Origin: Lachnospiraceae bacterium
Lineage (GTDB): Bacteria; Bacillota; Clostridia; Lachnospirales; Lachnospiraceae
Direction of reading: 5' to 3'
Assembly: GCA_910575775.1 (NCBI GenBank)
Contig: CAJTEY010000001.1
Coordinates: 62,001 to 126,000, forward strand
DNA: 64,000 nucleotides
Part shown: one piece after another, positions 1 to 64,000 of the stretch
Layout: every line of letters starts with the position of its first letter
How positions within the stretch are numbered: position 1 is the first letter of the stretch
Translations under genes and position numbers: made by a program
The notes under the pieces: generated by a model
Told to the model about the DNA's origin: nothing
Databases searched by the model: none
What the model saw: the letters and a program-made list of their open reading frames with translations, nothing else

Positions 1-401
1 ACTACAACTACATCAACCTCTTTCAAAGCATCATCAACAGAAACAATATCCACATCCGCATAAATAGAATTTGCCCTTTGGTCAATTCCATATACGATCT
101 CTGCTTTGCTTCCCTTAAGTTCATCGATAAATGTTTCTCCAGCATAGCTCATACCATACACTGCGATTCTTTTATATCCGTTTCTCTCAAAGTATTCTGA
201 TAAATTCCTGCCTTGCTGCTTCATCTTCACCCACTGATTCATCATAAGAAATAATGCAAGATGCTTATCCGACATGCTCTGTGCCTTATTTCGTCTGTCA
301 CCTTCCATTTTCCCTATAGCGCCTGCACCCGCAACTGCACCCACTATCATGGATACTGCTGAAATCATTCCTTTTTTCACTTGTTTTTTCTCCTTCCTCA
401 T
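1..401 (-). CDS. Membrane-anchored protein with Rossmann-like start, partial (N-terminus)
   Basis: Only the first 133 codons are in the window; the gene runs off the left edge. The ATG at 401 lies one base after the TGA of the upstream glycosyltransferase, so the two are probably translationally coupled as the latest visible genes of the glycan operon. A basic N-terminus (residues 1-11) is followed by a hydrophobic Met/Ile/Val/Ala/Gly segment (12-30), a likely membrane or signal anchor. Residues 79-88 (IAVYGMSYAG) look like the first strand and glycine turn of a nucleotide-binding fold, with a second strand near 101-106. The family is not recognised. A role in glycan assembly is inferred from position only. 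Confidence 0.6.
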   Translation of the reverse strand, partial: MRKEKKQVKKGMISAVSMIVGAVAGAGAIGKMEGDRRNKAQSMSDKHLALFLMMNQWVKMKQQGRNLSEYFERNGYKRIAVYGMSYAGETFIDELKGSKAEIVYGIDQRANSIYADVDIVSVDDALKEVDVVV

Positions 402-402
402 T

Positions 403-1605
403 TCATATAATTTTTATTTCTGTTTCCCGGCCTGTGATCAGACGGTTCCATTTTTGAATTACCTTATCTATTGAATACATATGCGCCCGTTTCAGTGACC
501 GCTTTCTGTAAACTTCACATTCTCTGTCTCTGGTCAGTATTCTCAACATGGCCTTTCCCAAAATCATTTCCTGTTCTGTCAGGGAATCCCCTGTTTTCAC
601 TTTTCCCTCCGGCATATCAGGGGTTAAAATCCCATATTTGCAGCACATCATGGAATCCACATGCTCTATGGTTTGGGGCTTTCCAACAATTTCACCACAT
701 GCCCCCGGGGAATCAGTCGTAATAACAGGAATACCACAACTCATCGCCTCTATCATACTATTGGGAAATCCTTCCACTTTTGACGCCATGACAAAGGCTT
801 TCGCATGTTTTAAATAATACGCAGGTCTGTCCGTAAATCCGGCAAAAATCACTTTATCTTCTATTCGAAGTTCACTGCACAGTCTCCGCAAATAATTTAA
901 ATTAGGTCCTTTTCCCAGAACAAGCAGTTTCGCCTGGCTCTCATAGGCTGCAGTATAAGAAAATGCACGGATAATGCGTTCCTGCTGCTTTACCCCTTCC
1001 AGACGTCCCATACAGACAAACGCCTTTTCCCCGTATTTCCATTCCTCCTCATCCCGCCATTCCAAATGATCCACTACCGGATTCGGGATTCTTATAAGCT
1101 TTTTCTGCGGAACACCATAAAACCCGCACATGTCCTTCCATGCATAGCGACTCATAACTACCACCCGGTCTGCTCTGGAATAGAAAAAACGGACGATTCC
1201 TTTTTTGTATAAAAAACCGTTTAATTCCTTTCTTGTTGACAAAATCGTACAGACTCTGGCAATGACTTTTTCCCTTCCTTTAGATAAAACATTGATGTAG
1301 TTGAACTCTTCCATGAAACTGATTGCCGCATCAATATGATATTGTCTCTTCAGCCTTCTCATTTGCAAAGAGGATCTGATCAACCGCATCATCCGCTGTA
1401 TATCGCTAACGTCGTTTTCCTCCATGCAGCTTCGAATCCTGGTCTTAATAATCTGGCCTTTTACTGGATAATCCTGTCTTATATTCAAATCCTGAAGAAA
1501 ATAAAACACCTTTTCTCCCCGGTCCACATAATAGTCACCCAATATCTGCGCCACTCGTTCCGCCCCGCCGCCGCCAAGTTCGGGTATCAGAATCGCAATA
1601 TTCAT
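403..1605 (-). CDS. Glycosyltransferase family 4
   Basis: A 400-residue GT-B glycosyltransferase that should transfer a nucleotide-activated sugar to a growing surface glycan at the cytoplasmic face of the membrane. The glycine loop GGGGAERV (10-17) and the C-terminal donor-site motif EGFPNSMIE (E278 and E286, the E-x7-E pair), followed by AMSCGIPVI, are typical of the GT4 family. Length is normal. There is no transmembrane segment. The donor sugar cannot be told from sequence. It sits near the 3' end of the visible operon, 42 bases after the FkbM gene, and its stop almost touches the next start. Confidence 0.88.
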   Translation of the reverse strand: MNIAILIPELGGGGAERVAQILGDYYVDRGEKVFYFLQDLNIRQDYPVKGQIIKTRIRSCMEENDVSDIQRMMRLIRSSLQMRRLKRQYHIDAAISFMEEFNYINVLSKGREKVIARVCTILSTRKELNGFLYKKGIVRFFYSRADRVVVMSRYAWKDMCGFYGVPQKKLIRIPNPVVDHLEWRDEEEWKYGEKAFVCMGRLEGVKQQERIIRAFSYTAAYESQAKLLVLGKGPNLNYLRRLCSELRIEDKVIFAGFTDRPAYYLKHAKAFVMASKVEGFPNSMIEAMSCGIPVITTDSPGACGEIVGKPQTIEHVDSMMCCKYGILTPDMPEGKVKTGDSLTEQEMILGKAMLRILTRDRECEVYRKRSLKRAHMYSIDKVIQKWNRLITGRETEIKII

Positions 1606-1647
1606 AATAGTCCGCCCCGCAAATTCCTTTTTACCGTTGTTTCATTG

Positions 1648-2718
1648 TCATAATGCTGCATACAAAATCGTTCCATAACATCTTATTCCCATATGACGGA
1701 TATACATTTTATACTCCGGCACCATTTCGTGAATCATCAACGGTATCTCCCACAAATCGTTGGGTTTATGATAAATACAGACTGCCATTCTGGGCTTATC
1801 ACTCTGTATGATATTCCTTGCGCCTTTTATCGCCTCAACCTCCGCACCCTCAATATCCATCTTCAGAAATGTGACTTTCTCTTTCACAATCTCATCCAGG
1901 GTTACCGTCTCAATCGGATTTTCCTCGTTTTCTGTATTCACTATTTTCCCTGAATACATATCATCACCATCCTTAAACGATAACCGGGTTTCAAGGGACC
2001 ATAACCCCTTGTTGAAAAATCTGACTTTATCTCCCCACTGCCATAGTTTTTCTTCAATAATACGGGATTTGTCTTTTTGAGGTTCAAAAGAGTATACCCT
2101 CTGATAATTTCCCTTCGTCCAGTTTATAAATTCTTCTATGGTATCTCCCGTGTAGCCGCCTCCGTCAATAAATACTTCTCTTCCATCTTCTACCGGTTTC
2201 CAGAATTCATCCAGAAAGTACTCAGACTCTGACCATTCTTTGATATCCGTATAATCCATAAAACCAGTTTTTCTCTTTTCCACAATTGCATCCAGCACAT
2301 CCCTGGAGCGCTGATCCGCCAAGATGTGCTTAACAGATTTTATTTTATCTGCGTTCGTTTCCATCTTATAAAAGTCTTTTATTTCCGAGGACATCCAGAA
2401 CTCTGAATAATAATTTTTTATACCCATTTCCTCCAACTGTCTGCCGATCTCTCCCGTATGCATACCACAGATCAATACAACTGTCTCTTCCGCATTTTCG
2501 TCCCGCAGTACATTTGGGTCGCTTACAGAAATTGTTTTACCTCTCCTCCACTTTTTCTGGTCGTTATCTACAATTCCTGCTACTTTCCAAGGTTTCCCAA
2601 ATTTTTCAAGCTCCCTTAATATCCTTTCTGCACCGGGGGCTCCAAAAATCCACAAATTTCTGTTCCGCACCACCTCGTTAAACTCTCTCCACGTGTCTGA
2701 CTTATAGTCCTTCTGCAT
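1648..2718 (-). CDS. FkbM-family methyltransferase with N-terminal Rossmann domain
   Basis: A 356-residue two-domain protein. Residues 21-60 form a nucleotide-binding-like unit (WIFGAPGAERIL, then GIVDNDQKKW). Residues 181-330 are an FkbM-type SAM methyltransferase, with the SAM loop FIDGGGYTGDT (183-193), the acidic strand end FEPQ (211-214) and FLKMDIEGAE (284-293). The family O-methylates hydroxyls, often of glycans, and that is the inferred role here. The ATG overlaps the end of the deacetylase gene by 17 bases and has a GGGTGGG ribosome-binding site. The same domain order occurs in the protein at 11130-12329, so the two probably share ancestry. Confidence 0.8.
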   Translation of the reverse strand: MQKDYKSDTWREFNEVVRNRNLWIFGAPGAERILRELEKFGKPWKVAGIVDNDQKKWRRGKTISVSDPNVLRDENAEETVVLICGMHTGEIGRQLEEMGIKNYYSEFWMSSEIKDFYKMETNADKIKSVKHILADQRSRDVLDAIVEKRKTGFMDYTDIKEWSESEYFLDEFWKPVEDGREVFIDGGGYTGDTIEEFINWTKGNYQRVYSFEPQKDKSRIIEEKLWQWGDKVRFFNKGLWSLETRLSFKDGDDMYSGKIVNTENEENPIETVTLDEIVKEKVTFLKMDIEGAEVEAIKGARNIIQSDKPRMAVCIYHKPNDLWEIPLMIHEMVPEYKMYIRHMGIRCYGTILYAAL

Positions 2719-3655
2719 TGCTGCCCACCCTCTCTTTCACATAATCCGTTATCCCTGTCCCCACAAAATCTGCGGAAACTGCTTCAAACAATATTTCCAG
2801 ATCCAAATACAGTTTCTCGATGCTGTTTCTATATTTGAACGTAGGATTTGTCCCCGGCGTCAATTCAGAAGAATGCAGCATAAACTGCAGATATCCGTAT
2901 TTTTCTGATTTCTTTATCTTATCTTTAATCCAGAGCATTTCTTTGAGATTACTCCCGTTAGGTCTGAACCACTCCGTCGTTTTCTGCAGCTTCGGGAATT
3001 TCAATACATAGCGCTTCAGAATAGTCGGTGGAACTTCATACACCCCCGAATGTCCCTGTTTATGTATATTTTTCATGGAAAGCATATACTCCCCATGGTA
3101 ACGGTCTTTTGAATAATCCACGCCATACTGACGGTTTCCGATAGTATCCGCCCAGGATATATAAGGCGTCATACTGCAGTCCACTACATATCCCAGCTTT
3201 TTCAGACATTTCAGCGTAAACTCGTCAAACCACCATCTGCCGCTCCTATGACTCGTGATCGGCGTCTGAAACGTATCTTCAAGGAGCCTCGTTAAATACT
3301 TCATTTTTTCCCATTGCAGTCGCCTCGAATACTCGCCAATATATGTATGTGTTCCTCTTGGGTTGTACGGTAAATGCTCGATTGGGGGTGAATTCCACGC
3401 ATGCATGTGCATTCCAATTTCCGCCCGCCTATTTTTCAGTGCGTAACGCGCCATCTCAACAAACGGCTGTGCCAGCGCCATCTCATAATTCGTTAAATAA
3501 ACTGGTACAAAACCATATTTCTCACATAAATTTTGAAAACGCTCCAAATTCTTTGCATTTTCCGTTGTGATTTCTTTTAATCCGTTCCTTGTGATCTTCG
3601 TCGTCCATAAATCGTCCCCTTCTGTATCGATTGTAACAATAAATTTCTTTTTCAT
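2702..3655 (-). CDS. Polysaccharide deacetylase-like protein
   Basis: A 317-residue protein of the NodB/polysaccharide deacetylase superfamily, which removes N- or O-acetyl groups from sugars with a metal ion. The motif VTIDTEGDD (8-16) matches the first catalytic motif (TFDDGD-like). A His-rich segment EIGMHMHAWNSPP (about 100-112) and the SHRSGRWWFDE segment (about 153-163) match the metal-binding and catalytic arginine regions. No signal peptide is visible, so it would act on a cytoplasmic or lipid-linked precursor. It starts in a 4-base ATGA overlap with the DUF362 gene. The exact substrate is unknown. Confidence 0.7.
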   Translation of the reverse strand: MKKKFIVTIDTEGDDLWTTKITRNGLKEITTENAKNLERFQNLCEKYGFVPVYLTNYEMALAQPFVEMARYALKNRRAEIGMHMHAWNSPPIEHLPYNPRGTHTYIGEYSRRLQWEKMKYLTRLLEDTFQTPITSHRSGRWWFDEFTLKCLKKLGYVVDCSMTPYISWADTIGNRQYGVDYSKDRYHGEYMLSMKNIHKQGHSGVYEVPPTILKRYVLKFPKLQKTTEWFRPNGSNLKEMLWIKDKIKKSEKYGYLQFMLHSSELTPGTNPTFKYRNSIEKLYLDLEILFEAVSADFVGTGITDYVKERVGSNAEGL

Positions 3656-5097
3656 CGTTTTTCGATATATCCTTTCCAGCCTTCTGACGGTGCAAATTTA
3701 TATATCCCCTTCAGTTCAGATATCTTCCCACAGAATTTCTCGCAGTTTGAAACAAGCTCGCATTCCTCTATATTCCCGTCAAACAATTTGCCATTTCGTT
3801 TCGCTTCCCGCAGCAATGTGAACTTTTCTTCCTCAAACCCCATAAATCTAACCAGCATTTCATCAAAAACTACACTGTTATCCGCGAATAAAATACTATT
3901 CGTCTTTTTAGGGGACGGTGTGATAGGTCCCTCTCCTTCACCGGCTACGATCATATCCCCGATCGTAATCACTCTCCTCTGTCTGTCTCTTTGTATCTTT
4001 CCATTTTTATCCGCATATAGAACAATCTTATTTATATCTAAAATCGTCTTCCAAATCGTGTCATTTCCCCACCAGCTTCCTTCAGAATACTTCTCTGTAT
4101 CATTTCCATTTTCCGCCAGCAGATCCCTTAATTGTCTTAATATTCTTCCGGCCAGAAACAGTGACTTTTTTTCCAGTATATCAATCAGATCATTGATATC
4201 ACTTTTTCTTTTGGTGTTTTGGGATCCCGAATAATATTCATCCCCTTCCCGCTTCATATAGGAACCTTTTGTATGATGCGGGAGATAGTCCTTCATGGCA
4301 TTTACCCCGATCATATTTTTTAGTGCTCCCGTATACCCTGCCTTCCTATGTGTCTTTGGCTTTGGCAGATTGATGATTACATCTGCCGCCAGACACGCTT
4401 CACTAATGCAGTACTCCTGTGTCATTCCCCGATGATGTTGATTAACCGTCCGGTAGTCATAATTTGTAATTCTTAAGCGCCCTTCCTTACAGTTATGATA
4501 AAAGCAGGAATGTTTTCCTAAATTAATCACTTTTCCTGCATAAACCGCATTTGTCGGAACCGTCACAATATTTCCCTTGTTTCTCAAACTTCTGTAATTA
4601 CGCAAATCGACAAAAGCCACATTTGTTCCGGCAGTCCTGTAAAATTTTTCCAGATCATTCAGTCCTATATTTTTCTTCATCCGTCCAAAATCACATGACT
4701 GTACAGGCGCATCGGCGATAATTACCTTTCCGCTCCCCTTCAAGGCAATTAACGTATAATCAATCATACATTTGAGTATTGAGGAATTTGTAACCAGACA
4801 CTCCATTCCCCTGCGTCCCTTAACCGCTGCATTCTCATGTTTCACCCAGTTAGGCTTTATTAACACAACGTTTCCTGGTTTTATGTATTCTCCTAGCGGA
4901 TTCCACTCACAGCTTCCAAAGCGCTGCGCATCTAACGATAACATCCTAAACATATCTCTAACCATTTCATAGACGTCATTTTTTCCCTCCGATACCCCAA
5001 GCCCGGCAAACGGATACTCCGGATACACTTTATGCGGTCTGAAGTATTTGTCTTTTGGATATTCCACATCCTCTTTATAATAAATAAAATTTTTCAT
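3652..5097 (-). CDS. DUF362 domain-containing protein
   Basis: A 481-residue DUF362 protein. The family hallmark IKPNWVKHENA (about residues 80-90), then VIIADAPVQSCDFG (about 124-137) and the INLPKPKTHRKAGYTGALKNMIG region, are all present. DUF362 proteins often carry ferredoxin-like Fe-S domains; no such Cys cluster is visible here, so this is the bare DUF362 core. Biochemical function of the family is poorly known. It is tightly packed between an ATP-grasp ligase and a deacetylase in the glycan operon, so a part in modifying or tailoring the glycan is inferred. Family assignment is firm, role is not. Confidence 0.75.
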   Translation of the reverse strand: MKNFIYYKEDVEYPKDKYFRPHKVYPEYPFAGLGVSEGKNDVYEMVRDMFRMLSLDAQRFGSCEWNPLGEYIKPGNVVLIKPNWVKHENAAVKGRRGMECLVTNSSILKCMIDYTLIALKGSGKVIIADAPVQSCDFGRMKKNIGLNDLEKFYRTAGTNVAFVDLRNYRSLRNKGNIVTVPTNAVYAGKVINLGKHSCFYHNCKEGRLRITNYDYRTVNQHHRGMTQEYCISEACLAADVIINLPKPKTHRKAGYTGALKNMIGVNAMKDYLPHHTKGSYMKREGDEYYSGSQNTKRKSDINDLIDILEKKSLFLAGRILRQLRDLLAENGNDTEKYSEGSWWGNDTIWKTILDINKIVLYADKNGKIQRDRQRRVITIGDMIVAGEGEGPITPSPKKTNSILFADNSVVFDEMLVRFMGFEEEKFTLLREAKRNGKLFDGNIEECELVSNCEKFCGKISELKGIYKFAPSEGWKGYIEKR

Positions 5098-5115
5098 CCG
5101 GCTTCCTTTTGTCTG

Positions 5116-6081
5116 CTATTTCATCAATTCAGAAATTACAAGTTTATGGACATCCGTATGCTCTACATGAAATGCCATGTCCGCGTCATACCATCCCGGC
5201 GCGTCATATACCGCTTTCGCCGAAAACCCATAACTCATTTCTACAATCTTCAATTCACTTTTATCGTAGATAAAATCATACGTCATTGTCTGGCTGCCAA
5301 TTCGTTCCGATATCCTTCTTGCTATGGGAATCGCCCTGAGATCCTGTTTTGACACCTCATAGTCAATTTTTCCGCTGCCCGATGCTCGAAAATCATGTTT
5401 TCTCACATGACGTCGAAATATCAGCCCTCTTTCACCTATGATCGTTACCCTGATATCGTACGCATTGCCCGGTATAAATTTTTGAAGCAGTAAGCAGCCT
5501 CTGTTGTTTACTCCATATCGCGACAAATCACTTTGGAAAATCTCTCTCAATATCTTAAGGTACGTTCCCTTTTTTGCGTAAAACAATTGCATATCTATAT
5601 CAGGTCTTCTCCAAAAGGAAAAATGCGCCTTGCATATCTTTACAGCCTCCTCTACATTTTCAATCAGTCTGACATTACTGCTCCCTGCTCCCTGCGGCAG
5701 TTTATACACGATCGGGAACTGCTGCCTTTTGATCCAGGCAATCGCACTTTGGAATTCAAAAAAGACTTTGCTCTCAATAAACGGCGCATTTACCGCCTCC
5801 AGCAAATATTTCTCTGAAATCTTATTGTCAAACATCCAGCATGTAGCCGCATTCGGATAAACCTTTTTTCCCATCATTTCTGCGCTTTTAATAATGTGAA
5901 AGGCAACGTTCTTGTCGATGTAGCTATCATGTGTCCAATGCCATATCAAGGCATCAACACCTTCCAGCTGTCTTATAATATCTGATGAGCTGCAGTCCAC
6001 CATCTTGTGGGAGACACCCATATTCTGTGCGGCAATTACATATTTTCTGCTTCGAGATCCTTTATCAATACCAATAATCAT
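5116..6081 (-). CDS. ATP-grasp domain protein (RimK/D-Ala-ligase-like)
   Basis: A 321-residue ATP-grasp enzyme. Such enzymes join a carboxylate to an amine or other nucleophile through an acyl phosphate. Residues 94-125 include IVYKLPQGAGSSNVRLI, the lysine plus glycine-rich loop that binds ATP. LLLQKFIPGNAYDIRVTIIG is the hinge and second lobe, and the metal-binding end is DFIYDKSELKIVEMSYGF. The partner carboxylate and amine are unknown; an amide-linked substituent on a sugar is the natural guess given the neighbours. It lies 2 bases after the methyltransferase gene and 18 before the DUF362 gene. Confidence 0.75.
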   Translation of the reverse strand: MIIGIDKGSRSRKYVIAAQNMGVSHKMVDCSSSDIIRQLEGVDALIWHWTHDSYIDKNVAFHIIKSAEMMGKKVYPNAATCWMFDNKISEKYLLEAVNAPFIESKVFFEFQSAIAWIKRQQFPIVYKLPQGAGSSNVRLIENVEEAVKICKAHFSFWRRPDIDMQLFYAKKGTYLKILREIFQSDLSRYGVNNRGCLLLQKFIPGNAYDIRVTIIGERGLIFRRHVRKHDFRASGSGKIDYEVSKQDLRAIPIARRISERIGSQTMTYDFIYDKSELKIVEMSYGFSAKAVYDAPGWYDADMAFHVEHTDVHKLVISELMK

Positions 6082-6083
6082 TT

Positions 6084-6704
6084 TTAATTGCCTCCCGCCG
6101 CTTTTTCAAAAATATAAATCCATCTACCTCCGTTTATCACCTGATACCTTTTGAGTCTTTTCTTAATCGTATATCCCAAATCGTCAAACAGATAATGCAC
6201 ATCATGGATATATTGATAATTTGGTGAGTCCGTAATATCCAATATAATATGTTTAATATCATTATTCATACAAAGATATCGATACTTTTCTTTCAATTCC
6301 TCTGAGGGAATTCCATGTATAAAGTTCACTGTTATGAGATAGTCTATCTTTTGGTTTTTAACATTTTCAAAAGTACCAACCACAAAATTTGTATTGCGAT
6401 ACAATCTTCCTGCCGCTTTAATTACCCCCGCATCAAGATCAAGTCCCACTCTTTCGCAGCCTGAAAGATTTCCTACGATCTCACCCAGCCCACATCCTAT
6501 TTCAACTACCTTCTTCTTGGGCTGTTTGTTCAGATATTCAACAATTCCTATCGCATACGGGCGAAAATTAATCGGTGTGATATGCCATTCAGAAAACCGA
6601 TACCGGCACTGTAAATATTTGAAGTACAGCTCCTTCAATTTTCCCATCCGCTTGCTTCGATACCACGCCTGCGCCGCCTTGGCTGTTCTGGCATTCGCTT
6701 TCAT
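6084..6704 (-). CDS. Class I SAM-dependent methyltransferase
   Basis: A 206-residue methyltransferase. The SAM-binding motif I is VVEIGCGLGEIVG (about 66-78), motif II is RVGLDLD with an acidic end, and motif IV is IDYLITVNFIHGI. Length is that of a stand-alone class I enzyme without extra domains. It probably methylates a glycan precursor or the substrate of the adjacent ATP-grasp enzyme; nothing in the sequence shows which. It sits between a radical SAM gene and the ATP-grasp gene in the same operon, 2 bases before the latter. Confidence 0.75.
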   Translation of the reverse strand: MKANARTAKAAQAWYRSKRMGKLKELYFKYLQCRYRFSEWHITPINFRPYAIGIVEYLNKQPKKKVVEIGCGLGEIVGNLSGCERVGLDLDAGVIKAAGRLYRNTNFVVGTFENVKNQKIDYLITVNFIHGIPSEELKEKYRYLCMNNDIKHIILDITDSPNYQYIHDVHYLFDDLGYTIKKRLKRYQVINGGRWIYIFEKAAGGN

Positions 6705-6735
6705 TTTTACATACTCCTGTATTTTTTAATGACCA

Positions 6736-7839
6736 CTACTTTTCCCACGTAGGCGAAAATTCCTCTCCCACCTGTATAAAAGATTCTTTTCTATTCCAGT
6801 TGCAATGGGATGACTGATAACACCTTTTACATGGATCGTCCATCTTGTTCTGGTGGTTTACAATTTCCCTGTATTCCTGATACTGCGGCGCATTCCACAA
6901 TTCCATAAACGCCTTTTCTTTGTCATATGGAAAGAACTGAACCGGCGTTGACATGCACGGTCTTACATAACCGTCTGACCCCAGGAAAAAGTCTCTCCAC
7001 GTCACAAAGCAGTCTTTATGATACTTATCCTCTGCCACATCTTCTCCTATGTAATGAGGCAGTTTTAATACAACTCCCAGTTCCTCCGCTATCCGAATCG
7101 TATCTTCAAAAATATTTCTGACCAGATCCTCATGTCCCCAGAGAGATTCTTCCAGCAGGTTTTCTTCAAACACTGTGAGATACACCACTTTGACTTCCTC
7201 TATACCAATTTCTGCTGCCAGTCTAACCATCTCCGGCAATTCCGCAACATTAGACCGCATAGCACAGAATACAAAATTAATCCAAGGATATTTCAATCCT
7301 CTTTCCTTTTTCGTTCTCACAATATCTTTAAGATCAGCCACGATCTGATCAATCTTAGACCCTCTCCGTATTCTGCTGTTTGTTTCATCTGTCGCTCCGT
7401 CCAGGCTTACCGCAAATACGTCAACTTTATAGTCAAATATGGCATCCTTTATTTTGCCCAGATTCATTCCGTTCGTACAGAAATACTTTCGTGCCTCATG
7501 TTTGCTGATTATCTGCAGCATTTCAATAAAATTCGGATGGATGGTTGGTTCTCCCCACCCCATCAATGTGACTTCCTCTACAACATCCATAAGCGGTTCA
7601 AAGCTTCTGAACGCATCCATGTCAAATACTGTCGGCTTAAAATCCGCCGCGTTCCTTCCACACATGACGCAATTAAGATTGCAAGCGTTTGTCAATTCAA
7701 ACACAAGACGTCTCGGATAAGATTCCAGAATCGTCCTGCCCTGTTCCATTTCTTCCATATTTAATTTGCTGTTCAGCTGCTGACGTTCAGATAACTCTCT
7801 TCCACTGAATAAATTCTTGGTCTTTGCTCTTAATATCAT
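6736..7839 (-). CDS. Radical SAM protein with SPASM-type C-terminus
   Basis: A 367-residue radical SAM enzyme. The [4Fe-4S] motif CNLNCVMC (about 53-60) binds the SAM-cleaving cluster, followed by a GWGEPTIHPNF segment typical of the fold. The C-terminus has Cys residues in CFVTWRDFFLGSDGYVRPC and CKRCYQSSHC, the pattern of a SPASM/twitch auxiliary Fe-S domain. Enzymes of this type modify peptides, sugars or cofactors by radical chemistry. In a glycan locus with an ATP-grasp ligase and DUF362 protein, the substrate may be a sugar or a glycan-linked group. It follows the thiamine-enzyme gene by 12 bases. Confidence 0.85.
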   Translation of the reverse strand: MILRAKTKNLFSGRELSERQQLNSKLNMEEMEQGRTILESYPRRLVFELTNACNLNCVMCGRNAADFKPTVFDMDAFRSFEPLMDVVEEVTLMGWGEPTIHPNFIEMLQIISKHEARKYFCTNGMNLGKIKDAIFDYKVDVFAVSLDGATDETNSRIRRGSKIDQIVADLKDIVRTKKERGLKYPWINFVFCAMRSNVAELPEMVRLAAEIGIEEVKVVYLTVFEENLLEESLWGHEDLVRNIFEDTIRIAEELGVVLKLPHYIGEDVAEDKYHKDCFVTWRDFFLGSDGYVRPCMSTPVQFFPYDKEKAFMELWNAPQYQEYREIVNHQNKMDDPCKRCYQSSHCNWNRKESFIQVGEEFSPTWEK

Positions 7840-7851
7840 GTCCGCCTCTCC

Positions 7852-9594
7852 TTACTCTGTCTCTGTTCTTATAAAAGGATACAAATCGTCAAAATCCGCT
7901 GCCCTGAGTGAACCGTCCGGCATCACGCGCGATGCTATCCTAGGTACAATCTCCGAAAACTCCTGTAAAATCACTTCACACACAACCGGCTCTGCTTCCG
8001 CAAGAACCTCCAAAATCAAGGCTTCTATGTCATCATCCGCCGTAATGCGCACTGCCTTAAGCCCATATGCCTTCGCAATTTCACAGTAATTCGGCGTCTG
8101 CAATCCGCTGTCCGGTCCAACTCCCAAAAATCGGTCATTCATATAATTATGCTGATTATGCCGAATCAGCATATACCCGTTATTGTTATATACAAATAAT
8201 TTGACTGGAAGCTGATTGTACTTAAGCGTCGCAAGCTCCTGTATATTCATCTGTACAGCCCCATCTCCCGAAAGCGCTACGGTATTTCTTCCCTTCTGGC
8301 ACGCTCCCATGGCAGTAGCCCAGAAACCCATACATGAAAACCCGCCCGACGCTAAGTACCGCTGTCCCTCTTTCAACGTCCAGCTCTGCGAAACCATACA
8401 ATACACGCTGCCCGTATCCACCACAATATTAGTGTTTTCGGGAACAAGACCAGACAGCACAGAAGTGAAATAGTAGCTGTTAAGCGGTTTCTGGCATTTA
8501 TATTCCTCCAGAACAACCGGGTATCTGGCTTTCCTGTCCATGCACCAGGCAACCCACTCTTGATGATCCTCCATCAAGTCATCACTTCCCATATACCCGG
8601 TCAATTCCTGTAAAAACTCCTTTACGTCACATCTGTATTTATGGTCTATAGGAACGGCTTCCCGCAGCAATTCCTTTTCATCTATATCCACCATGATCTT
8701 CACGGCATTTTCCGCCAGTTTCTCCGGGTAATATCCTATTGTGGAGACAGACAGCCGGCTTCCCAGAATGAGGAGAAGATCGCATTTCTGAATCGCAAAA
8801 TGGGACGCTCTGTCCCCGTAATTCCCCGGTCTGCCGATATAATACGGGTGATCGGAGGCAATCACGTCAATACCGCCTCTGGACGTAACAACAGGTACAC
8901 GGAATCTTTCAGAAAACTGCACCAGTTCCTCAACCGCCCTTGCGTTCCTGACACCAAACCCTGCCATTATGAGAGGCTTTTCCGCCTTGCGTAGAAGCTC
9001 CGCTATCATGCCATAATCAACGGCTTCCCGTCTCTCTTCCTCTCTGTCATATCCCCTCATTTCTTCTGGAACCTGCCTGTTCTGAATATCCACCGGCACG
9101 TCAATCCATACCGGTCCCGGTCTGCCACAAACCGCTTCGGCATATGCCTTCTCCATAATGTATCTCGTATCTCCCGGATCCATAATCGTAGCGCAGTACT
9201 TTGTAATGCTGTCCACCAGAGGCTCCACCAACATACTCTGGCACGCGTTCTGCCGTATCCCACCGTCCATGGCATACTGTAAAAGCCGGGAATTGGCCTG
9301 CCCGGAAATAACAAACATGGGTGTCGAATCAAAATATGCCTGTGCTGTCCCCGTGATGGCATTTGATACACCTGGGCCGATAGTAACCAGACAGGCGCCA
9401 GGCACATGATTCACCCTCGCATAGCCGTCAGCAGACATGGCTGCTGCCTGTTCATGGTGGCAGCAAACAGCCTTGAGACTGTCATTTCTGCATAACGCAT
9501 CTGTAAGCCACATGGCTGAACTGCCGGATACCATAAATACCGTGTCACATCCCTTTTTATATATAAAGTCAAAAATGTATTCCGCAACCGTCAT
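7852..9594 (-). CDS. Thiamine pyrophosphate enzyme, acetolactate-synthase-like (YerE-like)
   Basis: A 580-residue ThDP enzyme of the acetolactate synthase/pyruvate decarboxylase fold. The catalytic glutamate lies in CHHEQAAAMSADGYAR, and the ThDP/Mg motif is SGDGAVQMNIQELATLKYNQ... ending NNNGY. I take the ATG at 9594, with a GAGG site ten bases upstream; a longer reading from a TTG at 9639 has no good site and runs through the remnant before it. In the yersiniose A pathway, YerE, a homologue of acetolactate synthase, moves a two-carbon unit from pyruvate onto CDP-3,6-dideoxy-4-keto-D-glucose. Since rfbF, rfbG and rfbH for that substrate are in the same operon, a YerE-like role is inferred. 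A plain acetolactate synthase is the alternative. Confidence 0.78.
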   Translation of the reverse strand: MTVAEYIFDFIYKKGCDTVFMVSGSSAMWLTDALCRNDSLKAVCCHHEQAAAMSADGYARVNHVPGACLVTIGPGVSNAITGTAQAYFDSTPMFVISGQANSRLLQYAMDGGIRQNACQSMLVEPLVDSITKYCATIMDPGDTRYIMEKAYAEAVCGRPGPVWIDVPVDIQNRQVPEEMRGYDREEERREAVDYGMIAELLRKAEKPLIMAGFGVRNARAVEELVQFSERFRVPVVTSRGGIDVIASDHPYYIGRPGNYGDRASHFAIQKCDLLLILGSRLSVSTIGYYPEKLAENAVKIMVDIDEKELLREAVPIDHKYRCDVKEFLQELTGYMGSDDLMEDHQEWVAWCMDRKARYPVVLEEYKCQKPLNSYYFTSVLSGLVPENTNIVVDTGSVYCMVSQSWTLKEGQRYLASGGFSCMGFWATAMGACQKGRNTVALSGDGAVQMNIQELATLKYNQLPVKLFVYNNNGYMLIRHNQHNYMNDRFLGVGPDSGLQTPNYCEIAKAYGLKAVRITADDDIEALILEVLAEAEPVVCEVILQEFSEIVPRIASRVMPDGSLRAADFDDLYPFIRTETE

Positions 9595-9616
9595 ATCATA
9601 TTTTCCTCGCTTTCCC

Positions 9617-9850
9617 TTATATACAGACGCAACTGTCAAAGTGACCCTTTTTTAATAGCAGCACCGCAATGCCTCCACTGCATTCGCTGTAAATATAGGA
9701 ATCACACTTTGACAAAACAAACATTTCTTTAATATAATTCAACGCAATCTCCCGTTTATTCTTTTGGTCAAAATATACCTCACGATCCTTCGGTTCATAC
9801 GGATACTTGCTGGCGCCGCAAATCTTTCCCTCTCTATATAAAATATTTTT
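9617..9850 (-). pseudogene. Decayed gene end (C-terminal fragment, unknown glycan-locus protein)
   Basis: A 77-codon stretch free of stops, closed by a TAA at 9617-9619 and opened by an in-frame TAA at 9851. It has no start codon with a ribosome-binding site. The translation reads like a real C-terminus: KNKREIALNYIKEMFVLSKC, then SECSGGIAVLLLKKGHFDS, with a conserved-looking Cys-Ser-Gly-Gly turn. It resembles the last part of nucleotide-binding transferases found in glycan clusters, but I cannot name the family. It lies in the gap between the epimerase and thiamine-enzyme genes and is best read as a relic of a gene lost by deletion. Confidence 0.5.
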
Positions 9851-9925
9851 TTACCCGGAAAACGGCTCTGGAATTATCGGATAGTTCCCTCCAGTTCACA
9901 TGAAACGAATATTCCGTTTATCTCC

Positions 9926-10039
9926 TCATCCTGGGCTAAAAGCTTCTCCGTTTTTCAGTTTTTGTATGTCATTTGTCACGCTTTCCCATTGTTCGGTTTT
10001 GAAATTATATCGCTTAATTACACGCGCCGGGATCCCAAC
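9926..10039 (-). pseudogene. Remnant of a hexapeptide-repeat acyltransferase C-terminus
   Basis: Thirty-seven codons ending in TGA at 9926-9928. The first residues, VGIPARVIKRYN, match the usual exit from the left-handed beta-helix of sugar O- or N-acetyltransferases (G-x-PA-x-V-I-K). The following NFKTEQWESV tail fits a short C-terminal helix. Upstream in the same frame are stops (TAA and TAG), and no beta-helix coding sequence remains. Together with the fragment at 9617-9850 this shows that the 460-base gap is a graveyard of former glycan genes. Confidence 0.55.
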
Positions 10040-10056
10040 TTACACCTATTCCTGTT

Positions 10057-11106
10057 TCACAACGAATCCATCTCATCTATCACTTTTTGCAGCAACACAT
10101 AATTGCTGTAAAATGAAATCATCTTCTCCAATCCTTCCTCTATGCTTGTCGCCGGCTGTTTTGCTATAGACCCAATTCGTTCCATCCGTGCAGCCTGTAT
10201 CGTCTCTCTTCCATTTGGCGACAGACGCTCCGCTTCTATTTCCAGTCTACGCCCCGTCTTCTCCCCCAGCTTTTCCGCCAGCCCCAAGATCGAAATATCC
10301 GCATTTTTGCTGCCGACATTATATGCTTCCCCGTTTTCCCCCGCATATAGCACCGTGAATATTCCATATATCACATCCCTGATATAACTGAAATTCCTGA
10401 CGCCCTGCCCCGATCCGTTTATCTTAATCTTTTCCCCGATCATAGCCTGCCTGAACAGATCTGCAAACACATTGGGAGAGGCAAAATCCATTCCCGGCCC
10501 ATACACACTGAAAAGCCTCACAATGCTTCCACACAGCGACATCTGTTCCAGCCCGCACGCAAACATGTACTCAGATGCCCGCTTGCTTTCGGCATAACAC
10601 AGTTTCGCATTCATGGAATCATTTCCGCCCAGATGACATTCATCCGTAATGCCTTGAAGCAGCAAGTCCCCATAAACGCTGCATGTGCTGATCAGCAGAA
10701 TCTTTCTTACCTTCTTTTCCTGCGCAAAGCACAATATTTCTTTTGTTGCAAGCATATTGTCATGAAATACAGAGAATGAGTCATTATCAACTGTCTGTTT
10801 TCTTACCGCCGCGTGTATCAAATAATCTATATTTTCGTCAAAATGGTAAGGCTCTGTCATATCTTGCTCCATAATTTCGAAATACGATTCTTGAAGATAC
10901 GCCCGGTATATCTCCTCCGCCTTCTTTTTGTCTCTAACAGCCGCGATCACTTTTACCCGGGCTTTGTCATGTCTGCATATATGTAAAAGACTCAAAACAA
11001 TATAACGTCCAATAAACCCTGTCGCCCCCGTTACAAAATAAGTTCCGTCTTTCACCTCTATATCTTCCAATGCATTGCATGCCTGATTATCAAAAAAAGT
11101 GCTCAA
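10057..11106 (-). CDS. NAD-dependent epimerase/dehydratase (extended SDR)
   Basis: About 349 residues. The NAD-binding motif is TGATGFIGRYIV, the active-site serine lies in LISTCSVYGD, and the catalytic pair YAESK (Y-x3-K) is intact. Extended SDR enzymes of this type epimerise, dehydrate or reduce nucleotide sugars in the cytoplasm. The reading frame is open back to 11229, but the first part overlaps the FkbM gene by 100 bases. A TTG at 11106, 24 bases after the FkbM stop and preceded by GGGGG, is the best start. With CDP-dideoxyhexose genes nearby it may reduce or epimerise C-4 after branching, as YerF does; this is inference. Confidence 0.8.
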   Translation of the reverse strand: MSTFFDNQACNALEDIEVKDGTYFVTGATGFIGRYIVLSLLHICRHDKARVKVIAAVRDKKKAEEIYRAYLQESYFEIMEQDMTEPYHFDENIDYLIHAAVRKQTVDNDSFSVFHDNMLATKEILCFAQEKKVRKILLISTCSVYGDLLLQGITDECHLGGNDSMNAKLCYAESKRASEYMFACGLEQMSLCGSIVRLFSVYGPGMDFASPNVFADLFRQAMIGEKIKINGSGQGVRNFSYIRDVIYGIFTVLYAGENGEAYNVGSKNADISILGLAEKLGEKTGRRLEIEAERLSPNGRETIQAARMERIGSIAKQPATSIEEGLEKMISFYSNYVLLQKVIDEMDSL

Positions 11107-11129
11107 TATTTTATTCCCCCACCCATCCG

Positions 11130-12329
11130 CTAAAAGGCATAGTACGTAAAAGCCACATTTTTCATATAAGACCTCAAACTGATATGATAATCTTGTACAT
11201 ACTCCCTCATCAGCAGAGGCACTTCCCAAAAATCACTTGTTTTATGATATCCCATAATCCCCAGACGAGGCCTGCATTCTCTGATCGCGCGCTCCGCGCC
11301 CCGCAGTGCCGGAACCTCCGAACCCTCTATATTCATTTTGATATAGGTGGCACGCTCTTTGTCCAGAATATGGTCAATCGTTTCTGTCGGTACGGTCTGC
11401 GACCCCGTTTCTGCCTGAAAAGTCCCCGGACCGCCCAGCACATAAAAAGCCTCACCTTCTGTATGACTGTACACTGCCGTATTACTTATATGGATCCTTC
11501 TGCGTTCGTCCTCGGTAAGTTCTGCAATATACTGTTCCAGTCTGCCATAGTTTATCGGATCAGGCTCAATTCCGTAATATTTTTTAAACCGATGACCGTT
11601 ATACTGCAAAAACTCTTTCAGGCTGCTGCCCCCACAGGCGCCGCAGTCTACAAAAACCTCGTCCTTCAATCTGGGAAACAAATCATATTCAAAATACATC
11701 CCCTTTTCTGGATATACCGGTATCTCAACTTCATCCGTTATCAGCCTGAACTCCAGTATCTTTAAGAATACCTCTCTGGACTCGTCATCATGCATCATGT
11801 CATATGCCTTCCCGATCTTGTCCTGATTTTCCGTCATAAGATATACATCCGTACAGGCCGGCAGATTATATCGCCCCCCTTGAAACAGGGAATAACACCT
11901 TCTGAAATAGGTGTAATCTATAATATGTTTACAGCCGCACTCCCTCAGTCTTTTATGTACCCCCTGATGCCCGCCCGCAAGCAGTTCCTTTTTAAAATCT
12001 TTGCAGTAGCTCTTTCCGTCTGTATTAATCGTGACAATCACAAGAGCATGATCTCCAACCCGGTCCACAATCTCCGCAGGGGGGATAATTTCCAGAGCTT
12101 CACATGTATTCCCCCATTTTTCAGAGTCTCCGTCTGAAAAGCAAACCGGCTCTATACCCACATCCCTGAAATAATTCAGAAATGCGATCCCTGCGCTTCC
12201 CGCGCCATAGAGTACGATAGAATGCATGTATTCGCGCAGATCATTCCTCATATCATCAAGCGTTATTTCAATATTTTCCCGCTCCGTCCGATATCTGCGG
12301 AATATTTCACTCACCCTGTCCGCTGCCAT
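11130..12329 (-). CDS. FkbM-family methyltransferase with N-terminal Rossmann domain
   Basis: A 399-residue protein with the same layout as the one at 1648-2718. An N-terminal nucleotide-binding-like unit (IVLYGAGSAGIAFLNYF, then PVCFSDGDSEKWG) is followed by an FkbM methyltransferase with SAM loop FVDCGACGGSSLKEFL, acidic GIEPD and YIKMNIEGSEVPALRGAE. The C-terminus YHKTSDFWEVPLLM is close to YHKPNDLWEIPLMI of the other copy. It would O-methylate a glycan residue. It lies 6 bases after an epimerase gene. Confidence 0.8.
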   Translation of the reverse strand: MAADRVSEIFRRYRTERENIEITLDDMRNDLREYMHSIVLYGAGSAGIAFLNYFRDVGIEPVCFSDGDSEKWGNTCEALEIIPPAEIVDRVGDHALVIVTINTDGKSYCKDFKKELLAGGHQGVHKRLRECGCKHIIDYTYFRRCYSLFQGGRYNLPACTDVYLMTENQDKIGKAYDMMHDDESREVFLKILEFRLITDEVEIPVYPEKGMYFEYDLFPRLKDEVFVDCGACGGSSLKEFLQYNGHRFKKYYGIEPDPINYGRLEQYIAELTEDERRRIHISNTAVYSHTEGEAFYVLGGPGTFQAETGSQTVPTETIDHILDKERATYIKMNIEGSEVPALRGAERAIRECRPRLGIMGYHKTSDFWEVPLLMREYVQDYHISLRSYMKNVAFTYYAF

Positions 12330-12335
12330 ACCGTT

Positions 12336-13256
12336 TCACTCTCCTATCCGTTTCAACATTCTTTTTACCCCTGCTTCAAATGATATTTCTGGCTCAAATC
12401 CTGTGTCTTTTTTCAAATCAGTTATATCAAACCACTCTCTTTCTATCTCATAACCCGAAAATTTCCGGGTTGAAAATTCCAACGGATAATTCGGAGCAAC
12501 GATATCCCTCAATTTAAGAATGTACTCTTTCAACGGCATGGGATTCCCACTGGATAATACATACTGCGATTCCTGTCTGCCCAACTCGCCTATCAGGCAG
12601 TAAGCTCTTGCCGCGTCTTCTATATGCAGAAAATCATACAACTGTTCACCTGAGCTCAAAGGAAATGGCGTTCCTTCTTCCATATGATCTATCAGGGAGT
12701 TGATCAGTCTCGGATTCGTCTCCCCTTCTCCGTAAACATTCACGATAATGGGCCAGATAAATTCAACATCCTTATTCCGCGCAACTGCCCTGCACACAGT
12801 TTCTGACGCAAGCTGTGCCGCTCTGTAAAACTTATGCTTGTCTTCCGTATACAGCCTGCCTCTTTTTGTATATAATTCTGTCTGTGTAATACTGCCTGCT
12901 CCAACCACTTTTTTACATTGCATTTCAGAAGCAGCCATAACAGTGTCCGCCATCCACTTTACATTGTCCATCTGACATAAATAATCATCCAATGTTTCTC
13001 TGGTCAGTCCGTCCCACGCAAATTGGTAAAAGACATCAAATCCTTTCTTTTTCATTTTGTCTGGCAGACACCTAATCTCATCCAGATTGCACTCTATCAG
13101 TTCCGCATCCAGTCCCGCAAGTCTGAATGCTTCCCGGCTGTTTTTTACGTCAGTTCTGACAATCCCCGTCACTTCCGTGCCTTCCGCTATCAATCTGCGT
13201 GCAACCGCATTCCCAATAAATCCTGATATACCGCTTATTATTACTCTCTTCATCAT
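12336..13256 (-). CDS. NAD-dependent epimerase/dehydratase with Y-x3-Q in place of Y-x3-K
   Basis: A 306-residue extended SDR protein. The cofactor motif is ISGISGFIGNAVARRL (8-23). Where the catalytic Y-x3-K should be, the sequence reads FYRAAQLASE, so the lysine is replaced by Gln (codon CAG). The serine candidate is in VVGAGSITQTE. The rest of the fold, including VNVYGEGETNPRLINSLI and the DFLHIEDAARA segment, is well kept, so this is not a decaying gene. It may bind a nucleotide sugar with altered or lost redox activity. It is two bases after the stop-to-start junction with E1-beta, inside the CDP-sugar block. Confidence 0.75.
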   Translation of the reverse strand: MMKRVIISGISGFIGNAVARRLIAEGTEVTGIVRTDVKNSREAFRLAGLDAELIECNLDEIRCLPDKMKKKGFDVFYQFAWDGLTRETLDDYLCQMDNVKWMADTVMAASEMQCKKVVGAGSITQTELYTKRGRLYTEDKHKFYRAAQLASETVCRAVARNKDVEFIWPIIVNVYGEGETNPRLINSLIDHMEEGTPFPLSSGEQLYDFLHIEDAARAYCLIGELGRQESQYVLSSGNPMPLKEYILKLRDIVAPNYPLEFSTRKFSGYEIEREWFDITDLKKDTGFEPEISFEAGVKRMLKRIGE

Positions 13257-13258
13257 AA

Positions 13259-14233
13259 TTAAGAAACACTCCGCATACTTTTTTCAGCTTCTCTCACAAT
13301 ATCCGCAGCGTTGTTGTAATACGCTTCTTCCAACGTATACGCCGCAGGAGTCGGCACATCCGGCAATGAAACTCTCGCGACAGGCGCCTTTAATTCCCGA
13401 TACAGCCGCTCATATACCAGCGTACTGATCTCTGCTGATATACCGCCGGTTTTCCACCCGGTATCCGCAATCAGTAATCTTCCTGTTTTCTTTACCGACG
13501 TGATAATCATTTCTATATCTAACGGTTTTATTGTTCTCAAATCTAATATTTCCGCATCTATGCCTTTGCTTCTCAACGCCTCTTCTGCCCGCAGCGCCTC
13601 CAAGGCCATCGAGGAAATTCCTAAAATCGTGATATCTTTTCCCTGTTTCCTCACCACGCCTTTTCCAAATGGAATTGTATACATTTCCTCCGGCACACTC
13701 CCCACCTGATTATGAATCCTTCGATGATCCAAAAAGAGTACTGGATTATTGTCTGCGATTGCCTGCAGCAGCAGCCCTTTCACATCATAAGGCGTAGTCG
13801 GCATGATAATTTTGATTCCCGGCACATGCATAAACATTCCATGCAGTGCCTGCGAGTGCTGTGCAGCCGATCCCCATCCCTGGCCTGTCACAGCCCATAT
13901 CACAAGAGGGATCGGGCATATTCCTCCAGACATATAATTATATTTTGAGGCATGATTTACCAACTGATCCATCGCCAGCATTAAAAAATCCGGTCTGTTA
14001 TGACAGTACACGGGTCTCATTCCCCCCATTGCCGCTCCAACCGCCACACCTGTCACCCCTGTCTCCGCCAGCGGTGTATCAAATACACGGTCTTCCCCAA
14101 ACTCCTTGTAGAGACCTGTCGTCGCTCCAAACATTCCTACTTCATCGTTAATGCCCTGCCCCATGACAAACACCTTTTCATCCAGCCGCAGCGCCTGCGC
14201 CAGAGCGTTCCTGACTGCCTCCGTATATGTCAT
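13259..14233 (-). CDS. 2-oxoacid dehydrogenase-type E1 component, beta subunit
   Basis: A 324-residue E1-beta subunit (transketolase-like pyrimidine-binding plus C-terminal domain). MTYTEAVRNALAQAL is the usual family start. LAETGVTGVAVGAAMGG carries the catalytic region and the C-terminal domain begins near GKGVVRKQGKDITILG. The frame is open back to 14368, but that part overlaps the well-conserved C-terminus of E1-alpha. I take the ATG at 14233, with AAAGG seven bases upstream; 14278 is an alternative. With the alpha subunit it would decarboxylate a 2-oxoacid on ThDP. No E2 or E3 gene is present, so the two-carbon unit may go to a sugar. Confidence 0.85.
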   Translation of the reverse strand: MTYTEAVRNALAQALRLDEKVFVMGQGINDEVGMFGATTGLYKEFGEDRVFDTPLAETGVTGVAVGAAMGGMRPVYCHNRPDFLMLAMDQLVNHASKYNYMSGGICPIPLVIWAVTGQGWGSAAQHSQALHGMFMHVPGIKIIMPTTPYDVKGLLLQAIADNNPVLFLDHRRIHNQVGSVPEEMYTIPFGKGVVRKQGKDITILGISSMALEALRAEEALRSKGIDAEILDLRTIKPLDIEMIITSVKKTGRLLIADTGWKTGGISAEISTLVYERLYRELKAPVARVSLPDVPTPAAYTLEEAYYNNAADIVREAEKSMRSVS

Positions 14234-14309
14234 TTTCTGACCTTTGATATCCTTTAATATATGATCACTATCCAGCATTTCACCGCTGTCTACTCTCGTC
14301 CAAGGCACT

Positions 14310-15272
14310 TTAGCTCCACACTCCTTCACATAATGTACCGGCATCGGGGCATGCGCTTTCTTTTGCATATGAAAATGCTGCCTCTATTTCTTTTTGAATC
14401 TCATCTTCTATTCTTTCAATCTCCGCATTTTCCAACAGCCCTTCCGCCGAAAGTTTTCTTTCCAATTTCATAATAGGGCATTTTGCTTTCCATAAATCCA
14501 ATTCTTCTGTTGTCCTAAAGCGGTTATCCACTCCGTTACCTGTATTATGATGATTTCTGTATCTGTAGGTTTTACACTCCAAAAACCATGGCCCTTCACC
14601 GTTTCGGATGTGTTCTGTTATCTCACGTGTTTTTTCATAAACTGTCAGCACATCATTTCCGTCGACAGATGCGACAGGCAGGATCGTTTCAAATTTAGAA
14701 CCGATGTCTGCATTTGGTTCTCTGACACAAAAAGGTGTCGAAATGGAATACAAATTATTTTCACAGACAAACAGCACCGGCAGTCTGTTTATTTTCGCAT
14801 AACAGATACTTTCATATACCGATCCCTCTTCGGACGCTCCATCCCCAAAGAAAACCACCGAAATAGTATCCGTTTTTTTCATTTTCTGTGCCAAAGCATA
14901 TCCAACCGCAATCGATACGTTTCCTGCTACAATGGATGAGGTAAGCGCAACCCCATTTTCCCTGTCAATCAGATGCATGGAGCCGCCGCGTCCTCTGCAG
15001 CATCCGGTTTCCCTGTTGTGAAGCTCCGCCACCATCTTTTTCAGATCTCCGCCCTTTGCAAGATAGTGTCCATGGCTTCTGTGGTTACCGAATACCGTAT
15101 CCTGCCTGTGCAGATTCCCGCACACCCCCGCCGCAATTCCTTCCTGTCCGTCACATAAATGGATCGGCGTGCGCATTTCCCGCACTTCCCCGTTATAGTG
15201 ATCTGCTATGTAATTTTCTACCATCCTTATCCGTTTCATCGAATAGTATAGTTTTAACAACATATTTTCCAT
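14310..15272 (-). CDS. 2-oxoacid dehydrogenase-type E1 component, alpha subunit
   Basis: A 320-residue E1-alpha subunit with the ThDP/Mg motif FFGDGASEEGSVYES...VCENNLYS and the phosphorylation-loop-like stretch ETGCCRGRGGSMHL, which is the typical G-x-GGSMH signature. I start it at the ATG at 15272, two bases past the rfbG stop; a longer start at 15293 would overlap rfbG. The C-terminus AFSYAKESACPD is standard for the family. It pairs with the beta subunit just downstream. In this operon the pair sits between rfbG and an epimerase rather than beside E2/E3 genes, which argues for a role in sugar modification instead of central metabolism. Confidence 0.87.
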   Translation of the reverse strand: MENMLLKLYYSMKRIRMVENYIADHYNGEVREMRTPIHLCDGQEGIAAGVCGNLHRQDTVFGNHRSHGHYLAKGGDLKKMVAELHNRETGCCRGRGGSMHLIDRENGVALTSSIVAGNVSIAVGYALAQKMKKTDTISVVFFGDGASEEGSVYESICYAKINRLPVLFVCENNLYSISTPFCVREPNADIGSKFETILPVASVDGNDVLTVYEKTREITEHIRNGEGPWFLECKTYRYRNHHNTGNGVDNRFRTTEELDLWKAKCPIMKLERKLSAEGLLENAEIERIEDEIQKEIEAAFSYAKESACPDAGTLCEGVWS

Positions 15273-15274
15273 AC

Positions 15275-16369
15275 TTAATCCGCATCCTGACATAATTTAT
15301 CAAAGTATCTATGTACCAGCCTTCTGCTCAGTTCTTTTATGCTGACCGACTGTTTTTCTTTCCTGACAAAATCCGTGATCTCATACAGCATGTCTTCCAG
15401 GTCATATTTTGTCTTCCATCCAAGCATACGCCCCGCCTTTGAACTGTCTAATTTTAATACTTGCGTTTCCGCTGTCTTAGTTTCGCCAATAAATTCGTAC
15501 GCCGCATTCGGAAAAAACTTTGCCATGCATCCCACAAGCGTCTCTACGTTCTTAAATCCATCCGCACCAGGGCCAAAATTATATGCTCCGCTCAATTCAT
15601 TTTCCTTACCGCTGTTTTCATAAAGTTTCTGCGACAGCAGCAAATATCCCCAAACCACATCAAGCACATACTGCCATGGTCTGACTGCCTTTGGATTTCT
15701 CAGTACAGCTCTCTCTTCTTTCCTAAACTGCTCCAGTAAGTAGGGAACCAGTCTTGTTAAATTGTAATCCCCTATCCCTATGACATTGCTCGCCCTCGCC
15801 GTAGCTACAGACACATTTCCTTTCCCGTTTTCAAAAAAGAAACTCCGATAGCACTGGCTGATCAGTTCCTGACAGACTTTGCTTACTGAATACGGATCTG
15901 CACCTCCAAGTTCCGCTTCCTCCGTATAGGGAATGATCGATTCGATGTTGCGGTAACATTTATCACTGGTTACAATCAAAACACATTTTACAGACTCCAC
16001 CTTTCTGCTAATCTCCAGAACATTGATTACGCCATCTATATTTGTCTTTAAAATGTAGTCCGGCTTTTCATTACAGCCGTCCAGCGATGAATGGGACGCC
16101 AGATGAATGATAATTTCCGGCTGAAAATCGATAATCACCTTACTTAGCGCCACGTAATCCGATATATTGCCTTCCTTATGCCTTATAGCCGTCACTCCTG
16201 CTTTTTCATAAAAACAACCCGGCTCAAGTGGCAATGAATATCCGCATACATCCGCCCCCAGCTCTGTCAGCATAATACTCATCCACGTGCCCTTAAATCC
16301 AGTATGCCCTGTAACCAAGACTTTTCTATTTATCCAAAATTTTCTGGAATGATCTACCATAGTTTCCAT
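15275..16369 (-). CDS. rfbG: CDP-glucose 4,6-dehydratase
   Basis: A 364-residue NAD-dependent dehydratase that turns CDP-glucose into CDP-4-keto-6-deoxyglucose, the second step to 3,6-dideoxyhexoses. The segment VLVTGHTGFKGTWMSIML is the RfbG signature form of the cofactor motif. VTSDKCYRN and DPYSVSKVCQE give the active-site S and Y-x3-K. The ATG at 16369 overlaps the end of rfbF by 16 bases and has an AGGGAAA site. The open frame back to 16438 runs deeper into rfbF and is not needed. Confidence 0.93.
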   Translation of the reverse strand: METMVDHSRKFWINRKVLVTGHTGFKGTWMSIMLTELGADVCGYSLPLEPGCFYEKAGVTAIRHKEGNISDYVALSKVIIDFQPEIIIHLASHSSLDGCNEKPDYILKTNIDGVINVLEISRKVESVKCVLIVTSDKCYRNIESIIPYTEEAELGGADPYSVSKVCQELISQCYRSFFFENGKGNVSVATARASNVIGIGDYNLTRLVPYLLEQFRKEERAVLRNPKAVRPWQYVLDVVWGYLLLSQKLYENSGKENELSGAYNFGPGADGFKNVETLVGCMAKFFPNAAYEFIGETKTAETQVLKLDSSKAGRMLGWKTKYDLEDMLYEITDFVRKEKQSVSIKELSRRLVHRYFDKLCQDAD

Positions 16370-17139
16370 GGCGCTTTCCCTGTTTTCCACATCATATTCA
16401 GTGTGTCTCTGTCTCTCACCGTATCCATTGCATGCCAAAAGCCATGATGCCTGTATGCCCCCAGCATGCCGTCCTCTGCCAGCCGGCTCAAGGGCGTTTC
16501 TTCAAAAACCAGCTGCTCATCGTCATTTAGATAATCAAAAACTCCCCTGTTCAAAACCATAAATCCGGCGTTGATCCAGCCTCCGTCCCCGCCTTTTGGT
16601 TTTTCCATGAAATCAGTGACGGCACCATCATCCAATATTTTCAGTGCACCAAATTTTCCTGTTGGCTGTATCGCCGTCATCGTCGCTAATTTACCGCTCT
16701 CATAGTGATATGTAAGGAGTTCCTGTATATTTACATCAGACACACCGTCTCCATAGGTAAGCATAAAATTTTCATCTTCCCCGAGATAGCTCCTGATCCG
16801 ATTAATTCTGGACCCTGTCATGGCTTCTTTTCCGGTATCCACTAGTGTCACTCTCCACGGTTCCACTCTGTTGTTGTGAACAATCAGCTTATTGTTATCG
16901 TTAAAGTCAAAAGTCACATCAGACATATGTAAAAAATAATCCGCAAAAAATTCTTTGATCACATATCCCTTATATCCGCAGCATATGATAAATTCATTAA
17001 ACCCGTAAAAAGAATAAATTTTCATGATGTGCCATAAGATCGGCATATCTCCGATCTCTACCATGGGCTTTGGCTTTAAGTGGGACTCTTCACTTATTCT
17101 CGTACCTTTTCCGCCTGCTAAAATTGCAACTTTCATCAT
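16354..17139 (-). CDS. rfbF: Glucose-1-phosphate cytidylyltransferase
   Basis: A 261-residue nucleotidyltransferase that makes CDP-glucose from CTP and glucose-1-phosphate, the first step of the CDP-dideoxyhexose pathway. The N-terminus MKVAILAGGKGTRISEE with KPKPMVEIGDMPILWHIM is diagnostic. The segment LTYGDGVSDV carries the metal-binding aspartate. Two adjacent ATG codons are possible starts, at 17139 or 17136, behind GGAGATT. Length matches the RfbF family, and rfbG follows with a short overlap. Confidence 0.94.
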   Translation of the reverse strand: MMKVAILAGGKGTRISEESHLKPKPMVEIGDMPILWHIMKIYSFYGFNEFIICCGYKGYVIKEFFADYFLHMSDVTFDFNDNNKLIVHNNRVEPWRVTLVDTGKEAMTGSRINRIRSYLGEDENFMLTYGDGVSDVNIQELLTYHYESGKLATMTAIQPTGKFGALKILDDGAVTDFMEKPKGGDGGWINAGFMVLNRGVFDYLNDDEQLVFEETPLSRLAEDGMLGAYRHHGFWHAMDTVRDRDTLNMMWKTGKAPWKLW

Positions 17140-17148
17140 AATCTCCGA

Positions 17149-18129
17149 TTATTTATTCTCACTGTATGTCCAGCCGTATATATCGTAACAGTCCTTACAC
17201 AACGGCAGCGCCTCGTATCTTCTCTCCGCCAGAATCCGCCTCCAGCTTTTCTCCTTCTCACAATCCCAGCACTCTTTTAGAGTCATCTCCTTTATATTCC
17301 CCAACACCATAACTTCATCGTTGTCAGCGCAGCATGCACATATATTTCCGTTCCAGTGAAGTGTTAGTACATCAAAAATCTGATGGCAGCAATTGTAGCG
17401 TCTTAAGCATTCCTTCTGCTCCTGCTTTATGACTTTCATTTCATCTCTTCTGCCCGTGTCGCTGATCAGTTCCAGATCAATATATTCCAGCGTCGTGATG
17501 CCGATCTCAGTCTTATCGCAGATCGATTCGCACTGTTTCCGAAATGCGGCAATTTCTGCCTCTGTCTCCGTTAAAACAGAGGTTCCGATTGTAATGAACG
17601 GATATTGACGTTCTCCCCTGAGTTTATACAGCTTTTCGATTTTCCCAAGCAGCTCCTCAAAATCATCTCTGATGCGCAGCAGCTTATATCCGTCCCGCGA
17701 AACTTCCTGAAAAGAAAATTTAACAGAATCAATCCCTGTGTCTATCAGTTCTTCCATAAACTGATCGTTCATCATGCTTCCGTTGTTTGTCAGGTGACAG
17801 ACAATCCCCTTTTCCTTCGCCTTCATAACATATGTAAGGAAAGCCGGATGCAAGGTCGGTTCGCCCTGCCCGACAAACTTAATCGCCGTCTGGCTTTCCA
17901 TACCGGCAAGTTCATCAATCAGTTTCTGATAGATCTCCTCCGACATATATCCTCTGTCACGCTTTGCCTGCCCATTTCCGGTTTTGCACATAACGCATTG
18001 AAAGTTACAGTGGTTTGTTATCTCCAGTTCTATAATCCGCGGAAACTCCGGTAGTCTCTCCCACTTTTCTTTCGGGTTTCCTGTGTCTATCACATCATAA
18101 AAAGGCTTTAACGGATGTGTTTTTCCCAT
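17149..18129 (-). CDS. Radical SAM/SPASM domain protein
   Basis: A 326-residue radical SAM enzyme with CNFQCVMC (about 37-44) for the SAM cluster and a C-terminal set of Cys (HWNGNICACCADNDE and LCKDCYDIYG) typical of a SPASM domain. It is related in layout to the protein at 6736-7839, with the same KFVGQGEPTLHPAF/GWGEPTIHPNF segment. It lies between rfbH and rfbF, within the dideoxysugar block, so a radical modification of a sugar nucleotide or of a glycan-attached group is likely. Substrate unknown. Confidence 0.85.
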   Translation of the reverse strand: MGKTHPLKPFYDVIDTGNPKEKWERLPEFPRIIELEITNHCNFQCVMCKTGNGQAKRDRGYMSEEIYQKLIDELAGMESQTAIKFVGQGEPTLHPAFLTYVMKAKEKGIVCHLTNNGSMMNDQFMEELIDTGIDSVKFSFQEVSRDGYKLLRIRDDFEELLGKIEKLYKLRGERQYPFITIGTSVLTETEAEIAAFRKQCESICDKTEIGITTLEYIDLELISDTGRRDEMKVIKQEQKECLRRYNCCHQIFDVLTLHWNGNICACCADNDEVMVLGNIKEMTLKECWDCEKEKSWRRILAERRYEALPLCKDCYDIYGWTYSENK

Positions 18130-18135
18130 CTCCGG

Positions 18136-19473
18136 CTACCTCTCTTTCACAAATGTTTTAATGGAATCAATCATGTAATCCAGCTTTCGCTGATTCATCC
18201 CTGGATAAACACCAATCCAGAAAGACGCAGCCATGATCATATCCGTATTCACAAGATCTCCTGCTATTCTGTATCCCTCTCCCTTACTGCGCATCTCATC
18301 GAAGCACGGATGTTTGATAAAATTGCCCGAAAACAGATTCCTTGTCTGAATGTTTCGGTTTTCCAAAAACTGCACAATTTCATCCCTTGTAAATCCTGCT
18401 TCCTCCCTGACCGTCATCAGAAAACCGAACCAGCTTGGATCAGATTTTTCATTTTTTTCAGGAAGAATAATCTGCCCGGACACTTCCTCCAGATTTTCCC
18501 GCAAATACGCCCAATTATGTTTTCTCTGTTCCACGAACCCCGGAAGCTTCTCCAGCTGCGCACATCCGACAGAAGCCTGTAGATCAGTCGCTTTCAAATT
18601 ATATCCAAAATGTGAGTACACATATTTATGGTCGTATCCGTACGGCAATTCACCAAACTTCTGGGTAAATCTATGTTTACAGGTATCGTCAACCCCGGAA
18701 TTACACCAACAATCCCTTCCCCAATCACGGAAAGAATTGACCAGACGATAAAGCTGCGTATGATTCGTGCATACTGCCCCACCCTCTCCCAGCGTTATAT
18801 GATGTGGGGGATAAAAGCTGTAGGTAGACAGATCTCCTATCGTACCTGTCTTATGCCATTCACCGTTATAAAGATATGTTGTACCAAGCGCATCGCAGTT
18901 ATCTTCGATCAGCCAGAACTGATATCTGTCACAAAATTCTCTTATGTACTGAAGATCAAAAGGATTGCCTAATGTGTGGGCTATAAACACTGCTTTTGTT
19001 TTATCCGTCCTTGCCTCCTCGAGTCTGGAAACGTCAATATTGTATTGCGGAATCGTCACATCAATAAAGACAGGAACAGCCCCATATTGAATGATCGGCG
19101 TCACTGTAGTCGGGAATGCCGCCGCCACAGTGATCACCTCGTCCCCCCTTTTGATCCTCCGCTCGCCTAATTTGGGCGAAGTCAATGCCATAAACGCGCA
19201 AAGATTTGCCGACGAGCCGGAATTGACTAGCGAACAGTGTCTGACATCCAGGAAATCTGCGAGCCCCTTTTCAAACTCATCCACGTAATGCCCGGATGTA
19301 AGCCAAAATTCCAATGCGGCGTCTACCAGATTGACCATTTCCTTTTCGTCATAAACCCGTCCCGCGTATTGAATCTTTTCAAACGAGTCGTTATCCTTAT
19401 TCTTTCTATGCGTCTTCTGGTAATATTCTCTGACTAGTTCTTCTATTTTTTCTTTTATTTCACGCTCATTCAT
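18136..19473 (-). CDS. rfbH: CDP-4-keto-6-deoxy-D-glucose 3-dehydrase (E1)
   Basis: A 445-residue PMP- and [2Fe-2S]-dependent enzyme that removes the C-3 hydroxyl, giving CDP-3,6-dideoxy hexulose after reduction. It has the aminotransferase fold, but the usual PLP lysine is replaced by His in YPPHHITLGEGG, the hallmark of this family. The iron-sulfur cysteines lie in WGRDCWCNSGVDDTC. FGYNLKATDLQASVGCAQLEK is typical. The partner reductase (E3, RfbI/AscD type) is not in the window and must be coded elsewhere or replaced by another reductase. It follows the GT2 gene by 3 bases. Confidence 0.94.
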   Translation of the reverse strand: MNEREIKEKIEELVREYYQKTHRKNKDNDSFEKIQYAGRVYDEKEMVNLVDAALEFWLTSGHYVDEFEKGLADFLDVRHCSLVNSGSSANLCAFMALTSPKLGERRIKRGDEVITVAAAFPTTVTPIIQYGAVPVFIDVTIPQYNIDVSRLEEARTDKTKAVFIAHTLGNPFDLQYIREFCDRYQFWLIEDNCDALGTTYLYNGEWHKTGTIGDLSTYSFYPPHHITLGEGGAVCTNHTQLYRLVNSFRDWGRDCWCNSGVDDTCKHRFTQKFGELPYGYDHKYVYSHFGYNLKATDLQASVGCAQLEKLPGFVEQRKHNWAYLRENLEEVSGQIILPEKNEKSDPSWFGFLMTVREEAGFTRDEIVQFLENRNIQTRNLFSGNFIKHPCFDEMRSKGEGYRIAGDLVNTDMIMAASFWIGVYPGMNQRKLDYMIDSIKTFVKER

Positions 19474-19476
19474 TTT

Positions 19477-20580
19477 CTATGCACACACCTTTTCTACACA
19501 AGATTCCAAAAATTTATCCAGTCTCCCTCTTAACCCTTTAGGTACAATATCCTGCTCGTCTTCGCACACCAGCCAGAAAAGATTTTTGGTGTATATTGTT
19601 ATCAGTTTCAACATGCACTTAGTAATTACGCGATATTTCATGGAACATATGGGAAGCTGCCGGACGGTTTTTTTATAAAAATCATCATCCAGCCTTTGCC
19701 AGTTATATTTTTTCCCGTCCAGAACATCAAGTCCATAACGCAGCTTCACCCACTTTGCTTCCGTTTTTTTCATAACCATATAAAAATGAACAACTGCCCA
19801 ATATAAATTGATTCTGTAAGCATTCCAGATCAATTTACAATACTCCCGGTCCTCAGGATATAAATGCTTTAAGATCTTAATGTACTGCATAAACTTGCCA
19901 AGAATATTCTCATAAGAATATGGCGGCGGCTCATTTGCCGAAAATTCCTTGGTCCGCGATGGTCTTTCCCGATAAGATCTGGGCGAATACACGATTTTGA
20001 TATCGCCGTTCAGATACGCTTTTTTCGTTCCCAGAGGATACTTCATCAATATCTGTGTGTCCCATATAACATAAGGATATGAAGTATATTTCCAGTCAAA
20101 ACTACATTTCAAGGGTTTAATAGCATGCAACGCTTCCCGCCTATACACAACGTAACCGGCATGTCCATAAATGGCGTTGTAATATTGCACTTGCTCAACC
20201 GTAATTTCTTTGGATTTTAGAAGTCCTGGACAGTTGCGCATCACATCGTACTGCACACTCTTTAAAAACTTTATGTAGCGGGGTAAATTCTTTACCTCAA
20301 TCCTGTCATTGTCCTGATGCAGCATCACATATTCCGCCGTGCCTGCCATCAACACATAATACCAGTTTAAAAAAGGACCTCTATTTTCTTCCTGTTCTAT
20401 AATTTTCAGTCGATCATCATCAATATTCCGCAAAAGTTGGAGCGTATTATCCGTAGATGCATTGTCACTCACAACCACTTCTATATCATCCTTTTCATAC
20501 GTCAAAATTTCTTCAATATATTGACATGCAATCTGTCCGCCATTGTACACGGGAATACATATACTTAATATCTTTTTCAT
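19477..20580 (-). CDS. Glycosyltransferase family 2
   Basis: A 367-residue GT-A glycosyltransferase. The N-terminus LSICIPVYNGGQIACQYIEE and VVVSDNASTDNT are the donor-binding start of GT2 enzymes. MLHQDNDRIEV holds the metal-binding D-x-D-like site (QDND). The C-terminal third is basic and rich in aromatic residues and may contact the membrane, but no clear transmembrane helix is seen. It should add a sugar to the lipid-linked glycan on the cytoplasmic side. It is the second gene of the operon. Confidence 0.85.
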   Translation of the reverse strand: MKKILSICIPVYNGGQIACQYIEEILTYEKDDIEVVVSDNASTDNTLQLLRNIDDDRLKIIEQEENRGPFLNWYYVLMAGTAEYVMLHQDNDRIEVKNLPRYIKFLKSVQYDVMRNCPGLLKSKEITVEQVQYYNAIYGHAGYVVYRREALHAIKPLKCSFDWKYTSYPYVIWDTQILMKYPLGTKKAYLNGDIKIVYSPRSYRERPSRTKEFSANEPPPYSYENILGKFMQYIKILKHLYPEDREYCKLIWNAYRINLYWAVVHFYMVMKKTEAKWVKLRYGLDVLDGKKYNWQRLDDDFYKKTVRQLPICSMKYRVITKCMLKLITIYTKNLFWLVCEDEQDIVPKGLRGRLDKFLESCVEKVCA

Positions 20581-20614
20581 TTCGCACGCACATTCCTATC
20601 CTAAAAATTCTACA

Positions 20615-23152
20615 TTACCATCTATCCCTCAACCCTTTGGAAATTCGTTTCAAAGAAAACATTCCCTCCTGAATCTCGTCTGCGCCTTTATCCAATTCGC
20701 ACGCCAGAATTTCCTGTGCTTGAGAAATATTCTCCATTGGAACAGAACATCTGATACCTCTGACGGAATGCTCCCTGATATTATAAATAAGAAGCTCGTT
20801 TCCTCTTACCGGATAAAACCATAACTCATCTCCAATACGTTCCACTTCCCCAAAAGAGGCGTATTGCTGCAATTTGTTATTCACAAACCTAAATTCACCG
20901 GGAAAATCAAACGCTATATCTATAGTCAGCGTCCGCCTGTCTGTTTTCAACACATGTCCGACCGCCTGCCCTAATAAAATCAGACAATCCTGTTCCTCAA
21001 TATAAATCAGATTGGCGTAAGGAACACTTGATCCATCCCACAAATCTGTGTCTTTCAAAATATATTTTCTCAGTATATTTTGTTCCCTGTTCCATTCATA
21101 AACATCTGCGCTGTCTGCCACTGTCATCCAGACTGTCTGCCCACTTGCCAGCGCCATGCCACAGTTTTGTACTGGCAGCTTAATAACCGTCTTCTCTTTT
21201 TCTTCCACATCGACTACAATCAGCTCGTTCCCTGACCCATTTACAAATGAAAAGCTGTTCTCACTTTGCTTTATGACACGCATCCCCCACTTGCAGTCTG
21301 CCATCAGCGCACTCATGTTTTCGTCCCGCGTAATCCGCATGGTATCTAAATCTATGACATAGCACCCCATTGACATATCCGACGGAAAAACCAAACCCTT
21401 GTTACGCCATACAAATATGTAATAATATACCATCAGCGATCCGTCTGCCTGCGGAAAATCATATGCCTCTTCTTCTCCTGTTTTCAGATCATAGCAATAT
21501 AAATTATGAGAATAATCGTTATTTAGGAAGAAAATGAGTTTGTCCTGATAATACGCCCAATACTGCCCTACACAAAAAAACTCATTTGGTTTAGCCTTGG
21601 AAAAAGTATGTATATGCGCTATTTCTCCCGTATCCAGGGACATTATAAACAGTCCGTTAAATTCCATATTTGCAAAACAAATTTCATTTCCTTTCCTTAC
21701 AAAACTTCTAAAGTTAAGTGCGATCTCACCTTCACCACTGTTTTCGTCAAAAGCTGCATCTACATTCTGAATTAAAATAGGTTTTCCTATTTTCTGATAC
21801 AAATGCATCACCGAACTATGATCCCCATAGTACGCATCGCTTAAAATCACTGCTCGGTCCATATCTGCCGAATCGTCATAAATCCCCCAGCCTGCCGCAA
21901 CATATCTGTCTCTGAGATCCCGATACGCTGCCCATAACTGTGGTCTCATACTCTCAATCGTCGCCTGAATCAGCGGGTGCGGTCTCCATAACAGTATCAC
22001 CTCATCTTTATCTTTTCTGAACGCTTCAAACACGGACTCCATCTTACGAAGCATCCGTTCGCTATGCTGCAAAAGTGCACTCACGCCGGTATTATAAAAA
22101 ATAATTTTCTTCCAGCTCCCGTCCGACTTCTCAATCACTTTTAGCCACTCCGCCGGAATCTCCAGATCCTCTTTTTTTGTGCTCAATACTTTATCAATCT
22201 TCGGCGACCCCGTACCCAGAAACTTCTTTTCCAGAAACTTTCTGTCCACATGTTCCCCTGACAGCCCCATCTCCTTTGCGGCCTTACTGTATTCATTGAT
22301 ATAGATCTGCCGCATGTCTTCCGACTGGACAATCACTTGGTGGGCATAAATTGTCCCGGGAGTAAAACAAAAATGCTTCATTCCGTCAATTGCCACCTGA
22401 TCGTCAGGATTGATCTCCGGCAATATAAAATATGGTATATATACTAACTTATCTGTAAACTTTCTCAGTTCCCTTGCGTAAAAAGCCGGATGCACGCTCG
22501 TCACATGATTACATTCATCATATGGATTATGTATATAAATAATATCTGGATACTCTCCCGCCAGATCAAATTTCTCCCATGACACCACCGACACATTCTT
22601 CGGATACAAATCTCCCTCATAGTGCATCCTGCTAAAACTTCCATCGGGGTTCTTATCAAAATAAGGAATCGGTATGACATACGCATCACAATCCGGGTCT
22701 GCATCAGCTGCTTTCCAGACACTCTCCAGACTGTCCCACATGGAAGCCTTATAGGGCAGAAAAACCACGCTCGTCCTGATCGGAATGTCGTTCTTCACAC
22801 TGTTTTCCATACGGATGAGTTCCCTGCGCAGGCTTTTATATACCTTTCCTATATTGACAGCCTGCTGCTGCCGGATCATTTCATAAGACTGATAGACCTG
22901 CTCACAGTACGACTCCAATATCCTGACTGTGGCAAACTCCTCTCCCAAGGATTCCTCGATCATCCCGCCAACCTGGATTGCCGAATCCTGCGCCTGTTCC
23001 AGCAAAGTCAGCGCAATCTCTGTGTTTCCCGTCTCCACGGCCTTTTTGATTGCGGTATGCGCCTGATCCAGCAGGTCAAGCATATTTTCTATTTGCTTTT
23101 TCTGTGATTTTCTCATAGATTTGTTTTTGACTGTTCCAGCAGCATCCTCCAT
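20615..23152 (-). CDS. TagF-like (CDP-glycerol glycerophosphotransferase-type) GT-B protein with beta-propeller-like tail
   Basis: About 845 residues in three parts. Residues ~10-140 are helical with coiled-coil character. Residues ~140-460 resemble the GT-B fold of the CDP-glycerol glycerophosphotransferase family: IFYNTGVSALLQHSERML, LLWRPHPL and the SDAYYGDHSSVMHLYQKIGK motif. Residues ~470-845 consist of repeating beta-rich blocks with W and YDLKTGE-like turns, as in a beta-propeller. The enzyme part would add glycerol-phosphate or a similar unit to the glycan. The start is uncertain: 23179 and 23116 are other ATGs in frame; 23152 has AGG nine bases upstream. It is the promoter-proximal gene. 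Confidence 0.65.
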   Translation of the reverse strand: MEDAAGTVKNKSMRKSQKKQIENMLDLLDQAHTAIKKAVETGNTEIALTLLEQAQDSAIQVGGMIEESLGEEFATVRILESYCEQVYQSYEMIRQQQAVNIGKVYKSLRRELIRMENSVKNDIPIRTSVVFLPYKASMWDSLESVWKAADADPDCDAYVIPIPYFDKNPDGSFSRMHYEGDLYPKNVSVVSWEKFDLAGEYPDIIYIHNPYDECNHVTSVHPAFYARELRKFTDKLVYIPYFILPEINPDDQVAIDGMKHFCFTPGTIYAHQVIVQSEDMRQIYINEYSKAAKEMGLSGEHVDRKFLEKKFLGTGSPKIDKVLSTKKEDLEIPAEWLKVIEKSDGSWKKIIFYNTGVSALLQHSERMLRKMESVFEAFRKDKDEVILLWRPHPLIQATIESMRPQLWAAYRDLRDRYVAAGWGIYDDSADMDRAVILSDAYYGDHSSVMHLYQKIGKPILIQNVDAAFDENSGEGEIALNFRSFVRKGNEICFANMEFNGLFIMSLDTGEIAHIHTFSKAKPNEFFCVGQYWAYYQDKLIFFLNNDYSHNLYCYDLKTGEEEAYDFPQADGSLMVYYYIFVWRNKGLVFPSDMSMGCYVIDLDTMRITRDENMSALMADCKWGMRVIKQSENSFSFVNGSGNELIVVDVEEKEKTVIKLPVQNCGMALASGQTVWMTVADSADVYEWNREQNILRKYILKDTDLWDGSSVPYANLIYIEEQDCLILLGQAVGHVLKTDRRTLTIDIAFDFPGEFRFVNNKLQQYASFGEVERIGDELWFYPVRGNELLIYNIREHSVRGIRCSVPMENISQAQEILACELDKGADEIQEGMFSLKRISKGLRDRW

Positions 23153-23200
23153 GATAACTAACCTGACCCTCCGTGGCATTTTCAGACAATGTGATTATTC

Positions 23201-23230
23201 ATTATATCACAGTTATCGGCGGATTGTCCA
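23201..23230 (-). promoter_or_regulatory. Extended -10 promoter of the glycan operon
   Basis: On the minus strand TGGACA (23225-23230) is followed after 18 bases by TATAAT (23201-23206), with TGA just before the -10 box, which is the extended -10 form. It lies about 50 bases upstream of the first glycan gene and 65 bases after the toxin-like gene. It probably drives the whole block down to the left edge; no other strong promoter was seen between the glycan genes. Confidence 0.7.
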
Positions 23231-23295
23231 AAAAACTTTATATGCTGCCTGATTCCTATTGTTCTCTCCACAACAGTCTCCCAGACAGCGAATTC

Positions 23296-24333
23296 TCACT
23301 CTTCGCTCCAGAAAACGCCATACTCGTCCTCCATCTTCTTCACGCACTCATTGTAAGCCGCCGCGTCCTTTCCAGCCAGTGCCTCTTCAAGCTGTCTGAC
23401 GTCCTCTGCGGCGCGTTTGTTAAAAGGCTGCGCGTAATCCGAAAAATACTTCACGTCATCCATAAACGTCAGAAGGCTGTGCGCCTTGTCGTACTCGTTG
23501 ACTACCTCCTCATACTGCGCCTTATACTTTGCGTAATTTTGTTTCAGCTTATCCAGTTCCTCCTGCAGCCTGCGGCGCTCTTCCATCTTCTCAAAATTGA
23601 CTATCTTACCTCCTATGTACTCGATTCCTTTTAACGCCACTGCATATGCCGCCTTCATCGCCTGCACTTTGGCATCCGCCTTTTCCTCGGCGAATTTAGT
23701 AAGGTTTGCAAATTCCTCCGCACTGGGCAGAGCCTTCATAAACCGCTCAAACGCTTTATTGGGATCCAGATATTTTTCGATATCCGCGTCATAGGACTTG
23801 ATCTGCTCCTTTAACTTCTGCATCGGCTCCACATATACATCCTTGATCACCCCAGCCATATCCGCGATCTGGCTGCCCCTGATCCGCATGGAGTCCTCTA
23901 TTTTGCCGTAAAAGAAAGTCCCGGATGTCAGATCCTTCCTGCAGTTCTTCCCGATAATGGCACTGTCCTCCCGCACCGTCCGGGCAATCGCACCGAAACT
24001 GCCGGCAAACGCCTTTCCCTCTCTCAGAAAAACCGCTTCCATATCCACAAAAATTTCTTCGTACTCTTTTTTCTCCTCCGGCGTCTTTGCCGCGCGGATC
24101 TTCTCCTCGATCTCCACAAACTGCTCCGGCTCGGAATAGACACAGGCATCCCGGAGCATAGACGGCATTTTGCTGTACATGGTCTGTGTAAACGTCTGAT
24201 AAACCTGCGCACCGTATGTACGCAGGTCAGCCGCCGCCAGAAACAGATCCTTCATCGTGTCCGGGAAATGTTCCATATCCACATGCTTTATTTTCGTGTA
24301 AGTATCTTCCATCTTTGCACGATCAAAATCCAT
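23296..24333 (-). CDS. Helical protein, candidate XaxB-like component of a binary pore-forming toxin
   Basis: A 345-residue, almost entirely helical protein without signal peptide. A long coiled-coil stretch (about 225-290, with LQEELDKLKQNYAKYKAQYE) follows an amphipathic, glycine-containing segment AVALKGIEYIGGKIVNFEKM (about 229-248). Size and layout match XaxB of alpha-xenorhabdolysin (about 340 residues), whose amphipathic helix swings out to form the pore. It is 23 bases downstream of the XaxA-like gene and clearly co-transcribed. Pairwise similarity could not be measured. A structural protein of another helical kind is the alternative. Confidence 0.45.
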   Translation of the reverse strand: MDFDRAKMEDTYTKIKHVDMEHFPDTMKDLFLAAADLRTYGAQVYQTFTQTMYSKMPSMLRDACVYSEPEQFVEIEEKIRAAKTPEEKKEYEEIFVDMEAVFLREGKAFAGSFGAIARTVREDSAIIGKNCRKDLTSGTFFYGKIEDSMRIRGSQIADMAGVIKDVYVEPMQKLKEQIKSYDADIEKYLDPNKAFERFMKALPSAEEFANLTKFAEEKADAKVQAMKAAYAVALKGIEYIGGKIVNFEKMEERRRLQEELDKLKQNYAKYKAQYEEVVNEYDKAHSLLTFMDDVKYFSDYAQPFNKRAAEDVRQLEEALAGKDAAAYNECVKKMEDEYGVFWSEE

Positions 24334-24356
24334 CGTAAATTCCCCTTTCCCTTTCG

Positions 24357-25658
24357 CTATTTTTTAGTCTTCCCGTACTCCTCATACGCTTCTTTAAAAC
24401 ATCTCAGAAGATCCTCTGCAATTTTCTTACAGCCCGCCCATGAGGTTCTGGCTTCTTTCAGCTCGTTCGTCAATGTAAACACATATTTCACATATTCAGG
24501 GTCATCCATTCTGTTAAGGTGCAGCAGGGCGTTGTCGATATCCTGCTCCAGACTGTTCCACACCGTCATAATATGCTGCAGTCCTATATCCGCAGAGGAC
24601 AGTGCGTGAGAAATATCCGTTATGGAAGTCTCCAGTTTTTTGATACTGCCGTCAATCTTGCTATATTTATCCAGTTTTTCCTCAAGAGGCTTCAGCTCGC
24701 GGTTCTTCTCCTTCTTCTTTTTCCTGATCTTCTCAGCCCGGTCTCCATAAATGCCGCCTGTAACCGCCCATGAAATAATCCCCGGAATTCCCAATACCAA
24801 TCCTGCCGAGCCGGTAAAGGCAAGTCCCACAGCCTCCTTGTATTCCTGTTCCAAAGATTTAATTTCCTGCTTCAGATCATCAATCTCCTGCTGTAAATCC
24901 CGCTGCTCGGTACACAGATCGAGCGCCGCGATCGCCTTGGAACGATCTACGACACTCTTGCTGATCTTGTCGTTCATCTCGTCTCTGAATACACCAAGCT
25001 TCCTGTAAGTTTTCTGTACGTTATCCTTATGCCGCCCGGTATCGTCCTTCCAGAGTCTGAGCATCTCTGTTCCGCACTCTACAATTTGCTTACCAGAATC
25101 GTCCGCGATAAATCCATGCACTTTTAAATACTTATTCAGATCCTGCAGCACCTCGACCGTACTGTCCGCTCTGGAAGCAAAAAGTTTCGCATAATCCGTC
25201 AATGTCTTACCGACATTCTGGATTTCCACCGCCAGCGGATCCCACTGGACCGCATGATCATAGATCGGCTTATCAAAGGCAACCTGTTTTTCCGGCATCA
25301 GAAATTTATGCTTTTCCTCCTCAAAAAACGAATCGTTGCTTTTATAGCCCAGATAAGTCTCCGCCGTCTCCTTTGTGAGAGGCAGTGCCTTCGCCATATC
25401 CACATATCTGAGTATGCATTTCAAATCATCCTTCGAGACAATCAGACCTTTCTGCTCCTGAACAGCCTTTTCGGATAATTCGTCTGCGGCATCTGCGGCA
25501 TCGACAATTCCACGGAATGCCTCTATCCGGGAAGTCCCGTCCATCAGACTGAGCACGGAAGCTGCCGTCTGTCCGAATTTCGCCGGTTCCGCATTCTGCG
25601 ATGCCTTAGCGATCGCTTCCAGCAATGCATTGGCTGACCTGCGTAATGGTTCTGCCAT
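24357..25658 (-). CDS. Helical protein with hydrophobic hairpin, candidate XaxA-like component of a binary pore-forming toxin
   Basis: A 433-residue helical protein without signal peptide. Coiled-coil helices at about 250-275 and 306-345 flank a 28-residue hydrophobic stretch (276-303, VGLAFTGSAGLVLGIPG then IISWAVTGG). This helix, hydrophobic tongue, helix plan is that of alpha-pore-forming toxins (ClyA, HBL/Nhe, XaxA). XaxA is of similar size (about 400 residues). The start at 25658 has GGGGG eight bases upstream; an open frame back to 25691 has no such site. It is the first gene of a two-gene unit. Function is inferred from layout. Confidence 0.45.
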   Translation of the reverse strand: MAEPLRRSANALLEAIAKASQNAEPAKFGQTAASVLSLMDGTSRIEAFRGIVDAADAADELSEKAVQEQKGLIVSKDDLKCILRYVDMAKALPLTKETAETYLGYKSNDSFFEEEKHKFLMPEKQVAFDKPIYDHAVQWDPLAVEIQNVGKTLTDYAKLFASRADSTVEVLQDLNKYLKVHGFIADDSGKQIVECGTEMLRLWKDDTGRHKDNVQKTYRKLGVFRDEMNDKISKSVVDRSKAIAALDLCTEQRDLQQEIDDLKQEIKSLEQEYKEAVGLAFTGSAGLVLGIPGIISWAVTGGIYGDRAEKIRKKKKEKNRELKPLEEKLDKYSKIDGSIKKLETSITDISHALSSADIGLQHIMTVWNSLEQDIDNALLHLNRMDDPEYVKYVFTLTNELKEARTSWAGCKKIAEDLLRCFKEAYEEYGKTKK

Positions 25659-25687
25659 GTAAAATTCCCCCTTTCTGCTAAATCCCA

Positions 25688-25734
25688 CCACAATACTTGT
25701 ATGTTATCATAACATTGTGGACACTACCTGTAAA
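25688..25734 (-). promoter_or_regulatory. Promoter of the toxin-like gene pair with overlapping palindromes
   Basis: TTTACA (25729-25734) and TATGAT (25706-25711) on the minus strand with a 17-base spacer form a good sigma-A promoter. A 15-base palindrome, ATGTTATCATAACAT (25701-25715), covers the -10 box. It is nested in a wider inverted repeat, CCACAAT at 25688-25694 and ATTGTGG at 25714-25720. This is the arrangement of a repressor operator. The repressor is not evident nearby. Confidence 0.65.
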
Positions 25735-25758
25735 CATGATAGCTCTGCCGCCATTCCG

Positions 25759-27453
25759 TTACCCGACCAGCACTTCTTTCCCCTTAAATGCAAATCCGTA
25801 CTTCCGAATCCTCTCCTCCGAAATCCCCTTCGCGATAAGTGTCTGCGCATACTTTTTCTCTTCTATCTGTAAAAGCGCCGCCTGCACGGTGTCTTCGAGG
25901 CTATTGTCCCTTCTGGGATTAAATACCTTAAACTCAATCAAAATCGCATCCAGATTTTCCTTTTTCGGCTCTAACATGATGTCATATCTGCCGAACCCGC
26001 TCTCCCGGTTGGATGTGACCGTGTAACAGTCCTCCATCTGCACCATAAGCCCCAGCACAAACCCATGATAAAACCGCTCCGGCTCCGCTTTCCCGGAAGC
26101 GCGCTTACCCGTGTCAAAATAACTGAACGTGTTGCCGGCAATCTGGTTCATATATTCATTCATGGCATCCAGATCGCCAGACAAAAGCGCCCTGACGAAT
26201 GCGTTATAGTTCGACACATCCCCCGCAAACCAGCCTCTGATCATATTCTTAAACATAATCTCCACTTCATGGTTGGTAAGCGTCAGCTCATATTTGGGTT
26301 CGCCTATGATCTCGTCTTTCCCATACTCTTCGTAATCCTGTATTTTCAGATAGCCGCCTGCCACAAGCATGCTCCAGATCGCATACTCGTTCGTGTCAAG
26401 CTGGTTGTAAACGATCTGCTCGTCGATGGGAACCCAGAGATGTTCGCCTTTCATCAGTCTTTCGAACGATTCCTTCACATCCCTGCTTCCCTCCCTGATC
26501 AGCTTACCGGCCAGACTGTTGGAGCTGGTATTCGCCCAATAAGTGGTAAACTTTCTTTTATCCAGTAAATTAAGGATCGACCAGGGATTATAAATATCCC
26601 TCTCTTCCCCAAAAATAAAGCCGTCATACCACCGCTTGACATCCTGCTTTTCTGCGCCCATGCCAAATTCATCCAGCGCCGAGAACACCTCCGGCTCCGT
26701 AAACCCAAAGGCCGTTTCGTATTTCCCTGACGTGGTGGTGACCACCTCTATATTGTTCAGATCCGAAAAGATGGACTCCTTGCTGACTCTGGTGATCCCT
26801 GTCATAATGGCTCTCTCCAGCCACGGGTTTGTCTTAAAGGCAGCGTTGAACATGCTTCTGGTAAAGGCCACAAGCTCTTCCCAGTAGTCATGGACATAGG
26901 CTTCCTGCATGGGCGTGTCGTATTCGTCCAGCAGAATAATCACCTTTTTCCGATAATAGCGATACAGAAATTCTGACAGCTGATGAAGTGCCAGCGTCGC
27001 GTCCACATCCCCCATATCTGCCGTCTTTCTGAGAAACAGATCCTTTTCCTGCCCGTTCAGGCAGTCTCCTTCCAACAAAAACGCGCATCTTGCGTATTCG
27101 CGGGCAAGAAGCTGTACGATCTTATCCCGCGTATCTTTATAATTGTTCTCCTTGATATTCGCAAAAGAAAGGCTGATCACAGGGTATGTCCCCTGCATGG
27201 CGCGGTATTTTTCCTCCTGCCAGATGAAAAGTCCATCAAACAAGTCGCCCCTTCCCGCATATTTGACCGAAAAAAACTGTTCCGTCATACTCATGGTCAG
27301 GGTTTTCCCGAAGCGGCGCGGTCTGGTAATCAGGGTAACACTATCCATGTTTTCCCACCATTCCTTGATAAAGGCCGTTTTATCCACATAAAAGCAGTTA
27401 TTTTTTATTATTTCCCCAAAATCCTGAATTCCGATTCCTATTGTTCTCGCCAT
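25759..27453 (-). CDS. AAA-ATPase-like protein with C-terminal PD-(D/E)xK nuclease domain (PF09820/PF08011 type)
   Basis: A 564-residue protein of a family common in Lachnospiraceae and Bacteroidetes. IGIQDFGEIIKNNCFYVDKT opens the ATPase-like domain. LITRPRRFGKTLTMSM is the Walker A form of this family, and VIILLDEYDTPMQEAY is Walker B. The C-terminal FGRYDIMLEP...AILIEFKVF is a PD-(D/E)xK-like nuclease core. The ATG at 27453 has GGAGG six bases upstream. The longer frame to 27513 begins at a TTG inside the -35 box, so it is rejected. Cellular role is unknown. Confidence 0.88.
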   Translation of the reverse strand: MARTIGIGIQDFGEIIKNNCFYVDKTAFIKEWWENMDSVTLITRPRRFGKTLTMSMTEQFFSVKYAGRGDLFDGLFIWQEEKYRAMQGTYPVISLSFANIKENNYKDTRDKIVQLLAREYARCAFLLEGDCLNGQEKDLFLRKTADMGDVDATLALHQLSEFLYRYYRKKVIILLDEYDTPMQEAYVHDYWEELVAFTRSMFNAAFKTNPWLERAIMTGITRVSKESIFSDLNNIEVVTTTSGKYETAFGFTEPEVFSALDEFGMGAEKQDVKRWYDGFIFGEERDIYNPWSILNLLDKRKFTTYWANTSSNSLAGKLIREGSRDVKESFERLMKGEHLWVPIDEQIVYNQLDTNEYAIWSMLVAGGYLKIQDYEEYGKDEIIGEPKYELTLTNHEVEIMFKNMIRGWFAGDVSNYNAFVRALLSGDLDAMNEYMNQIAGNTFSYFDTGKRASGKAEPERFYHGFVLGLMVQMEDCYTVTSNRESGFGRYDIMLEPKKENLDAILIEFKVFNPRRDNSLEDTVQAALLQIEEKKYAQTLIAKGISEERIRKYGFAFKGKEVLVG

Positions 27454-27484
27454 AACAGCCTCCCAAGTCCCGCTTTTATAACCC

Positions 27485-27513
27485 ATTATATTCTTTATAC
27501 AAAAACACGTCAA
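27485..27513 (-). promoter_or_regulatory. Promoter of the ATPase/nuclease gene
   Basis: TTGACG (27508-27513) and TATAAT (27485-27490) on the minus strand are separated by 17 bases, about 30 bases upstream of the chosen ATG. The rest of the divergent intergenic region (27514-27743) is AT-rich, with no second promoter that I would defend. Confidence 0.75.
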
Positions 27514-27743
27514 TCTGTTAATGGATATTCATTCTCTGTTTATAGAAATTTCACACAAACTAAATCTTCCCATCATTGACAACCATTTCCAAAATATTTA
27601 TCATAAAAGCATAATGTGAAATGCTGTATTCTTCGCAGTCTGTATCCATTATAACATATAAGAAGAAAAATCTCACTCCCACAGGCTGTCTGTTTCCGTC
27701 GAAGGTCTAAGTCAGATGATCTGCGGGAAGAAAGGAACGTATC

Positions 27744-28583
27744 ATGTCGTCACACAATTCCGTGGTAGAAGAGATCAGAGAGCAACAGAAAAAAGCCTTT
27801 GCCACCATGACTCCCAGAGAAAAGCTCGCTTATTTCTGGGATTACTATAAGGTACACACGATCGCGGCCGTCATCGTGGTTGTCTTTGTCATAAGCTTCA
27901 TCAACTCCTATCGTTCCAATAAGCCTTTCGCTTTCTACGCGATTCTTTTGAACGCGGACACTTCCGGGGATCACGCTGTCACCGCAGCCGCATGGGACGA
28001 AGCGTTCATGGAATACGCAGGCATTGACCCGGAGGCTTATCAGGTAAATATTGACACTTCTGTCTCTATATCCGCCGACGGCGGCAGCCAGTACGATGTT
28101 GCCAACCGGCAGAAAATGGCCGCCATGATGCAGGCCGGAGATATCCATGCCATTGTGGCGGACACGGAAACCTTCGAAGGCTATGCACGTCTTGAGTACT
28201 TCTATGATCTGAATACCGTCTTTACCAAAGAGGAACTGGCTCCCTATGCCGATCTGCTCTACTACACAGACGGCGCCGCCTTTGATGAAGATACGGGCGA
28301 CACACTGGAAGATATGGAGACCGCGCAGGAAGCCGTCTACAACAGCGTCATCGACCACAGCGACCCCTCCACTATGGAAAAGCCCGTGACCGTCGGCATC
28401 CGCATCCCGCAGACAGGAAATAAGCTGGGCGATTCCGGCTGCTACGATTACATTGCGGATCGCGGCTACACCTTTCAGGGATATCCTTCGGAAATCGTGA
28501 TCGGGATTCCGCTTTCGGTGGAGAGTCCGAAGATAACACTGCAATTTCTAAACTATTTATTCGAGGATAACACCGAAACATAA
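27744..28583 (+). CDS. Membrane-anchored extracytoplasmic protein of unknown function
   Basis: A 279-residue protein. A charged cytoplasmic N-terminus (1-37) precedes one transmembrane helix (about 38-55, HTIAAVIVVVFVISFIN). The remaining ~220 residues are acidic and would lie outside the membrane, with GDIHAIVADTETFEGYARL and a soluble alpha/beta look. No catalytic motif is recognised. The ribosome-binding site is GAAAGGAA. It is transcribed away from the ATPase gene and stands alone, closed by a hairpin at 28630-28662. Confidence 0.75.
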   Translation: MSSHNSVVEEIREQQKKAFATMTPREKLAYFWDYYKVHTIAAVIVVVFVISFINSYRSNKPFAFYAILLNADTSGDHAVTAAAWDEAFMEYAGIDPEAYQVNIDTSVSISADGGSQYDVANRQKMAAMMQAGDIHAIVADTETFEGYARLEYFYDLNTVFTKEELAPYADLLYYTDGAAFDEDTGDTLEDMETAQEAVYNSVIDHSDPSTMEKPVTVGIRIPQTGNKLGDSGCYDYIADRGYTFQGYPSEIVIGIPLSVESPKITLQFLNYLFEDNTET

Positions 28584-28629
28584 ATCAGTGCCTTTTTATC
28601 AGATTTAAAATATTCCATCATAAACAATT

Positions 28630-28662
28630 TGCGCCAGAAGCTGATCGATCTGCTCTGGCGCA
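28630..28662. terminator. Stem-loop terminator between convergent genes
   Basis: TGCGCCAGA (28630-28638) pairs perfectly with TCTGGCGCA (28654-28662) around a 15-base loop. The following plus-strand sequence is moderately T-rich. It lies between the convergent plus-strand membrane-protein gene and gatB. Confidence 0.5.
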
Positions 28663-28734
28663 TCTGTTTCTCTGGCATATTCACGCTTTGCAATGCCTAT
28701 TCCTTTGTCACGCTCCCAAAACATGACACATTTG

Positions 28735-30174
28735 TCATTTTTGTAAAAGTTCCCGCAGTTTCTGGTTCACCGCCCCCGGATCTGCTTTCCCCTTCATTGT
28801 CTTCATGGTCTGCCCCACGAGGAAACCGATGGCTTTCTCTTTGCCGTTCCGATAATCCTCCACGGACTGGGGGTTTGCGGCAATCACTTCCTCTATGGTC
28901 TTCTTAAGGGCCCCTTCGTCATTGACGGTCTTTAACCCCTTTTCCTCCACATACTGCCCGGGATCCACATTTTCCTCAAACATCACCTCAAACACTTCCT
29001 TCGCCACCGAGCTGTTGATCTGCTTCGTCTCGGTAAGGGCAATCAGCTTCGCCAGATTCTCCGGCGAAAAGCGCAGATCCGATGCGTCCACTTCCCGCTC
29101 TTTCATCAGACGCATGGTTTCCCCCATAATCCAGTTAGACACCTTCTTGGGCTGCGCCCCCAGCGCCACCGCCGCCTCAAACAGATCCGCAAGGGGCTTC
29201 TCCCCTGTGATGATCTCGATATCATAGTCGGGAATATCAAATTCTTCCCGGTAACGCGCCATTTTTTCCGTGCGAAACTCCGGCTGTCCGGCGCGGATTT
29301 CCTCCAGCATCTTTTCGCTTACGCTGATCGGGGTCAGATCCGGATCCGGAAAGTAACGGTAATCCTGGGCATCCTCCTTGCTCCGCATGGCGTAAGACTC
29401 ACCCTTAGCGTCGTCCCATCTTCTGGTTTCCTGCACCACGCTCTCCCCCGCCTCGATCAGATCGATCTGCCTGGCCGTTTCTCCCTCGATCGCTCTTGTG
29501 ATGGCCTTGAAGCTGTTCAGGTTCTTCATCTCTGTCCGGGTGCCAAATTTCTCTGCCCCCGCTTCCCTGACGGAAAGGTTCACGTCCGCACGCATGGAGC
29601 CCTCCTGCAGTTTGCAGTCCGAAGCGCCCAGATACTGGATCAGCAGCCGCAGTTTTTCCAGATAAGCGATCACCTCCCCGGCGTTTCGCATGTCAGGCTC
29701 TGACACAATTTCGATGAGCGGCACGCCGGAACGGTTATAATCCACCAGGCTGCAGTCCTCCCACTCGTCATGGATCAGCTTGCCCGCATCCTCCTCCATG
29801 TGGATTTCGTGGATGCCGACAATCTTTCTGCCGCCCTGTTCTGTCTCTATCTCCACGCCGCCGTTTCGGCAGATCGGGAGATAGAGCTGGGAAATCTGAT
29901 AATTCTGCGGATTATCCGGGTAAAAGTAATTTTTTCTGTCAAATTTCGCATAGCGCGTGATATCGCAGTTTGTCGCCAGCCCCACGGCAATGGCATACTC
30001 CAAAACTTTTCTGTTAAGCACCGGCAGGGAACCCGGCATTCCTGTGCAGACCGGGCAGGTCTGGGTGTTTGGCGCAGCCCCAAAGGCGGTGGAACAGCCG
30101 CAGAAAATCTTTGTTTTTGTGGCCAGCTCCACATGGACTTCCAGACCGATTACGGTTTCGTATTGTTTTCTCAT
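28735..30174 (-). CDS. gatB: Asp-tRNA(Asn)/Glu-tRNA(Gln) amidotransferase subunit B
   Basis: A 479-residue tRNA-binding and kinase subunit of GatCAB, which converts misacylated Asp-tRNA(Asn) or Glu-tRNA(Gln) to Asn-tRNA or Gln-tRNA. YETVIGLEVHVELATKTKIF is the classic start. CGCST and CPVC form the zinc site, and the YqeY-like tail ends the protein. The ATG at 30174 has GGAGG 11 bases upstream; the longer reading begins at a TTG inside that site. It is the last gene of aspS-gatC-gatA-gatB. Confidence 0.97.
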   Translation of the reverse strand: MRKQYETVIGLEVHVELATKTKIFCGCSTAFGAAPNTQTCPVCTGMPGSLPVLNRKVLEYAIAVGLATNCDITRYAKFDRKNYFYPDNPQNYQISQLYLPICRNGGVEIETEQGGRKIVGIHEIHMEEDAGKLIHDEWEDCSLVDYNRSGVPLIEIVSEPDMRNAGEVIAYLEKLRLLIQYLGASDCKLQEGSMRADVNLSVREAGAEKFGTRTEMKNLNSFKAITRAIEGETARQIDLIEAGESVVQETRRWDDAKGESYAMRSKEDAQDYRYFPDPDLTPISVSEKMLEEIRAGQPEFRTEKMARYREEFDIPDYDIEIITGEKPLADLFEAAVALGAQPKKVSNWIMGETMRLMKEREVDASDLRFSPENLAKLIALTETKQINSSVAKEVFEVMFEENVDPGQYVEEKGLKTVNDEGALKKTIEEVIAANPQSVEDYRNGKEKAIGFLVGQTMKTMKGKADPGAVNQKLRELLQK

Positions 30175-30198
30175 ATTTATATTTACCTCCAATTGCCC

Positions 30199-30226
30199 GG
30201 AGAATGACGCATTTCAGTCATTCTCC
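30199..30226. other. Perfect hairpin between gatA and gatB
   Basis: GGAGAATGAC (30199-30208) pairs with GTCATTCTCC (30217-30226) over an 8-base loop, a 10-bp perfect stem. On the mRNA it sits just upstream of the gatB ribosome-binding site (30184-30190). It has no U-run, so it is not an ordinary terminator. RNA stability, processing or gatB translation are possible roles. Confidence 0.5.
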
Positions 30227-30275
30227 CACACGAAACTTAGAAGTTCTTGGCATCGCGTCCAATGGCGCGATGTCT

Positions 30276-31727
30276 TTAGAACTTCTTTTCGCGTTGCTCT
30301 CGTTGCTCGTAAGTGTACGCCGCCCGAAACAGCTTCTTCTCCTGAAAACAATCCCCAATGAGCTGCAGGCCGATGGGCAGCCCCCTGCTGTCCTCACCGC
30401 AGGGAACACTGATGCCCGGCAGTCCCGCCAGATTCACGGCAATGGTATAAATATCCCCCAGATACATCTGAATCGGATCTGCCAGGCTCTCTCCCAACTT
30501 CGGCGCGGTGGTGGGCGCCACCGGCCCAAGAATCAGATCGTATTTTTCAAAGGCAGTGTCGAAGGCCTTCTTAATCAGCGCTTTCACCTTCAGCGCCTTC
30601 AGATAGTAGGCATCGTAATAGCCGGAACTCAACACGAAAGACCCAAGCATGATGCGGCGTTTTACCTCCTCCCCAAAGCCCTCCGAGCGGGATTTCTTGT
30701 ACATGTTATGAAGTCCCTCAAAGGTTTCGGCGCGGTAGCCGTACTTAATGCCGTCAAACCGCTCCAGGTTGGAACTGGCCTCCGCCGCCGCGATGGTATA
30801 GTATGCGGGAATCGCGTATTCCACCAGGCTTAAGTCAAACCGCTCTACCACCGCGCCTCTTTTCTCCAGAACTTCCGCCGCCTGCAAAACAGCCGCCCGC
30901 ACCTCGCCGTCAAGTCCCTCTCCCAGATAGTCATCGGGAATGCCGATGCGCAGTCCTTCCACATGATCCGTGAGGGACGCCGTAAAATTCGTGTCCTCTC
31001 TGGAAACAGAAGTGGAATCTTTCGGGTCATGGGAGGCCAGCGCCTCCAGCACCGCCGCGCAGTCCGCCACATCTTTCGTCAGCGGGCCGATCTGGTCCAG
31101 GGAGGAGCCGTAAGCTATCAGCCCGTAACGGGAAACCGTGCCGTAAGTCGGTTTCATGCCAACCACCCCGCAGTAGGCAGCCGGCTGTCTGATGGAACCG
31201 CCTGTGTCGGAGCCGATGGCGTAAACACACTCGCCTGCTGCCACTGCCGCCGCAGAACCGCCCGAGGAGCCGCCCGGCACATGTTCTGTATTTCTCGGGT
31301 TTCTTGTGGGACCATAGGCGGAGGTCTCCGTGGTGGATCCCATCGCGAACTCGTCCATATTGGTTTTGCCCAGAATCACCGCTCCCGCCCGCTGCAGATT
31401 TCTCACGGCCTCCGCTGAGTAAGCGGGCACAAAATGATGCAGCATCTTAGAAGAACAGGTGGTGCGCAGTCCATCCGTACAGATATTGTCCTTCACCGCC
31501 ACAGGCACACCCGCCAGCGGTCCTGTCAGTTCTCCTGCCTCAATTTTTGCCTGTACCGCCTTTGCCTGCGCCAGCGCGCCGTCCCTATCCACAGTAACAT
31601 AACAATTATATTTTTTATCTTCTTTCTCAATCCGTGCAAGTACAGCCTCCGCAGCTTCCACGGCTGTGGTTCTTCCTTCCATGATCGCCGCCGACAATTG
31701 CACCGCCGTCATATCTACTATATTCAT
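30276..31727 (-). CDS. gatA: Asp-tRNA(Asn)/Glu-tRNA(Gln) amidotransferase subunit A
   Basis: A 483-residue amidase subunit that releases ammonia from glutamine for GatB. The Ser-cis-Ser-Lys site is present: Lys in VPVAVKDNICTDG, and the serines in PGGSSGGSAAAVAAG and GSDTGGSIRQPA. Length is normal. It lies about 50 bases after gatC and about 100 before gatB in the T-box-controlled operon. Confidence 0.97.
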   Translation of the reverse strand: MNIVDMTAVQLSAAIMEGRTTAVEAAEAVLARIEKEDKKYNCYVTVDRDGALAQAKAVQAKIEAGELTGPLAGVPVAVKDNICTDGLRTTCSSKMLHHFVPAYSAEAVRNLQRAGAVILGKTNMDEFAMGSTTETSAYGPTRNPRNTEHVPGGSSGGSAAAVAAGECVYAIGSDTGGSIRQPAAYCGVVGMKPTYGTVSRYGLIAYGSSLDQIGPLTKDVADCAAVLEALASHDPKDSTSVSREDTNFTASLTDHVEGLRIGIPDDYLGEGLDGEVRAAVLQAAEVLEKRGAVVERFDLSLVEYAIPAYYTIAAAEASSNLERFDGIKYGYRAETFEGLHNMYKKSRSEGFGEEVKRRIMLGSFVLSSGYYDAYYLKALKVKALIKKAFDTAFEKYDLILGPVAPTTAPKLGESLADPIQMYLGDIYTIAVNLAGLPGISVPCGEDSRGLPIGLQLIGDCFQEKKLFRAAYTYEQREQREKKF

Positions 31728-31775
31728 ATCGCTCTTCCTCGTCTTTCCCGTTCGTACGGTATGTTTCCCTCACCG

Positions 31776-32069
31776 TCACCCGAACGTCCGCGGCACCACA
31801 AACATCCCCTCTTTCTCCTGAGGCGCATTGGATAAGATCCGTTCTCTTTCATCCCCGTTGGTTACCACATCCTCCCGGAATACATTTTCCACCGGGAATA
31901 CATGGGACAACGGCTCTACGTCCGTGGTGTCAAGCTCCCCCAGTTTGTCGATGTAGTCAAGCATTCTCCCCATATCCGACTTGGCCTGCTCCCGCTCCGC
32001 GTCAGACAGCTCCAGTTTGGCCAGAATGCCTACATATTCTATTGTCTCATCATTTATAATGTTGGCCAT
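31776..32069 (-). CDS. gatC: Asp-tRNA(Asn)/Glu-tRNA(Gln) amidotransferase subunit C
   Basis: A 97-residue GatC. It wraps between GatA and GatB and stabilises the complex. Residues DETIEYVGILAKLELSDAE and the C-terminal DVVTNGDERERILSNAP are typical. The ATG at 32069 has AAAGGAG seven bases upstream; an open frame back to 32147 has no such site. It is the second gene of the operon, after aspS. Confidence 0.93.
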   Translation of the reverse strand: MANIINDETIEYVGILAKLELSDAEREQAKSDMGRMLDYIDKLGELDTTDVEPLSHVFPVENVFREDVVTNGDERERILSNAPQEKEGMFVVPRTFG

Positions 32070-32168
32070 GTTTCTCCTTTCCTCTCCGCATTTTCCAAGT
32101 ACGCTTTTCCGAAGTGATCGCGCGGCGACGCCAAAATCAGCCTTCATCCGCTTTCTATCTCAGATAAC

Positions 32169-33920
32169 CTATGCCCTGACCTTGATATGCACCTCTCTAA
32201 GCTGCTGCTCCGTCACATCTCCCGGCGCGCCGCACATCAGATCCTGCGCAGAACCGCTCATGGGAAAAGCGATCACCTCCCTGATGTTCTCCTCGCCTCT
32301 GAGCAGCATAACCATACGGTCAATGCCCGGCGCCATACCCGCATGGGGCGGCGCCCCGAACTGGAACGCCTGATACAGCGCCCCAAACTTTGTCCTCAAA
32401 GTTTCCCCGTCATAGCCCGCAATGGCAAAGGCTTTCTCCATAATTTCCATGTCATGGTTGCGCACCGCGCCGGAAGAAAGTTCCACGCCGTTGCAGACAA
32501 TATCGTACTGATACGCCAGCACTTTCAGCGGATCCATCTTGTTGAGCGCTTCCAGACCGCCCTGGGGCATGGAAAAAGGATTATGGGTAAAACCGATCTG
32601 CTTTGTCTCCGGATCCCGCTCAAACATGGGAAAATCATTGACATAGCAAAACCGAAACGCGTTTTTTTCCAGCAGATCCAGCTTCTGCCCAAGCTCAGTG
32701 CGGATCTGACCCGCATAGAAGGCCGCCCGCTCCTCCCTGTCCGCGATAAAGAAGATGGTATCGCCTGCGGTAAGTCCCGCCAATTCACGCAGTTCTCCTT
32801 TTTTCTCCTCCGGGATAAACTTGTCGATCGGCCCTTTGTAACTCAAATCCTCCGCCACCTCCAGATAGCCGAGACCGCCCATGCCCATATCCGTGGCAAA
32901 CTTGAGCAGCTTTTCGTGGAATCCTTTCGACATCTCCGCGTGCACTTTAACGGCGCGGACGGTTCTGCCCTGGAACGGTTTGAAGGTACATGCCTGGAAA
33001 AAGTCTGTCAGGTCAATGATGCGAAGCGGGTTTCTCAAATCCGGCTTATCCGTGCCGAACTCTAACATCGCCTGTTTATAACTGATAATCGGATACGGCG
33101 CCTTTGTCACCGCCGCCCCATGTGGCGCAAATTTCTCAAATACAGCGGACAGCACCTCCTCACCCACCGCAAACACATCCTCCTGGGTGGCAAAGCTCAT
33201 CTCAAAATCCAACTGGTAAAATTCGCCGGGCGAGCGGTCCGCCCTGGCATCCTCATCCCGGAAACATGGCGCGATCTGGAAATACCTGTCAAATCCCGAC
33301 ACCATCAGAAGCTGCTTGAACTGCTGAGGCGCCTGCGGCAGGGCGTAAAACTTACCTTTATATTTTCTTGAAGGCACGATATAGTCTCTCGCGCCCTCCG
33401 GTGAAGAGGCGCACAGAATCGGCGTCTGAATCTCCAGAAAGCCAAGCTCCGTCATCTTTTCCCGCAGATATGCGATCACCTGGGAACGGAAGATAATATT
33501 GTCCTTCACTTTCTGGTTGCGCAGATCCAGATAACGGTATTTCAGACGCACCTCCTCCCTGGTTTCCCTCGAAGTCATAATCTCAAAGGGAAGCTGCTTA
33601 TATACTCTGCCAAGCACATCCACCTTATGGGCCTCCAGCTCGATCGTTCCCGTCGGAATCCGGGGGTTGTACGTCTCCTCATCCCGCTTCTCAATCAGCC
33701 CCTCGATGGAAACGCTCATCTCCTTGGACAGTCCCTCCAAAAGAGAGGTGTCACGCATCACCACCTGCAGCACGCCGTACATGTCCCGCAGATCCAGGAA
33801 GGACACGCCGCCGTGATCCCTGATGTTCTCAATCCAGCCCGCCACACGCAGTTCCCTGCCGATGTCGCCCTCACTGATTTCGCGTAAAGTTACATCCCTG
33901 TAAATATTCCTGTTCGTCAT
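32169..33920 (-). CDS. aspS: Aspartyl-tRNA synthetase (bacterial type)
   Basis: A 583-residue class II synthetase. The OB-fold anticodon domain starts at RELRVAGWIENIRDHGGVSFLDLRD. Motif 2 is QIAPCFRDEDARADRSPGEFYQLDFEMSF, the bacterial GAD insertion lies between about 300 and 420, and motif 3 is GMAPGIDRMVMLL. With GatCAB encoded downstream, it may be non-discriminating and also charge tRNA(Asn), for amidation. The ATG at 33920 has GGAGG five bases upstream. A T-box leader precedes it. Confidence 0.97.
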   Translation of the reverse strand: MTNRNIYRDVTLREISEGDIGRELRVAGWIENIRDHGGVSFLDLRDMYGVLQVVMRDTSLLEGLSKEMSVSIEGLIEKRDEETYNPRIPTGTIELEAHKVDVLGRVYKQLPFEIMTSRETREEVRLKYRYLDLRNQKVKDNIIFRSQVIAYLREKMTELGFLEIQTPILCASSPEGARDYIVPSRKYKGKFYALPQAPQQFKQLLMVSGFDRYFQIAPCFRDEDARADRSPGEFYQLDFEMSFATQEDVFAVGEEVLSAVFEKFAPHGAAVTKAPYPIISYKQAMLEFGTDKPDLRNPLRIIDLTDFFQACTFKPFQGRTVRAVKVHAEMSKGFHEKLLKFATDMGMGGLGYLEVAEDLSYKGPIDKFIPEEKKGELRELAGLTAGDTIFFIADREERAAFYAGQIRTELGQKLDLLEKNAFRFCYVNDFPMFERDPETKQIGFTHNPFSMPQGGLEALNKMDPLKVLAYQYDIVCNGVELSSGAVRNHDMEIMEKAFAIAGYDGETLRTKFGALYQAFQFGAPPHAGMAPGIDRMVMLLRGEENIREVIAFPMSGSAQDLMCGAPGDVTEQQLREVHIKVRA

Positions 33921-33950
33921 GGTTACCTCCTTCACATGGTGTCCCGGAAC

Positions 33951-34336
33951 AAAAAACGCCCCGGAACACATTTCTGTATTCCGGGACGGATATGTTTCAT
34001 TATCCGCGGTACCACCCGCCTTGGTAAGCCGGCATCTGCAAACAGAATGCAGTTTCGCCTTACCCTCTCAAACACTTAACGCGTGTAACGTACTGCCCTA
34101 TTCCATTTATGACATCAATGTCATATCCCTCCGCATTCCGGCTTATCCTAATGCCGATGCCCTGCTATGGAGTTCAGGCAATCTGCTCCAGAGTGTTCCC
34201 TTCCCTGTCTTTCACAAACAGCGCTCTCAGTCGGTGACGCCGTATTCCTGTCGCTTCCCTCAGGGAGAGTCTCCTTCTTTGCATTTGTTCTGCAGGCCGC
34301 TTTCCTGCCAACGGAAAGCCTTTCCTACACCTTTGT
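33951..34336 (-). promoter_or_regulatory. T-box riboswitch leader of aspS-gatCAB
   Basis: The minus strand carries the conserved T-box sequence GGGTGGTACCGCGG (34004-34017). It is followed by a terminator stem (CCCGGAA at 33960-33966 with TTCCGGG at 33979-33985 in plus-strand terms) and a run of six U (33951-33956). The upstream ~300 bases hold the Stem I/II/III region. Uncharged tRNA should pair with the specifier and T-box and favour the antiterminator. I could not fix the specifier codon; Asp (GAC) or Asn (AAC) are expected. Confidence 0.9.
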
Positions 34337-34341
34337 ATACA

Positions 34342-34370
34342 TGTATAACATAATTCTTTCCAATGTGCAA
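34342..34370 (-). promoter_or_regulatory. Promoter of the T-box-aspS-gatCAB transcript
   Basis: TTGCAC (34365-34370) and TATACA (34342-34347) on the minus strand with a 17-base spacer, directly upstream of the T-box leader. The remaining sequence up to the phosphatase gene (34371-34485) shows nothing further that I can identify. Confidence 0.75.
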
Positions 34371-34485
34371 GCTCTTTATGCTAAAAGTACTCGTGTACGG
34401 TAAAAAATACAACGTTTATCCAAAAAAGAACGGCATAAGAGCCAAAAAATGCACCATCAGCCGGGGAATAGAATCGGTTTGAAAC

Positions 34486-35124
34486 TCACAGGTATATTTT
34501 CGCCAATCGGCCGATTCCCTCCGCGTCCAGCTCCAAAAATCCGCCCGCTTCTTCCTCATAAGCGGCAAAAGAAATCCTGCCATCCACCCTGCGGATCCGA
34601 TAAATGCTGCCCTGGGTGATACATGCCGCCCTCCCTGTATAGGGAATTGTCTCCTCTGAGACCGCTTCTAAAAGAGCAAACAGAACTGCCCCGTGCGCTG
34701 TCAGAAGAATCCGCTCCGCATCAGAAAAAACGCTTGCTATTTTTTGGAACGCCTGTCCGCTGCGCCTTACCAGCGCCTCTTTGGACTCCATGCCGGGACA
34801 GTCACTGTCGGGATACTGCGCCTTCATCTCCTCCAACAACATGCCTTCCCCCTCGCCAAAACCGCGCTCAATGAGAAGGTCTTCCACGACAATCTTCTCC
34901 TGCGGATATTCCAGTATGCGTGCCGCAATCTCTGCGGTTTCCCTCGCCCGCTTCAAGGGACTGGAAACGACAGCGTCCATCCTCATGTCAAGCGCACGCA
35001 GCCTGCGCACGGTATCTTCCACCTGCGCTCTTCCTCTTTCATTCAACGGAATGTCCGTATGTCCCTGCAGGAGTTGTTTCTTATTCCAGTCCGTCTCCCC
35101 GTGCCGCAGTAAATAGATATCCAT
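34486..35124 (-). CDS. Histidine phosphatase family protein
   Basis: A 212-residue member of the phosphoglycerate mutase/histidine phosphatase superfamily. The phosphohistidine motif LLRHGETDWN (5-14) is intact, SSPLKRARETA holds the second arginine, and LLTAHGAVLFAL holds the second histidine. Family members dephosphorylate small metabolites (for example alpha-ribazole phosphate or sugar phosphates); the substrate is not evident. It starts 4 bases after the dapL stop. Confidence 0.88.
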   Translation of the reverse strand: MDIYLLRHGETDWNKKQLLQGHTDIPLNERGRAQVEDTVRRLRALDMRMDAVVSSPLKRARETAEIAARILEYPQEKIVVEDLLIERGFGEGEGMLLEEMKAQYPDSDCPGMESKEALVRRSGQAFQKIASVFSDAERILLTAHGAVLFALLEAVSEETIPYTGRAACITQGSIYRIRRVDGRISFAAYEEEAGGFLELDAEGIGRLAKIYL

Positions 35125-35127
35125 GTC

Positions 35128-36348
35128 TTACGCCCCCAGCTTCTTAATTCGGTCCACCGCCTCCACGGTGTTTTCATAGCTTCCAAACGCCGTCAGCCGG
35201 AAATACGTCTCGCCGCTCGGCCCAAATCCCGATCCGGGCGTGCCGACCACATTTGCCGTCTCCAGAAGATAGTCAAAGAACTCCCAGCTCGTCATGCCGT
35301 TCGGCGCTTTCAGCCAGATATACGGCGCGTTGACGCCGCCAGATACCGTATATCCTGCGCTTTTGAGGCCTTCCAGAATATAAGCCGCATTCTTCATATA
35401 ATAGGCAACCAGTTCCCGCGTCTCTTTCTTTCCTGCCTCGCTGTAAACCGCCTCGCCCGCCCGCTGGATCATGTAAGGTGCACCGTTGTACTTTGTACCG
35501 TGTCTCCTTGCCCAGAGCCCGTGAAGCGATACCTCCCCCGCCTTAAGCTCCCTGGGTACCACGGTAAAACCCAGACGCACGCCGGTAAAACCCGCGTTTT
35601 TGGAGAAGGAGCGAAGCTCTATGGCACATGTTCTCGCCCCAGCGCACTCGTAGATGCTGTGGGGTACGTCCGCCTCGGAAATATATGCCTCGTAAGCCGC
35701 GTCATAGATGATGACGGAACCGTTTTTGTTGGCATAGTCCACCCACTCCTGCAGCTGTGCTTTCGTGACGGTGGATCCCGTGGGGTTGTTCGGAAAACAC
35801 AGGTAAATCAGATCCGGCACTGTCTTTGGCAGCTCCGGCGCAAAGCCGTTTTCCTCTGTGCAGGGCATGTAGATCACATCGCTCCAGTTGCCCGTATTCT
35901 CATCATAAACGCCTGTCCTGCCAGCCATCACATTGGTGTCCACATACACGGGATAGACGGGATCGCAGACTGCAATCTTATTGTCCGTGGCAAAAATCTC
36001 CTGAATATTGCCGGAATCGCACTTTGCCCCGTCAGACACAAAAACTTCGTCCGCCTCAATCCGGCAGCCCCTGGCCTTATAGTCATTTTCAGCAATGGCA
36101 TTTCTTAAAAATTCGTAGCCTAAGTCCGGCGCGTAACCGCGGAAGGTTTTCTCATCAGCCATCTCGTCCACCGCCCTGTGCAGCGCGCCTATCACCGCAG
36201 GAGTAAGCGGCCTTGTCACATCGCCGATCCCGAGCCGGATTATCTTTTTGTCCGGGTTAGCCGCCGCGTAAGCGTTCACCTTTTTCCCAATAGTCGAAAA
36301 CAAGTAACTTCCCGGTAGTTTTAAATAATTGTCATTTACTTTTACCAT
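35128..36348 (-). CDS. dapL: LL-diaminopimelate aminotransferase
   Basis: A 406-residue PLP aminotransferase that makes LL-diaminopimelate from tetrahydrodipicolinate and glutamate in one step, for lysine and peptidoglycan synthesis. The N-terminus [20 protein letters not shown] and [12 protein letters not shown] are diagnostic of Dap[16 protein letters not shown] carries the PLP lysine. The ATG at 36348 avoids overlap with dapF; the open frame to 36420 would overlap it. dapF lies just upstream, so the two final DAP steps are co-transcribed. Confidence 0.95.
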
Positions 36349-36394
36349 ATTTTTCAGATCCTTCCTTGCTTCATCAAGTACACTTTTTCTCAAG

Positions 36395-37237
36395 TCATCC
36401 TTCCTGTATTTCACCCTCAAAAACCGTAACCGCAGGCCCTGTCATATAGATCAGATTCGCCGCCCTGTCCCAGGTGACAGTGAGATCGCCGCCTAAAAGC
36501 TTTACCGTGACGGTCTCTTCCGTCAGACCGTTCAAGACACAGGCTGCCACCACCGCACATGCGCCTGTGCCGCAGGCAAGTGTTTCCCCTGTGCCCCGCT
36601 CCCAGACCCGCATGCGCACGGTCGTTGTGTCGATCACTTCCACAAACTCCGTGTTCGTCCGCCTGGGAAACCGCTCGTGGTTTTCAAAATAAGGGCCAAT
36701 CTCCTCTATGGCAAGTGTTTCCACCCCATTCATAAAAATCACGGCGTGGGGATTACCCATTGACACACATGTCATTTTATAGTCTTTCCCCTGCACATGA
36801 ATCTGCTCACCGATCACCCGCTCGTTCTCACTGACTACAGGCACCAGCGCCGCCCTCAGCTCCGGCGCGCCCATATTGACCTTTATCTGCTCCACTTTTC
36901 CGTCTTTCACCAAAAGCGTCAGATACTTTATGCTCCCTGCGCTTATGACAGTTATGTCAGTTTTGTCCGTGAGCCCTTTGTCATAAACGAATTTTCCCAC
37001 ACAGCGGATGCCGTTGCCGCACATCTCCGACCTGCTGCCGTCCGCATTGTACATCTCCATCTCAAAATCCGCCTCATCGGAAGGGTTGATAAAGATTACC
37101 CCGTCCCCGCCGATACCGAAATGCCTGTCACTCAGACGGCGGACCAGCTCCGGCTTCTCCTCCTGCGGGATCTGCTCACGGCTTCCGTCAATATAGACAT
37201 AATCGTTGCCACAGCCCTGCATTTTCGTGAATTTCAT
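36395..37237 (-). CDS. dapF: Diaminopimelate epimerase
   Basis: A 280-residue epimerase that converts LL- to meso-diaminopimelate. The two catalytic cysteines lie in MCGNGIRC and ACGTGACA. The start [17 protein letters not shown] is standard, and the ATG at 37237 has GGAG six bases upstream; the open frame back to 37303 is not needed. It is followed by dapL. Confidence 0.95.
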
Positions 37238-37435
37238 GTCCATCTCCATTCCGGAGCATCCATGCGACGCTGTCACACAAATCTCAACTGCCGTTTCGCA
37301 CAAACAGATCCACGCGCCATCACGGCATATCTGTGATGCTCCTGCACCATTTTCCAGTTTCTTTCAAGTATACATCCATCCCTGCCAAAATGCTACCATA
37401 TCATACACTGCACGCATGCTCCCGCCGTGCGGCTG

Positions 37436-37984
37436 TCACGTCCGCATCATGGCGAGAACCATCTGGGCTTCCTCCACCAGATTGGTACCGCTGTCCATGC
37501 TGCATTTTTGCAAATAGCGGTGGGCTTCCTCCTCCGTCATATGATTGCGGTTCATCAGAAGCGCCTTCGCCTCCCTGATCAGTCCTTCCTCCTGCGCGCT
37601 GCGCTCTCTGGGGCGCTGTCTCTGCCGCTGTCTGCGCCGCTCGATGGCCTGCCCCATCATATCCACTGTGTTGATCAGATCATGCACCTTAAGCGGCATG
37701 GCAAGACTCATTATATTTCGCAGATCGCACTCTCTGAGTATATTCGCTGAGGCTAACAGAAGCATCTCAAATCCTTTCGGAAGGCAGGCGTGAAGTTCAC
37801 TGTACATCATATCGGACATCCTGTAACTGCAGATCACAAGTCCGTCATTGAAATCGTCCATCCTGCTAAGGGCCTGAGAGCCTGTCGCACACACGCTGTC
37901 AACATGGAACCCGTTTTTGATCAGCAGATTGCGGATGCCTTTCGCGTCTTCAGGCTTTGGCAGAACCACTATGATGTGAAACAC
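37436..37984 (-). CDS. ANTAR-domain response regulator
   Basis: A 182-residue protein with an N-terminal receiver-like domain (about 1-120) and a C-terminal ANTAR RNA-binding domain (about 125-180: LIREAKALLMNRNHMTEEEAHRYLQ). The receiver start is HIIVVLPKPEDAKGIRNLL, where the usual acidic pair is absent, so control by phosphorylation is doubtful. ANTAR proteins prevent transcription termination in leader RNAs. It directly follows glnA, the common partner in Clostridia, which points to nitrogen control. Confidence 0.85.
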   Translation of the reverse strand: MFHIIVVLPKPEDAKGIRNLLIKNGFHVDSVCATGSQALSRMDDFNDGLVICSYRMSDMMYSELHACLPKGFEMLLLASANILRECDLRNIMSLAMPLKVHDLINTVDMMGQAIERRRQRQRQRPRERSAQEEGLIREAKALLMNRNHMTEEEAHRYLQKCSMDSGTNLVEEAQMVLAMMRT

Positions 37985-38056
37985 ACGCTCACCCCCTTCC
38001 TGTCACCGCGAAAACATACACTATTTCATTTTAGCCGGCAACACACTACACAATCT

Positions 38057-39391
38057 TTAAAACCGATTCAGGTACTCATTGATCTCCCAATCCGTAATCT
38101 GACTGCGGTAGCGGTTCCACTCCTCTTTTTTCTGTGTAATGTATTTCGTGAAAATATGCTCTCCCAGCGTGTCCTTCATAAACGAATCCTTTTCCATGCA
38201 TGACACAGCCTCGGCAAGCGTCCCCGGCAGCTTTTCCAGGTTCCGTTTACTCCGCTCCTGTTCGCTCATGCGAAAAATATTGCAGTCCACGCGCTCCGGC
38301 ACAGACACCTGTCTCCTGATTCCGTCCAGACCGGCCCTGAGAATCGCCGCAAGCGCCAGATAGGGATTAGCTGTCGGATCGGGACTGCGAAGCTCTATCC
38401 GCACCGCCTCCCCCCTGGCCGCTGGAATGCGGATCAGAGAACTTCTGTTGGTCGTGCTCCAGGCGATATATGCCGGCGCCTCAAAACCGGGGACAAGCCT
38501 TTTATAGGAATTTACAATCGGGTTCGTAACTGCCGTCATCCCGCGCATATGCTCCATTATCCCGCCAAGAAAAGCATATGCCTCACGGCTTAACCCATTT
38601 GCGTCCTTTTCCTCCGCAAAAATATTTCTGCCGTCTTTTGACAGGGACATATTGATATGCATGCCGGATCCGTTCACCCCATATTTGGGTTTTGGCATAA
38701 AGGTAGCATGAAGCCCGTGCCTTTTTGCGATGGTTCTGACCGCCAGACGAAATGTCATAATGTTGTCCGCTGTCGCTAACGCCTCGTCATACCGAAAGCT
38801 GATCTCATGCTGGGCCGGCGCCACATCGTGATGGGAAGCCTCCACCACAAATCCCATGTCTTCCAGCGTCAGCACCATATCCCGCCTTGCATTTTCTCCA
38901 AAATCCGCCGGTCCCACATCAAAGTATCCCGCCTTTTCATGGGTAAGCGTAGTCGGCATGCCGTTGTCATCCAGATGGAACAGGAAAAACTCGCACTCTG
39001 CTCCCACCCGGAACGTAAAGCCCATCTCTTCCGCCTCCCGGACCGCCCGCTTTAGGATATGACGGGGATCTCCTGCAAAAGGAGTTCTGTCGGGACGGTG
39101 CACATCACAGATCAGTCTGGCGACTTTTCCCTGCTGAGGTCTCCACGGAAAAATTTCCAGCGTGCTGTAATCGGGATGCAGATACATGTCCGACTCCTCC
39201 ACATCAGCAAAACCTTCAATTGAGGAACCATCAAACATGCAGTCGTTGTCAAGAGCTTTCTCAAGCTGGCCCGCCGTGATGGCCACATTTTTCAGATTTC
39301 CAAAAATATCTGTAAACTGGAGTCTGATAAATTCCACATCCTCCTCTTCGACCAGCTTCAAGATCTCTTCCCTGCTATAGTTTTTTCTCAT
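38057..39391 (-). CDS. glnA: Glutamine synthetase type I
   Basis: A 444-residue GS-I of the shorter (Bacillus/Clostridia) subtype that makes glutamine from glutamate, ammonia and ATP. The beta-grasp start EFIRLQFTDIFGNLKNVAI is followed by MFDGSSIEGFADVEESDM, the metal and glutamate sites GAECEFFLF and NGSGMHINMSL, and RIPAARGEAVRIELRSPDPTANPYL. No adenylylation Tyr loop of the long subtype is seen. Promoter at 39469-39498; the ANTAR regulator follows. Confidence 0.96.
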   Translation of the reverse strand: MRKNYSREEILKLVEEEDVEFIRLQFTDIFGNLKNVAITAGQLEKALDNDCMFDGSSIEGFADVEESDMYLHPDYSTLEIFPWRPQQGKVARLICDVHRPDRTPFAGDPRHILKRAVREAEEMGFTFRVGAECEFFLFHLDDNGMPTTLTHEKAGYFDVGPADFGENARRDMVLTLEDMGFVVEASHHDVAPAQHEISFRYDEALATADNIMTFRLAVRTIAKRHGLHATFMPKPKYGVNGSGMHINMSLSKDGRNIFAEEKDANGLSREAYAFLGGIMEHMRGMTAVTNPIVNSYKRLVPGFEAPAYIAWSTTNRSSLIRIPAARGEAVRIELRSPDPTANPYLALAAILRAGLDGIRRQVSVPERVDCNIFRMSEQERSKRNLEKLPGTLAEAVSCMEKDSFMKDTLGEHIFTKYITQKKEEWNRYRSQITDWEINEYLNRF

Positions 39392-39468
39392 GCAGCGCCT
39401 CCCTTTCCACGCTTATAAGCATAATTTTAGGGCGCTCTATCCCTGTAAGAACGCCCTTGTTCGGTACA

Positions 39469-39498
39469 ATCATACCAGTTTATTTATTCTTTTGTCAA
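39469..39498 (-). promoter_or_regulatory. Promoter of glnA
   Basis: TTGACA (39493-39498) and TATGAT (39469-39474) on the minus strand with an 18-base spacer. The leader between it and the glnA start is about 75 bases and holds one GGGCG...CGCCC stem (39431-39456) without a clear U-run. It may be a control element for the adjacent ANTAR protein, but the classic double hexaloop is not evident. Confidence 0.7.
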
Positions 39499-39511
39499 GT
39501 CCGGCGATAAT

Positions 39512-39537
39512 GATCCTGCACTACGATCCTGCACTAC
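39512..39537. repeat. Tandem 13-bp direct repeat upstream of the glnA promoter
   Basis: GATCCTGCACTAC occurs twice head to tail (39512-39524 and 39525-39537), 14 bases upstream of the glnA -35 box. Tandem placement at this distance suits an activator site, or it may be a chance duplication. The stretch from here to 39595 holds nothing else recognised. Confidence 0.55.
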
Positions 39538-39595
39538 AAGCGAAGACAGACTATTTCTGCCATGAAAATTTACATCGGCCAATACTGACAGTTGC

Positions 39596-39626
39596 CTTAG
39601 CATTCCACTTTTTTTGCTATCTCTAC
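39596..39626 (-). repeat. Degenerate CRISPR repeat beyond the distal end of the array
   Basis: About 22 of 30 positions match the array repeat once a single base insertion is allowed; it shares ATTCCACT and CTAT. It lies 30 bases before the first clear repeat, somewhat less than a normal spacer. It is probably a decayed older repeat at the leader-distal end of the array. Confidence 0.35.
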
Positions 39627-39656
39627 AAACCCGAACGGTCTAATCCTGGGGACGCC

Positions 39657-40016
39657 GTTTAAATTCCACTCTGTTCCTATATCAACCCGCGTCACGGTAA
39701 CTGTCTAAGTCCTGTCTTGCGTTCTTTAAATTCCACTCTGTTCCTATATCAACGATGAGAAAGCAGTGTGAAAACTGCGCTGTTATGGACTTTAAATTCC
39801 ACTCTGTTCCTATATCAACTCAGTAATTTCAGCTTGTTTGACGGTTGCTACGAATCTTTAAATTCCACTCTGTTCCTATATCAACAGTCCACCGTTAGGT
39901 TTGCCGATTAGTTGGATAACCTTTAAATTCCACTCTGTTCCTATATCAACCTACCATTTGTCATATCGTTTGATGGCTGTTCCTCACTTTAAATTCCACT
40001 CTGTTCCTATATCAAC
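39657..40016 (-). CRISPR. Leader-distal half of a split type I-B CRISPR array (6 repeats)
   Basis: Six 30-base repeats start at 39657, 39724, 39790, 39856, 39921 and 39987. Read on the minus strand they begin GTTGATATAGG and end GGAATTTAAAG, a typical I-B form giving an ATTTAAAG 5' handle. The five spacers are 35-37 bases. The last repeat in the direction of transcription (39657) has a changed terminal base, as expected at the distal end. Beyond 40016 the next spacer is broken by the mobile element. No cas gene adjoins this half. Confidence 0.95.
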
Positions 40017-40101
40017 TGAAACAAAGGGGTATATTTAAAGAGGACGGAAAAAGTGTGAGTTTTTGAAAAGACCACCTTTTCCCCAAGCTGAAATCAGCTT
40101 T

Positions 40102-40130
40102 ATTATAGCGAGAAATGGAGGAATTTACAA
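40102..40130 (-). promoter_or_regulatory. Outward-facing promoter-like sequence at the left end of the element
   Basis: TTGTAA (40125-40130) and TATAAT (40102-40107) on the minus strand with a 17-base spacer. It points out of the element into the stranded CRISPR repeats, the first of which ends 86 bases away at 40016. Its -35 box overlaps the start codon of the recombinase gene, which is read the other way. If active, it would replace the lost leader promoter. Confidence 0.5.
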
Positions 40131-41899
40131 TGACGAACAGCGCAAAGATTACCGCCCTCTACGAAAGACTGTCACGAGATGATGAACAACAGGGCGAAAG
40201 CAACAGTATCATAAACCAAAAACAGTATTTAGAGGAATACGCAAAAAGACAGGGTTTTTCCAATATCCGGCATTTTACTTATGACGGCATATCCGGCACT
40301 ACTTTTGAGCGTGAGGGTTTTCAAAAACTGATAGCCGAGGTTGAAGCGGGCAATGTAAGCACAGTGATTGTAAAGGACATGAGCAGGCTAGGCAGGAATT
40401 ACTTAAAAGTCGGCTTTTACACAGACATCATGTTCCCCGAAAAGGGTGTGCGCTTCATAGCGGTAAACAACGGCGTAGACAGCGAAACAATGGGCGACAA
40501 CGATTTTACGCCGTTCCTAAACATTATGAACGAATGGTACGCAAAGGACACAAGCCAAAAGATACGGGCAATCTTCAAAGCCAAAATGCAGGAGGGGAAA
40601 CGTGTTTCCCCAAGCGTTCCCTATGGTTATCTGCGTGACCCGCAGGATAAGCAGCACCTAATCATTGACCCCGAACCCGCCGAGGTAGTGCGCCGGATAT
40701 ACCGGCTTGTGATTGAGGGCGTGGGTGTGTCAGCGATTGCAAGGCAGTTGACAGACGAGCGTGTCCTTATCCCGTCAGCCTATGCCGCCGAGCATTGCCC
40801 CGAAAACAACCATAGCAAAAGTTTTACAAGTCCTTACACATGGTCTAACACCGCCGTATGCTACATACTGGAAAAGCAGGAATACATGGGGCACACTGTT
40901 TTGGGAAAGACCGTCCTTGAAAGTTTTAAGACCAAGAAAAGGCGTAAGGCGAAACCCGAAGAACTGATGATATTCCCCAACACCCACGAAGCAATCATTG
41001 ACGAGGAAACATGGAATACCGCACAGAAAGCGAGAAAGACAATCCGTAAGGAAGTGCCAAACGGCACATATACGAACCGTCTAACAGGACTGCTTTACTG
41101 CGCCGACTGCGGACACAGAATGTACTACCGAAGCCCACAGTCACAGCACAGGGCGAACGGAAAAATCTACGACAGCGACAATCTTTATACCTGCGGCAAC
41201 TACCGCAACATACACAGGCAATGCACCGCCCACAGCGTGAAAGTGTCGGCAGTTGAGAGCCTTATCGCTGTTTCCATTCGTGAGGTATGCGGCTTTGCGC
41301 TGGAGCATGAGGAAGAATTTCTCAATACAGTGCGTGAAATGGACGACAAGGAAAGCGAGCGCATCATAACAGACAGCCGGAATGAGAAACGCACCGCCGC
41401 AAAACGGATTGACGAACTTAACGACCTCATCAAGAAACTGTACGAGGGCAACGCAACGGGGAAGATACCCGACAGGCACTTTACAAGGCTTCTTGCGGAC
41501 TATGACAGCGAATTAAGCACCCTTGAAGCGAGGACGGAAGAACTTGACAACATCATAGCACAGGGCAAGGAAAACGAGATAAGGACAGACAAATTCATGC
41601 GGCTTGTGAAGAAATACAGTGAGTTTGACGAAATCACAACCCCCATGCTGAACGAATTTATAGACAGAGTGCTAATACATGAGCCAGTGTACGGGGAAAA
41701 AAGAAGCCACAGGACACAGGAAATTGAGATACATTTCAACTTTATCGGCAAAATCGGACTGCCAAATGTAAGCGAGCCTGTCGATTGGGAAAAAATCGAG
41801 CAGGAAAAGGAAAAGGCAAGGAAAGAACGCAAGAAACAGTATGACAAGGAGCGCAGGGCAAGATTAAAGGCAGAAGCCGCACTCCGAGAAGCGATTTAG
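40130..41899 (+). CDS. tnpX: Large serine recombinase (TnpX/TndX type)
   Basis: A 589-residue site-specific recombinase that excises and inserts the element. The catalytic serine is Ser15 in ALYERLSRDDEQ, and the resolvase domain spans ~1-150 with VIVKDMSRLGRNYLKVG. A recombinase domain (~165-290) follows, then a zinc ribbon (LLYCADCGHRMYY with later Cys in YTCGNY and CTAH) and a coiled-coil C-terminus. The ATG at 40130 has GGAGG eight bases upstream. Homologues in Tn4451 and Tn5397 cut at GA dinucleotides, which fits the junctions proposed here. Confidence 0.95.
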   Translation: MTNSAKITALYERLSRDDEQQGESNSIINQKQYLEEYAKRQGFSNIRHFTYDGISGTTFEREGFQKLIAEVEAGNVSTVIVKDMSRLGRNYLKVGFYTDIMFPEKGVRFIAVNNGVDSETMGDNDFTPFLNIMNEWYAKDTSQKIRAIFKAKMQEGKRVSPSVPYGYLRDPQDKQHLIIDPEPAEVVRRIYRLVIEGVGVSAIARQLTDERVLIPSAYAAEHCPENNHSKSFTSPYTWSNTAVCYILEKQEYMGHTVLGKTVLESFKTKKRRKAKPEELMIFPNTHEAIIDEETWNTAQKARKTIRKEVPNGTYTNRLTGLLYCADCGHRMYYRSPQSQHRANGKIYDSDNLYTCGNYRNIHRQCTAHSVKVSAVESLIAVSIREVCGFALEHEEEFLNTVREMDDKESERIITDSRNEKRTAAKRIDELNDLIKKLYEGNATGKIPDRHFTRLLADYDSELSTLEARTEELDNIIAQGKENEIRTDKFMRLVKKYSEFDEITTPMLNEFIDRVLIHEPVYGEKRSHRTQEIEIHFNFIGKIGLPNVSEPVDWEKIEQEKEKARKERKKQYDKERRARLKAEAALREAI

Positions 41900-42016
41900 A
41901 CAACAGAATATCATTGAGTGGGAAAGACTGCGGCGTTTGTTGCGGTCTTTTCGTTTTTCCTAACCGAACAGGGAAAACGAAGCACAGAACCCACAGGAAA
42001 GGAGGACACCAAGACC

Positions 42017-42292
42017 ATGAAACTGTTAAAATGCGAACAGGAAGTGCATATCAGCTTTTGCGCTGATGAAACCACCGCCACCCTCTACACGTCCTATCCG
42101 GCGTGGATAAGGAAAATGGATAAACTTGTGGAAAAGAACCCGCAGGACTTCCAGTGCATAGCGCAGACCGCCGCCGGAAAGACCTACGCCATGCCGAGGA
42201 ACTTTGTCAGCATACGAACCAAAGAGCGCACAGTGACCTTGACCGAGGAACAGAAAGCACAGGCTACAAAGCGTCTGCATGGTACGGGGTAA
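42017..42292 (+). CDS. Small mobile-element protein of unknown function
   Basis: A 91-residue protein. The sequence VHISFCADETTATLYTSYPAWIRKMDKLVEKNPQ (in parts) is of a kind seen on many clostridial integrative elements and prophages, with a conserved Y-T-S-x-P-x-W-I-R-K core. Function is not known to me. The ATG at 42017 is preceded by AGGAGG; the open frame back to 41918 lacks a site. It lies between the recombinase and the RepA-like gene. Confidence 0.6.
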   Translation: MKLLKCEQEVHISFCADETTATLYTSYPAWIRKMDKLVEKNPQDFQCIAQTAAGKTYAMPRNFVSIRTKERTVTLTEEQKAQATKRLHGTG

Positions 42293-42439
42293 GGTTGTGC
42301 CGATACGGGCGTTTCAGCCTTTAAATCTGCTATCCCAACAGGGGAAACGCAGAGCCGAACCGCAAAAGGGTATTCTTCTTTACCCGCACATGGGAACGGC
42401 AGGAAAACGCTACTCAAACAGGGAAAGGAGAAAGGGAAA

Positions 42440-42805
42440 ATGCCGTTTGATTACTTCTACGGGAAACAGGGCGAACAGCACGCCTTTTACCGCATACCGA
42501 AGCTGCTGTTTACCGACAGCCGCTTTCAGACGCTTTCCACAGACGCAAAACTGCTCTATGGTATGCTGATTGACCGCATGGAACTGTCACTGAAAAACGG
42601 GTGGATTGATGAACAGGGGCGCATATACCTCTACTTCACGATTGGCGAGATACAGGGGCGTTTCCGTTGTGCAAGCGGCAAGGCGGTCAGACTGCTTGCG
42701 GAACTTGACAGCGCAAAAGGAATAGGACTAATCGAGAGCGTAAGACAGGGAATGGGAAAACCAAACATTATCTACGTCAAGAACTTTGCCACCGACACCG
42801 ACTAG
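42440..42805 (+). CDS. RepA_N-domain replication initiator, truncated
   Basis: A 121-residue protein covering only the N-terminal DNA-binding domain of RepA_N initiators: FYRIPKLLFTDSRFQTLST, AKLLYGMLIDRMELS, then GKAVRLLAELDSAKGIGLIE and KPNIIYVKNF. Related proteins are usually well over 200 residues. Here a stop follows the domain, and the downstream sequence still reads as a broken linker (LNCENRNS, then a stop, then IAIIEIQKK). The gene is therefore likely shortened from a full initiator. Three tandem repeats at 42889-42955 lie where RepA_N origins usually sit, inside the rep gene. Confidence 0.75.
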   Translation: MPFDYFYGKQGEQHAFYRIPKLLFTDSRFQTLSTDAKLLYGMLIDRMELSLKNGWIDEQGRIYLYFTIGEIQGRFRCASGKAVRLLAELDSAKGIGLIESVRQGMGKPNIIYVKNFATDTD

Positions 42806-42888
42806 GGAGGGGAAGGAAAGGAAGGGAAAGGATTGATTGATATGATAAGTATGACTATAATCAGTCTGAATAATATCAGTATTATTAG

Positions 42889-42955
42889 ATTGCGAAAATC
42901 GAAATTCTTGAATTGCGAAAATCGAAACTCTTGAATTGCGATAATCGAAATTCAG
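42889..42955 (+). repeat. Three tandem 23-bp repeats, iteron-like, after the RepA_N domain
   Basis: Units at 42889-42911, 42912-42934 and 42935-42955 share ATTGCGAAAATCGAAA with one or two changes; the third is two bases short. They fall in the former rep coding region. RepA_N plasmids carry their origin iterons in that part of the gene, so an origin or its relic is inferred. The wider gap 42806-43057 holds no other gene. Confidence 0.6.
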
Positions 42956-43057
42956 AAAAAAGCGGGGATAATGCAGAATGAAAGTCTGGGAATGCAGTTA
43001 AAAAACATAACAGAATCCCAGACTTTGAATCTGCTGAATGGATTTGATAAATAAAAT

Positions 43058-43288
43058 TTACTGCTTTTCGGGTGGATAGAAAACAAGCAAATCTTCTATG
43101 CCACACTCCAAGACAGTACAGAGTTTGCATAAAACAAATACATCTAAGCGAGTAATGCTGTTGGTACAGTAATTATCAATCTGTTTCCAGTTCATTTCTG
43201 CCTTGTGCGACAGCTTATTTTTACTCAACCCTTTTTCCTTTAGCAATTCATTCAGCCGGATTTCCATGTGACCATAATTATCTTCCAC
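43058..43288 (-). CDS. Xre-family HTH regulator (copy 1)
   Basis: A 76-residue Cro/CI-type helix-turn-helix protein: EIRLNELLKEKGLSKNKLSHKAEMNWKQIDNYC. It would act as a small repressor. A GTG at 43288 with GAGGT six bases upstream is the best start; ATG at 43267 is the other choice. It is a clear paralogue of the next gene, 43428-43676, and the sequence upstream is duplicated as well. Both are on the strand opposite to the neighbouring element genes. Confidence 0.75.
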   Translation of the reverse strand: MEDNYGHMEIRLNELLKEKGLSKNKLSHKAEMNWKQIDNYCTNSITRLDVFVLCKLCTVLECGIEDLLVFYPPEKQ

Positions 43289-43427
43289 TTTTCCACCTCT
43301 GCAATTAGTATTCTTGTAGGTTTTAAACAATTTAATTCTATATTTGTTGTAGAGTCTTGGTAATCCTAAACAAGTATTAGAACACTAAATGCAGAAACAT
43401 ACGTTTTTTCTTGGGCGTGTAAATGCC

Positions 43428-43676
43428 CTATCCGTCCGGCTTATTATCAGCAGGAATAAATAATAATAAGTCTTGGATATTACACTCTAAAGCTGTACAT
43501 AGTTTGCATAAAACAAATATGTCAAGGCGGGAAATATCGTTGTCACAATATCTATCTACTTGTTTCCAGTTCATTGCCGCCTTGATAGACACTTGATTTC
43601 TGTTAAGTCCTCTGTCCTTTATCAGTTCAGACAAACGTATTTTTAACTGTCCATATTCTTTATCCAGTTTGTCCAT
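43428..43676 (-). CDS. Xre-family HTH regulator (copy 2)
   Basis: An 82-residue HTH protein, paralogous to copy 1: KIRLSELIKDRGLNRNQVSIKAAMNWKQVDRYC aligns along its length, as do LDIFVLCKLCTALECNIQDLL and LDVFVLCKLCTVLECGIEDLL. The ATG at 43676 has GGAG nine bases upstream. It is divergent from the small gene at 43815, and a TTGTTG-16-TATAAC promoter-like pair lies upstream. It probably regulates the adjacent module of the element. Confidence 0.78.
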   Translation of the reverse strand: MDKLDKEYGQLKIRLSELIKDRGLNRNQVSIKAAMNWKQVDRYCDNDISRLDIFVLCKLCTALECNIQDLLLFIPADNKPDG

Positions 43677-43814
43677 TTTTGTCATCTCCTGTCGATAAAT
43701 TAAAATCTGTTTTTCTTGCAATTCTATTTTAAACTTGTTATAGTGTTTTTGTAATCTGCAACAAGTATTATAATACTAGTAATAGAAACATATGTTTTCA
43801 AAGAAAGGAGAAGA

Positions 43815-44009
43815 ATGAAAACGAGGAACAAAAAACTTGATTACCTCAAAGATAAAGTTTTTGATTTACTGAACGACGCAGATGAGATAGGAATAAGGGA
43901 CATTGAAACAAATGATAAAAAAGGCATATTCACAGTTTTGCTTCAAGACGGAAATATATTTGAAGTCGAGTGCCGCAAGGTAGAAGATTATGGGAGGAAC
44001 TATGGATAA
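43815..44009 (+). CDS. Small hypothetical protein
   Basis: A 64-residue charged protein with a beta-rich end (GIFTVLLQDGNIFEVECRKV). No family recognised. AAAGGAG precedes the ATG at good spacing. Its stop overlaps the start of the next gene by 8 bases, so the two are translationally coupled. It lies opposite the Xre regulators and could be under their control. Confidence 0.65.
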   Translation: MKTRNKKLDYLKDKVFDLLNDADEIGIRDIETNDKKGIFTVLLQDGNIFEVECRKVEDYGRNYG

Positions 44010-44388
44010 AGCCAAAACATATATTACAGACGAGGAAATAATAAACTGTCAAAAGGTCGCAGACACATTTTCTGAACTGTTCGACAATGAGGGGTTAATT
44101 ATCCTTAATGCCGGTAAATACGGTTTTGTTAAATTGCAATATTTTAAGTTCCCTTTTGGCTTTGATACTATGGACAGCTATTATAACAGCAAAAGTCTGT
44201 TTGATGACCTTTGGGACGAATGGTTACATACACAGCTTATCAATCTGTCATCAGACACACCTATGGCGGATATGGATTATGACGACATACTAAAATGTCT
44301 GCCGGAAGAAAAGCGAAAAGAACTTTTAGACAAACGATTTTATTTTGCTGAAAAGACGGGAGTTGACAATTTGCTTGTGGAACTTTAA
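44002..44388 (+). CDS. Hypothetical protein of the mobile element
   Basis: A 128-residue acidic protein starting at the ATG at 44002 (GGGAGG six bases upstream). Features seen are EEIINCQKVADTFSELFDNEGLIILNAGKYGFVKL (in parts) and a C-terminal helix with LPEEKRKELLDKRF. No family recognised. It is AT-richer than the recombinase and relaxase genes, suggesting a separate origin as cargo. It is coupled to the small gene before it. Confidence 0.7.
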   Translation: MDKAKTYITDEEIINCQKVADTFSELFDNEGLIILNAGKYGFVKLQYFKFPFGFDTMDSYYNSKSLFDDLWDEWLHTQLINLSSDTPMADMDYDDILKCLPEEKRKELLDKRFYFAEKTGVDNLLVEL

Positions 44389-44414
44389 CAGGATTTTGCA
44401 AAGGGAGTACAAAC

Positions 44415-44702
44415 ATGAGAAAAACAAATACAAAGAGTTTGTTAGAATTACTTGCAAGGATAAGGACGATTAAAGCCTTAGACAGAGCCGCAAAAATAGA
44501 CAGCTATTACCGCGCCACGCTGAAAGAGCAGAACATGGCATATAGTGAACTGGAAAAAGCCGGACTGGATAGGAAGCAAAAACGTATTGTTGATAAAGTA
44601 TTTACTGCCATAAATGCAAACGGGGCGGCATACGGAAAGGTTGCTTACAAATTAGGATTGCATGACGGCATACGGCTTATGTCGGAAGTGAATAAAATCT
44701 AA
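44415..44702 (+). CDS. Hypothetical helical protein of the mobile element
   Basis: A 95-residue basic, helical protein (LLELLARIRTIKALDRAAKID, then AYSELEKAGLDRKQKRIVDK) preceded by AAAGGGAG. The C-terminal AYGKVAYKLGLHDGIRLMSE is of a kind seen in small phage and element proteins. Function unknown. It closes the AT-rich block 43815-44702. Confidence 0.65.
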   Translation: MRKTNTKSLLELLARIRTIKALDRAAKIDSYYRATLKEQNMAYSELEKAGLDRKQKRIVDKVFTAINANGAAYGKVAYKLGLHDGIRLMSEVNKI

Positions 44703-44816
44703 CCACCAAAAATTGAATAGTTGCGTATCTGAAAAAGACATTTTCAAACTAGAAGATGTCTTTTTCTTTTACACAAATATCCTACAAACAGCCACAGCAC
44801 AGAAAGGAGGGAACGC

Positions 44817-45089
44817 ATGGGGAACATCAACGAGCAGATTGCAAAAGCAGAGGAAGAAATACGGCAGTTGCAGAACAGGAAGAAAAAACTGCTCAACCAG
44901 AAAAAGAGCGAGGAACGCAAGATAAGGACGCACCGCCTTGTAGAGCGTGGGGCGATACTGGAAAGCCTGTTGGAACAGCCGGAACAGTACACAAACGAGC
45001 AGATAAAAGGCTTGCTTGAAACCGCTTTGCAGACACCACAGGCGCAGGAATTTTTACGCCGGACGCAAAAGCCAAAGGGGGAGAATTAA
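44817..45089 (+). CDS. DUF3847-type protein next to the relaxase
   Basis: A 90-residue protein with a coiled-coil start (INEQIAKAEEEIRQLQNRKK) and RTHRLVERGAILESLL. This is the DUF3847 type, usually found just before mobA in Firmicutes elements; it may help the relaxosome. It starts after AGGAGG. Two small hairpins follow at 45078-45110. Confidence 0.75.
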   Translation: MGNINEQIAKAEEEIRQLQNRKKKLLNQKKSEERKIRTHRLVERGAILESLLEQPEQYTNEQIKGLLETALQTPQAQEFLRRTQKPKGEN

Positions 45090-45218
45090 ATCTCCCTTGT
45101 TTCAGACAAGGGCGCACTTATACACCGTTCCGGTGCGTGCGCTCTCCGAGGGCTCTTGCAGAGGGCATTGTCTGTCTTGCGACAGCCAACAGGGGAAACG
45201 ACTATTCCCCTACGGGCG

Positions 45219-45285
45219 TACCGCCCTACCCCTTAGTGTACTTTGCGTACAGGCACACCCCAAAGTGCGGGGCGTGCCTGTCCAC
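45219..45285 (+). other. Candidate oriT upstream of the relaxase
   Basis: The gap between the DUF3847 and relaxase genes holds two inverted repeats. GGGCG/CGCCC lies near 45224-45235. A longer stem, ACAGGCACaCCCC (45249-45261), pairs with GGGGcGTGCCTGT (45269-45281) over a 7-base loop. Position directly upstream of mobA and the hairpin followed by an AT-rich stretch are typical of oriT. The nick site is not identified. Confidence 0.5.
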
Positions 45286-45323
45286 AAAGTTTAAAATGTG
45301 CCACCCGAAAGGAGGCTGAAAGC

Positions 45324-46820
45324 GTGGCGATTTACCATTGCACTATCAATATATTCAGCCGAGGGGCGGAAAGCCAACTGTCAGCGGTTGGTTCAGCCGC
45401 TTACCGAAGCGGGGAAAAAATCACAAACGAGTATGACGGGATTACCCATGACTATACGAGGAAAAAGGGCATTGTGCATACAGAGATACTACTGCCGCCC
45501 CACGCCCCGCCCGAATTTGCAGACCGTTCCACCCTTTGGAACTCCGTTGAGAAAATCGAGAAAGCAAAGAACTCACAGCTTGCAAGGGAGATTGAAGCCG
45601 CACTCCCAAGAGAGCTTGACAGGGAACAGCAGATACGGCTTGTGCGTGAGTATGTGCAGGACAACTTTGTGTCTGCCGGAATGTGTGCGGACATAGCTAT
45701 CCATGACAAGAACAACGGAAACCCGCACGCCCACATCATGCTAACCATGCGACCACTGGAACAGTCCGGCGAATGGGGCGCGAAATCAAAAAAGGAATAC
45801 ATCTTAGACAAAAACGGTCAGCGGATAAAACTAAAAAGCGGGAATTACAAAGTAAGAAAGATTGACCTTATGGACTGGAATGACAAAGGCAAAGCCGAAG
45901 TGTGGCGGCGGGCATGGGCAGACGTTACGAACAAGTACCTTGCGGAGCAGAATATCCCGCAGAGGATAGACCACCGTTCCTACGAGCGACAGGGCATAGA
46001 ACAGATACCGACCGTACACATGGGCGTAGCCGCTACCCAAATGGAGCGCAAGGGCATTGTGACCGAGAAAGGCGAGAAAAACCGTCAGATAAGGGAACAG
46101 AACAGGCTGTTGAAAGAAGTCAAACGCCGGATTGCCGGACTGGAAAAATGGGTAAAGGAAAAGTCGGCAGAAAAAGACAGCCAATCCATCAATCCATTCC
46201 ATTCCGTTCCTATCCATTCCCCACAGCCGCCCACACTCCTTGAACTGCTGAATACCGCCATGCAACAGGCAGGACAGCCAGACAGCCGTTACGGGAAAAT
46301 ACGGGATTTGAAAACCTTTGCAAAGGCGGTCAGCTTCTTACAGGTCAATAACATTTCCACCCTGTCCGAGTTGCAGGAAACGCTATCGAAAATGAAAAAA
46401 CGGTACTGGAATACCAACAGCGAGATAAAGCAGACAGAAAAGCTACTCCATGAGCGAAAAGAACTGATAGACCAAGCGGAAAACTATCTCCAGTATCGGG
46501 ATTACCACAAGGCATACAAACAGACCAAGCCGAAAAAGCAGGAGGATTATGCGGAACGCTACCGCACCGAACTTGCACTGTATGACCGAGCGGAAAGGTA
46601 TCTGAAAGAGCATTTAGGGAGCGACACCAAGCTAAGACCGAAAGCGTGGAAAGCTGAGGTTGCAGACCTAACCGCACAGAAAGACCGCCTTTATCGGGAA
46701 ATGCGCAAGCTGAAAGATGAAGTTGCTGAAGCTGAAACCGTCAAGCGTTGTGTAGAGCAGGCAATACCGCCGACAGAGCAGAGAAAGGAGAGGTCAAAGG
46801 CGCATGATATGTCATTATAA
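45324..46820 (+). CDS. MobA/MobL-family relaxase
   Basis: A 498-residue relaxase that would nick oriT and lead the strand to a recipient through a helper conjugation system. VAIYHCTINIFSRGAESQLSAVGSAAYRSG is the family start (given here in parts as a landmark). NPHAHIMLTMRPL carries the metal-binding H-x-H. The C-terminal half is basic and helical. GTG at 45324 with AAAGGAGG eight bases upstream is the start; the longer ATG frame from 45243 runs through the candidate oriT. It corresponds to tnpZ/mob of Tn4451-like elements. Confidence 0.93.
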   Translation: MAIYHCTINIFSRGAESQLSAVGSAAYRSGEKITNEYDGITHDYTRKKGIVHTEILLPPHAPPEFADRSTLWNSVEKIEKAKNSQLAREIEAALPRELDREQQIRLVREYVQDNFVSAGMCADIAIHDKNNGNPHAHIMLTMRPLEQSGEWGAKSKKEYILDKNGQRIKLKSGNYKVRKIDLMDWNDKGKAEVWRRAWADVTNKYLAEQNIPQRIDHRSYERQGIEQIPTVHMGVAATQMERKGIVTEKGEKNRQIREQNRLLKEVKRRIAGLEKWVKEKSAEKDSQSINPFHSVPIHSPQPPTLLELLNTAMQQAGQPDSRYGKIRDLKTFAKAVSFLQVNNISTLSELQETLSKMKKRYWNTNSEIKQTEKLLHERKELIDQAENYLQYRDYHKAYKQTKPKKQEDYAERYRTELALYDRAERYLKEHLGSDTKLRPKAWKAEVADLTAQKDRLYREMRKLKDEVAEAETVKRCVEQAIPPTEQRKERSKAHDMSL

Positions 46821-47054
46821 AGTGAATCTTGGATGGAAATATATTAAAATATTCATTTTCTGACCGATAAATAATATGAGTATAAAGTGAGATAGTGGAT
46901 AATTACAAAGTAAATCATTCAGTTACGCATATCTATATTTGTGGAAAGTGTGTGAAAGGGGGTAATCAGATTTATATAAAACAAGAAAGATAACACAACA
47001 TATTGATATGCGAGGCTGATTAGATATTTTAACTATAGAAAGGATGAGTGAAAA

Positions 47055-47522
47055 ATGAAAAAATTCAAAAAGTTATTAAGTGTTATGTTGGTTAGTACGT
47101 TGTTGGTTGCTAATGTTATTCCTGTAAGTGCTGCGGAAATACAACCGCGTGATGCGGCTCCTGCATTGACACAGTTTTATGTGTATTCCGTATCTTCTGA
47201 AAAAGGTGGAACAGAAGTTATTCAACGTTCGGGGTCATTTGCGCAGGTTGGTACAACATTGGATCACGGCGGGACTTGGTTGGAAGTTGAAACGATTGAG
47301 ATCGGGTATGCAAAAACACGCTCAGCCACTCTTAACAGCACTAATATGACCTTGAAATCTAAAAAAGCGATAGACCTTGATAATGATCGTATAATCGATG
47401 GATGGGCTTGCGTTTGGAGATATGAGAACAGCTATGGTTTTGAAGCCGGAACATTTAAGGCTAGTTCCAAATCTGCAAATTCACCGTGGAATACAATGAA
47501 TATTACTTTTTATATACATTAA
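47055..47522 (+). CDS. Secreted protein of unknown function (cargo)
   Basis: A 155-residue protein with a clear signal peptide: KKFKK, then a hydrophobic core LLSVMLVSTLLVANVIPVS and a cleavage site near SAAE (residues ~27-30). The mature part (~125 residues) is rich in Thr, Ser and Gly with aromatic residues and looks beta-structured. No family recognised. GAAAGGATGAG precedes the ATG. Preceding bases 46821-47054 are AT-rich, with no gene. It lies 20 bases before a second unknown gene and is clearly AT-richer than the transfer genes. Confidence 0.75.
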   Translation: MKKFKKLLSVMLVSTLLVANVIPVSAAEIQPRDAAPALTQFYVYSVSSEKGGTEVIQRSGSFAQVGTTLDHGGTWLEVETIEIGYAKTRSATLNSTNMTLKSKKAIDLDNDRIIDGWACVWRYENSYGFEAGTFKASSKSANSPWNTMNITFYIH

Positions 47523-47542
47523 GCTGTATGGGGGTAGCGTAT

Positions 47543-48106
47543 ATGCAGGTTAATTCTAATTATCGGCAGAATATCATATCATACGAAAATATGCAGAAAA
47601 GTAACGGGACTCCTACATTTGCACAATATGTAACCGAAAAGAATGAAGAACGGCTTCGAGATGAAGCGGCAACGGATTTTGAGGAACGTGTGCTACAGAG
47701 TGCTGGACCGAATGCTCCACAATCTGTAAAAGATGCTTGGATGGAGACAGTGAAAGAAGTTGGAGTAAACGGATTGGGTGAAACTAAGAATGGACGGACT
47801 CATATAACAGATATGCACATACAGCAAATTATAGCCCATTATTACGGGTTGTCGAATAGTACGGACATTTTGGGTAATTCCGTGGAGTCTGCAATGCGGG
47901 CTACTCAAAAAGCTTTATATGATTTTGACCATCCTCTAGAACCTAATCGGGTTATAAGTATTGAAGAACAACAGGCACTTGTAAAGGAAAGGCAGTTTTA
48001 TGTATCTTTTCTGGAAAAATTGGAAAAGCTTCTGACAGGGAATAAGGAGCAAAATGGAACAGACTTGTACGGCGCAATCAACAGAGGTCTTTTGCGTAGT
48101 AAATAA
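47543..48106 (+). CDS. Cytoplasmic protein of unknown function (cargo)
   Basis: A 187-residue soluble helical protein without signal peptide. The ATG at 47543 has GGGGGT seven bases upstream; 47528 is an alternative. Features seen are KDAWMETVKEVGVNGLG, HITDMHIQQIIAHYYGLSN and a C-terminal coiled-coil-like helix. No family recognised. It directly follows the secreted protein and is closed by a terminator at 48135-48172, so the two form one cargo unit, perhaps secreted effector and partner. Confidence 0.7.
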   Translation: MQVNSNYRQNIISYENMQKSNGTPTFAQYVTEKNEERLRDEAATDFEERVLQSAGPNAPQSVKDAWMETVKEVGVNGLGETKNGRTHITDMHIQQIIAHYYGLSNSTDILGNSVESAMRATQKALYDFDHPLEPNRVISIEEQQALVKERQFYVSFLEKLEKLLTGNKEQNGTDLYGAINRGLLRSK

Positions 48107-48134
48107 TTTTGTTGTGCGTAAATTGTTACGGGAG

Positions 48135-48172
48135 TATGCACCATGTGAAGATTAGCATGGTGCATATTTTTT
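48135..48172 (+). terminator. Rho-independent terminator of the cargo unit
   Basis: TATGCACCATG (48135-48145) pairs perfectly with CATGGTGCATA (48156-48166) around a 10-base loop, then a run of T (48167-48172). The minus strand has no U-run after the stem, so it should act only on plus-strand transcripts. Confidence 0.88.
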
Positions 48173-48221
48173 GCCCAAAGTTAGAAAAAGAACGTTCTAC
48201 AAAGTACCGTTTTCTGTAGCG

Positions 48222-48495
48222 TCAGCACTGAACTTGTACCCAACGCCTACCTAACACCGTTTTCAGATAAGTCGGGTTTTTACAATCCGGCCCAATCCGA
48301 GTAAGGCGCACATCTCTCCTATCCCGCAACACCCTGCGCTGATGTTGCAGTATTTCCACCTTGAAAGGACAATACAGGCAAGGAAACAGGTTGTTGTTCC
48401 GCTTCAATCTGTAATTCGTCTGCTAAGAGGGAAACCGCCCTCTTAAAGATTGTTTCCTCACTGTCCGAAAACGTCAGCACTATCATTTTTCCCAT
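48222..48495 (-). pseudogene. Frameshifted winged-helix (OmpR-type C-terminal) regulator remnant
   Basis: The ATG at 48495 (GAGG eight bases upstream) opens MGKMIVLTFSDSEETIFKRA and runs to VLSFQG, where the frame goes to a quick stop at 48319. Near 48362 another frame takes over with VEILQHQRRVLRDRRDVRLTRI, matching the start of a response-regulator DNA-binding domain (usually GLE-x6-RRV-x-RDG-x-EVRLT). The rest of the winged helix is missing. A frameshift and a 3' loss are the simplest explanation. Confidence 0.6.
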
Positions 48496-48692
48496 GCTTA
48501 TTACCTCTCTTATCCGTTGCATTGATACAACATTTTTTCTGCCCTGTTTACCTTTATTTGACAGTAAGCAACAAGTATATATGCCGGAAACCGCAATGTC
48601 AATTTCATGCGGATAAGGGAACAGACAGCCACTAACAACAGCGGGCGTATGGAGATTACTCTGTATGCCCTCTTTTCATGTAAAGGAGATTT

Positions 48693-48872
48693 ATGTATAT
48701 GCCAAAAAATAATGAGAACCAACAGGCACAGGAACGCCGACCGCACTTTGTAAAGACCATAGGCAGAACGACCTACTTTGTGACGTGCCACTTTAGCGAA
48801 ACAAGCAGAGAAACCTTGCAGGATAAGCTAAAACGCATGATTGTACGGGATATTCAGAGTGGAAATTATTAA
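48693..48872 (+). CDS. tnpW: TnpW-type transposon protein
   Basis: A 59-residue protein, too short for common gene-length cut-offs. The sequence PHFVKTIGRTTYFVTCHFSE with the C-terminal helix TLQDKLKRMIVRDI is the TnpW type found at the right end of Tn4451-like elements. Its function is unknown. AAAGGAG precedes the ATG at 48693, and a second in-frame ATG lies at 48699. It is the last gene before the right end and supports the element class. Confidence 0.8.
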   Translation: MYMPKNNENQQAQERRPHFVKTIGRTTYFVTCHFSETSRETLQDKLKRMIVRDIQSGNY

Positions 48873-48942
48873 ATTTCATGTTCACACTTTTTTTGTCTTG
48901 ACGGCACAGACGATAATGGCACAGTAGATGTAGAAAACTTTC

Positions 48943-49170
48943 CTTTAAATTCCACTCTGTTCCTATATCAACTTTGAGGGTATCTGTGGAGTGAAGAGTA
49001 ATACCAACCTTTAAATTCCACTCTGTTCCTATATCAACGTGAAAAGGTGGAGTCTGTAATGAAGGATTTCACATCTTTAAATTCCACTCTGTTCCTATAT
49101 CAACGAATTAGCAAATGAGTTAAACGAAGTAATGTCACACCTTTAAATTCCACTCTGTTCCTATATCAAC
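48943..49170 (-). CRISPR. Leader-proximal half of the split CRISPR array (4 repeats)
   Basis: Four repeats of the same 30-base sequence as the distal half lie at 48943-48972, 49009-49038, 49075-49104 and 49141-49170, with three spacers of exactly 36 bases. The repeat at 49141-49170 abuts the leader. Past 48943 the next spacer ends after 8-10 bases and the mobile element begins. On the minus strand this half is the newest and the only part still joined to the leader promoter. Confidence 0.96.
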
Positions 49171-49356
49171 CCCACACAAAATATCCTCCCACCCATTCAC
49201 GTCCAGCACTGCCTCTTTTGTCCACCTCCCGGCAAACGATAATATTCCCACATTAATTTATCATAAATACTTCCCGCTATGCCCCTGCACCCCAGACCAC
49301 TTCTTCCCTTGTCAACCCCCTGCGATTTTTGCGCCATTACCAGTCGACAGAATCCG
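49171..49356 (-). promoter_or_regulatory. CRISPR leader
   Basis: The 186 bases between cas2 and the first repeat on the minus strand act as leader by position. They should hold the array promoter and the Cas1-Cas2 integration signals. TTGACA occurs at 49310-49315, but a -10 box at the right distance is not clear. No gene is seen here. Confidence 0.7.
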
Positions 49357-49635
49357 TTACAAAAAGAAACTGGTCTTATCCTCGTCTTTTCCCCAAAACT
49401 CTTTGTCCAGCCACTTTTCCTGGCGGCTTTTAAAAATAATAACGGAATCTTCCCCTTTATCAATATAGGGCTTCAATTCCTGCTGCAGTTTTACTAGTTG
49501 AACTTTAGAGATCTCTCCCTCAAAAACAGAATTTTGAATATGCGTCAAATACTTTTTACAAGTTTTGAACACATGAGACCAGCGCCTTTGTCCGTTGTTA
49601 TTCTGGCTGATATCATATACTAACACCACATACAT
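49357..49635 (-). CDS. cas2: CRISPR-associated endoribonuclease Cas2
   Basis: A 92-residue Cas2. MYVVLVYDISQNNNGQRRW holds the conserved first-strand Asp (YDIS), and the ferredoxin-like fold continues in YLTHIQNSVFEGEIS. With Cas1 it captures and integrates new spacers. It lies 3 bases after cas1 and next to the leader. Confidence 0.96.
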   Translation of the reverse strand: MYVVLVYDISQNNNGQRRWSHVFKTCKKYLTHIQNSVFEGEISKVQLVKLQQELKPYIDKGEDSVIIFKSRQEKWLDKEFWGKDEDKTSFFL

Positions 49636-49638
49636 ATC

Positions 49639-50631
49639 TTACCACCATATTTTAAACCCTTCATATTCCTTTTCACCAATCAAATGCTTGGTCAATTTAT
49701 ATGCCTCAAGGCGCATAAGGTATTGGTAACTGACCTGCCGCCCGAGTTCCTTATGCATAATTGTCTTCTTTAGCCGTTCTTCTAATTCCTTTGCAATCAG
49801 CCCGGAAGTCTCCTTGGTAAGATGCAGGAAATTTAATTCTTTGGTAAAGCTGTCCTCTGTAATCTGCCGGCGGTTCAACAAAGAAAAAATCAACCTGTCG
49901 CCGACAAGCGGCTTAAACACTTCTGCAATATCAAGGCAGAGCGAAAATCTTCTGACTCCCGGTTCATGCAAATAGCTGATCGTTGGATTTAGCTGTGTAT
50001 GGTATATTTCCGTCAGAACTTTCGCATAAATCATGGAATTAACAAAGGAGATCAACGAATTTATCATATTATCCGGCGGGTGCATCACTCTCTTTTCAAA
50101 GTGAATCTCCTGATCCACAATCACATTCCACGCTGCATAATAGTGTTTTCTGATATTTCCCTCTATTCCCATCAATTCCTGTATGGAATTTGTATCAGGT
50201 ATTTTCCTTCGCAAGTCATCCACTTCCGACATATACGCGGAGACATCTTTGCCCCGCCCATTATAATACCGAAGATTTCTATATATGTTATCTGCCGCCG
50301 CTTCAATAAATTTTCTGGCAATCACGATTCTTTTACCATAATCGGAATAGTGCTCAACCTGCTTTACCAAAAGCTGCCCGGCCAGCAGCTTTTCTTTTGG
50401 ATAAAAACTCCCCGTGTAAAAATTATAATAGTTAAAAAAATGAATGGGAATGCCATACTGCGATATATAACTGATAAAAGCAGTATTGAAGGTCATTTCC
50501 GACATCACATAAATATCATCAATCCGTTCTATCGGAATATCTCTCTTTTCCCCTTCACATGGCGTAAATTGCAGTGTATTGTCTTTTCTTTTCAAATCAC
50601 CGTTATTGTAAACATAAAAACTCTGTCCCAT
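49639..50631 (-). CDS. cas1: CRISPR-associated endonuclease Cas1 (type I-B)
   Basis: A 330-residue Cas1, the metal-dependent integrase for new spacers. SFYVYNNGDLKRKDNTLQF opens the beta-rich domain. The catalytic residues lie in the helical part (ELMGIEGNIRKHYYAAW carries the conserved Glu; LHEPGVRRFSLCLDIAEVFKPLV carries His and Asp). The sequence type fits I-B Cas1. Confidence 0.96.
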   Translation of the reverse strand: MGQSFYVYNNGDLKRKDNTLQFTPCEGEKRDIPIERIDDIYVMSEMTFNTAFISYISQYGIPIHFFNYYNFYTGSFYPKEKLLAGQLLVKQVEHYSDYGKRIVIARKFIEAAADNIYRNLRYYNGRGKDVSAYMSEVDDLRRKIPDTNSIQELMGIEGNIRKHYYAAWNVIVDQEIHFEKRVMHPPDNMINSLISFVNSMIYAKVLTEIYHTQLNPTISYLHEPGVRRFSLCLDIAEVFKPLVGDRLIFSLLNRRQITEDSFTKELNFLHLTKETSGLIAKELEERLKKTIMHKELGRQVSYQYLMRLEAYKLTKHLIGEKEYEGFKIWW

Positions 50632-50677
50632 ATCTCTCCCCTCATGGTATACTTCTATGACTTATCGCAAAGTCTGC

Positions 50678-51172
50678 TCAAATCACACAAAGATCGTAAT
50701 AAGCACATTTCGCACATATTTTCCCTTTGGAGAACTCAGGCGGCAGCATTTGCTCCTTCATGGCATGAATATCACCCATGATCCGTTCTATCTGCGCTTC
50801 ATCTTCCTGCGTCAATTCAACCATAAGATTTTTCTTCAAGAGAGGATAATCAATTTTTGCCTTTAATCCGTCTACGCCTCTTTGCTTCAGATAATACAAA
50901 TAGTATTTTACCTGCCAGACGCCTGCCTCCTCTATCGCCCTGCTCTTCTTCACTTCATGGAGTTCTTTATGTTCTTTGATAAAGTCAATATTAATCACAT
51001 TATCAATATTAATGTGTTTCTCTCCTCTCTGGTAGCTACTTTCATCCAATAATTTCCCCAGCATGACATTTTCGTTTTCTGCCTCCATACTGATTTCATG
51101 GATAAAGTACCACAGTTTTCTCTTGCACACAAAATAATAGTAAATCATCACTCCTGTGATCCGCTCTTCCAT
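50678..51172 (-). CDS. cas4: CRISPR-associated exonuclease Cas4
   Basis: A 164-residue Cas4 nuclease with an Fe-S site. The first Cys is in YYYFVCKRKLWYF and the last cluster is ICAKCAYYDLC. ELHEVKKSRAIEE includes the nuclease E-x-K core. It trims prespacers and checks PAMs. The ATG at 51172 follows GAGGGG closely. It lies between cas3 and cas1. Confidence 0.94.
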   Translation of the reverse strand: MEERITGVMIYYYFVCKRKLWYFIHEISMEAENENVMLGKLLDESSYQRGEKHINIDNVINIDFIKEHKELHEVKKSRAIEEAGVWQVKYYLYYLKQRGVDGLKAKIDYPLLKKNLMVELTQEDEAQIERIMGDIHAMKEQMLPPEFSKGKICAKCAYYDLCVI

Positions 51173-51188
51173 CTTCCCCTCACTCTTT

Positions 51189-53516
51189 CTATACAAAAAT
51201 AGGGTCTTCTACTTTATCAAACTTTTTTGCACGGAATCCTATCCGTTCATCATAATCACAATCTATGACAGCTATCTTTTCATAAGTTCCAATCTGCACA
51301 GGAGGGCAAGGCTTTGCCGACAGGCCCTTACGGACAGCCTTCTCATACTCCTCCACAATATAGTTCTGCACAGGAACAGTGTACTGCATCATACGATTGC
51401 GCTCTTTGATCCGCTCAAGCATACCTGTATGGGAAGAACGTATCTTCCTGGCGCCATCCTCAATTTCCTGTTGGCAGGATTCGTACACGGATACCGGGAT
51501 CACATCTTTTGTAAAAATATCCTCTCTTATTCTGATTTCATTGCGGTCCACTTCATACCATTCAATATCTTTAAGTCTTTCCATCTGTTTTCTGTACTTT
51601 TGCATATAGTTTGTACCCAACAGTCTCTCTGTCGTAAAGTATGTTTCCATCATCCCTATTTTACATCCCTCAGAAAGCATACCTTCCTTCTCCTGCCTCA
51701 GCGTTTCTTCCAAAGCCAGTTTGGACAATTCAAAGATATCTCCGTCAATAAAAGCTGCATTGCCTCCTTTCTGCCCTCTTCCCGAAACAATGGGGCGTTC
51801 TAAATATTTATCCTCTATCTCGGTATAGACAAAACAGTTATAGTCCTGGACTGCCTTTTTCCCTTTCCGATTCACCCTTCCCATTCTCTGCAGTAAGGAC
51901 GGAATATCCTGTAGTTCCGTGAACAGATAATCAAAGTCAATATCAAGACTCGCTTCCACAAGCGATGTGCTGATCCAGATGACTGTGTCCTCATGTTCAC
52001 TCTTCCCACACTCACAAATCATCGTTTCTTTCCTGGCCCTGTCCCGATGTATAAACTTAGAATGGAGCAGGTGGATTTTGTCTTCCTGTTCTTCCCCGAT
52101 CTGTTCACACAATTCCTCATACATCCTCTGTGCCTTTTTTATGGTATTGCAGATAACAAGTATCTTACCGCCTTTCCAAAACAGTTCGCGTATCGCTTCC
52201 GTATCCATCAACGCCGGCACACACTTCACTTTATGGCGTATCTGCTCTCTATCGCAAAATACGGCATATTCAAACATTCCGACCTCTTCTTCGATCCGCT
52301 CTCTCACAAAAGGCGCAAGCGTGGCCGTTGTAATGGCGATCCTGCCTCCCAGTTCCCGAATCATCTTTAATCCGAAAATCAGATCTGCCAGCAGATCCGC
52401 ACCATACATCTGAATCTCATCAATCACGATTTTTGAGTACGACAGTGTTGCAAGCTTCAACTCATAAGTCTGGTATTGAAAAATGAAGTCAAACAGTTGA
52501 TCTACCGTTGAGATGGTAAGCGGCATGGCAAGCTGCCTGCTGCGATTGTGATACGCAATCACATCCATCTCCTGGTAAACACTGCCGCCTGCACTTTTCC
52601 CTTTCTGCGCATCTTTCTCCTGCTGCTCCAACAGCCGGGACACCGCATCCGAATGTAAAAGACCGAGTTGTTTCTCTACGCCGTCACCACTCCCATCATT
52701 GATAATCTCTTCTCTTATCCGATCGTACATTTTGTTAATTGCCGTCTTCACCGGCAGAAAAATAAAGCCTTTATGATCCCCGATCCATAACAATGCCGCC
52801 TCTGTCTTGCCCATCCCGGTCTGCCCTGCGACCATGATATTTTTATCCTGTCTTTCCAGGCAGAACCGCTGCATCTCATTCAGCGAATATCCTTTTCTCC
52901 CGAAAAACTGTTTCGTTTTACGAAGCAGGAAATCATTTTTATATTCAATTTCCACATCGCCGCTGGCCGCATAATCACATTTATGCAAAAGACCCTTGAC
53001 CAGTATCATCTTATCTTTTATCGCCGCCTGTGCAATGTAACTTTTGATCGTTTTTATTGCTCTCCTGCCCGGATGAGCGGCGCACTTCCACTGCGCCAGC
53101 AGTTTTTCCGCAAGCTCCCGTTTCTCCCGATCTTCCAGCAGCCAGAACACATCCCCGTAATCGTGATGAAATCCCACCGCAAACAGGACGATATAGTACG
53201 CCGCTGAAGAATCTCTTGGCATCAGATACATGGACAGGACGTTGTGAGGGATCTCCTGATCCGGGTCAAACTTAAGCTCCGCATGTTCAAGTCTCTCCTG
53301 CATCCTTGGATTGGCTTTCCCCAGATCATGGTACTTGCACGCCATGCACAACAATTCGTATATATCCCGATCAATATAATGCAGTTCGAAAAGCGCTTTC
53401 GCCCGTTCTGACAGTGCGCGATTGTGCTCCGCTATCGTCACACCGCCGCTTTTAGCCATCTGCCTCGTCATCTCTGCGCTTTCCAGTTCAAACAAATCTT
53501 TTGCTGTTTCTTTCAT
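51189..53516 (-). CDS. cas3: CRISPR-associated helicase/nuclease Cas3
   Basis: A 775-residue protein with an N-terminal HD nuclease (CKYHDLGKANPRMQ) and a superfamily-2 helicase: Walker A MVAGQTGMGKTEAALL, DExH-type IDEIQMYG and C-terminal motif VI QRMGRVNRKGK. It unwinds and degrades DNA bound by Cascade. All key motifs are intact, so it should be active. It follows cas5 by 17 bases. Confidence 0.95.
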   Translation of the reverse strand: MKETAKDLFELESAEMTRQMAKSGGVTIAEHNRALSERAKALFELHYIDRDIYELLCMACKYHDLGKANPRMQERLEHAELKFDPDQEIPHNVLSMYLMPRDSSAAYYIVLFAVGFHHDYGDVFWLLEDREKRELAEKLLAQWKCAAHPGRRAIKTIKSYIAQAAIKDKMILVKGLLHKCDYAASGDVEIEYKNDFLLRKTKQFFGRKGYSLNEMQRFCLERQDKNIMVAGQTGMGKTEAALLWIGDHKGFIFLPVKTAINKMYDRIREEIINDGSGDGVEKQLGLLHSDAVSRLLEQQEKDAQKGKSAGGSVYQEMDVIAYHNRSRQLAMPLTISTVDQLFDFIFQYQTYELKLATLSYSKIVIDEIQMYGADLLADLIFGLKMIRELGGRIAITTATLAPFVRERIEEEVGMFEYAVFCDREQIRHKVKCVPALMDTEAIRELFWKGGKILVICNTIKKAQRMYEELCEQIGEEQEDKIHLLHSKFIHRDRARKETMICECGKSEHEDTVIWISTSLVEASLDIDFDYLFTELQDIPSLLQRMGRVNRKGKKAVQDYNCFVYTEIEDKYLERPIVSGRGQKGGNAAFIDGDIFELSKLALEETLRQEKEGMLSEGCKIGMMETYFTTERLLGTNYMQKYRKQMERLKDIEWYEVDRNEIRIREDIFTKDVIPVSVYESCQQEIEDGARKIRSSHTGMLERIKERNRMMQYTVPVQNYIVEEYEKAVRKGLSAKPCPPVQIGTYEKIAVIDCDYDERIGFRAKKFDKVEDPIFV

Positions 53517-53533
53517 GCAGCCTTACCTTTTCC

Positions 53534-54631
53534 CTAAACAAAATTTACGATGTAATACTTCCCGTCATCCAGCCAGTCCACATAGATGCCGGCCCCTTCC
53601 GCCATATCATCTATTGTGTAGCCAGAAGCGTACAGCACCTTTTTCTTATCAAAGACTCTCTGCCCATTTTCGCTGATCGTGTACATCTTCGGGATCGCGT
53701 ATTTTGTGCCGACAATCTGTCTGCTCATCCCCTTATCCTTTGTAAAGACTTTTTGCCGTCTCACATTCTCTATGGCGAGATAAGCCGGATATTCTGATTC
53801 CAATTCTCCCTCACATCCACGGAGTGTAACCCACGCCGCTTCCTTAACCTCGACAAAATCCTCACTTCTCCCAAGGGACGTCATATTGGTTACGTTCTCG
53901 TAAATATCCTCCAGTGTTCCTCTGTCTTTTGCCGTGATATGTATAATCAGATCAATATCAGACAATATTTCATACTGTTTGATCGAGGTTGTCAGCACCC
54001 GGAAGTGAGAATAGGGAACCGAAAACACGCTTTTCTCATACTCCGAAAACTTTCTCTCTGTCTCCGCTATCTTCTCCCTGACATCTTCTTCCTGCTCTTT
54101 TACCCTTTCAAATTCCTGCGATAATTTATCCAGCTGCTTCCTCAGCCCCGCCAACTTCTTTTTCTCTTCTCTCAATCGTTCCAGTTCCGGCTTGAGTTTT
54201 TCATTTTTCAGAATCTGGACTTCTCTTCCCTTTCTTTTCAGGCTCTGATATTCTTCCAACAGATTCTGGTCATACACTTTGATATCCGCGTTTTTTTCAA
54301 AACTGCTGCCCTGCTTTTTCGCCTCGGCCACTTTGACGAACGCCGTACTGAGCATGCTTTCATTGGTCATCTTTACAAGAATGCCTCTGTCATCAAATGT
54401 GGAATTAAGGAAATTATAATCCCGATATATCCGCCTGCTCATGGATCCATATCTGCCCTGTATGCTGACATCCATCTCGTGCGTCTCCGTATAGCCACAC
54501 GCTTTGTGAATCGCACCAATCACAGTCGAAAAGGGCGGTAGTGGATAAGTCATTTTATTTTCAAACGTTTCTGGTCTTCGATAATTGGCACTGGACTGGT
54601 AGAGAACAAGCCTTATCGCCTCTTTACACAT
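53534..54631 (-). CDS. cas5: CRISPR-associated protein Cas5 with coiled-coil insertion
   Basis: A 365-residue Cas5. The N-terminus AIRLVLYQSSANYRRPETF and YPLPPFSTVIGAIHKACGY is the Cas5 start; the protein binds the 5' handle of the crRNA. It is much longer than the usual ~220-260 residues. An inserted segment (about 120-203) is charged, helical and heptad-like (PELERLREEKKKLAGLRKQL). The C-terminal half returns to Cas5-like beta structure. The ATG at 54631 has AAGG seven bases upstream. Confidence 0.88.
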   Translation of the reverse strand: MCKEAIRLVLYQSSANYRRPETFENKMTYPLPPFSTVIGAIHKACGYTETHEMDVSIQGRYGSMSRRIYRDYNFLNSTFDDRGILVKMTNESMLSTAFVKVAEAKKQGSSFEKNADIKVYDQNLLEEYQSLKRKGREVQILKNEKLKPELERLREEKKKLAGLRKQLDKLSQEFERVKEQEEDVREKIAETERKFSEYEKSVFSVPYSHFRVLTTSIKQYEILSDIDLIIHITAKDRGTLEDIYENVTNMTSLGRSEDFVEVKEAAWVTLRGCEGELESEYPAYLAIENVRRQKVFTKDKGMSRQIVGTKYAIPKMYTISENGQRVFDKKKVLYASGYTIDDMAEGAGIYVDWLDDGKYYIVNFV

Positions 54632-54653
54632 CCGCACACCTTCTTCCTGTTTC

Positions 54654-55535
54654 CTACTGATAATATTCCCGCACCTGTTGTCTCAGTGTATCAAAGAAAT
54701 CCTCTACACTGACAGGATGCAGCTTCTCAACGATTTCGTCCTCGTTGTCCAAGTTATGGCCGCGAAGCAGCGCTGTGGAATATCCCTTCTTCACTTTCTG
54801 AATCAGATCCTCTGATAATTCCAGTCTGTTGTTGATCACCTTGACCACATTCTCAAAATAATGTGTCTTTCTCTCCGAAAAACCTCCCACTACAAAAATC
54901 GGCTCCGCGTTATCCAGATTCCCTCTGACAACCAGGCTTAAATTTTCCACCGCACTGAGAAGACTGTTGACCCTCTCCGCCTTCTCTGTTCCATCGGCTT
55001 CCTCTTCCATAAAATTGGGATCTGTCCCAATCATTCCCAGATCAATCGTCATACTGTATACCCGCAGAGACTTCTCATACTCATACTGATACGGCATCAG
55101 CCCTGCCGCGCCGGCATCCTTCTGGAGATTCAGATGATTCGCCTTGGCATAATTATTCGCTAAAAACAAATTATTGTGGAAACGGGTCTCGCTGACAAAC
55201 GGGTCACAGGCAACTGCATCTGTCAGATAAAAAGAGCTGTTGCGTATATAAGTATCTTTTCCCGTAGTCATATAACCGCCCTCCAGTGCACGGTTATTGG
55301 CTGCGTTTCTCTCGGGCGTCGCTTCCTTTTGCGTTGCCCCGTCCACTGTAGTCACGAGATCGTCATACATCCCGCTCTGCACCATAATCGCATTTTTCAG
55401 ACTCTCGCGGCTGCGAATCGTGTATACATGCCCTCTTTTATAGATTTTCTGTACACTGCCAATATTGCTTAAATTTTCTGAATAGTTGGAAGTCATATTG
55501 GCTGCCACTGTCAATGTAATCGTTTTCTTCTCCAT
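54654..55535 (-). CDS. cas7: CRISPR-associated protein Cas7 (type I-B)
   Basis: A 293-residue Cas7 backbone subunit that coats the crRNA in Cascade. LTVAANMTSNYSENLSNIG at the start and GHVYTIRSRESLKNAIMV are of the DevR/Cst2-type family used in I-B systems. Multiple copies per complex are expected. It lies 13 bases after cas8. Confidence 0.92.
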   Translation of the reverse strand: MEKKTITLTVAANMTSNYSENLSNIGSVQKIYKRGHVYTIRSRESLKNAIMVQSGMYDDLVTTVDGATQKEATPERNAANNRALEGGYMTTGKDTYIRNSSFYLTDAVACDPFVSETRFHNNLFLANNYAKANHLNLQKDAGAAGLMPYQYEYEKSLRVYSMTIDLGMIGTDPNFMEEEADGTEKAERVNSLLSAVENLSLVVRGNLDNAEPIFVVGGFSERKTHYFENVVKVINNRLELSEDLIQKVKKGYSTALLRGHNLDNEDEIVEKLHPVSVEDFFDTLRQQVREYYQ

Positions 55536-55547
55536 AAGTCCTCTCCT

Positions 55548-57005
55548 TTACACTTCATCCACTACTCTGTGATCTGCCTCATCGTCTTCTGTCCTTCCTC
55601 TGGAATACTCATTGAAATGATTGACAAAAGTATAGGCCGCCTCTTTGTTGGCTTCAAAATTCTCAAACAAATCATAAGCAAACGGGAAATACACATCTGT
55701 ATAATTGGATAAGCTGAGCAGTATCTCCGAAAACCGATTGTAATCGTGGAAGTGTAACGCGCTTAACAGCTTTGTTCTGTAGCTGCTGATCTTATTGCCC
55801 TGTTTCCTTCCCTTAAGCACCGCCGCCGCTTTTTCCGCTCCCGCATATGCACCGCGCATCGCTTTGTTCATGTTCACACCTCCCATATGTAATTTATCGC
55901 GAAGCAGCATATTCACCTTGATCATGCTCCCCGTCAAAATGGAATTGTTGTCTGTCTTTTTGTCTATGTCGTCCTCGATCAACGCTTCTATCAGACCATC
56001 CATCAACTGCAGATTCCTAACAGAATCCGTCACACGCTCTTGTATGGAAACATAATCATCACCAATTCTTACCGTTCTGCAAAACACCTGATAATTTTTG
56101 ATCTGCTGAAATACAGCAATGCTTTCCCGTCTCAAAAAGAATGTCTCAAAATAAGAATTATCCACATTTTTTCTAATAATCTCCACATCATAGTTCAAAA
56201 AGTCTGAAGCATATATGATGTTTTCAAACAAAACTCTTCTGGGATCCGCATTTCTATTTGACTGATTGTTCCGCTGTTCCAGACACTTATCCCGCAGAAT
56301 CCGATTTGTCCGAACCAACTGCCTGATCGTGGAATTGTCATTGATAAAAAAGGACTCTCTTCCGATGGTAAATGCGAACGGTATGAAATCGTAAAATTCG
56401 CTGTCCGAAGAGGAAAACATTCCCATATCATAGCGGTAGGAAAGCGATTTACCCTTCTTTGCCAAATCCACATAGTATCCTTTTAGCCGCGCCGCATCTC
56501 CCTTCGGCTTTCGAAATACATTTTCATTGCAGAAATTTCGATATAGATTATTTTTATTTCTATAAGTCTCCCTCACAATGTTTGTTCTGTTTTCTTCAAT
56601 CAATTCAAGAATGTCTTCCGCATTCGTTCCGTCAAACTTGTGCTTCGCAAACACTTTTTTCAAAACCGTATTTCCTGTCAGCTTACTGTTAATAAAGTCA
56701 ATTTCCTCTTTCGACCATTCTGCCTTATGCAGTACCTGCTCCGCCGCACAATGATGCAGTTCTTCAGCAAAGTAATCCTCAATAAACGCATCCAGCTTTT
56801 CCTCCGTGATATCAGATGCATTAAATTTGAGGAAATCCAGTCCCTCATCATATTCGGAATCGTGGTCATAAATTTCTTCTGCCAGCTCGATTTCCTCCCG
56901 GTTATAGGGTATCTGTGCATAGTCAAAAAACCGAATCAGCCCTACAATTGCCGCCGCATTTTTCCAGTCATCCGCTTCCAGATAATCAGTGAACTCTCCG
57001 GCCAA
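55548..57005 (-). CDS. cas8b: CRISPR-associated large subunit Cas8 (type I-B)
   Basis: A 485-residue protein in the position of the Cascade large subunit, which recognises the PAM. Sequence signs are few: the start is GEFTDYLEADDWKNAAAIVGLI, with no obvious CXXC pairs. Assignment rests on length and on its place between cas6 and cas7. The subfamily of Cas8 (Cst1-like or Csh1-like) cannot be fixed by eye. Confidence 0.82.
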   Translation of the reverse strand: MAGEFTDYLEADDWKNAAAIVGLIRFFDYAQIPYNREEIELAEEIYDHDSEYDEGLDFLKFNASDITEEKLDAFIEDYFAEELHHCAAEQVLHKAEWSKEEIDFINSKLTGNTVLKKVFAKHKFDGTNAEDILELIEENRTNIVRETYRNKNNLYRNFCNENVFRKPKGDAARLKGYYVDLAKKGKSLSYRYDMGMFSSSDSEFYDFIPFAFTIGRESFFINDNSTIRQLVRTNRILRDKCLEQRNNQSNRNADPRRVLFENIIYASDFLNYDVEIIRKNVDNSYFETFFLRRESIAVFQQIKNYQVFCRTVRIGDDYVSIQERVTDSVRNLQLMDGLIEALIEDDIDKKTDNNSILTGSMIKVNMLLRDKLHMGGVNMNKAMRGAYAGAEKAAAVLKGRKQGNKISSYRTKLLSALHFHDYNRFSEILLSLSNYTDVYFPFAYDLFENFEANKEAAYTFVNHFNEYSRGRTEDDEADHRVVDEV

Positions 57006-57008
57006 TCT

Positions 57009-57746
57009 TCATCCCTCCTCCACAATATCAAGCATACCAAAGCCTATACTTCTTCTCGAGCAGGCCCCATTCTGATAAAAATACTGCAGGATTCTGTTTT
57101 CCCCGGACACCGTAAAATCTGCAATCGTCGCATCCAGATAGATCCCGTAATGCTTCACCACCACTTTCCTGCCTGTCACACAATGCAGTCTGATGCTCCC
57201 CACCGACGTTTCCGAAAACCCTGCCATCTCTGCCTGGGTTTTCAGCGCCTGCTCCAGTTTTTCCGGGTATCCTTCATCCTCACAGCTGTAATATATATCT
57301 TTATTGGAATCTCTGTCGTGTTCCCTCACTACAAGCGATGAACCCGGCATCGTGGTAAATCTGACAGTCATTCCCCTGATCTCTTTCTGATCCAGCTGAA
57401 CAATATTTTTTAGCATGATAAAATTGCCCTCTTCCGCCGGGTATTTTCTATTTTTCTGGTTCAAAAACGCCAGCATCAAATACATACCGGTCTGCTTCCC
57501 GTCATCTGTCGAAAAGACCAGAGAAAATTTGTTGTCTGCGAACTGGAACTTCTCTTTCGTAAAGCGCGGCTTACTGACAATCATTGTCCACGAAAAATCT
57601 TTCGTATGGGTGTCCGTGTAATAACGGTCCAGTAAATTCCCGTTTACAGACTGTGATAATGCGTTCTTTATGAAACTCAATACATATCGCCGATAATCAG
57701 CGTTTAACTCCGACTGACCAGTTATGAAATCAAGTTTGAACCGCAT
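57009..57746 (-). CDS. cas6: CRISPR-associated endoribonuclease Cas6
   Basis: A 245-residue RAMP nuclease that cuts the pre-crRNA in each repeat. The C-terminal glycine-rich loop CSRRSIGFGMLDIVEEG is the family signature. The catalytic His is not certain; candidates lie in the N-terminal third. It is the first gene of the operon, with a promoter at 57862-57890 and a GGCGGGAT-like site. Confidence 0.9.
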   Translation of the reverse strand: MRFKLDFITGQSELNADYRRYVLSFIKNALSQSVNGNLLDRYYTDTHTKDFSWTMIVSKPRFTKEKFQFADNKFSLVFSTDDGKQTGMYLMLAFLNQKNRKYPAEEGNFIMLKNIVQLDQKEIRGMTVRFTTMPGSSLVVREHDRDSNKDIYYSCEDEGYPEKLEQALKTQAEMAGFSETSVGSIRLHCVTGRKVVVKHYGIYLDATIADFTVSGENRILQYFYQNGACSRRSIGFGMLDIVEEG

Positions 57747-57861
57747 ATCTGTATCCCGCCTTTCTTCCTACAGCAAAGTAGTATCATTTATTCCCGCAAG
57801 TGATAAACCAACTTGCCGCTTTCAATGAAGTGTTCGACTACATCATTTGTTCATTTTTTAA

Positions 57862-57890
57862 AATATATCACAGCATATCATATTTGTAAA
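57862..57890 (-). promoter_or_regulatory. Promoter of the cas operon
   Basis: TTTACA (57885-57890) and TATATT (57862-57867) on the minus strand with a 17-base spacer, about 115 bases upstream of cas6. The whole gap 57747-58083 is strongly AT-rich. Apart from this promoter I see no gene or clear structure in it. Confidence 0.65.
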
Positions 57891-58083
57891 TAGCTTTCAT
57901 ATTATTATATAAGATAGTAATATAGGATTATACTTTTAAACAATATTGCCAACATAAGTCCAAAATGCTAAACTAAATAATGACATAGATTCTATATTAG
58001 AATTTAAAGATATTTCTATCTTAGATTATTTATAGCCCCATAGTGGAATCATTTGCAATTTGTGCTACAGATACCAACAGAAA

Positions 58084-58147
58084 AATCCCCACGCATAAAC
58101 CCATCCCCACCCACATAAACTGTAAAAAAAGAATCACTGTGGGGATT
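58084..58147 (+). promoter_or_regulatory. Inverted repeat covering the ribosome-binding site of the next gene
   Basis: AATCCCCAC (58084-58092) is the exact complement of GTGGGGATT (58139-58147). The second arm contains the GGGG that serves as ribosome-binding site for the ATG at 58154. A further CCATCCCCACCC in the loop could pair with the same arm. A hairpin that hides the site is possible. Confidence 0.45.
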
Positions 58148-58153
58148 ATTTGT

Positions 58154-58627
58154 ATGAGTTCTAAAACCAAAATTGTCGTACTTCATGTAAAAGAGTTAAT
58201 ATATACCGGCATTTTCGCTGCTCTCGGTATTCTTTTTATTATCCTGCTCATCATTATGTTTCTGCCCAAAGAAAAAAAGCAGGAAACCATGTCCACCGTG
58301 ACGCAGCCCGTAAACGACACCTATGTGCCCGGCGTATATACGACTTCTCTGATCTTAAATGACAATGTCGTGGAGATTGAAGTGACCGTGGACGAAAAGA
58401 ACATCAACGCCATCCGGCTGGTAAATCTGGATGATGCTGTCACCACCATGTACCCTCTGATCCAGCCTTCCTTCGAGGATCTTGCCGACCAGATCATCAC
58501 AAGCCAGAGTCTGGAAGGAATTACATATCCCGATGACAGCAAGTACACTTCCATGATCCTTTTAGATGCCATTACCAGCTCCCTCAATAAGGCGCTGGAG
58601 AATCAGGGTGAAACGGATCTTGAATAA
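58154..58627 (+). CDS. Small membrane-anchored protein of unknown function
   Basis: A 157-residue protein: a basic start, one transmembrane helix (about 15-36, ELIYTGIFAALGILFIILL), then an extracytoplasmic domain of ~120 residues beginning after a K-rich turn. YVPGVYTTSLILNDNVVEIEV and VDEKNINAIRLVNLDD suggest a small FMN-binding-like beta fold, seen in many anaerobe surface proteins, but this is not firm. GTGGGG precedes the ATG at 58154; the upstream frame from 58043 has no site. Confidence 0.7.
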   Translation: MSSKTKIVVLHVKELIYTGIFAALGILFIILLIIMFLPKEKKQETMSTVTQPVNDTYVPGVYTTSLILNDNVVEIEVTVDEKNINAIRLVNLDDAVTTMYPLIQPSFEDLADQIITSQSLEGITYPDDSKYTSMILLDAITSSLNKALENQGETDLE

Positions 58628-58813
58628 CAAAAGCCGTTTTCCTGACAGTCTAAACATTGGCAAACAGCATAAAGTGCAAACGACCGGGGTGTTTTACACG
58701 CCCCGGCCGCTTAACCCTGTTCTACAGTCCATCTTCGGCGTCCCAAAAATGACACTGTCGTCACAAACTTACATAAAAACGCACTCCGGCGCAGCCTGAC
58801 ATGCAGTCCGGCC

Positions 58814-59431
58814 TCACACCACCTCGTTAAAATCGAAAATCAGATCCTCATATATCCCCGCCTTCACCGGCTCGGAAAAAGCATACCGCTCTGATGTCCC
58901 ATGCTCAAAATTGTACACAAAAACGCTTTTCTCCTTCGCATCCACAATCCAATATTCCCTCACGCCCGCCTGTTCGTACAGCGTACATTTTCTGATATAA
59001 TCCATCGTCTTACTAGACGGCGAGACGATCTCCACCGCCCAGTCCGGCGCACCGTGGCACCCCTTCTCGTCCAGCTTGTCCCTGTCGCAGATCACCGAAA
59101 TGTCAGGCTCCACATAATTGTGATCATCGTTCCTGATATAGACTGCGAAAGGTGCGTGAAGCACTTTACATCCCCCTCCGTGTTCCGATATATGCATCCA
59201 AATCTTTACACTCATCCACATAAGCATATCCTGATGGGTCAGTGTGGGCGTAGCCATCCTGTACATTTTCCCATCAATCAGCTCCGCCCGCTCTCCCTCC
59301 GGCAGTGCCTCGATGTCTTTGATGGTATATACCCTGTCATCCGGCATGTTCTCCGAGACCTCTGTGCCATGAGACTTCCCTCCCTCAATCATCCTGAAAA
59401 TATCCTCTCTTTCCATCTTCCTGTGTTCCAT
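58814..59431 (-). CDS. Uma2-family endonuclease-like protein
   Basis: A 205-residue Uma2 (DUF820) protein with a PD-(D/E)xK nuclease core: ELIDGKMYRMATPTLTHQ, VEPDISVICDRD, then DWAVEIVSPSSKTMDY. Family role is unknown, though nuclease activity is expected from the fold. A weak site (AAGGAGG, ten or more bases upstream) precedes the ATG. It stands between two unrelated genes, read opposite to both. Confidence 0.88.
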   Translation of the reverse strand: MEHRKMEREDIFRMIEGGKSHGTEVSENMPDDRVYTIKDIEALPEGERAELIDGKMYRMATPTLTHQDMLMWMSVKIWMHISEHGGGCKVLHAPFAVYIRNDDHNYVEPDISVICDRDKLDEKGCHGAPDWAVEIVSPSSKTMDYIRKCTLYEQAGVREYWIVDAKEKSVFVYNFEHGTSERYAFSEPVKAGIYEDLIFDFNEVV

Positions 59432-59723
59432 AAACTTTTTCCTCCTTTTCTTCCGGCAGAAGGTAAGCTATGGTTTCACACTTTTCATCGTTTTCTACTA
59501 GTACCGTTAAGTGCATCCCAGGCTTTCGCCCCTGCCGCTATTTGATTTGGTAGTTTTGAGTAAGCGGCTGAACTTGCCCGAATGTGCGAATGCACGTTTC
59601 ATTGATTACTCTTGTTGAATTTATCATACACGTTTCTTTACTCTCTGTCAATCACAAACTTCCAAAATCCCGGCACTCTGATGCAGAATTTTGTACGCTT
59701 CTTCCCTTTTTTTCTATACCCTC

Positions 59724-59754
59724 TTGCCACCCCCCCCCCGAAAAATGCTAGAAT
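59724..59754 (+). promoter_or_regulatory. Candidate phase-variable promoter with a C10 tract in its spacer
   Basis: TTGCCA (59724-59729) and TAGAAT (59749-59754) are separated by 19 bases, of which the first ten (59730-59739) are all C. Loss of two C would give the ideal 17-base spacing. Slipped-strand change of a poly-C tract in a promoter spacer is a known phase-variation device (fimbrial genes of Bordetella pertussis). The rest of the gap, 59432-59723, shows no gene or clear signal. Confidence 0.6.
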
Positions 59755-59803
59755 AAGTTGATTTACTGCCCAAAAGACGTATAAAGAAAAGGAGAAGAAT
59801 GAA

Positions 59804-62800
59804 ATGAAACAACGCAGACGAAGATTATGTACTACATTTCTATGTGCTGTACTAATCGCAACAAATGTTTTCTCGACGTGTCTGCCGGTATATGCAAAAA
59901 CGCCGGATGCAGACACGACAAACGAATCGGGAAGTGTCGAAGAACTTACCGAATTGCCCACAGACAGGGGTTCTGAGAGCATCGGAAGCAACGAGAACGG
60001 TGACGGCAGTTCCGACAACAATGACAACACCGGGAACAACGACGGCAGTTCCGACAACAATGACAACACCGGGAACAACGACGGCAGTTCTGACAGCAAT
60101 GACAACACCGGGAACAACGACGGCAGTTCCGACAACAATGACAACACCGGGAACAACGACGGCAGTTCCGACAGCAATGACAACACCGGGAACAACGACG
60201 GCAGTTCCGACAACAATGACAACACCGGGAACAACGACGGCAGTTCCGACAGCAATGACAACACCGGGAACAACGACGGCAGTTCCGACAACAATGACAA
60301 CACCGGGAACAACGACGACAGTTCCGATCACAATGACGGCAATGACATCAACGACGGCAGTTCCGGCAGCAACGGCAGCGATGACAACTCCGACGACATC
60401 GGCAGCGATGACTCGGACAAGGACGATGCCACGGATGAAAACGACGATACTCCCGAGACGCCTTCTGTCTCCGACAATGACGCTGCGACCGACACAGAAG
60501 ACACATTCCTGTCTTCTGCTGCGCTTAGCGACACCGATTACCCGACGGAAGACCCGGCCGGATATAAACTCTCCGAAATCAAAATGGAGCCGGGGAGTTA
60601 TTCTGCTGCGTTTTCCGCACACTCACAATCCAGCGTCTACGATTACTATTTGCGGATTCTCTACACCACCGATGGAACAGACGAATTCTTTAAAGGTGTC
60701 TCCAAGGTATCTTCTGAAGAGTTATCTTCCTCGCAAATCTTAGACGGATCTTTTCGAGATCTGGATTATTCGTACGAATGGGATGATCAATCCGACAGCT
60801 TCTATCAAGTGTCTGGTACTTTTGCAGGAGCAGATGCGCTGACTCCCGAAACCACTTACTATTACCGGCTGGCATACTATAATTACAACAGCACGGAGAG
60901 CAAATATTACTACCATTTTCTGACAGTTCCGGCACAGTTTACCACGGGCCCGCCTGTCACGGAAACATCGGTTTCCATCAAAGATATCTCTGTAGAGGAG
61001 ATTGGCTACCAGAAGGCTAAAGTTGTCTGGACTATCTCCAACCCGGACAAGTCTCCCGTGTCCAGGATCAGACTGCACTGTACTGACAGCACGGAGGACG
61101 GACAGTCCAATGATGTATCCGGCTCCCTGTACCGTGATAAAGACGGACAGATTGTGCCTGATACATATTACGCCTTCATTGACCAGTCCCTCGAAAAATC
61201 TCCCTGGGTCAAAAAAGCCAGCGCCACATTGGAAACTTACATCGGCGCAGGCGAAAAGATAACTGTGGCGTCATCAGATATCGATATCCTGTTCAAAGAT
61301 ACCACAGCTCCTGACATAGAACTGACCGTGACGGAAAAAACAGGCTCAAACAGTTTTCAGACTTTGGTCACATTATCACCCTATTATCCCATTGACGAGG
61401 AGCATGTTCTGACTGTCTTCTACCGCAGCAAAGGCACGCAGTCCTGGAAGTCAGTACGCGGTTCTATCAAGAACGACAGTGAAGAAGCTGCTTCCGCCTC
61501 TGCAAACCTTGTACTTCTGGATCTGACGGAAAACACAGAATATGAGTACTACATCGCTCCGCAGGGCCCGCTGGCAGCCAGATCTGTCGAGACATTTGGA
61601 AGCGAGGATCAGCCGAACACCTTCACGACCGAAGGTATCGTAACCTATGAGGATACAGACTTCCCCGACGAAACATTCCGCAGTCTGATCAGACAGGAGG
61701 CCGGAATTGGCGCAGATGCCAAGATTACCAGTGATAAACTGGAAACCCTGACCGAATTATCTTATTCGAGAAGCAGCGCCTCCGGCGAAATCCATTCCCT
61801 GAAGGGTATTGAACATCTGGTCAACCTGACGGAAATCAATTTTCAGGGACATTCCATAACAGATGCCGGCGGTCTTTCTGACTTAAAAAACATGACAAGA
61901 CTGAATCTGGAATTTAACGATCTGACCGACCTGCCGGATCTGTCCGGGATGTCCTGGCTCAAAAGAGCCTATTTCGAGGGCAACCGCATTGCGGCAGACA
62001 AGATCACAGAGGAAAAGCTCCCTGCAGCGCTCTTGACACAGACTCCTGACTGGGTTGCTGACACTGTCTCCCAGCAGTGCGGTGATATCTCGGCCGTATT
62101 TGCACCCAGGTATTATGCAATGGGTGATACCAGACCGTTTCTTGCCAAAGTGTCCGGTCTGAAAAAGGATTCCGGCAGAAAATATACCCTGACGCTCTCC
62201 ATCGGTGAAAAAGCCGTGTCCAGCAACGAAATTGCTTCCGACAGCAATTATTATGATATGTACTATATCAGGAACATCCTGACGGATTCGTCCGGTGCGG
62301 CCACAGACATCGCCATTACGGAAGATGCACCCTGCGAAGCCCAGGTCACCCTGACAGACCAGTACGGAAACATCTGGCTGAAACAGGACGCTCAGTTTAC
62401 ATTTACCGCAGACATAGCCGGCTCACCCGTGGCTGAGACAAGATACATCAAGCCAAACGCCAAATCTGTGTACATCCAGATCGCCAATCTTCCCGCGTCC
62501 TGTACCGAGGAGCAGATTTCCAGCGTGACTCTGGTTGATGCTGATGGAAAGAAGGCTGGAAAGGCCACCTCTCTCTCTCTTTATTCGAATAGCTACGATC
62601 CGTATGAAGACTGTTTTGGTTACTACTATATCTCCGGCCTGACAACCAGCCTGCAGAGCCAGACGCTTTCCTGCACCATGTATTTTTCCAAATATCTGAC
62701 GATGGGCATGTACAAGGCGGTCATTACCTGTACTGACCAGACCTCCTATACGGTAGAAAATACAGTATCGGTCGATAACACGGCCGTTTTGACTTATTTG

Positions 62801-64000
62801 CATCCGGCAACCGATCCATACTACGACAATTACGGAGACTATCTGTATGTTACGCTTTCAGGTATCAACATCGATCCGACAAAAGTCCGCCCGGTTTTCT
62901 ATCATGGCAACACCGTGATCTCGGAGTTTGTCAATGCCGTACCTGAAAATAACGAGGAAACATATCTCTACAAATTAAAGAAACTTCAAAAAAATGTGTA
63001 TTGGAATGCGGCCGGTTCCACAGATTATACCTATCGATTCGAGGCAGACCCCAGCTATGCTTTCATAGACATGATAAAAGACAAGCAGATCTCTCTGTCC
63101 GCATCATCAGAGGATTTTGTCTCCTTTGAACACTATAATTATAAGAAGGGCCTTTACGAAGTCAAAACTGACTCCACTGTCGACGAAGGCACGAAGGTTT
63201 CCGTATCTGTCTACAGCGACAGCAAATACGAAACCTGCATGGGCACTGCCGAAGATACCATCACTGAGGAAATGCTGTCCCTCGCATTTGCGGACAGCTC
63301 CGGGAACAGCTACGCGCCCCCGCAGAACAAGGCAGCATATTTCATATATGCCTACACGGACAAGAACGGAAAGGCGAAAACTTTTAACCATACCAACAGC
63401 ACTGTCAGATGGTATAACTACTCCACGGGCAGCAGCGGCGATGGCGCAAAATCAATATACTCCGACACCATCCGCTACCATGCGCAGCCATTAAAGAAAC
63501 TGTCCATGCACTTAGCAATTCCCGAGAAATACATATTTGCAAATGAGACAGTCACTGCGCAGATTTACAAAGGTCAGAATAGCATCGGCAGCAGTGTGAC
63601 ATTCACCAAAGGGAAAACCGCTGACGGCTATGTCAATCACACTGGCACATGGAGCGATTCCTCCGGCCTTTCCGAAGGTGTATATCGGGTGCAGTATATG
63701 GCAGGGGCGTCCGGCGCGCTCTCGCACGACCTCTATGTGTATGATGACAGCAAGTTTTACATGAATAACCAGTGGGCAGGCTCCTGGTCCAGCAGCAATA
63801 AAAGCGGAACTTATGTAGAATTTTCTTCCGAACAGCTTGCCGGCCATTATATTCACAAATATAACGGCAAAGTAACCAACGAGGCAGCGATGAGCTATTG
63901 GAACGACGGGGGCTTCCGGCTCGAGCTCTTTGACCTGCTGGGAGACCCGGTCACTGACTGGAAACTAGACCACGTCAGCTGGTCAGGTTCCAATTTCACC
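59804..64000 (+). CDS. Large secreted LRR/Fn3-like surface protein, partial (N-terminus)
   Basis: At least 1,399 codons; the gene runs off the right edge. A signal peptide (basic RRRR, hydrophobic TTFLCAVLIATNVFSTCL, cleavage near VYAK) is followed by an acidic Asn/Asp/Ser/Gly repeat region coded by 60005-60316 and its decayed tail. Beta-rich segments in a fibronectin-III style follow (LTPETTYYYRLAYYN, ENTEYEYYIAPQ). Then comes the DFPDETFRSLIRQEAG start and short leucine-rich repeats (LVNLTEINFQG, MTRLNLEFNDLTDLP). AAAGGAG precedes the ATG. Cell-surface adhesion or nutrient binding is likely. Confidence 0.85.
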   Translation, partial: MKQRRRRLCTTFLCAVLIATNVFSTCLPVYAKTPDADTTNESGSVEELTELPTDRGSESIGSNENGDGSSDNNDNTGNNDGSSDNNDNTGNNDGSSDSNDNTGNNDGSSDNNDNTGNNDGSSDSNDNTGNNDGSSDNNDNTGNNDGSSDSNDNTGNNDGSSDNNDNTGNNDDSSDHNDGNDINDGSSGSNGSDDNSDDIGSDDSDKDDATDENDDTPETPSVSDNDAATDTEDTFLSSAALSDTDYPTEDPAGYKLSEIKMEPGSYSAAFSAHSQSSVYDYYLRILYTTDGTDEFFKGVSKVSSEELSSSQILDGSFRDLDYSYEWDDQSDSFYQVSGTFAGADALTPETTYYYRLAYYNYNSTESKYYYHFLTVPAQFTTGPPVTETSVSIKDISVEEIGYQKAKVVWTISNPDKSPVSRIRLHCTDSTEDGQSNDVSGSLYRDKDGQIVPDTYYAFIDQSLEKSPWVKKASATLETYIGAGEKITVASSDIDILFKDTTAPDIELTVTEKTGSNSFQTLVTLSPYYPIDEEHVLTVFYRSKGTQSWKSVRGSIKNDSEEAASASANLVLLDLTENTEYEYYIAPQGPLAARSVETFGSEDQPNTFTTEGIVTYEDTDFPDETFRSLIRQEAGIGADAKITSDKLETLTELSYSRSSASGEIHSLKGIEHLVNLTEINFQGHSITDAGGLSDLKNMTRLNLEFNDLTDLPDLSGMSWLKRAYFEGNRIAADKITEEKLPAALLTQTPDWVADTVSQQCGDISAVFAPRYYAMGDTRPFLAKVSGLKKDSGRKYTLTLSIGEKAVSSNEIASDSNYYDMYYIRNILTDSSGAATDIAITEDAPCEAQVTLTDQYGNIWLKQDAQFTFTADIAGSPVAETRYIKPNAKSVYIQIANLPASCTEEQISSVTLVDADGKKAGKATSLSLYSNSYDPYEDCFGYYYISGLTTSLQSQTLSCTMYFSKYLTMGMYKAVITCTDQTSYTVENTVSVDNTAVLTYLHPATDPYYDNYGDYLYVTLSGINIDPTKVRPVFYHGNTVISEFVNAVPENNEETYLYKLKKLQKNVYWNAAGSTDYTYRFEADPSYAFIDMIKDKQISLSASSEDFVSFEHYNYKKGLYEVKTDSTVDEGTKVSVSVYSDSKYETCMGTAEDTITEEMLSLAFADSSGNSYAPPQNKAAYFIYAYTDKNGKAKTFNHTNSTVRWYNYSTGSSGDGAKSIYSDTIRYHAQPLKKLSMHLAIPEKYIFANETVTAQIYKGQNSIGSSVTFTKGKTADGYVNHTGTWSDSSGLSEGVYRVQYMAGASGALSHDLYVYDDSKFYMNNQWAGSWSSSNKSGTYVEFSSEQLAGHYIHKYNGKVTNEAAMSYWNDGGFRLELFDLLGDPVTDWKLDHVSWSGSNFT
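60005..60316 (+). repeat. Eight tandem 39-bp repeats in the surface-protein gene
   Basis: Units start at 60005, 60044, 60083, 60122, 60161, 60200, 60239 and 60278, with a ninth decayed copy from 60317. Each codes for GSSDNNDNTGNND, with Asn or Ser at position 5. The near-identity of units points to recent expansion and to length variation between strains. Other frames also lack stops here, so they yield long false reading frames. Confidence 0.93.

Follow-up and report, generated by a model that had tools for sequence, protein, structure and literature searches.

A probable coupling-gene-targeting mobilizable element lies within one spacer of a subtype I-B CRISPR array in a Lachnospiraceae bacterium

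The CRISPR array examined here is in two parts that lie approximately 8.9 kb apart, and the question is how it came to be divided and why at that particular place. In the window (the whole 64 kb stretch of DNA that was analysed), 10 copies of one 30-base repeat lie in register at a spacing of 65-67 bases, with a single gap of 8,956 bases. A search of the whole genome (G000, 176 contigs) allowing up to 2 mismatches recovered exactly 10 copies, all on a single strand and at one locus, and a reversed control pattern gave no matches. Nine of the copies are identical, and the outermost has one mismatch (Table 1). The two arrays of six and four repeats in the original prediction were found at the positions given there, as were their five and three whole spacers, and one further spacer is split between them. 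The cas genes and the leader had been placed on the right side only and this too was borne out. All eight cas genes are there, and Cas8b/Csx8, Cas7b, Cas5b, Cas3, Cas6 and Cas1-2-4 adjoining the array make up a complete subtype I-B set. The leader, between cas2 and the first repeat, was assigned by position and looks like that of the relative G004 by eye. The distal end of the array adjoins a gene which, from resemblance, we take to encode a glnA-type glutamine synthetase.

Table 1. Features of the divided array, the element within it and the adjoining genes
Feature	Position	Strand	Comment
glnA-type glutamine synthetase gene (presumed)	38057..39391	-	adjoins array distal end, as in two relatives
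Stranded (leader-distal) array half, 6 repeats, 5 whole spacers	39657..40016	-	last repeat, 39657-39686, has one mismatch
Left 12 bases of split spacer	40017..40028		ends in GG crossover (40027-40028)
Mobilizable element, 8,891 bp counting one GG	40027..48917	+	copy: L020; ends from junction comparison
Large serine recombinase (Resolvase, Recombinase, zinc ribbon, DUF4368)	40115..41899	+	domain search
RepA_N-type replication initiator domain	42440..42805	+	
Small Cro/C1-type (HTH_26) regulator	43058..43330	-	
Second small HTH_26 regulator	43428..43721	-	
DUF3847 protein	44817..45089	+	
MobA/MobL (MobQ) relaxase	45321..46820	+	
Cargo protein, DUF4879 domain	47055..47522	+	N-terminal signal-like stretch (by eye)
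ORF of 187 aa	47543..48106	+	no family above threshold (sub-threshold matches only)
TnpW	48693..48872	+	PF14202, E 8.9e-13
Second copy of GG crossover dinucleotide	48918..48919		
Right 23 bases of split spacer	48920..48942		
Leader-proximal array half, 4 repeats, 3 whole spacers	48943..49170	-	
Leader	49171..49356	-	by position; by-eye resemblance to G004
cas6-cas8b(Csx8)-cas7-cas5-cas3-cas4-cas1-cas2, subtype I-B	49357..57746	-	

The recombinase, relaxase and TnpW that had been read in the intervening DNA were each matched in domain searches. A Pfam scan of the element's ORFs (those of approximately 60 aa or more, and TnpW) revealed neither type IV secretion families nor phage structural or lysis genes, and the whole element gave no match to plasmids and phages. 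The ends of the element and the borders of the split spacer were set by comparing the junctions with those of L017-L020 and L050. The copy L020, from Lachnospiraceae bacterium 10-1, shares 99.97 % identity over 8,904 aligned bases and within the element differs only at 40280 and 48917. As only these two internal bases separate it from a copy in a different genome, the element is recent in transfer terms. It is bounded by a 2-bp direct repeat, GG. Joining the ends of L020 and of L018 forms a promoter-like sequence, TTGACG-17-TATATT, as the joined ends of Tn4451 also do.

Where such elements usually lie was read from their relatives. L020 is in a gene for a VirD4/TraG coupling protein, after the codons for TDPKG. 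The best 80 of 257 recombinase matches gave 79 relative loci, for which the following rates hold. In 47, the N-terminal part of a coupling-protein gene is directly upstream of the recombinase and ends at the same site; all 47 flanks encode D-P, 43 carry the GG core, and in 17 the C-terminal part of the gene is also found at the far end. The remaining 32 lack the N-terminal part, including four in which fewer than 200 bases precede the recombinase match and the site is poorly readable. For scoring, 43 left flanks were kept, four being dropped (L050, N; L074, L075 and L079, no GG at that place), together with all 17 right flanks; L019, with its right end seen and its core ambiguous, was left out, and in L024 no right end was recognised. 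As the present copy is in a spacer but L020 and 47 of the 79 relatives have coupling-gene flanks, the element appears to be a traG-targeting serine-recombinase IME (Tn6104-like) by descent, at an unusual site.

When the sequences on either side of the element are joined they make 35 bases, the other spacers being 35-37, and crossover at the common GG places the break within one spacer, 10-12 bases inside. The spacer motif, ACTGA..C.AAGGGCACAGT....GTAGA, resembles the usual coupling site (V-T-D-P-K-G-T-V). On a site score whose training set was a conserved gene, and which therefore gauges likeness to traG and not recombinase preference, the joined spacer reaches 15.8 bits; of 174 other spacers, each flanked on either side by the window's repeat, the highest reaches -2.6. 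The value of 15.8 exceeds every position of the intact window on both strands, the next score after the element's own right junction being 3.4. It is equalled or exceeded at 17 of 2.45 million positions in the relatives' loci, all of them element junctions or GAYCCNAA coupling sites. Within 412 kb sampled from the bacterium's own genome it is outscored only by two coupling genes, and the next score is 12.0. At two unoccupied coupling-gene sites of that genome the score is 39-40, and the element thus apparently bypassed a better target. The likeness is uneven: the left half scores 4.3 versus 15.1-27.8 for cognate sites, and the right half, at 11.5, is within the cognate range of 9.9-17.5. At three off-target sites for which both sides could be read, the right half scored -12.5, -9.8 and -22.4. 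Hence, the split spacer mimics the coupling-gene site of the element, a new point, and most likely served as a secondary attachment site. The original prediction had the array itself as the landing site, and this needs to be amended to one spacer that resembles the usual target.

That the element landed within one pre-existing array, as was proposed, is supported on sequence grounds by the near-identical copy elsewhere, the 35-base joined spacer and the arrangement in relatives. In G004 and G075, the array adjoins glnA, and no recombinase was detected in the examined stretches of these loci. However, the G004 array is interrupted by a contig break and G075 is without the leader side, so that in neither does a single contig contain the full empty locus. 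An empty copy of the split spacer was found in none of 397 genomes (3 mismatches allowed; one strain of this species).

Two separate arrays around an unrelated, fixed gene block would also give two sets of the same repeat. No support for this was found, and in L020 an unrelated gene carries the block almost without change, the joined flanks make one whole spacer, cas genes are on one side only and the array adjoins glnA in two relatives; we regard it as scarcely conceivable. A common gut element might instead have been pasted into the array by chimeric assembly or binning, and both the 176 contigs of the genome and the near identity of the element to one in another organism would fit this. However, both junctions are true element ends with a common GG, and the flanks, once rejoined, make a spacer of the correct length and belong to one locus, as in relatives. 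A chance join would not do so, and a chimera is extremely unlikely. A preference for arrays through recognition of the CRISPR repeat by the recombinase is also very improbable. Though the repeat contributes six of the 34 bases scored, the crossover is inside the spacer, and the 174 other spacers, scored with the same repeat flanks, reach -2.6 at most. Moreover, a simple detector run over 119 loci picked up no further array at any junction, the only arrays being those of the present locus (L111), the relatives' CRISPR loci (L142-L146) and L087, where the array is 4.6 kb from the recombinase.

A further possibility concerns the origin of the likeness. The split spacer could have been captured from the coupling-protein gene of a conjugative element, CRISPR memory thereby bringing the attachment site into the array. 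Read in frame, the spacer encodes E-T-K-G-T-V-D-V-E-N-F, compared with D-P-K-G-T-V-V-L-E-C-G in the coupling gene, and, as the off-target right halves score low, recombinase choice alone does not obviously require a right half such as this one. Against capture, among the relatives from the best 80 of 257 matches D-P is encoded in all 47 target-gene flanks where the spacer reads E-T, and G in all 17 right flanks where it reads F. In addition, 20 motif rows from other coupling genes were all DPKG, none with TKGT or ENF, though the pattern demanded D, so that E variants would escape it. Nor was a protospacer found for the joined spacer in plasmids (two weak partial matches), viral contigs (two exact seeds of 21-24 bases) or the 397 genomes. 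Capture is, in our view, unlikely, and less likely than a secondary site arising by chance. If it did occur, the captured spacer would be a working attachment site of the conjugative element's own parasite, placed in the chromosome; the memory would have become a doorway, and the parasite's insertion would then have destroyed that same memory.

The element had been described as belonging to the class of DNA that the locus should block, and searches did not uphold this. Against the element and the loci of its relatives, 175 spacers of the genus did no better than shuffled ones (best identity 0.75 in both cases), and a short-word search of these sequences with the relatives' spacers gave five weak partial matches. 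The left half of the array gave only weak matches to phages and plasmids, and exact seeds of 21-24 bases from five whole spacers (those other than s7, s8 and s9) found nothing in viral contigs.

Very probably, then, a coupling-gene-targeting mobilizable element inserted once, site-specifically, into one continuous I-B array and so divided it, with a spacer as the secondary site. The ancestral order would have been cas - leader - array - glnA. A circular form of the element would have been transferred directly into the cell, and its own large serine recombinase would have crossed over at the GG within one spacer, able to act as a secondary attachment site by its resemblance to the usual one. 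Of this account, the split, the element ends, the two-base crossover, the relatives' usual target and the likeness of the spacer to it are read directly from the sequences. Insertion would have destroyed the split spacer, and expression of the five distal spacers would presumably be reduced or lost. An outward promoter at 40130-40102 that might keep the stranded half expressed was considered and rejected; it is a consensus match only, and 36 such matches were found in the region versus 17.8 expected.

An adaptive-immunity array cut by a conjugation hitch-hiker can thus be followed here at the level of single bases. The locus also suggests a general and testable idea: as spacers sample short foreign DNA at random, arrays can hold the attachment sites of integrating elements, whether by chance or by capture out of such an element's usual target gene. 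Since the element is recent, the event and its effect on distal-spacer expression should lend themselves to experiment.

Published precedents exist both for mobilizable elements in traG and for prophages and IS elements in CRISPR loci. Tn6104 of Clostridioides difficile is described as having a TnpX-related large serine recombinase, a 2-bp direct repeat and mobA/mobL (PMC3158075), and its usual target is listed as a site within the traG gene of Tn5252-type elements (PMC5704250, Table 1). The present element is alike in all four of these features, but has other cargo and is in a CRISPR spacer. IME_Sco1050_traG_site1/site2 and class IME_5 of streptococci are reported to combine a serine integrase and MobQ with insertion in traG (PMC5357655, PMC5704250), again in common with the present element, though the host group and the target of the present copy differ and the likeness is at the level of the gene. 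With Tn4451/Tn4453 it shares a serine recombinase, a 2-bp crossover and TnpW, but the crossover given for Tn4451 is GA, at numerous sites (PMC5704250), in contrast to GG and one main target gene here. In Streptococcus pyogenes, prophage integration into CRISPR loci was reported (Varble 2021); there too an integrating element is inside a CRISPR locus, a phage in that case and here a mobilizable element in a spacer. ISC1359 is reported within a spacer of Sulfolobus solfataricus (PMC4390879), and is hence also mobile DNA inside one spacer; that insertion is of an IS element and was experimentally selected, whereas the present one is attributed to a site-specific serine recombinase at a look-alike of its site.

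The repeat CTTTAAATTCCACTCTGTTCCTATATCAAC occurs as ten copies at a single locus, all on the same strand, with none elsewhere in the 4.88 Mb assembly, which bears out the original prediction that the two arrays are one array cut by a mobilizable element; the element measures 8,891 bp. The cas set consists of eight genes of subtype I-B and, because these lie on the minus strand, the array is read in that direction from the leader. The mismatched repeat is then the final copy, at 39657, as expected for the distal end. The spacers are 35–37 bases long, and the predicted three whole leader-proximal and five whole distal spacers were recovered, together with one further spacer that is split.

Positions of the features discussed; positions without a prefix refer to the window
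Feature	Position	Strand	Remarks
Distal array segment	39657-40016		
Mobilizable element	40027-48917		
Promoter-like TTGTAA-17-TATAAT	40102-40130	minus	At the element's left end, facing out into the stranded array half; also seen in fetched loci L017, L018, L020 and L050
Three 23-base direct repeats	42872-42953		Right behind the RepA_N gene; iteron-like (replication origin)
Leader-proximal array segment	48943-49170		
Leader	49171-49356	minus	Array reads from here
cas genes	57746 to 49357	minus	
Tandemly repeated DNA	59638-60743		Open frames on both strands, one threonine/proline-rich
Coupling-gene N-part piece	G000:C29:3091-4803		Own genome; short (profile positions 44-83), beside recombinase-like matches
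Scattered pieces	G000:C33:8561-9228 and 32537-32839		Own genome; 78-97 % identical to the element
Array of 36-base repeats	L087:4583-5390		Fetched locus; ~4.6 kb from a related recombinase

The expectation that relatives lacking the element would have one continuous array was upheld in part. In one relative (G075), the glutamine synthetase gene that borders the distal end of the array here (88 % identical) comes immediately after a 28-repeat array, and in another (G004) this gene (78 %) comes after a 33-repeat piece, while on a second contig cas1-cas2 (95 % and 90 %) precede a 44-repeat piece. The recombinase query found no match in the five fetched stretches of the relatives' loci. However, in neither relative does a single contig span the whole locus, as G004 is broken within the array and G075 begins within it. 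The repeat (≤3 mismatches) is present in four of the 77 genomes of the genus, own genome included.

A nearly identical copy of the element in Lachnospiraceae bacterium 10-1 (L020) differs at three of 8,904 aligned bases, two within the element (40280 and 48917) and one in the flank (48923). Position 48917, directly beside the crossover, is T here, A in L020 and G in L018. The L020 copy interrupts a Walker A-bearing VirD4/TraG coupling-protein gene between V-V-T-D-P-K-G and T-V-V-L-E-C-G, and as the reading frame of this gene fixes the position, the crossover is the GG of a glycine codon. Among 79 recombinase relatives (the best of 257 matches), 47 have the N-part of the coupling gene directly upstream of the recombinase, ending at or ≤3 residues from the site and 42–145 bases from the recombinase match (396 across a run of N in L050), and 17 of these also have the C-part at the opposite end. 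D-P is encoded in all 47 target-gene flanks and GG is at the core position in 43. Across 60 genomes of the family, many coupling-gene (PF02534) matches are in pieces, breaking at profile positions about 80–96, which suggests that the family's coupling genes are often interrupted at this site. In the window's own genome, the C29 piece probably marks another element in a cognate site, and those on C33 are probably a decayed relative.

Here, with the GG shared, the flanks TGAAACAAAGGG (left) and CACAGTAGATGTAGAAAACTTTC (right) join to give 35 bases, ≤1 base from all other spacers save the longest, at 37. Using a site score built on cognate flanks (43 left, 17 right), the joined site reaches 15.8 bits (15.6 with L018 and L020 removed from training); cognate sites read on both sides score 31.6–43.9. 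Apart from the element's own right junction, the best position in the intact window reaches 3.4, and of 2.45 million positions in the relatives' loci only 17 reach the joined-site value, every one an element junction or coupling site. Two coupling genes alone outscore it in 412 kb sampled from the own genome (next 12.0), and when 175 spacers are each scored between two copies of the window's repeat, the runner-up to the split spacer reaches -2.6.

The likeness is uneven, at 11.5 for the right half (cognate 9.9–17.5) and 4.3 for the left (cognate 15.1–27.8; off-target relatives -31 to 9.1). In three off-target relatives readable on both sides the right half scores -12.5, -9.8 and -22.4, so insertion in this family can dispense with a cognate right half; that one is present here reflects chance, a closer fit of this recombinase, or an origin of the spacer in a coupling-protein gene. 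Several results speak against such an origin: the spacer's reading frame lacks residues conserved in 47/47 left and 17/17 right target-gene flanks, DPKG is found in 20/20 motif rows from other coupling genes (with a search pattern in which the D was obligatory), and plasmids, viral contigs (by exact seeds) and 397 genomes yielded no protospacer. Unoccupied cognate sites in the own genome, on contigs C7 (40.4) and C4 (39.1), also count against a simple story of insertion; C8 carries a third, more distant coupling gene.

The element ends, two-base crossover, split of the spacer, complete cas genes and usual target can be read directly from the DNA. For insertion into the spacer, a circular form would have entered by mobilization with the element's own relaxase and been integrated by the recombinase. 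The leader transcript would now pass three spacers and then enter the element, depriving the five distal spacers of the leader, and the candidate outward promoter at the left end could keep these expressed. The joined ends of L020 or L018 yield TTGACG-17-TATATT, by consensus match a putative promoter that would be present only in the circle; a comparable promoter is formed in the circle of Tn4451. In 10 of the 15 remaining junctions the best promoter-like match has 15-base spacing. Judging from the iteron-like repeats, the excised circle may replicate. As direct CRISPR repeats lie on both sides, the element could also be lost via homologous recombination.

An IS in a CRISPR locus (PMC4390879) and prophages in CRISPR loci have been described. 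Searches of a literature collection covering a minority of subscription papers, for interrupted arrays or mobilizable elements within arrays, listed no case of a mobilizable element in a spacer. Elements of this kind within traG, namely Tn6104 and streptococcal elements, are likewise described in earlier reports (PMC3158075, PMC5704250, PMC5357655). Whereas those reside in traG, the present copy resides in a CRISPR spacer; despite this location, it belongs by descent to the traG-targeting family.
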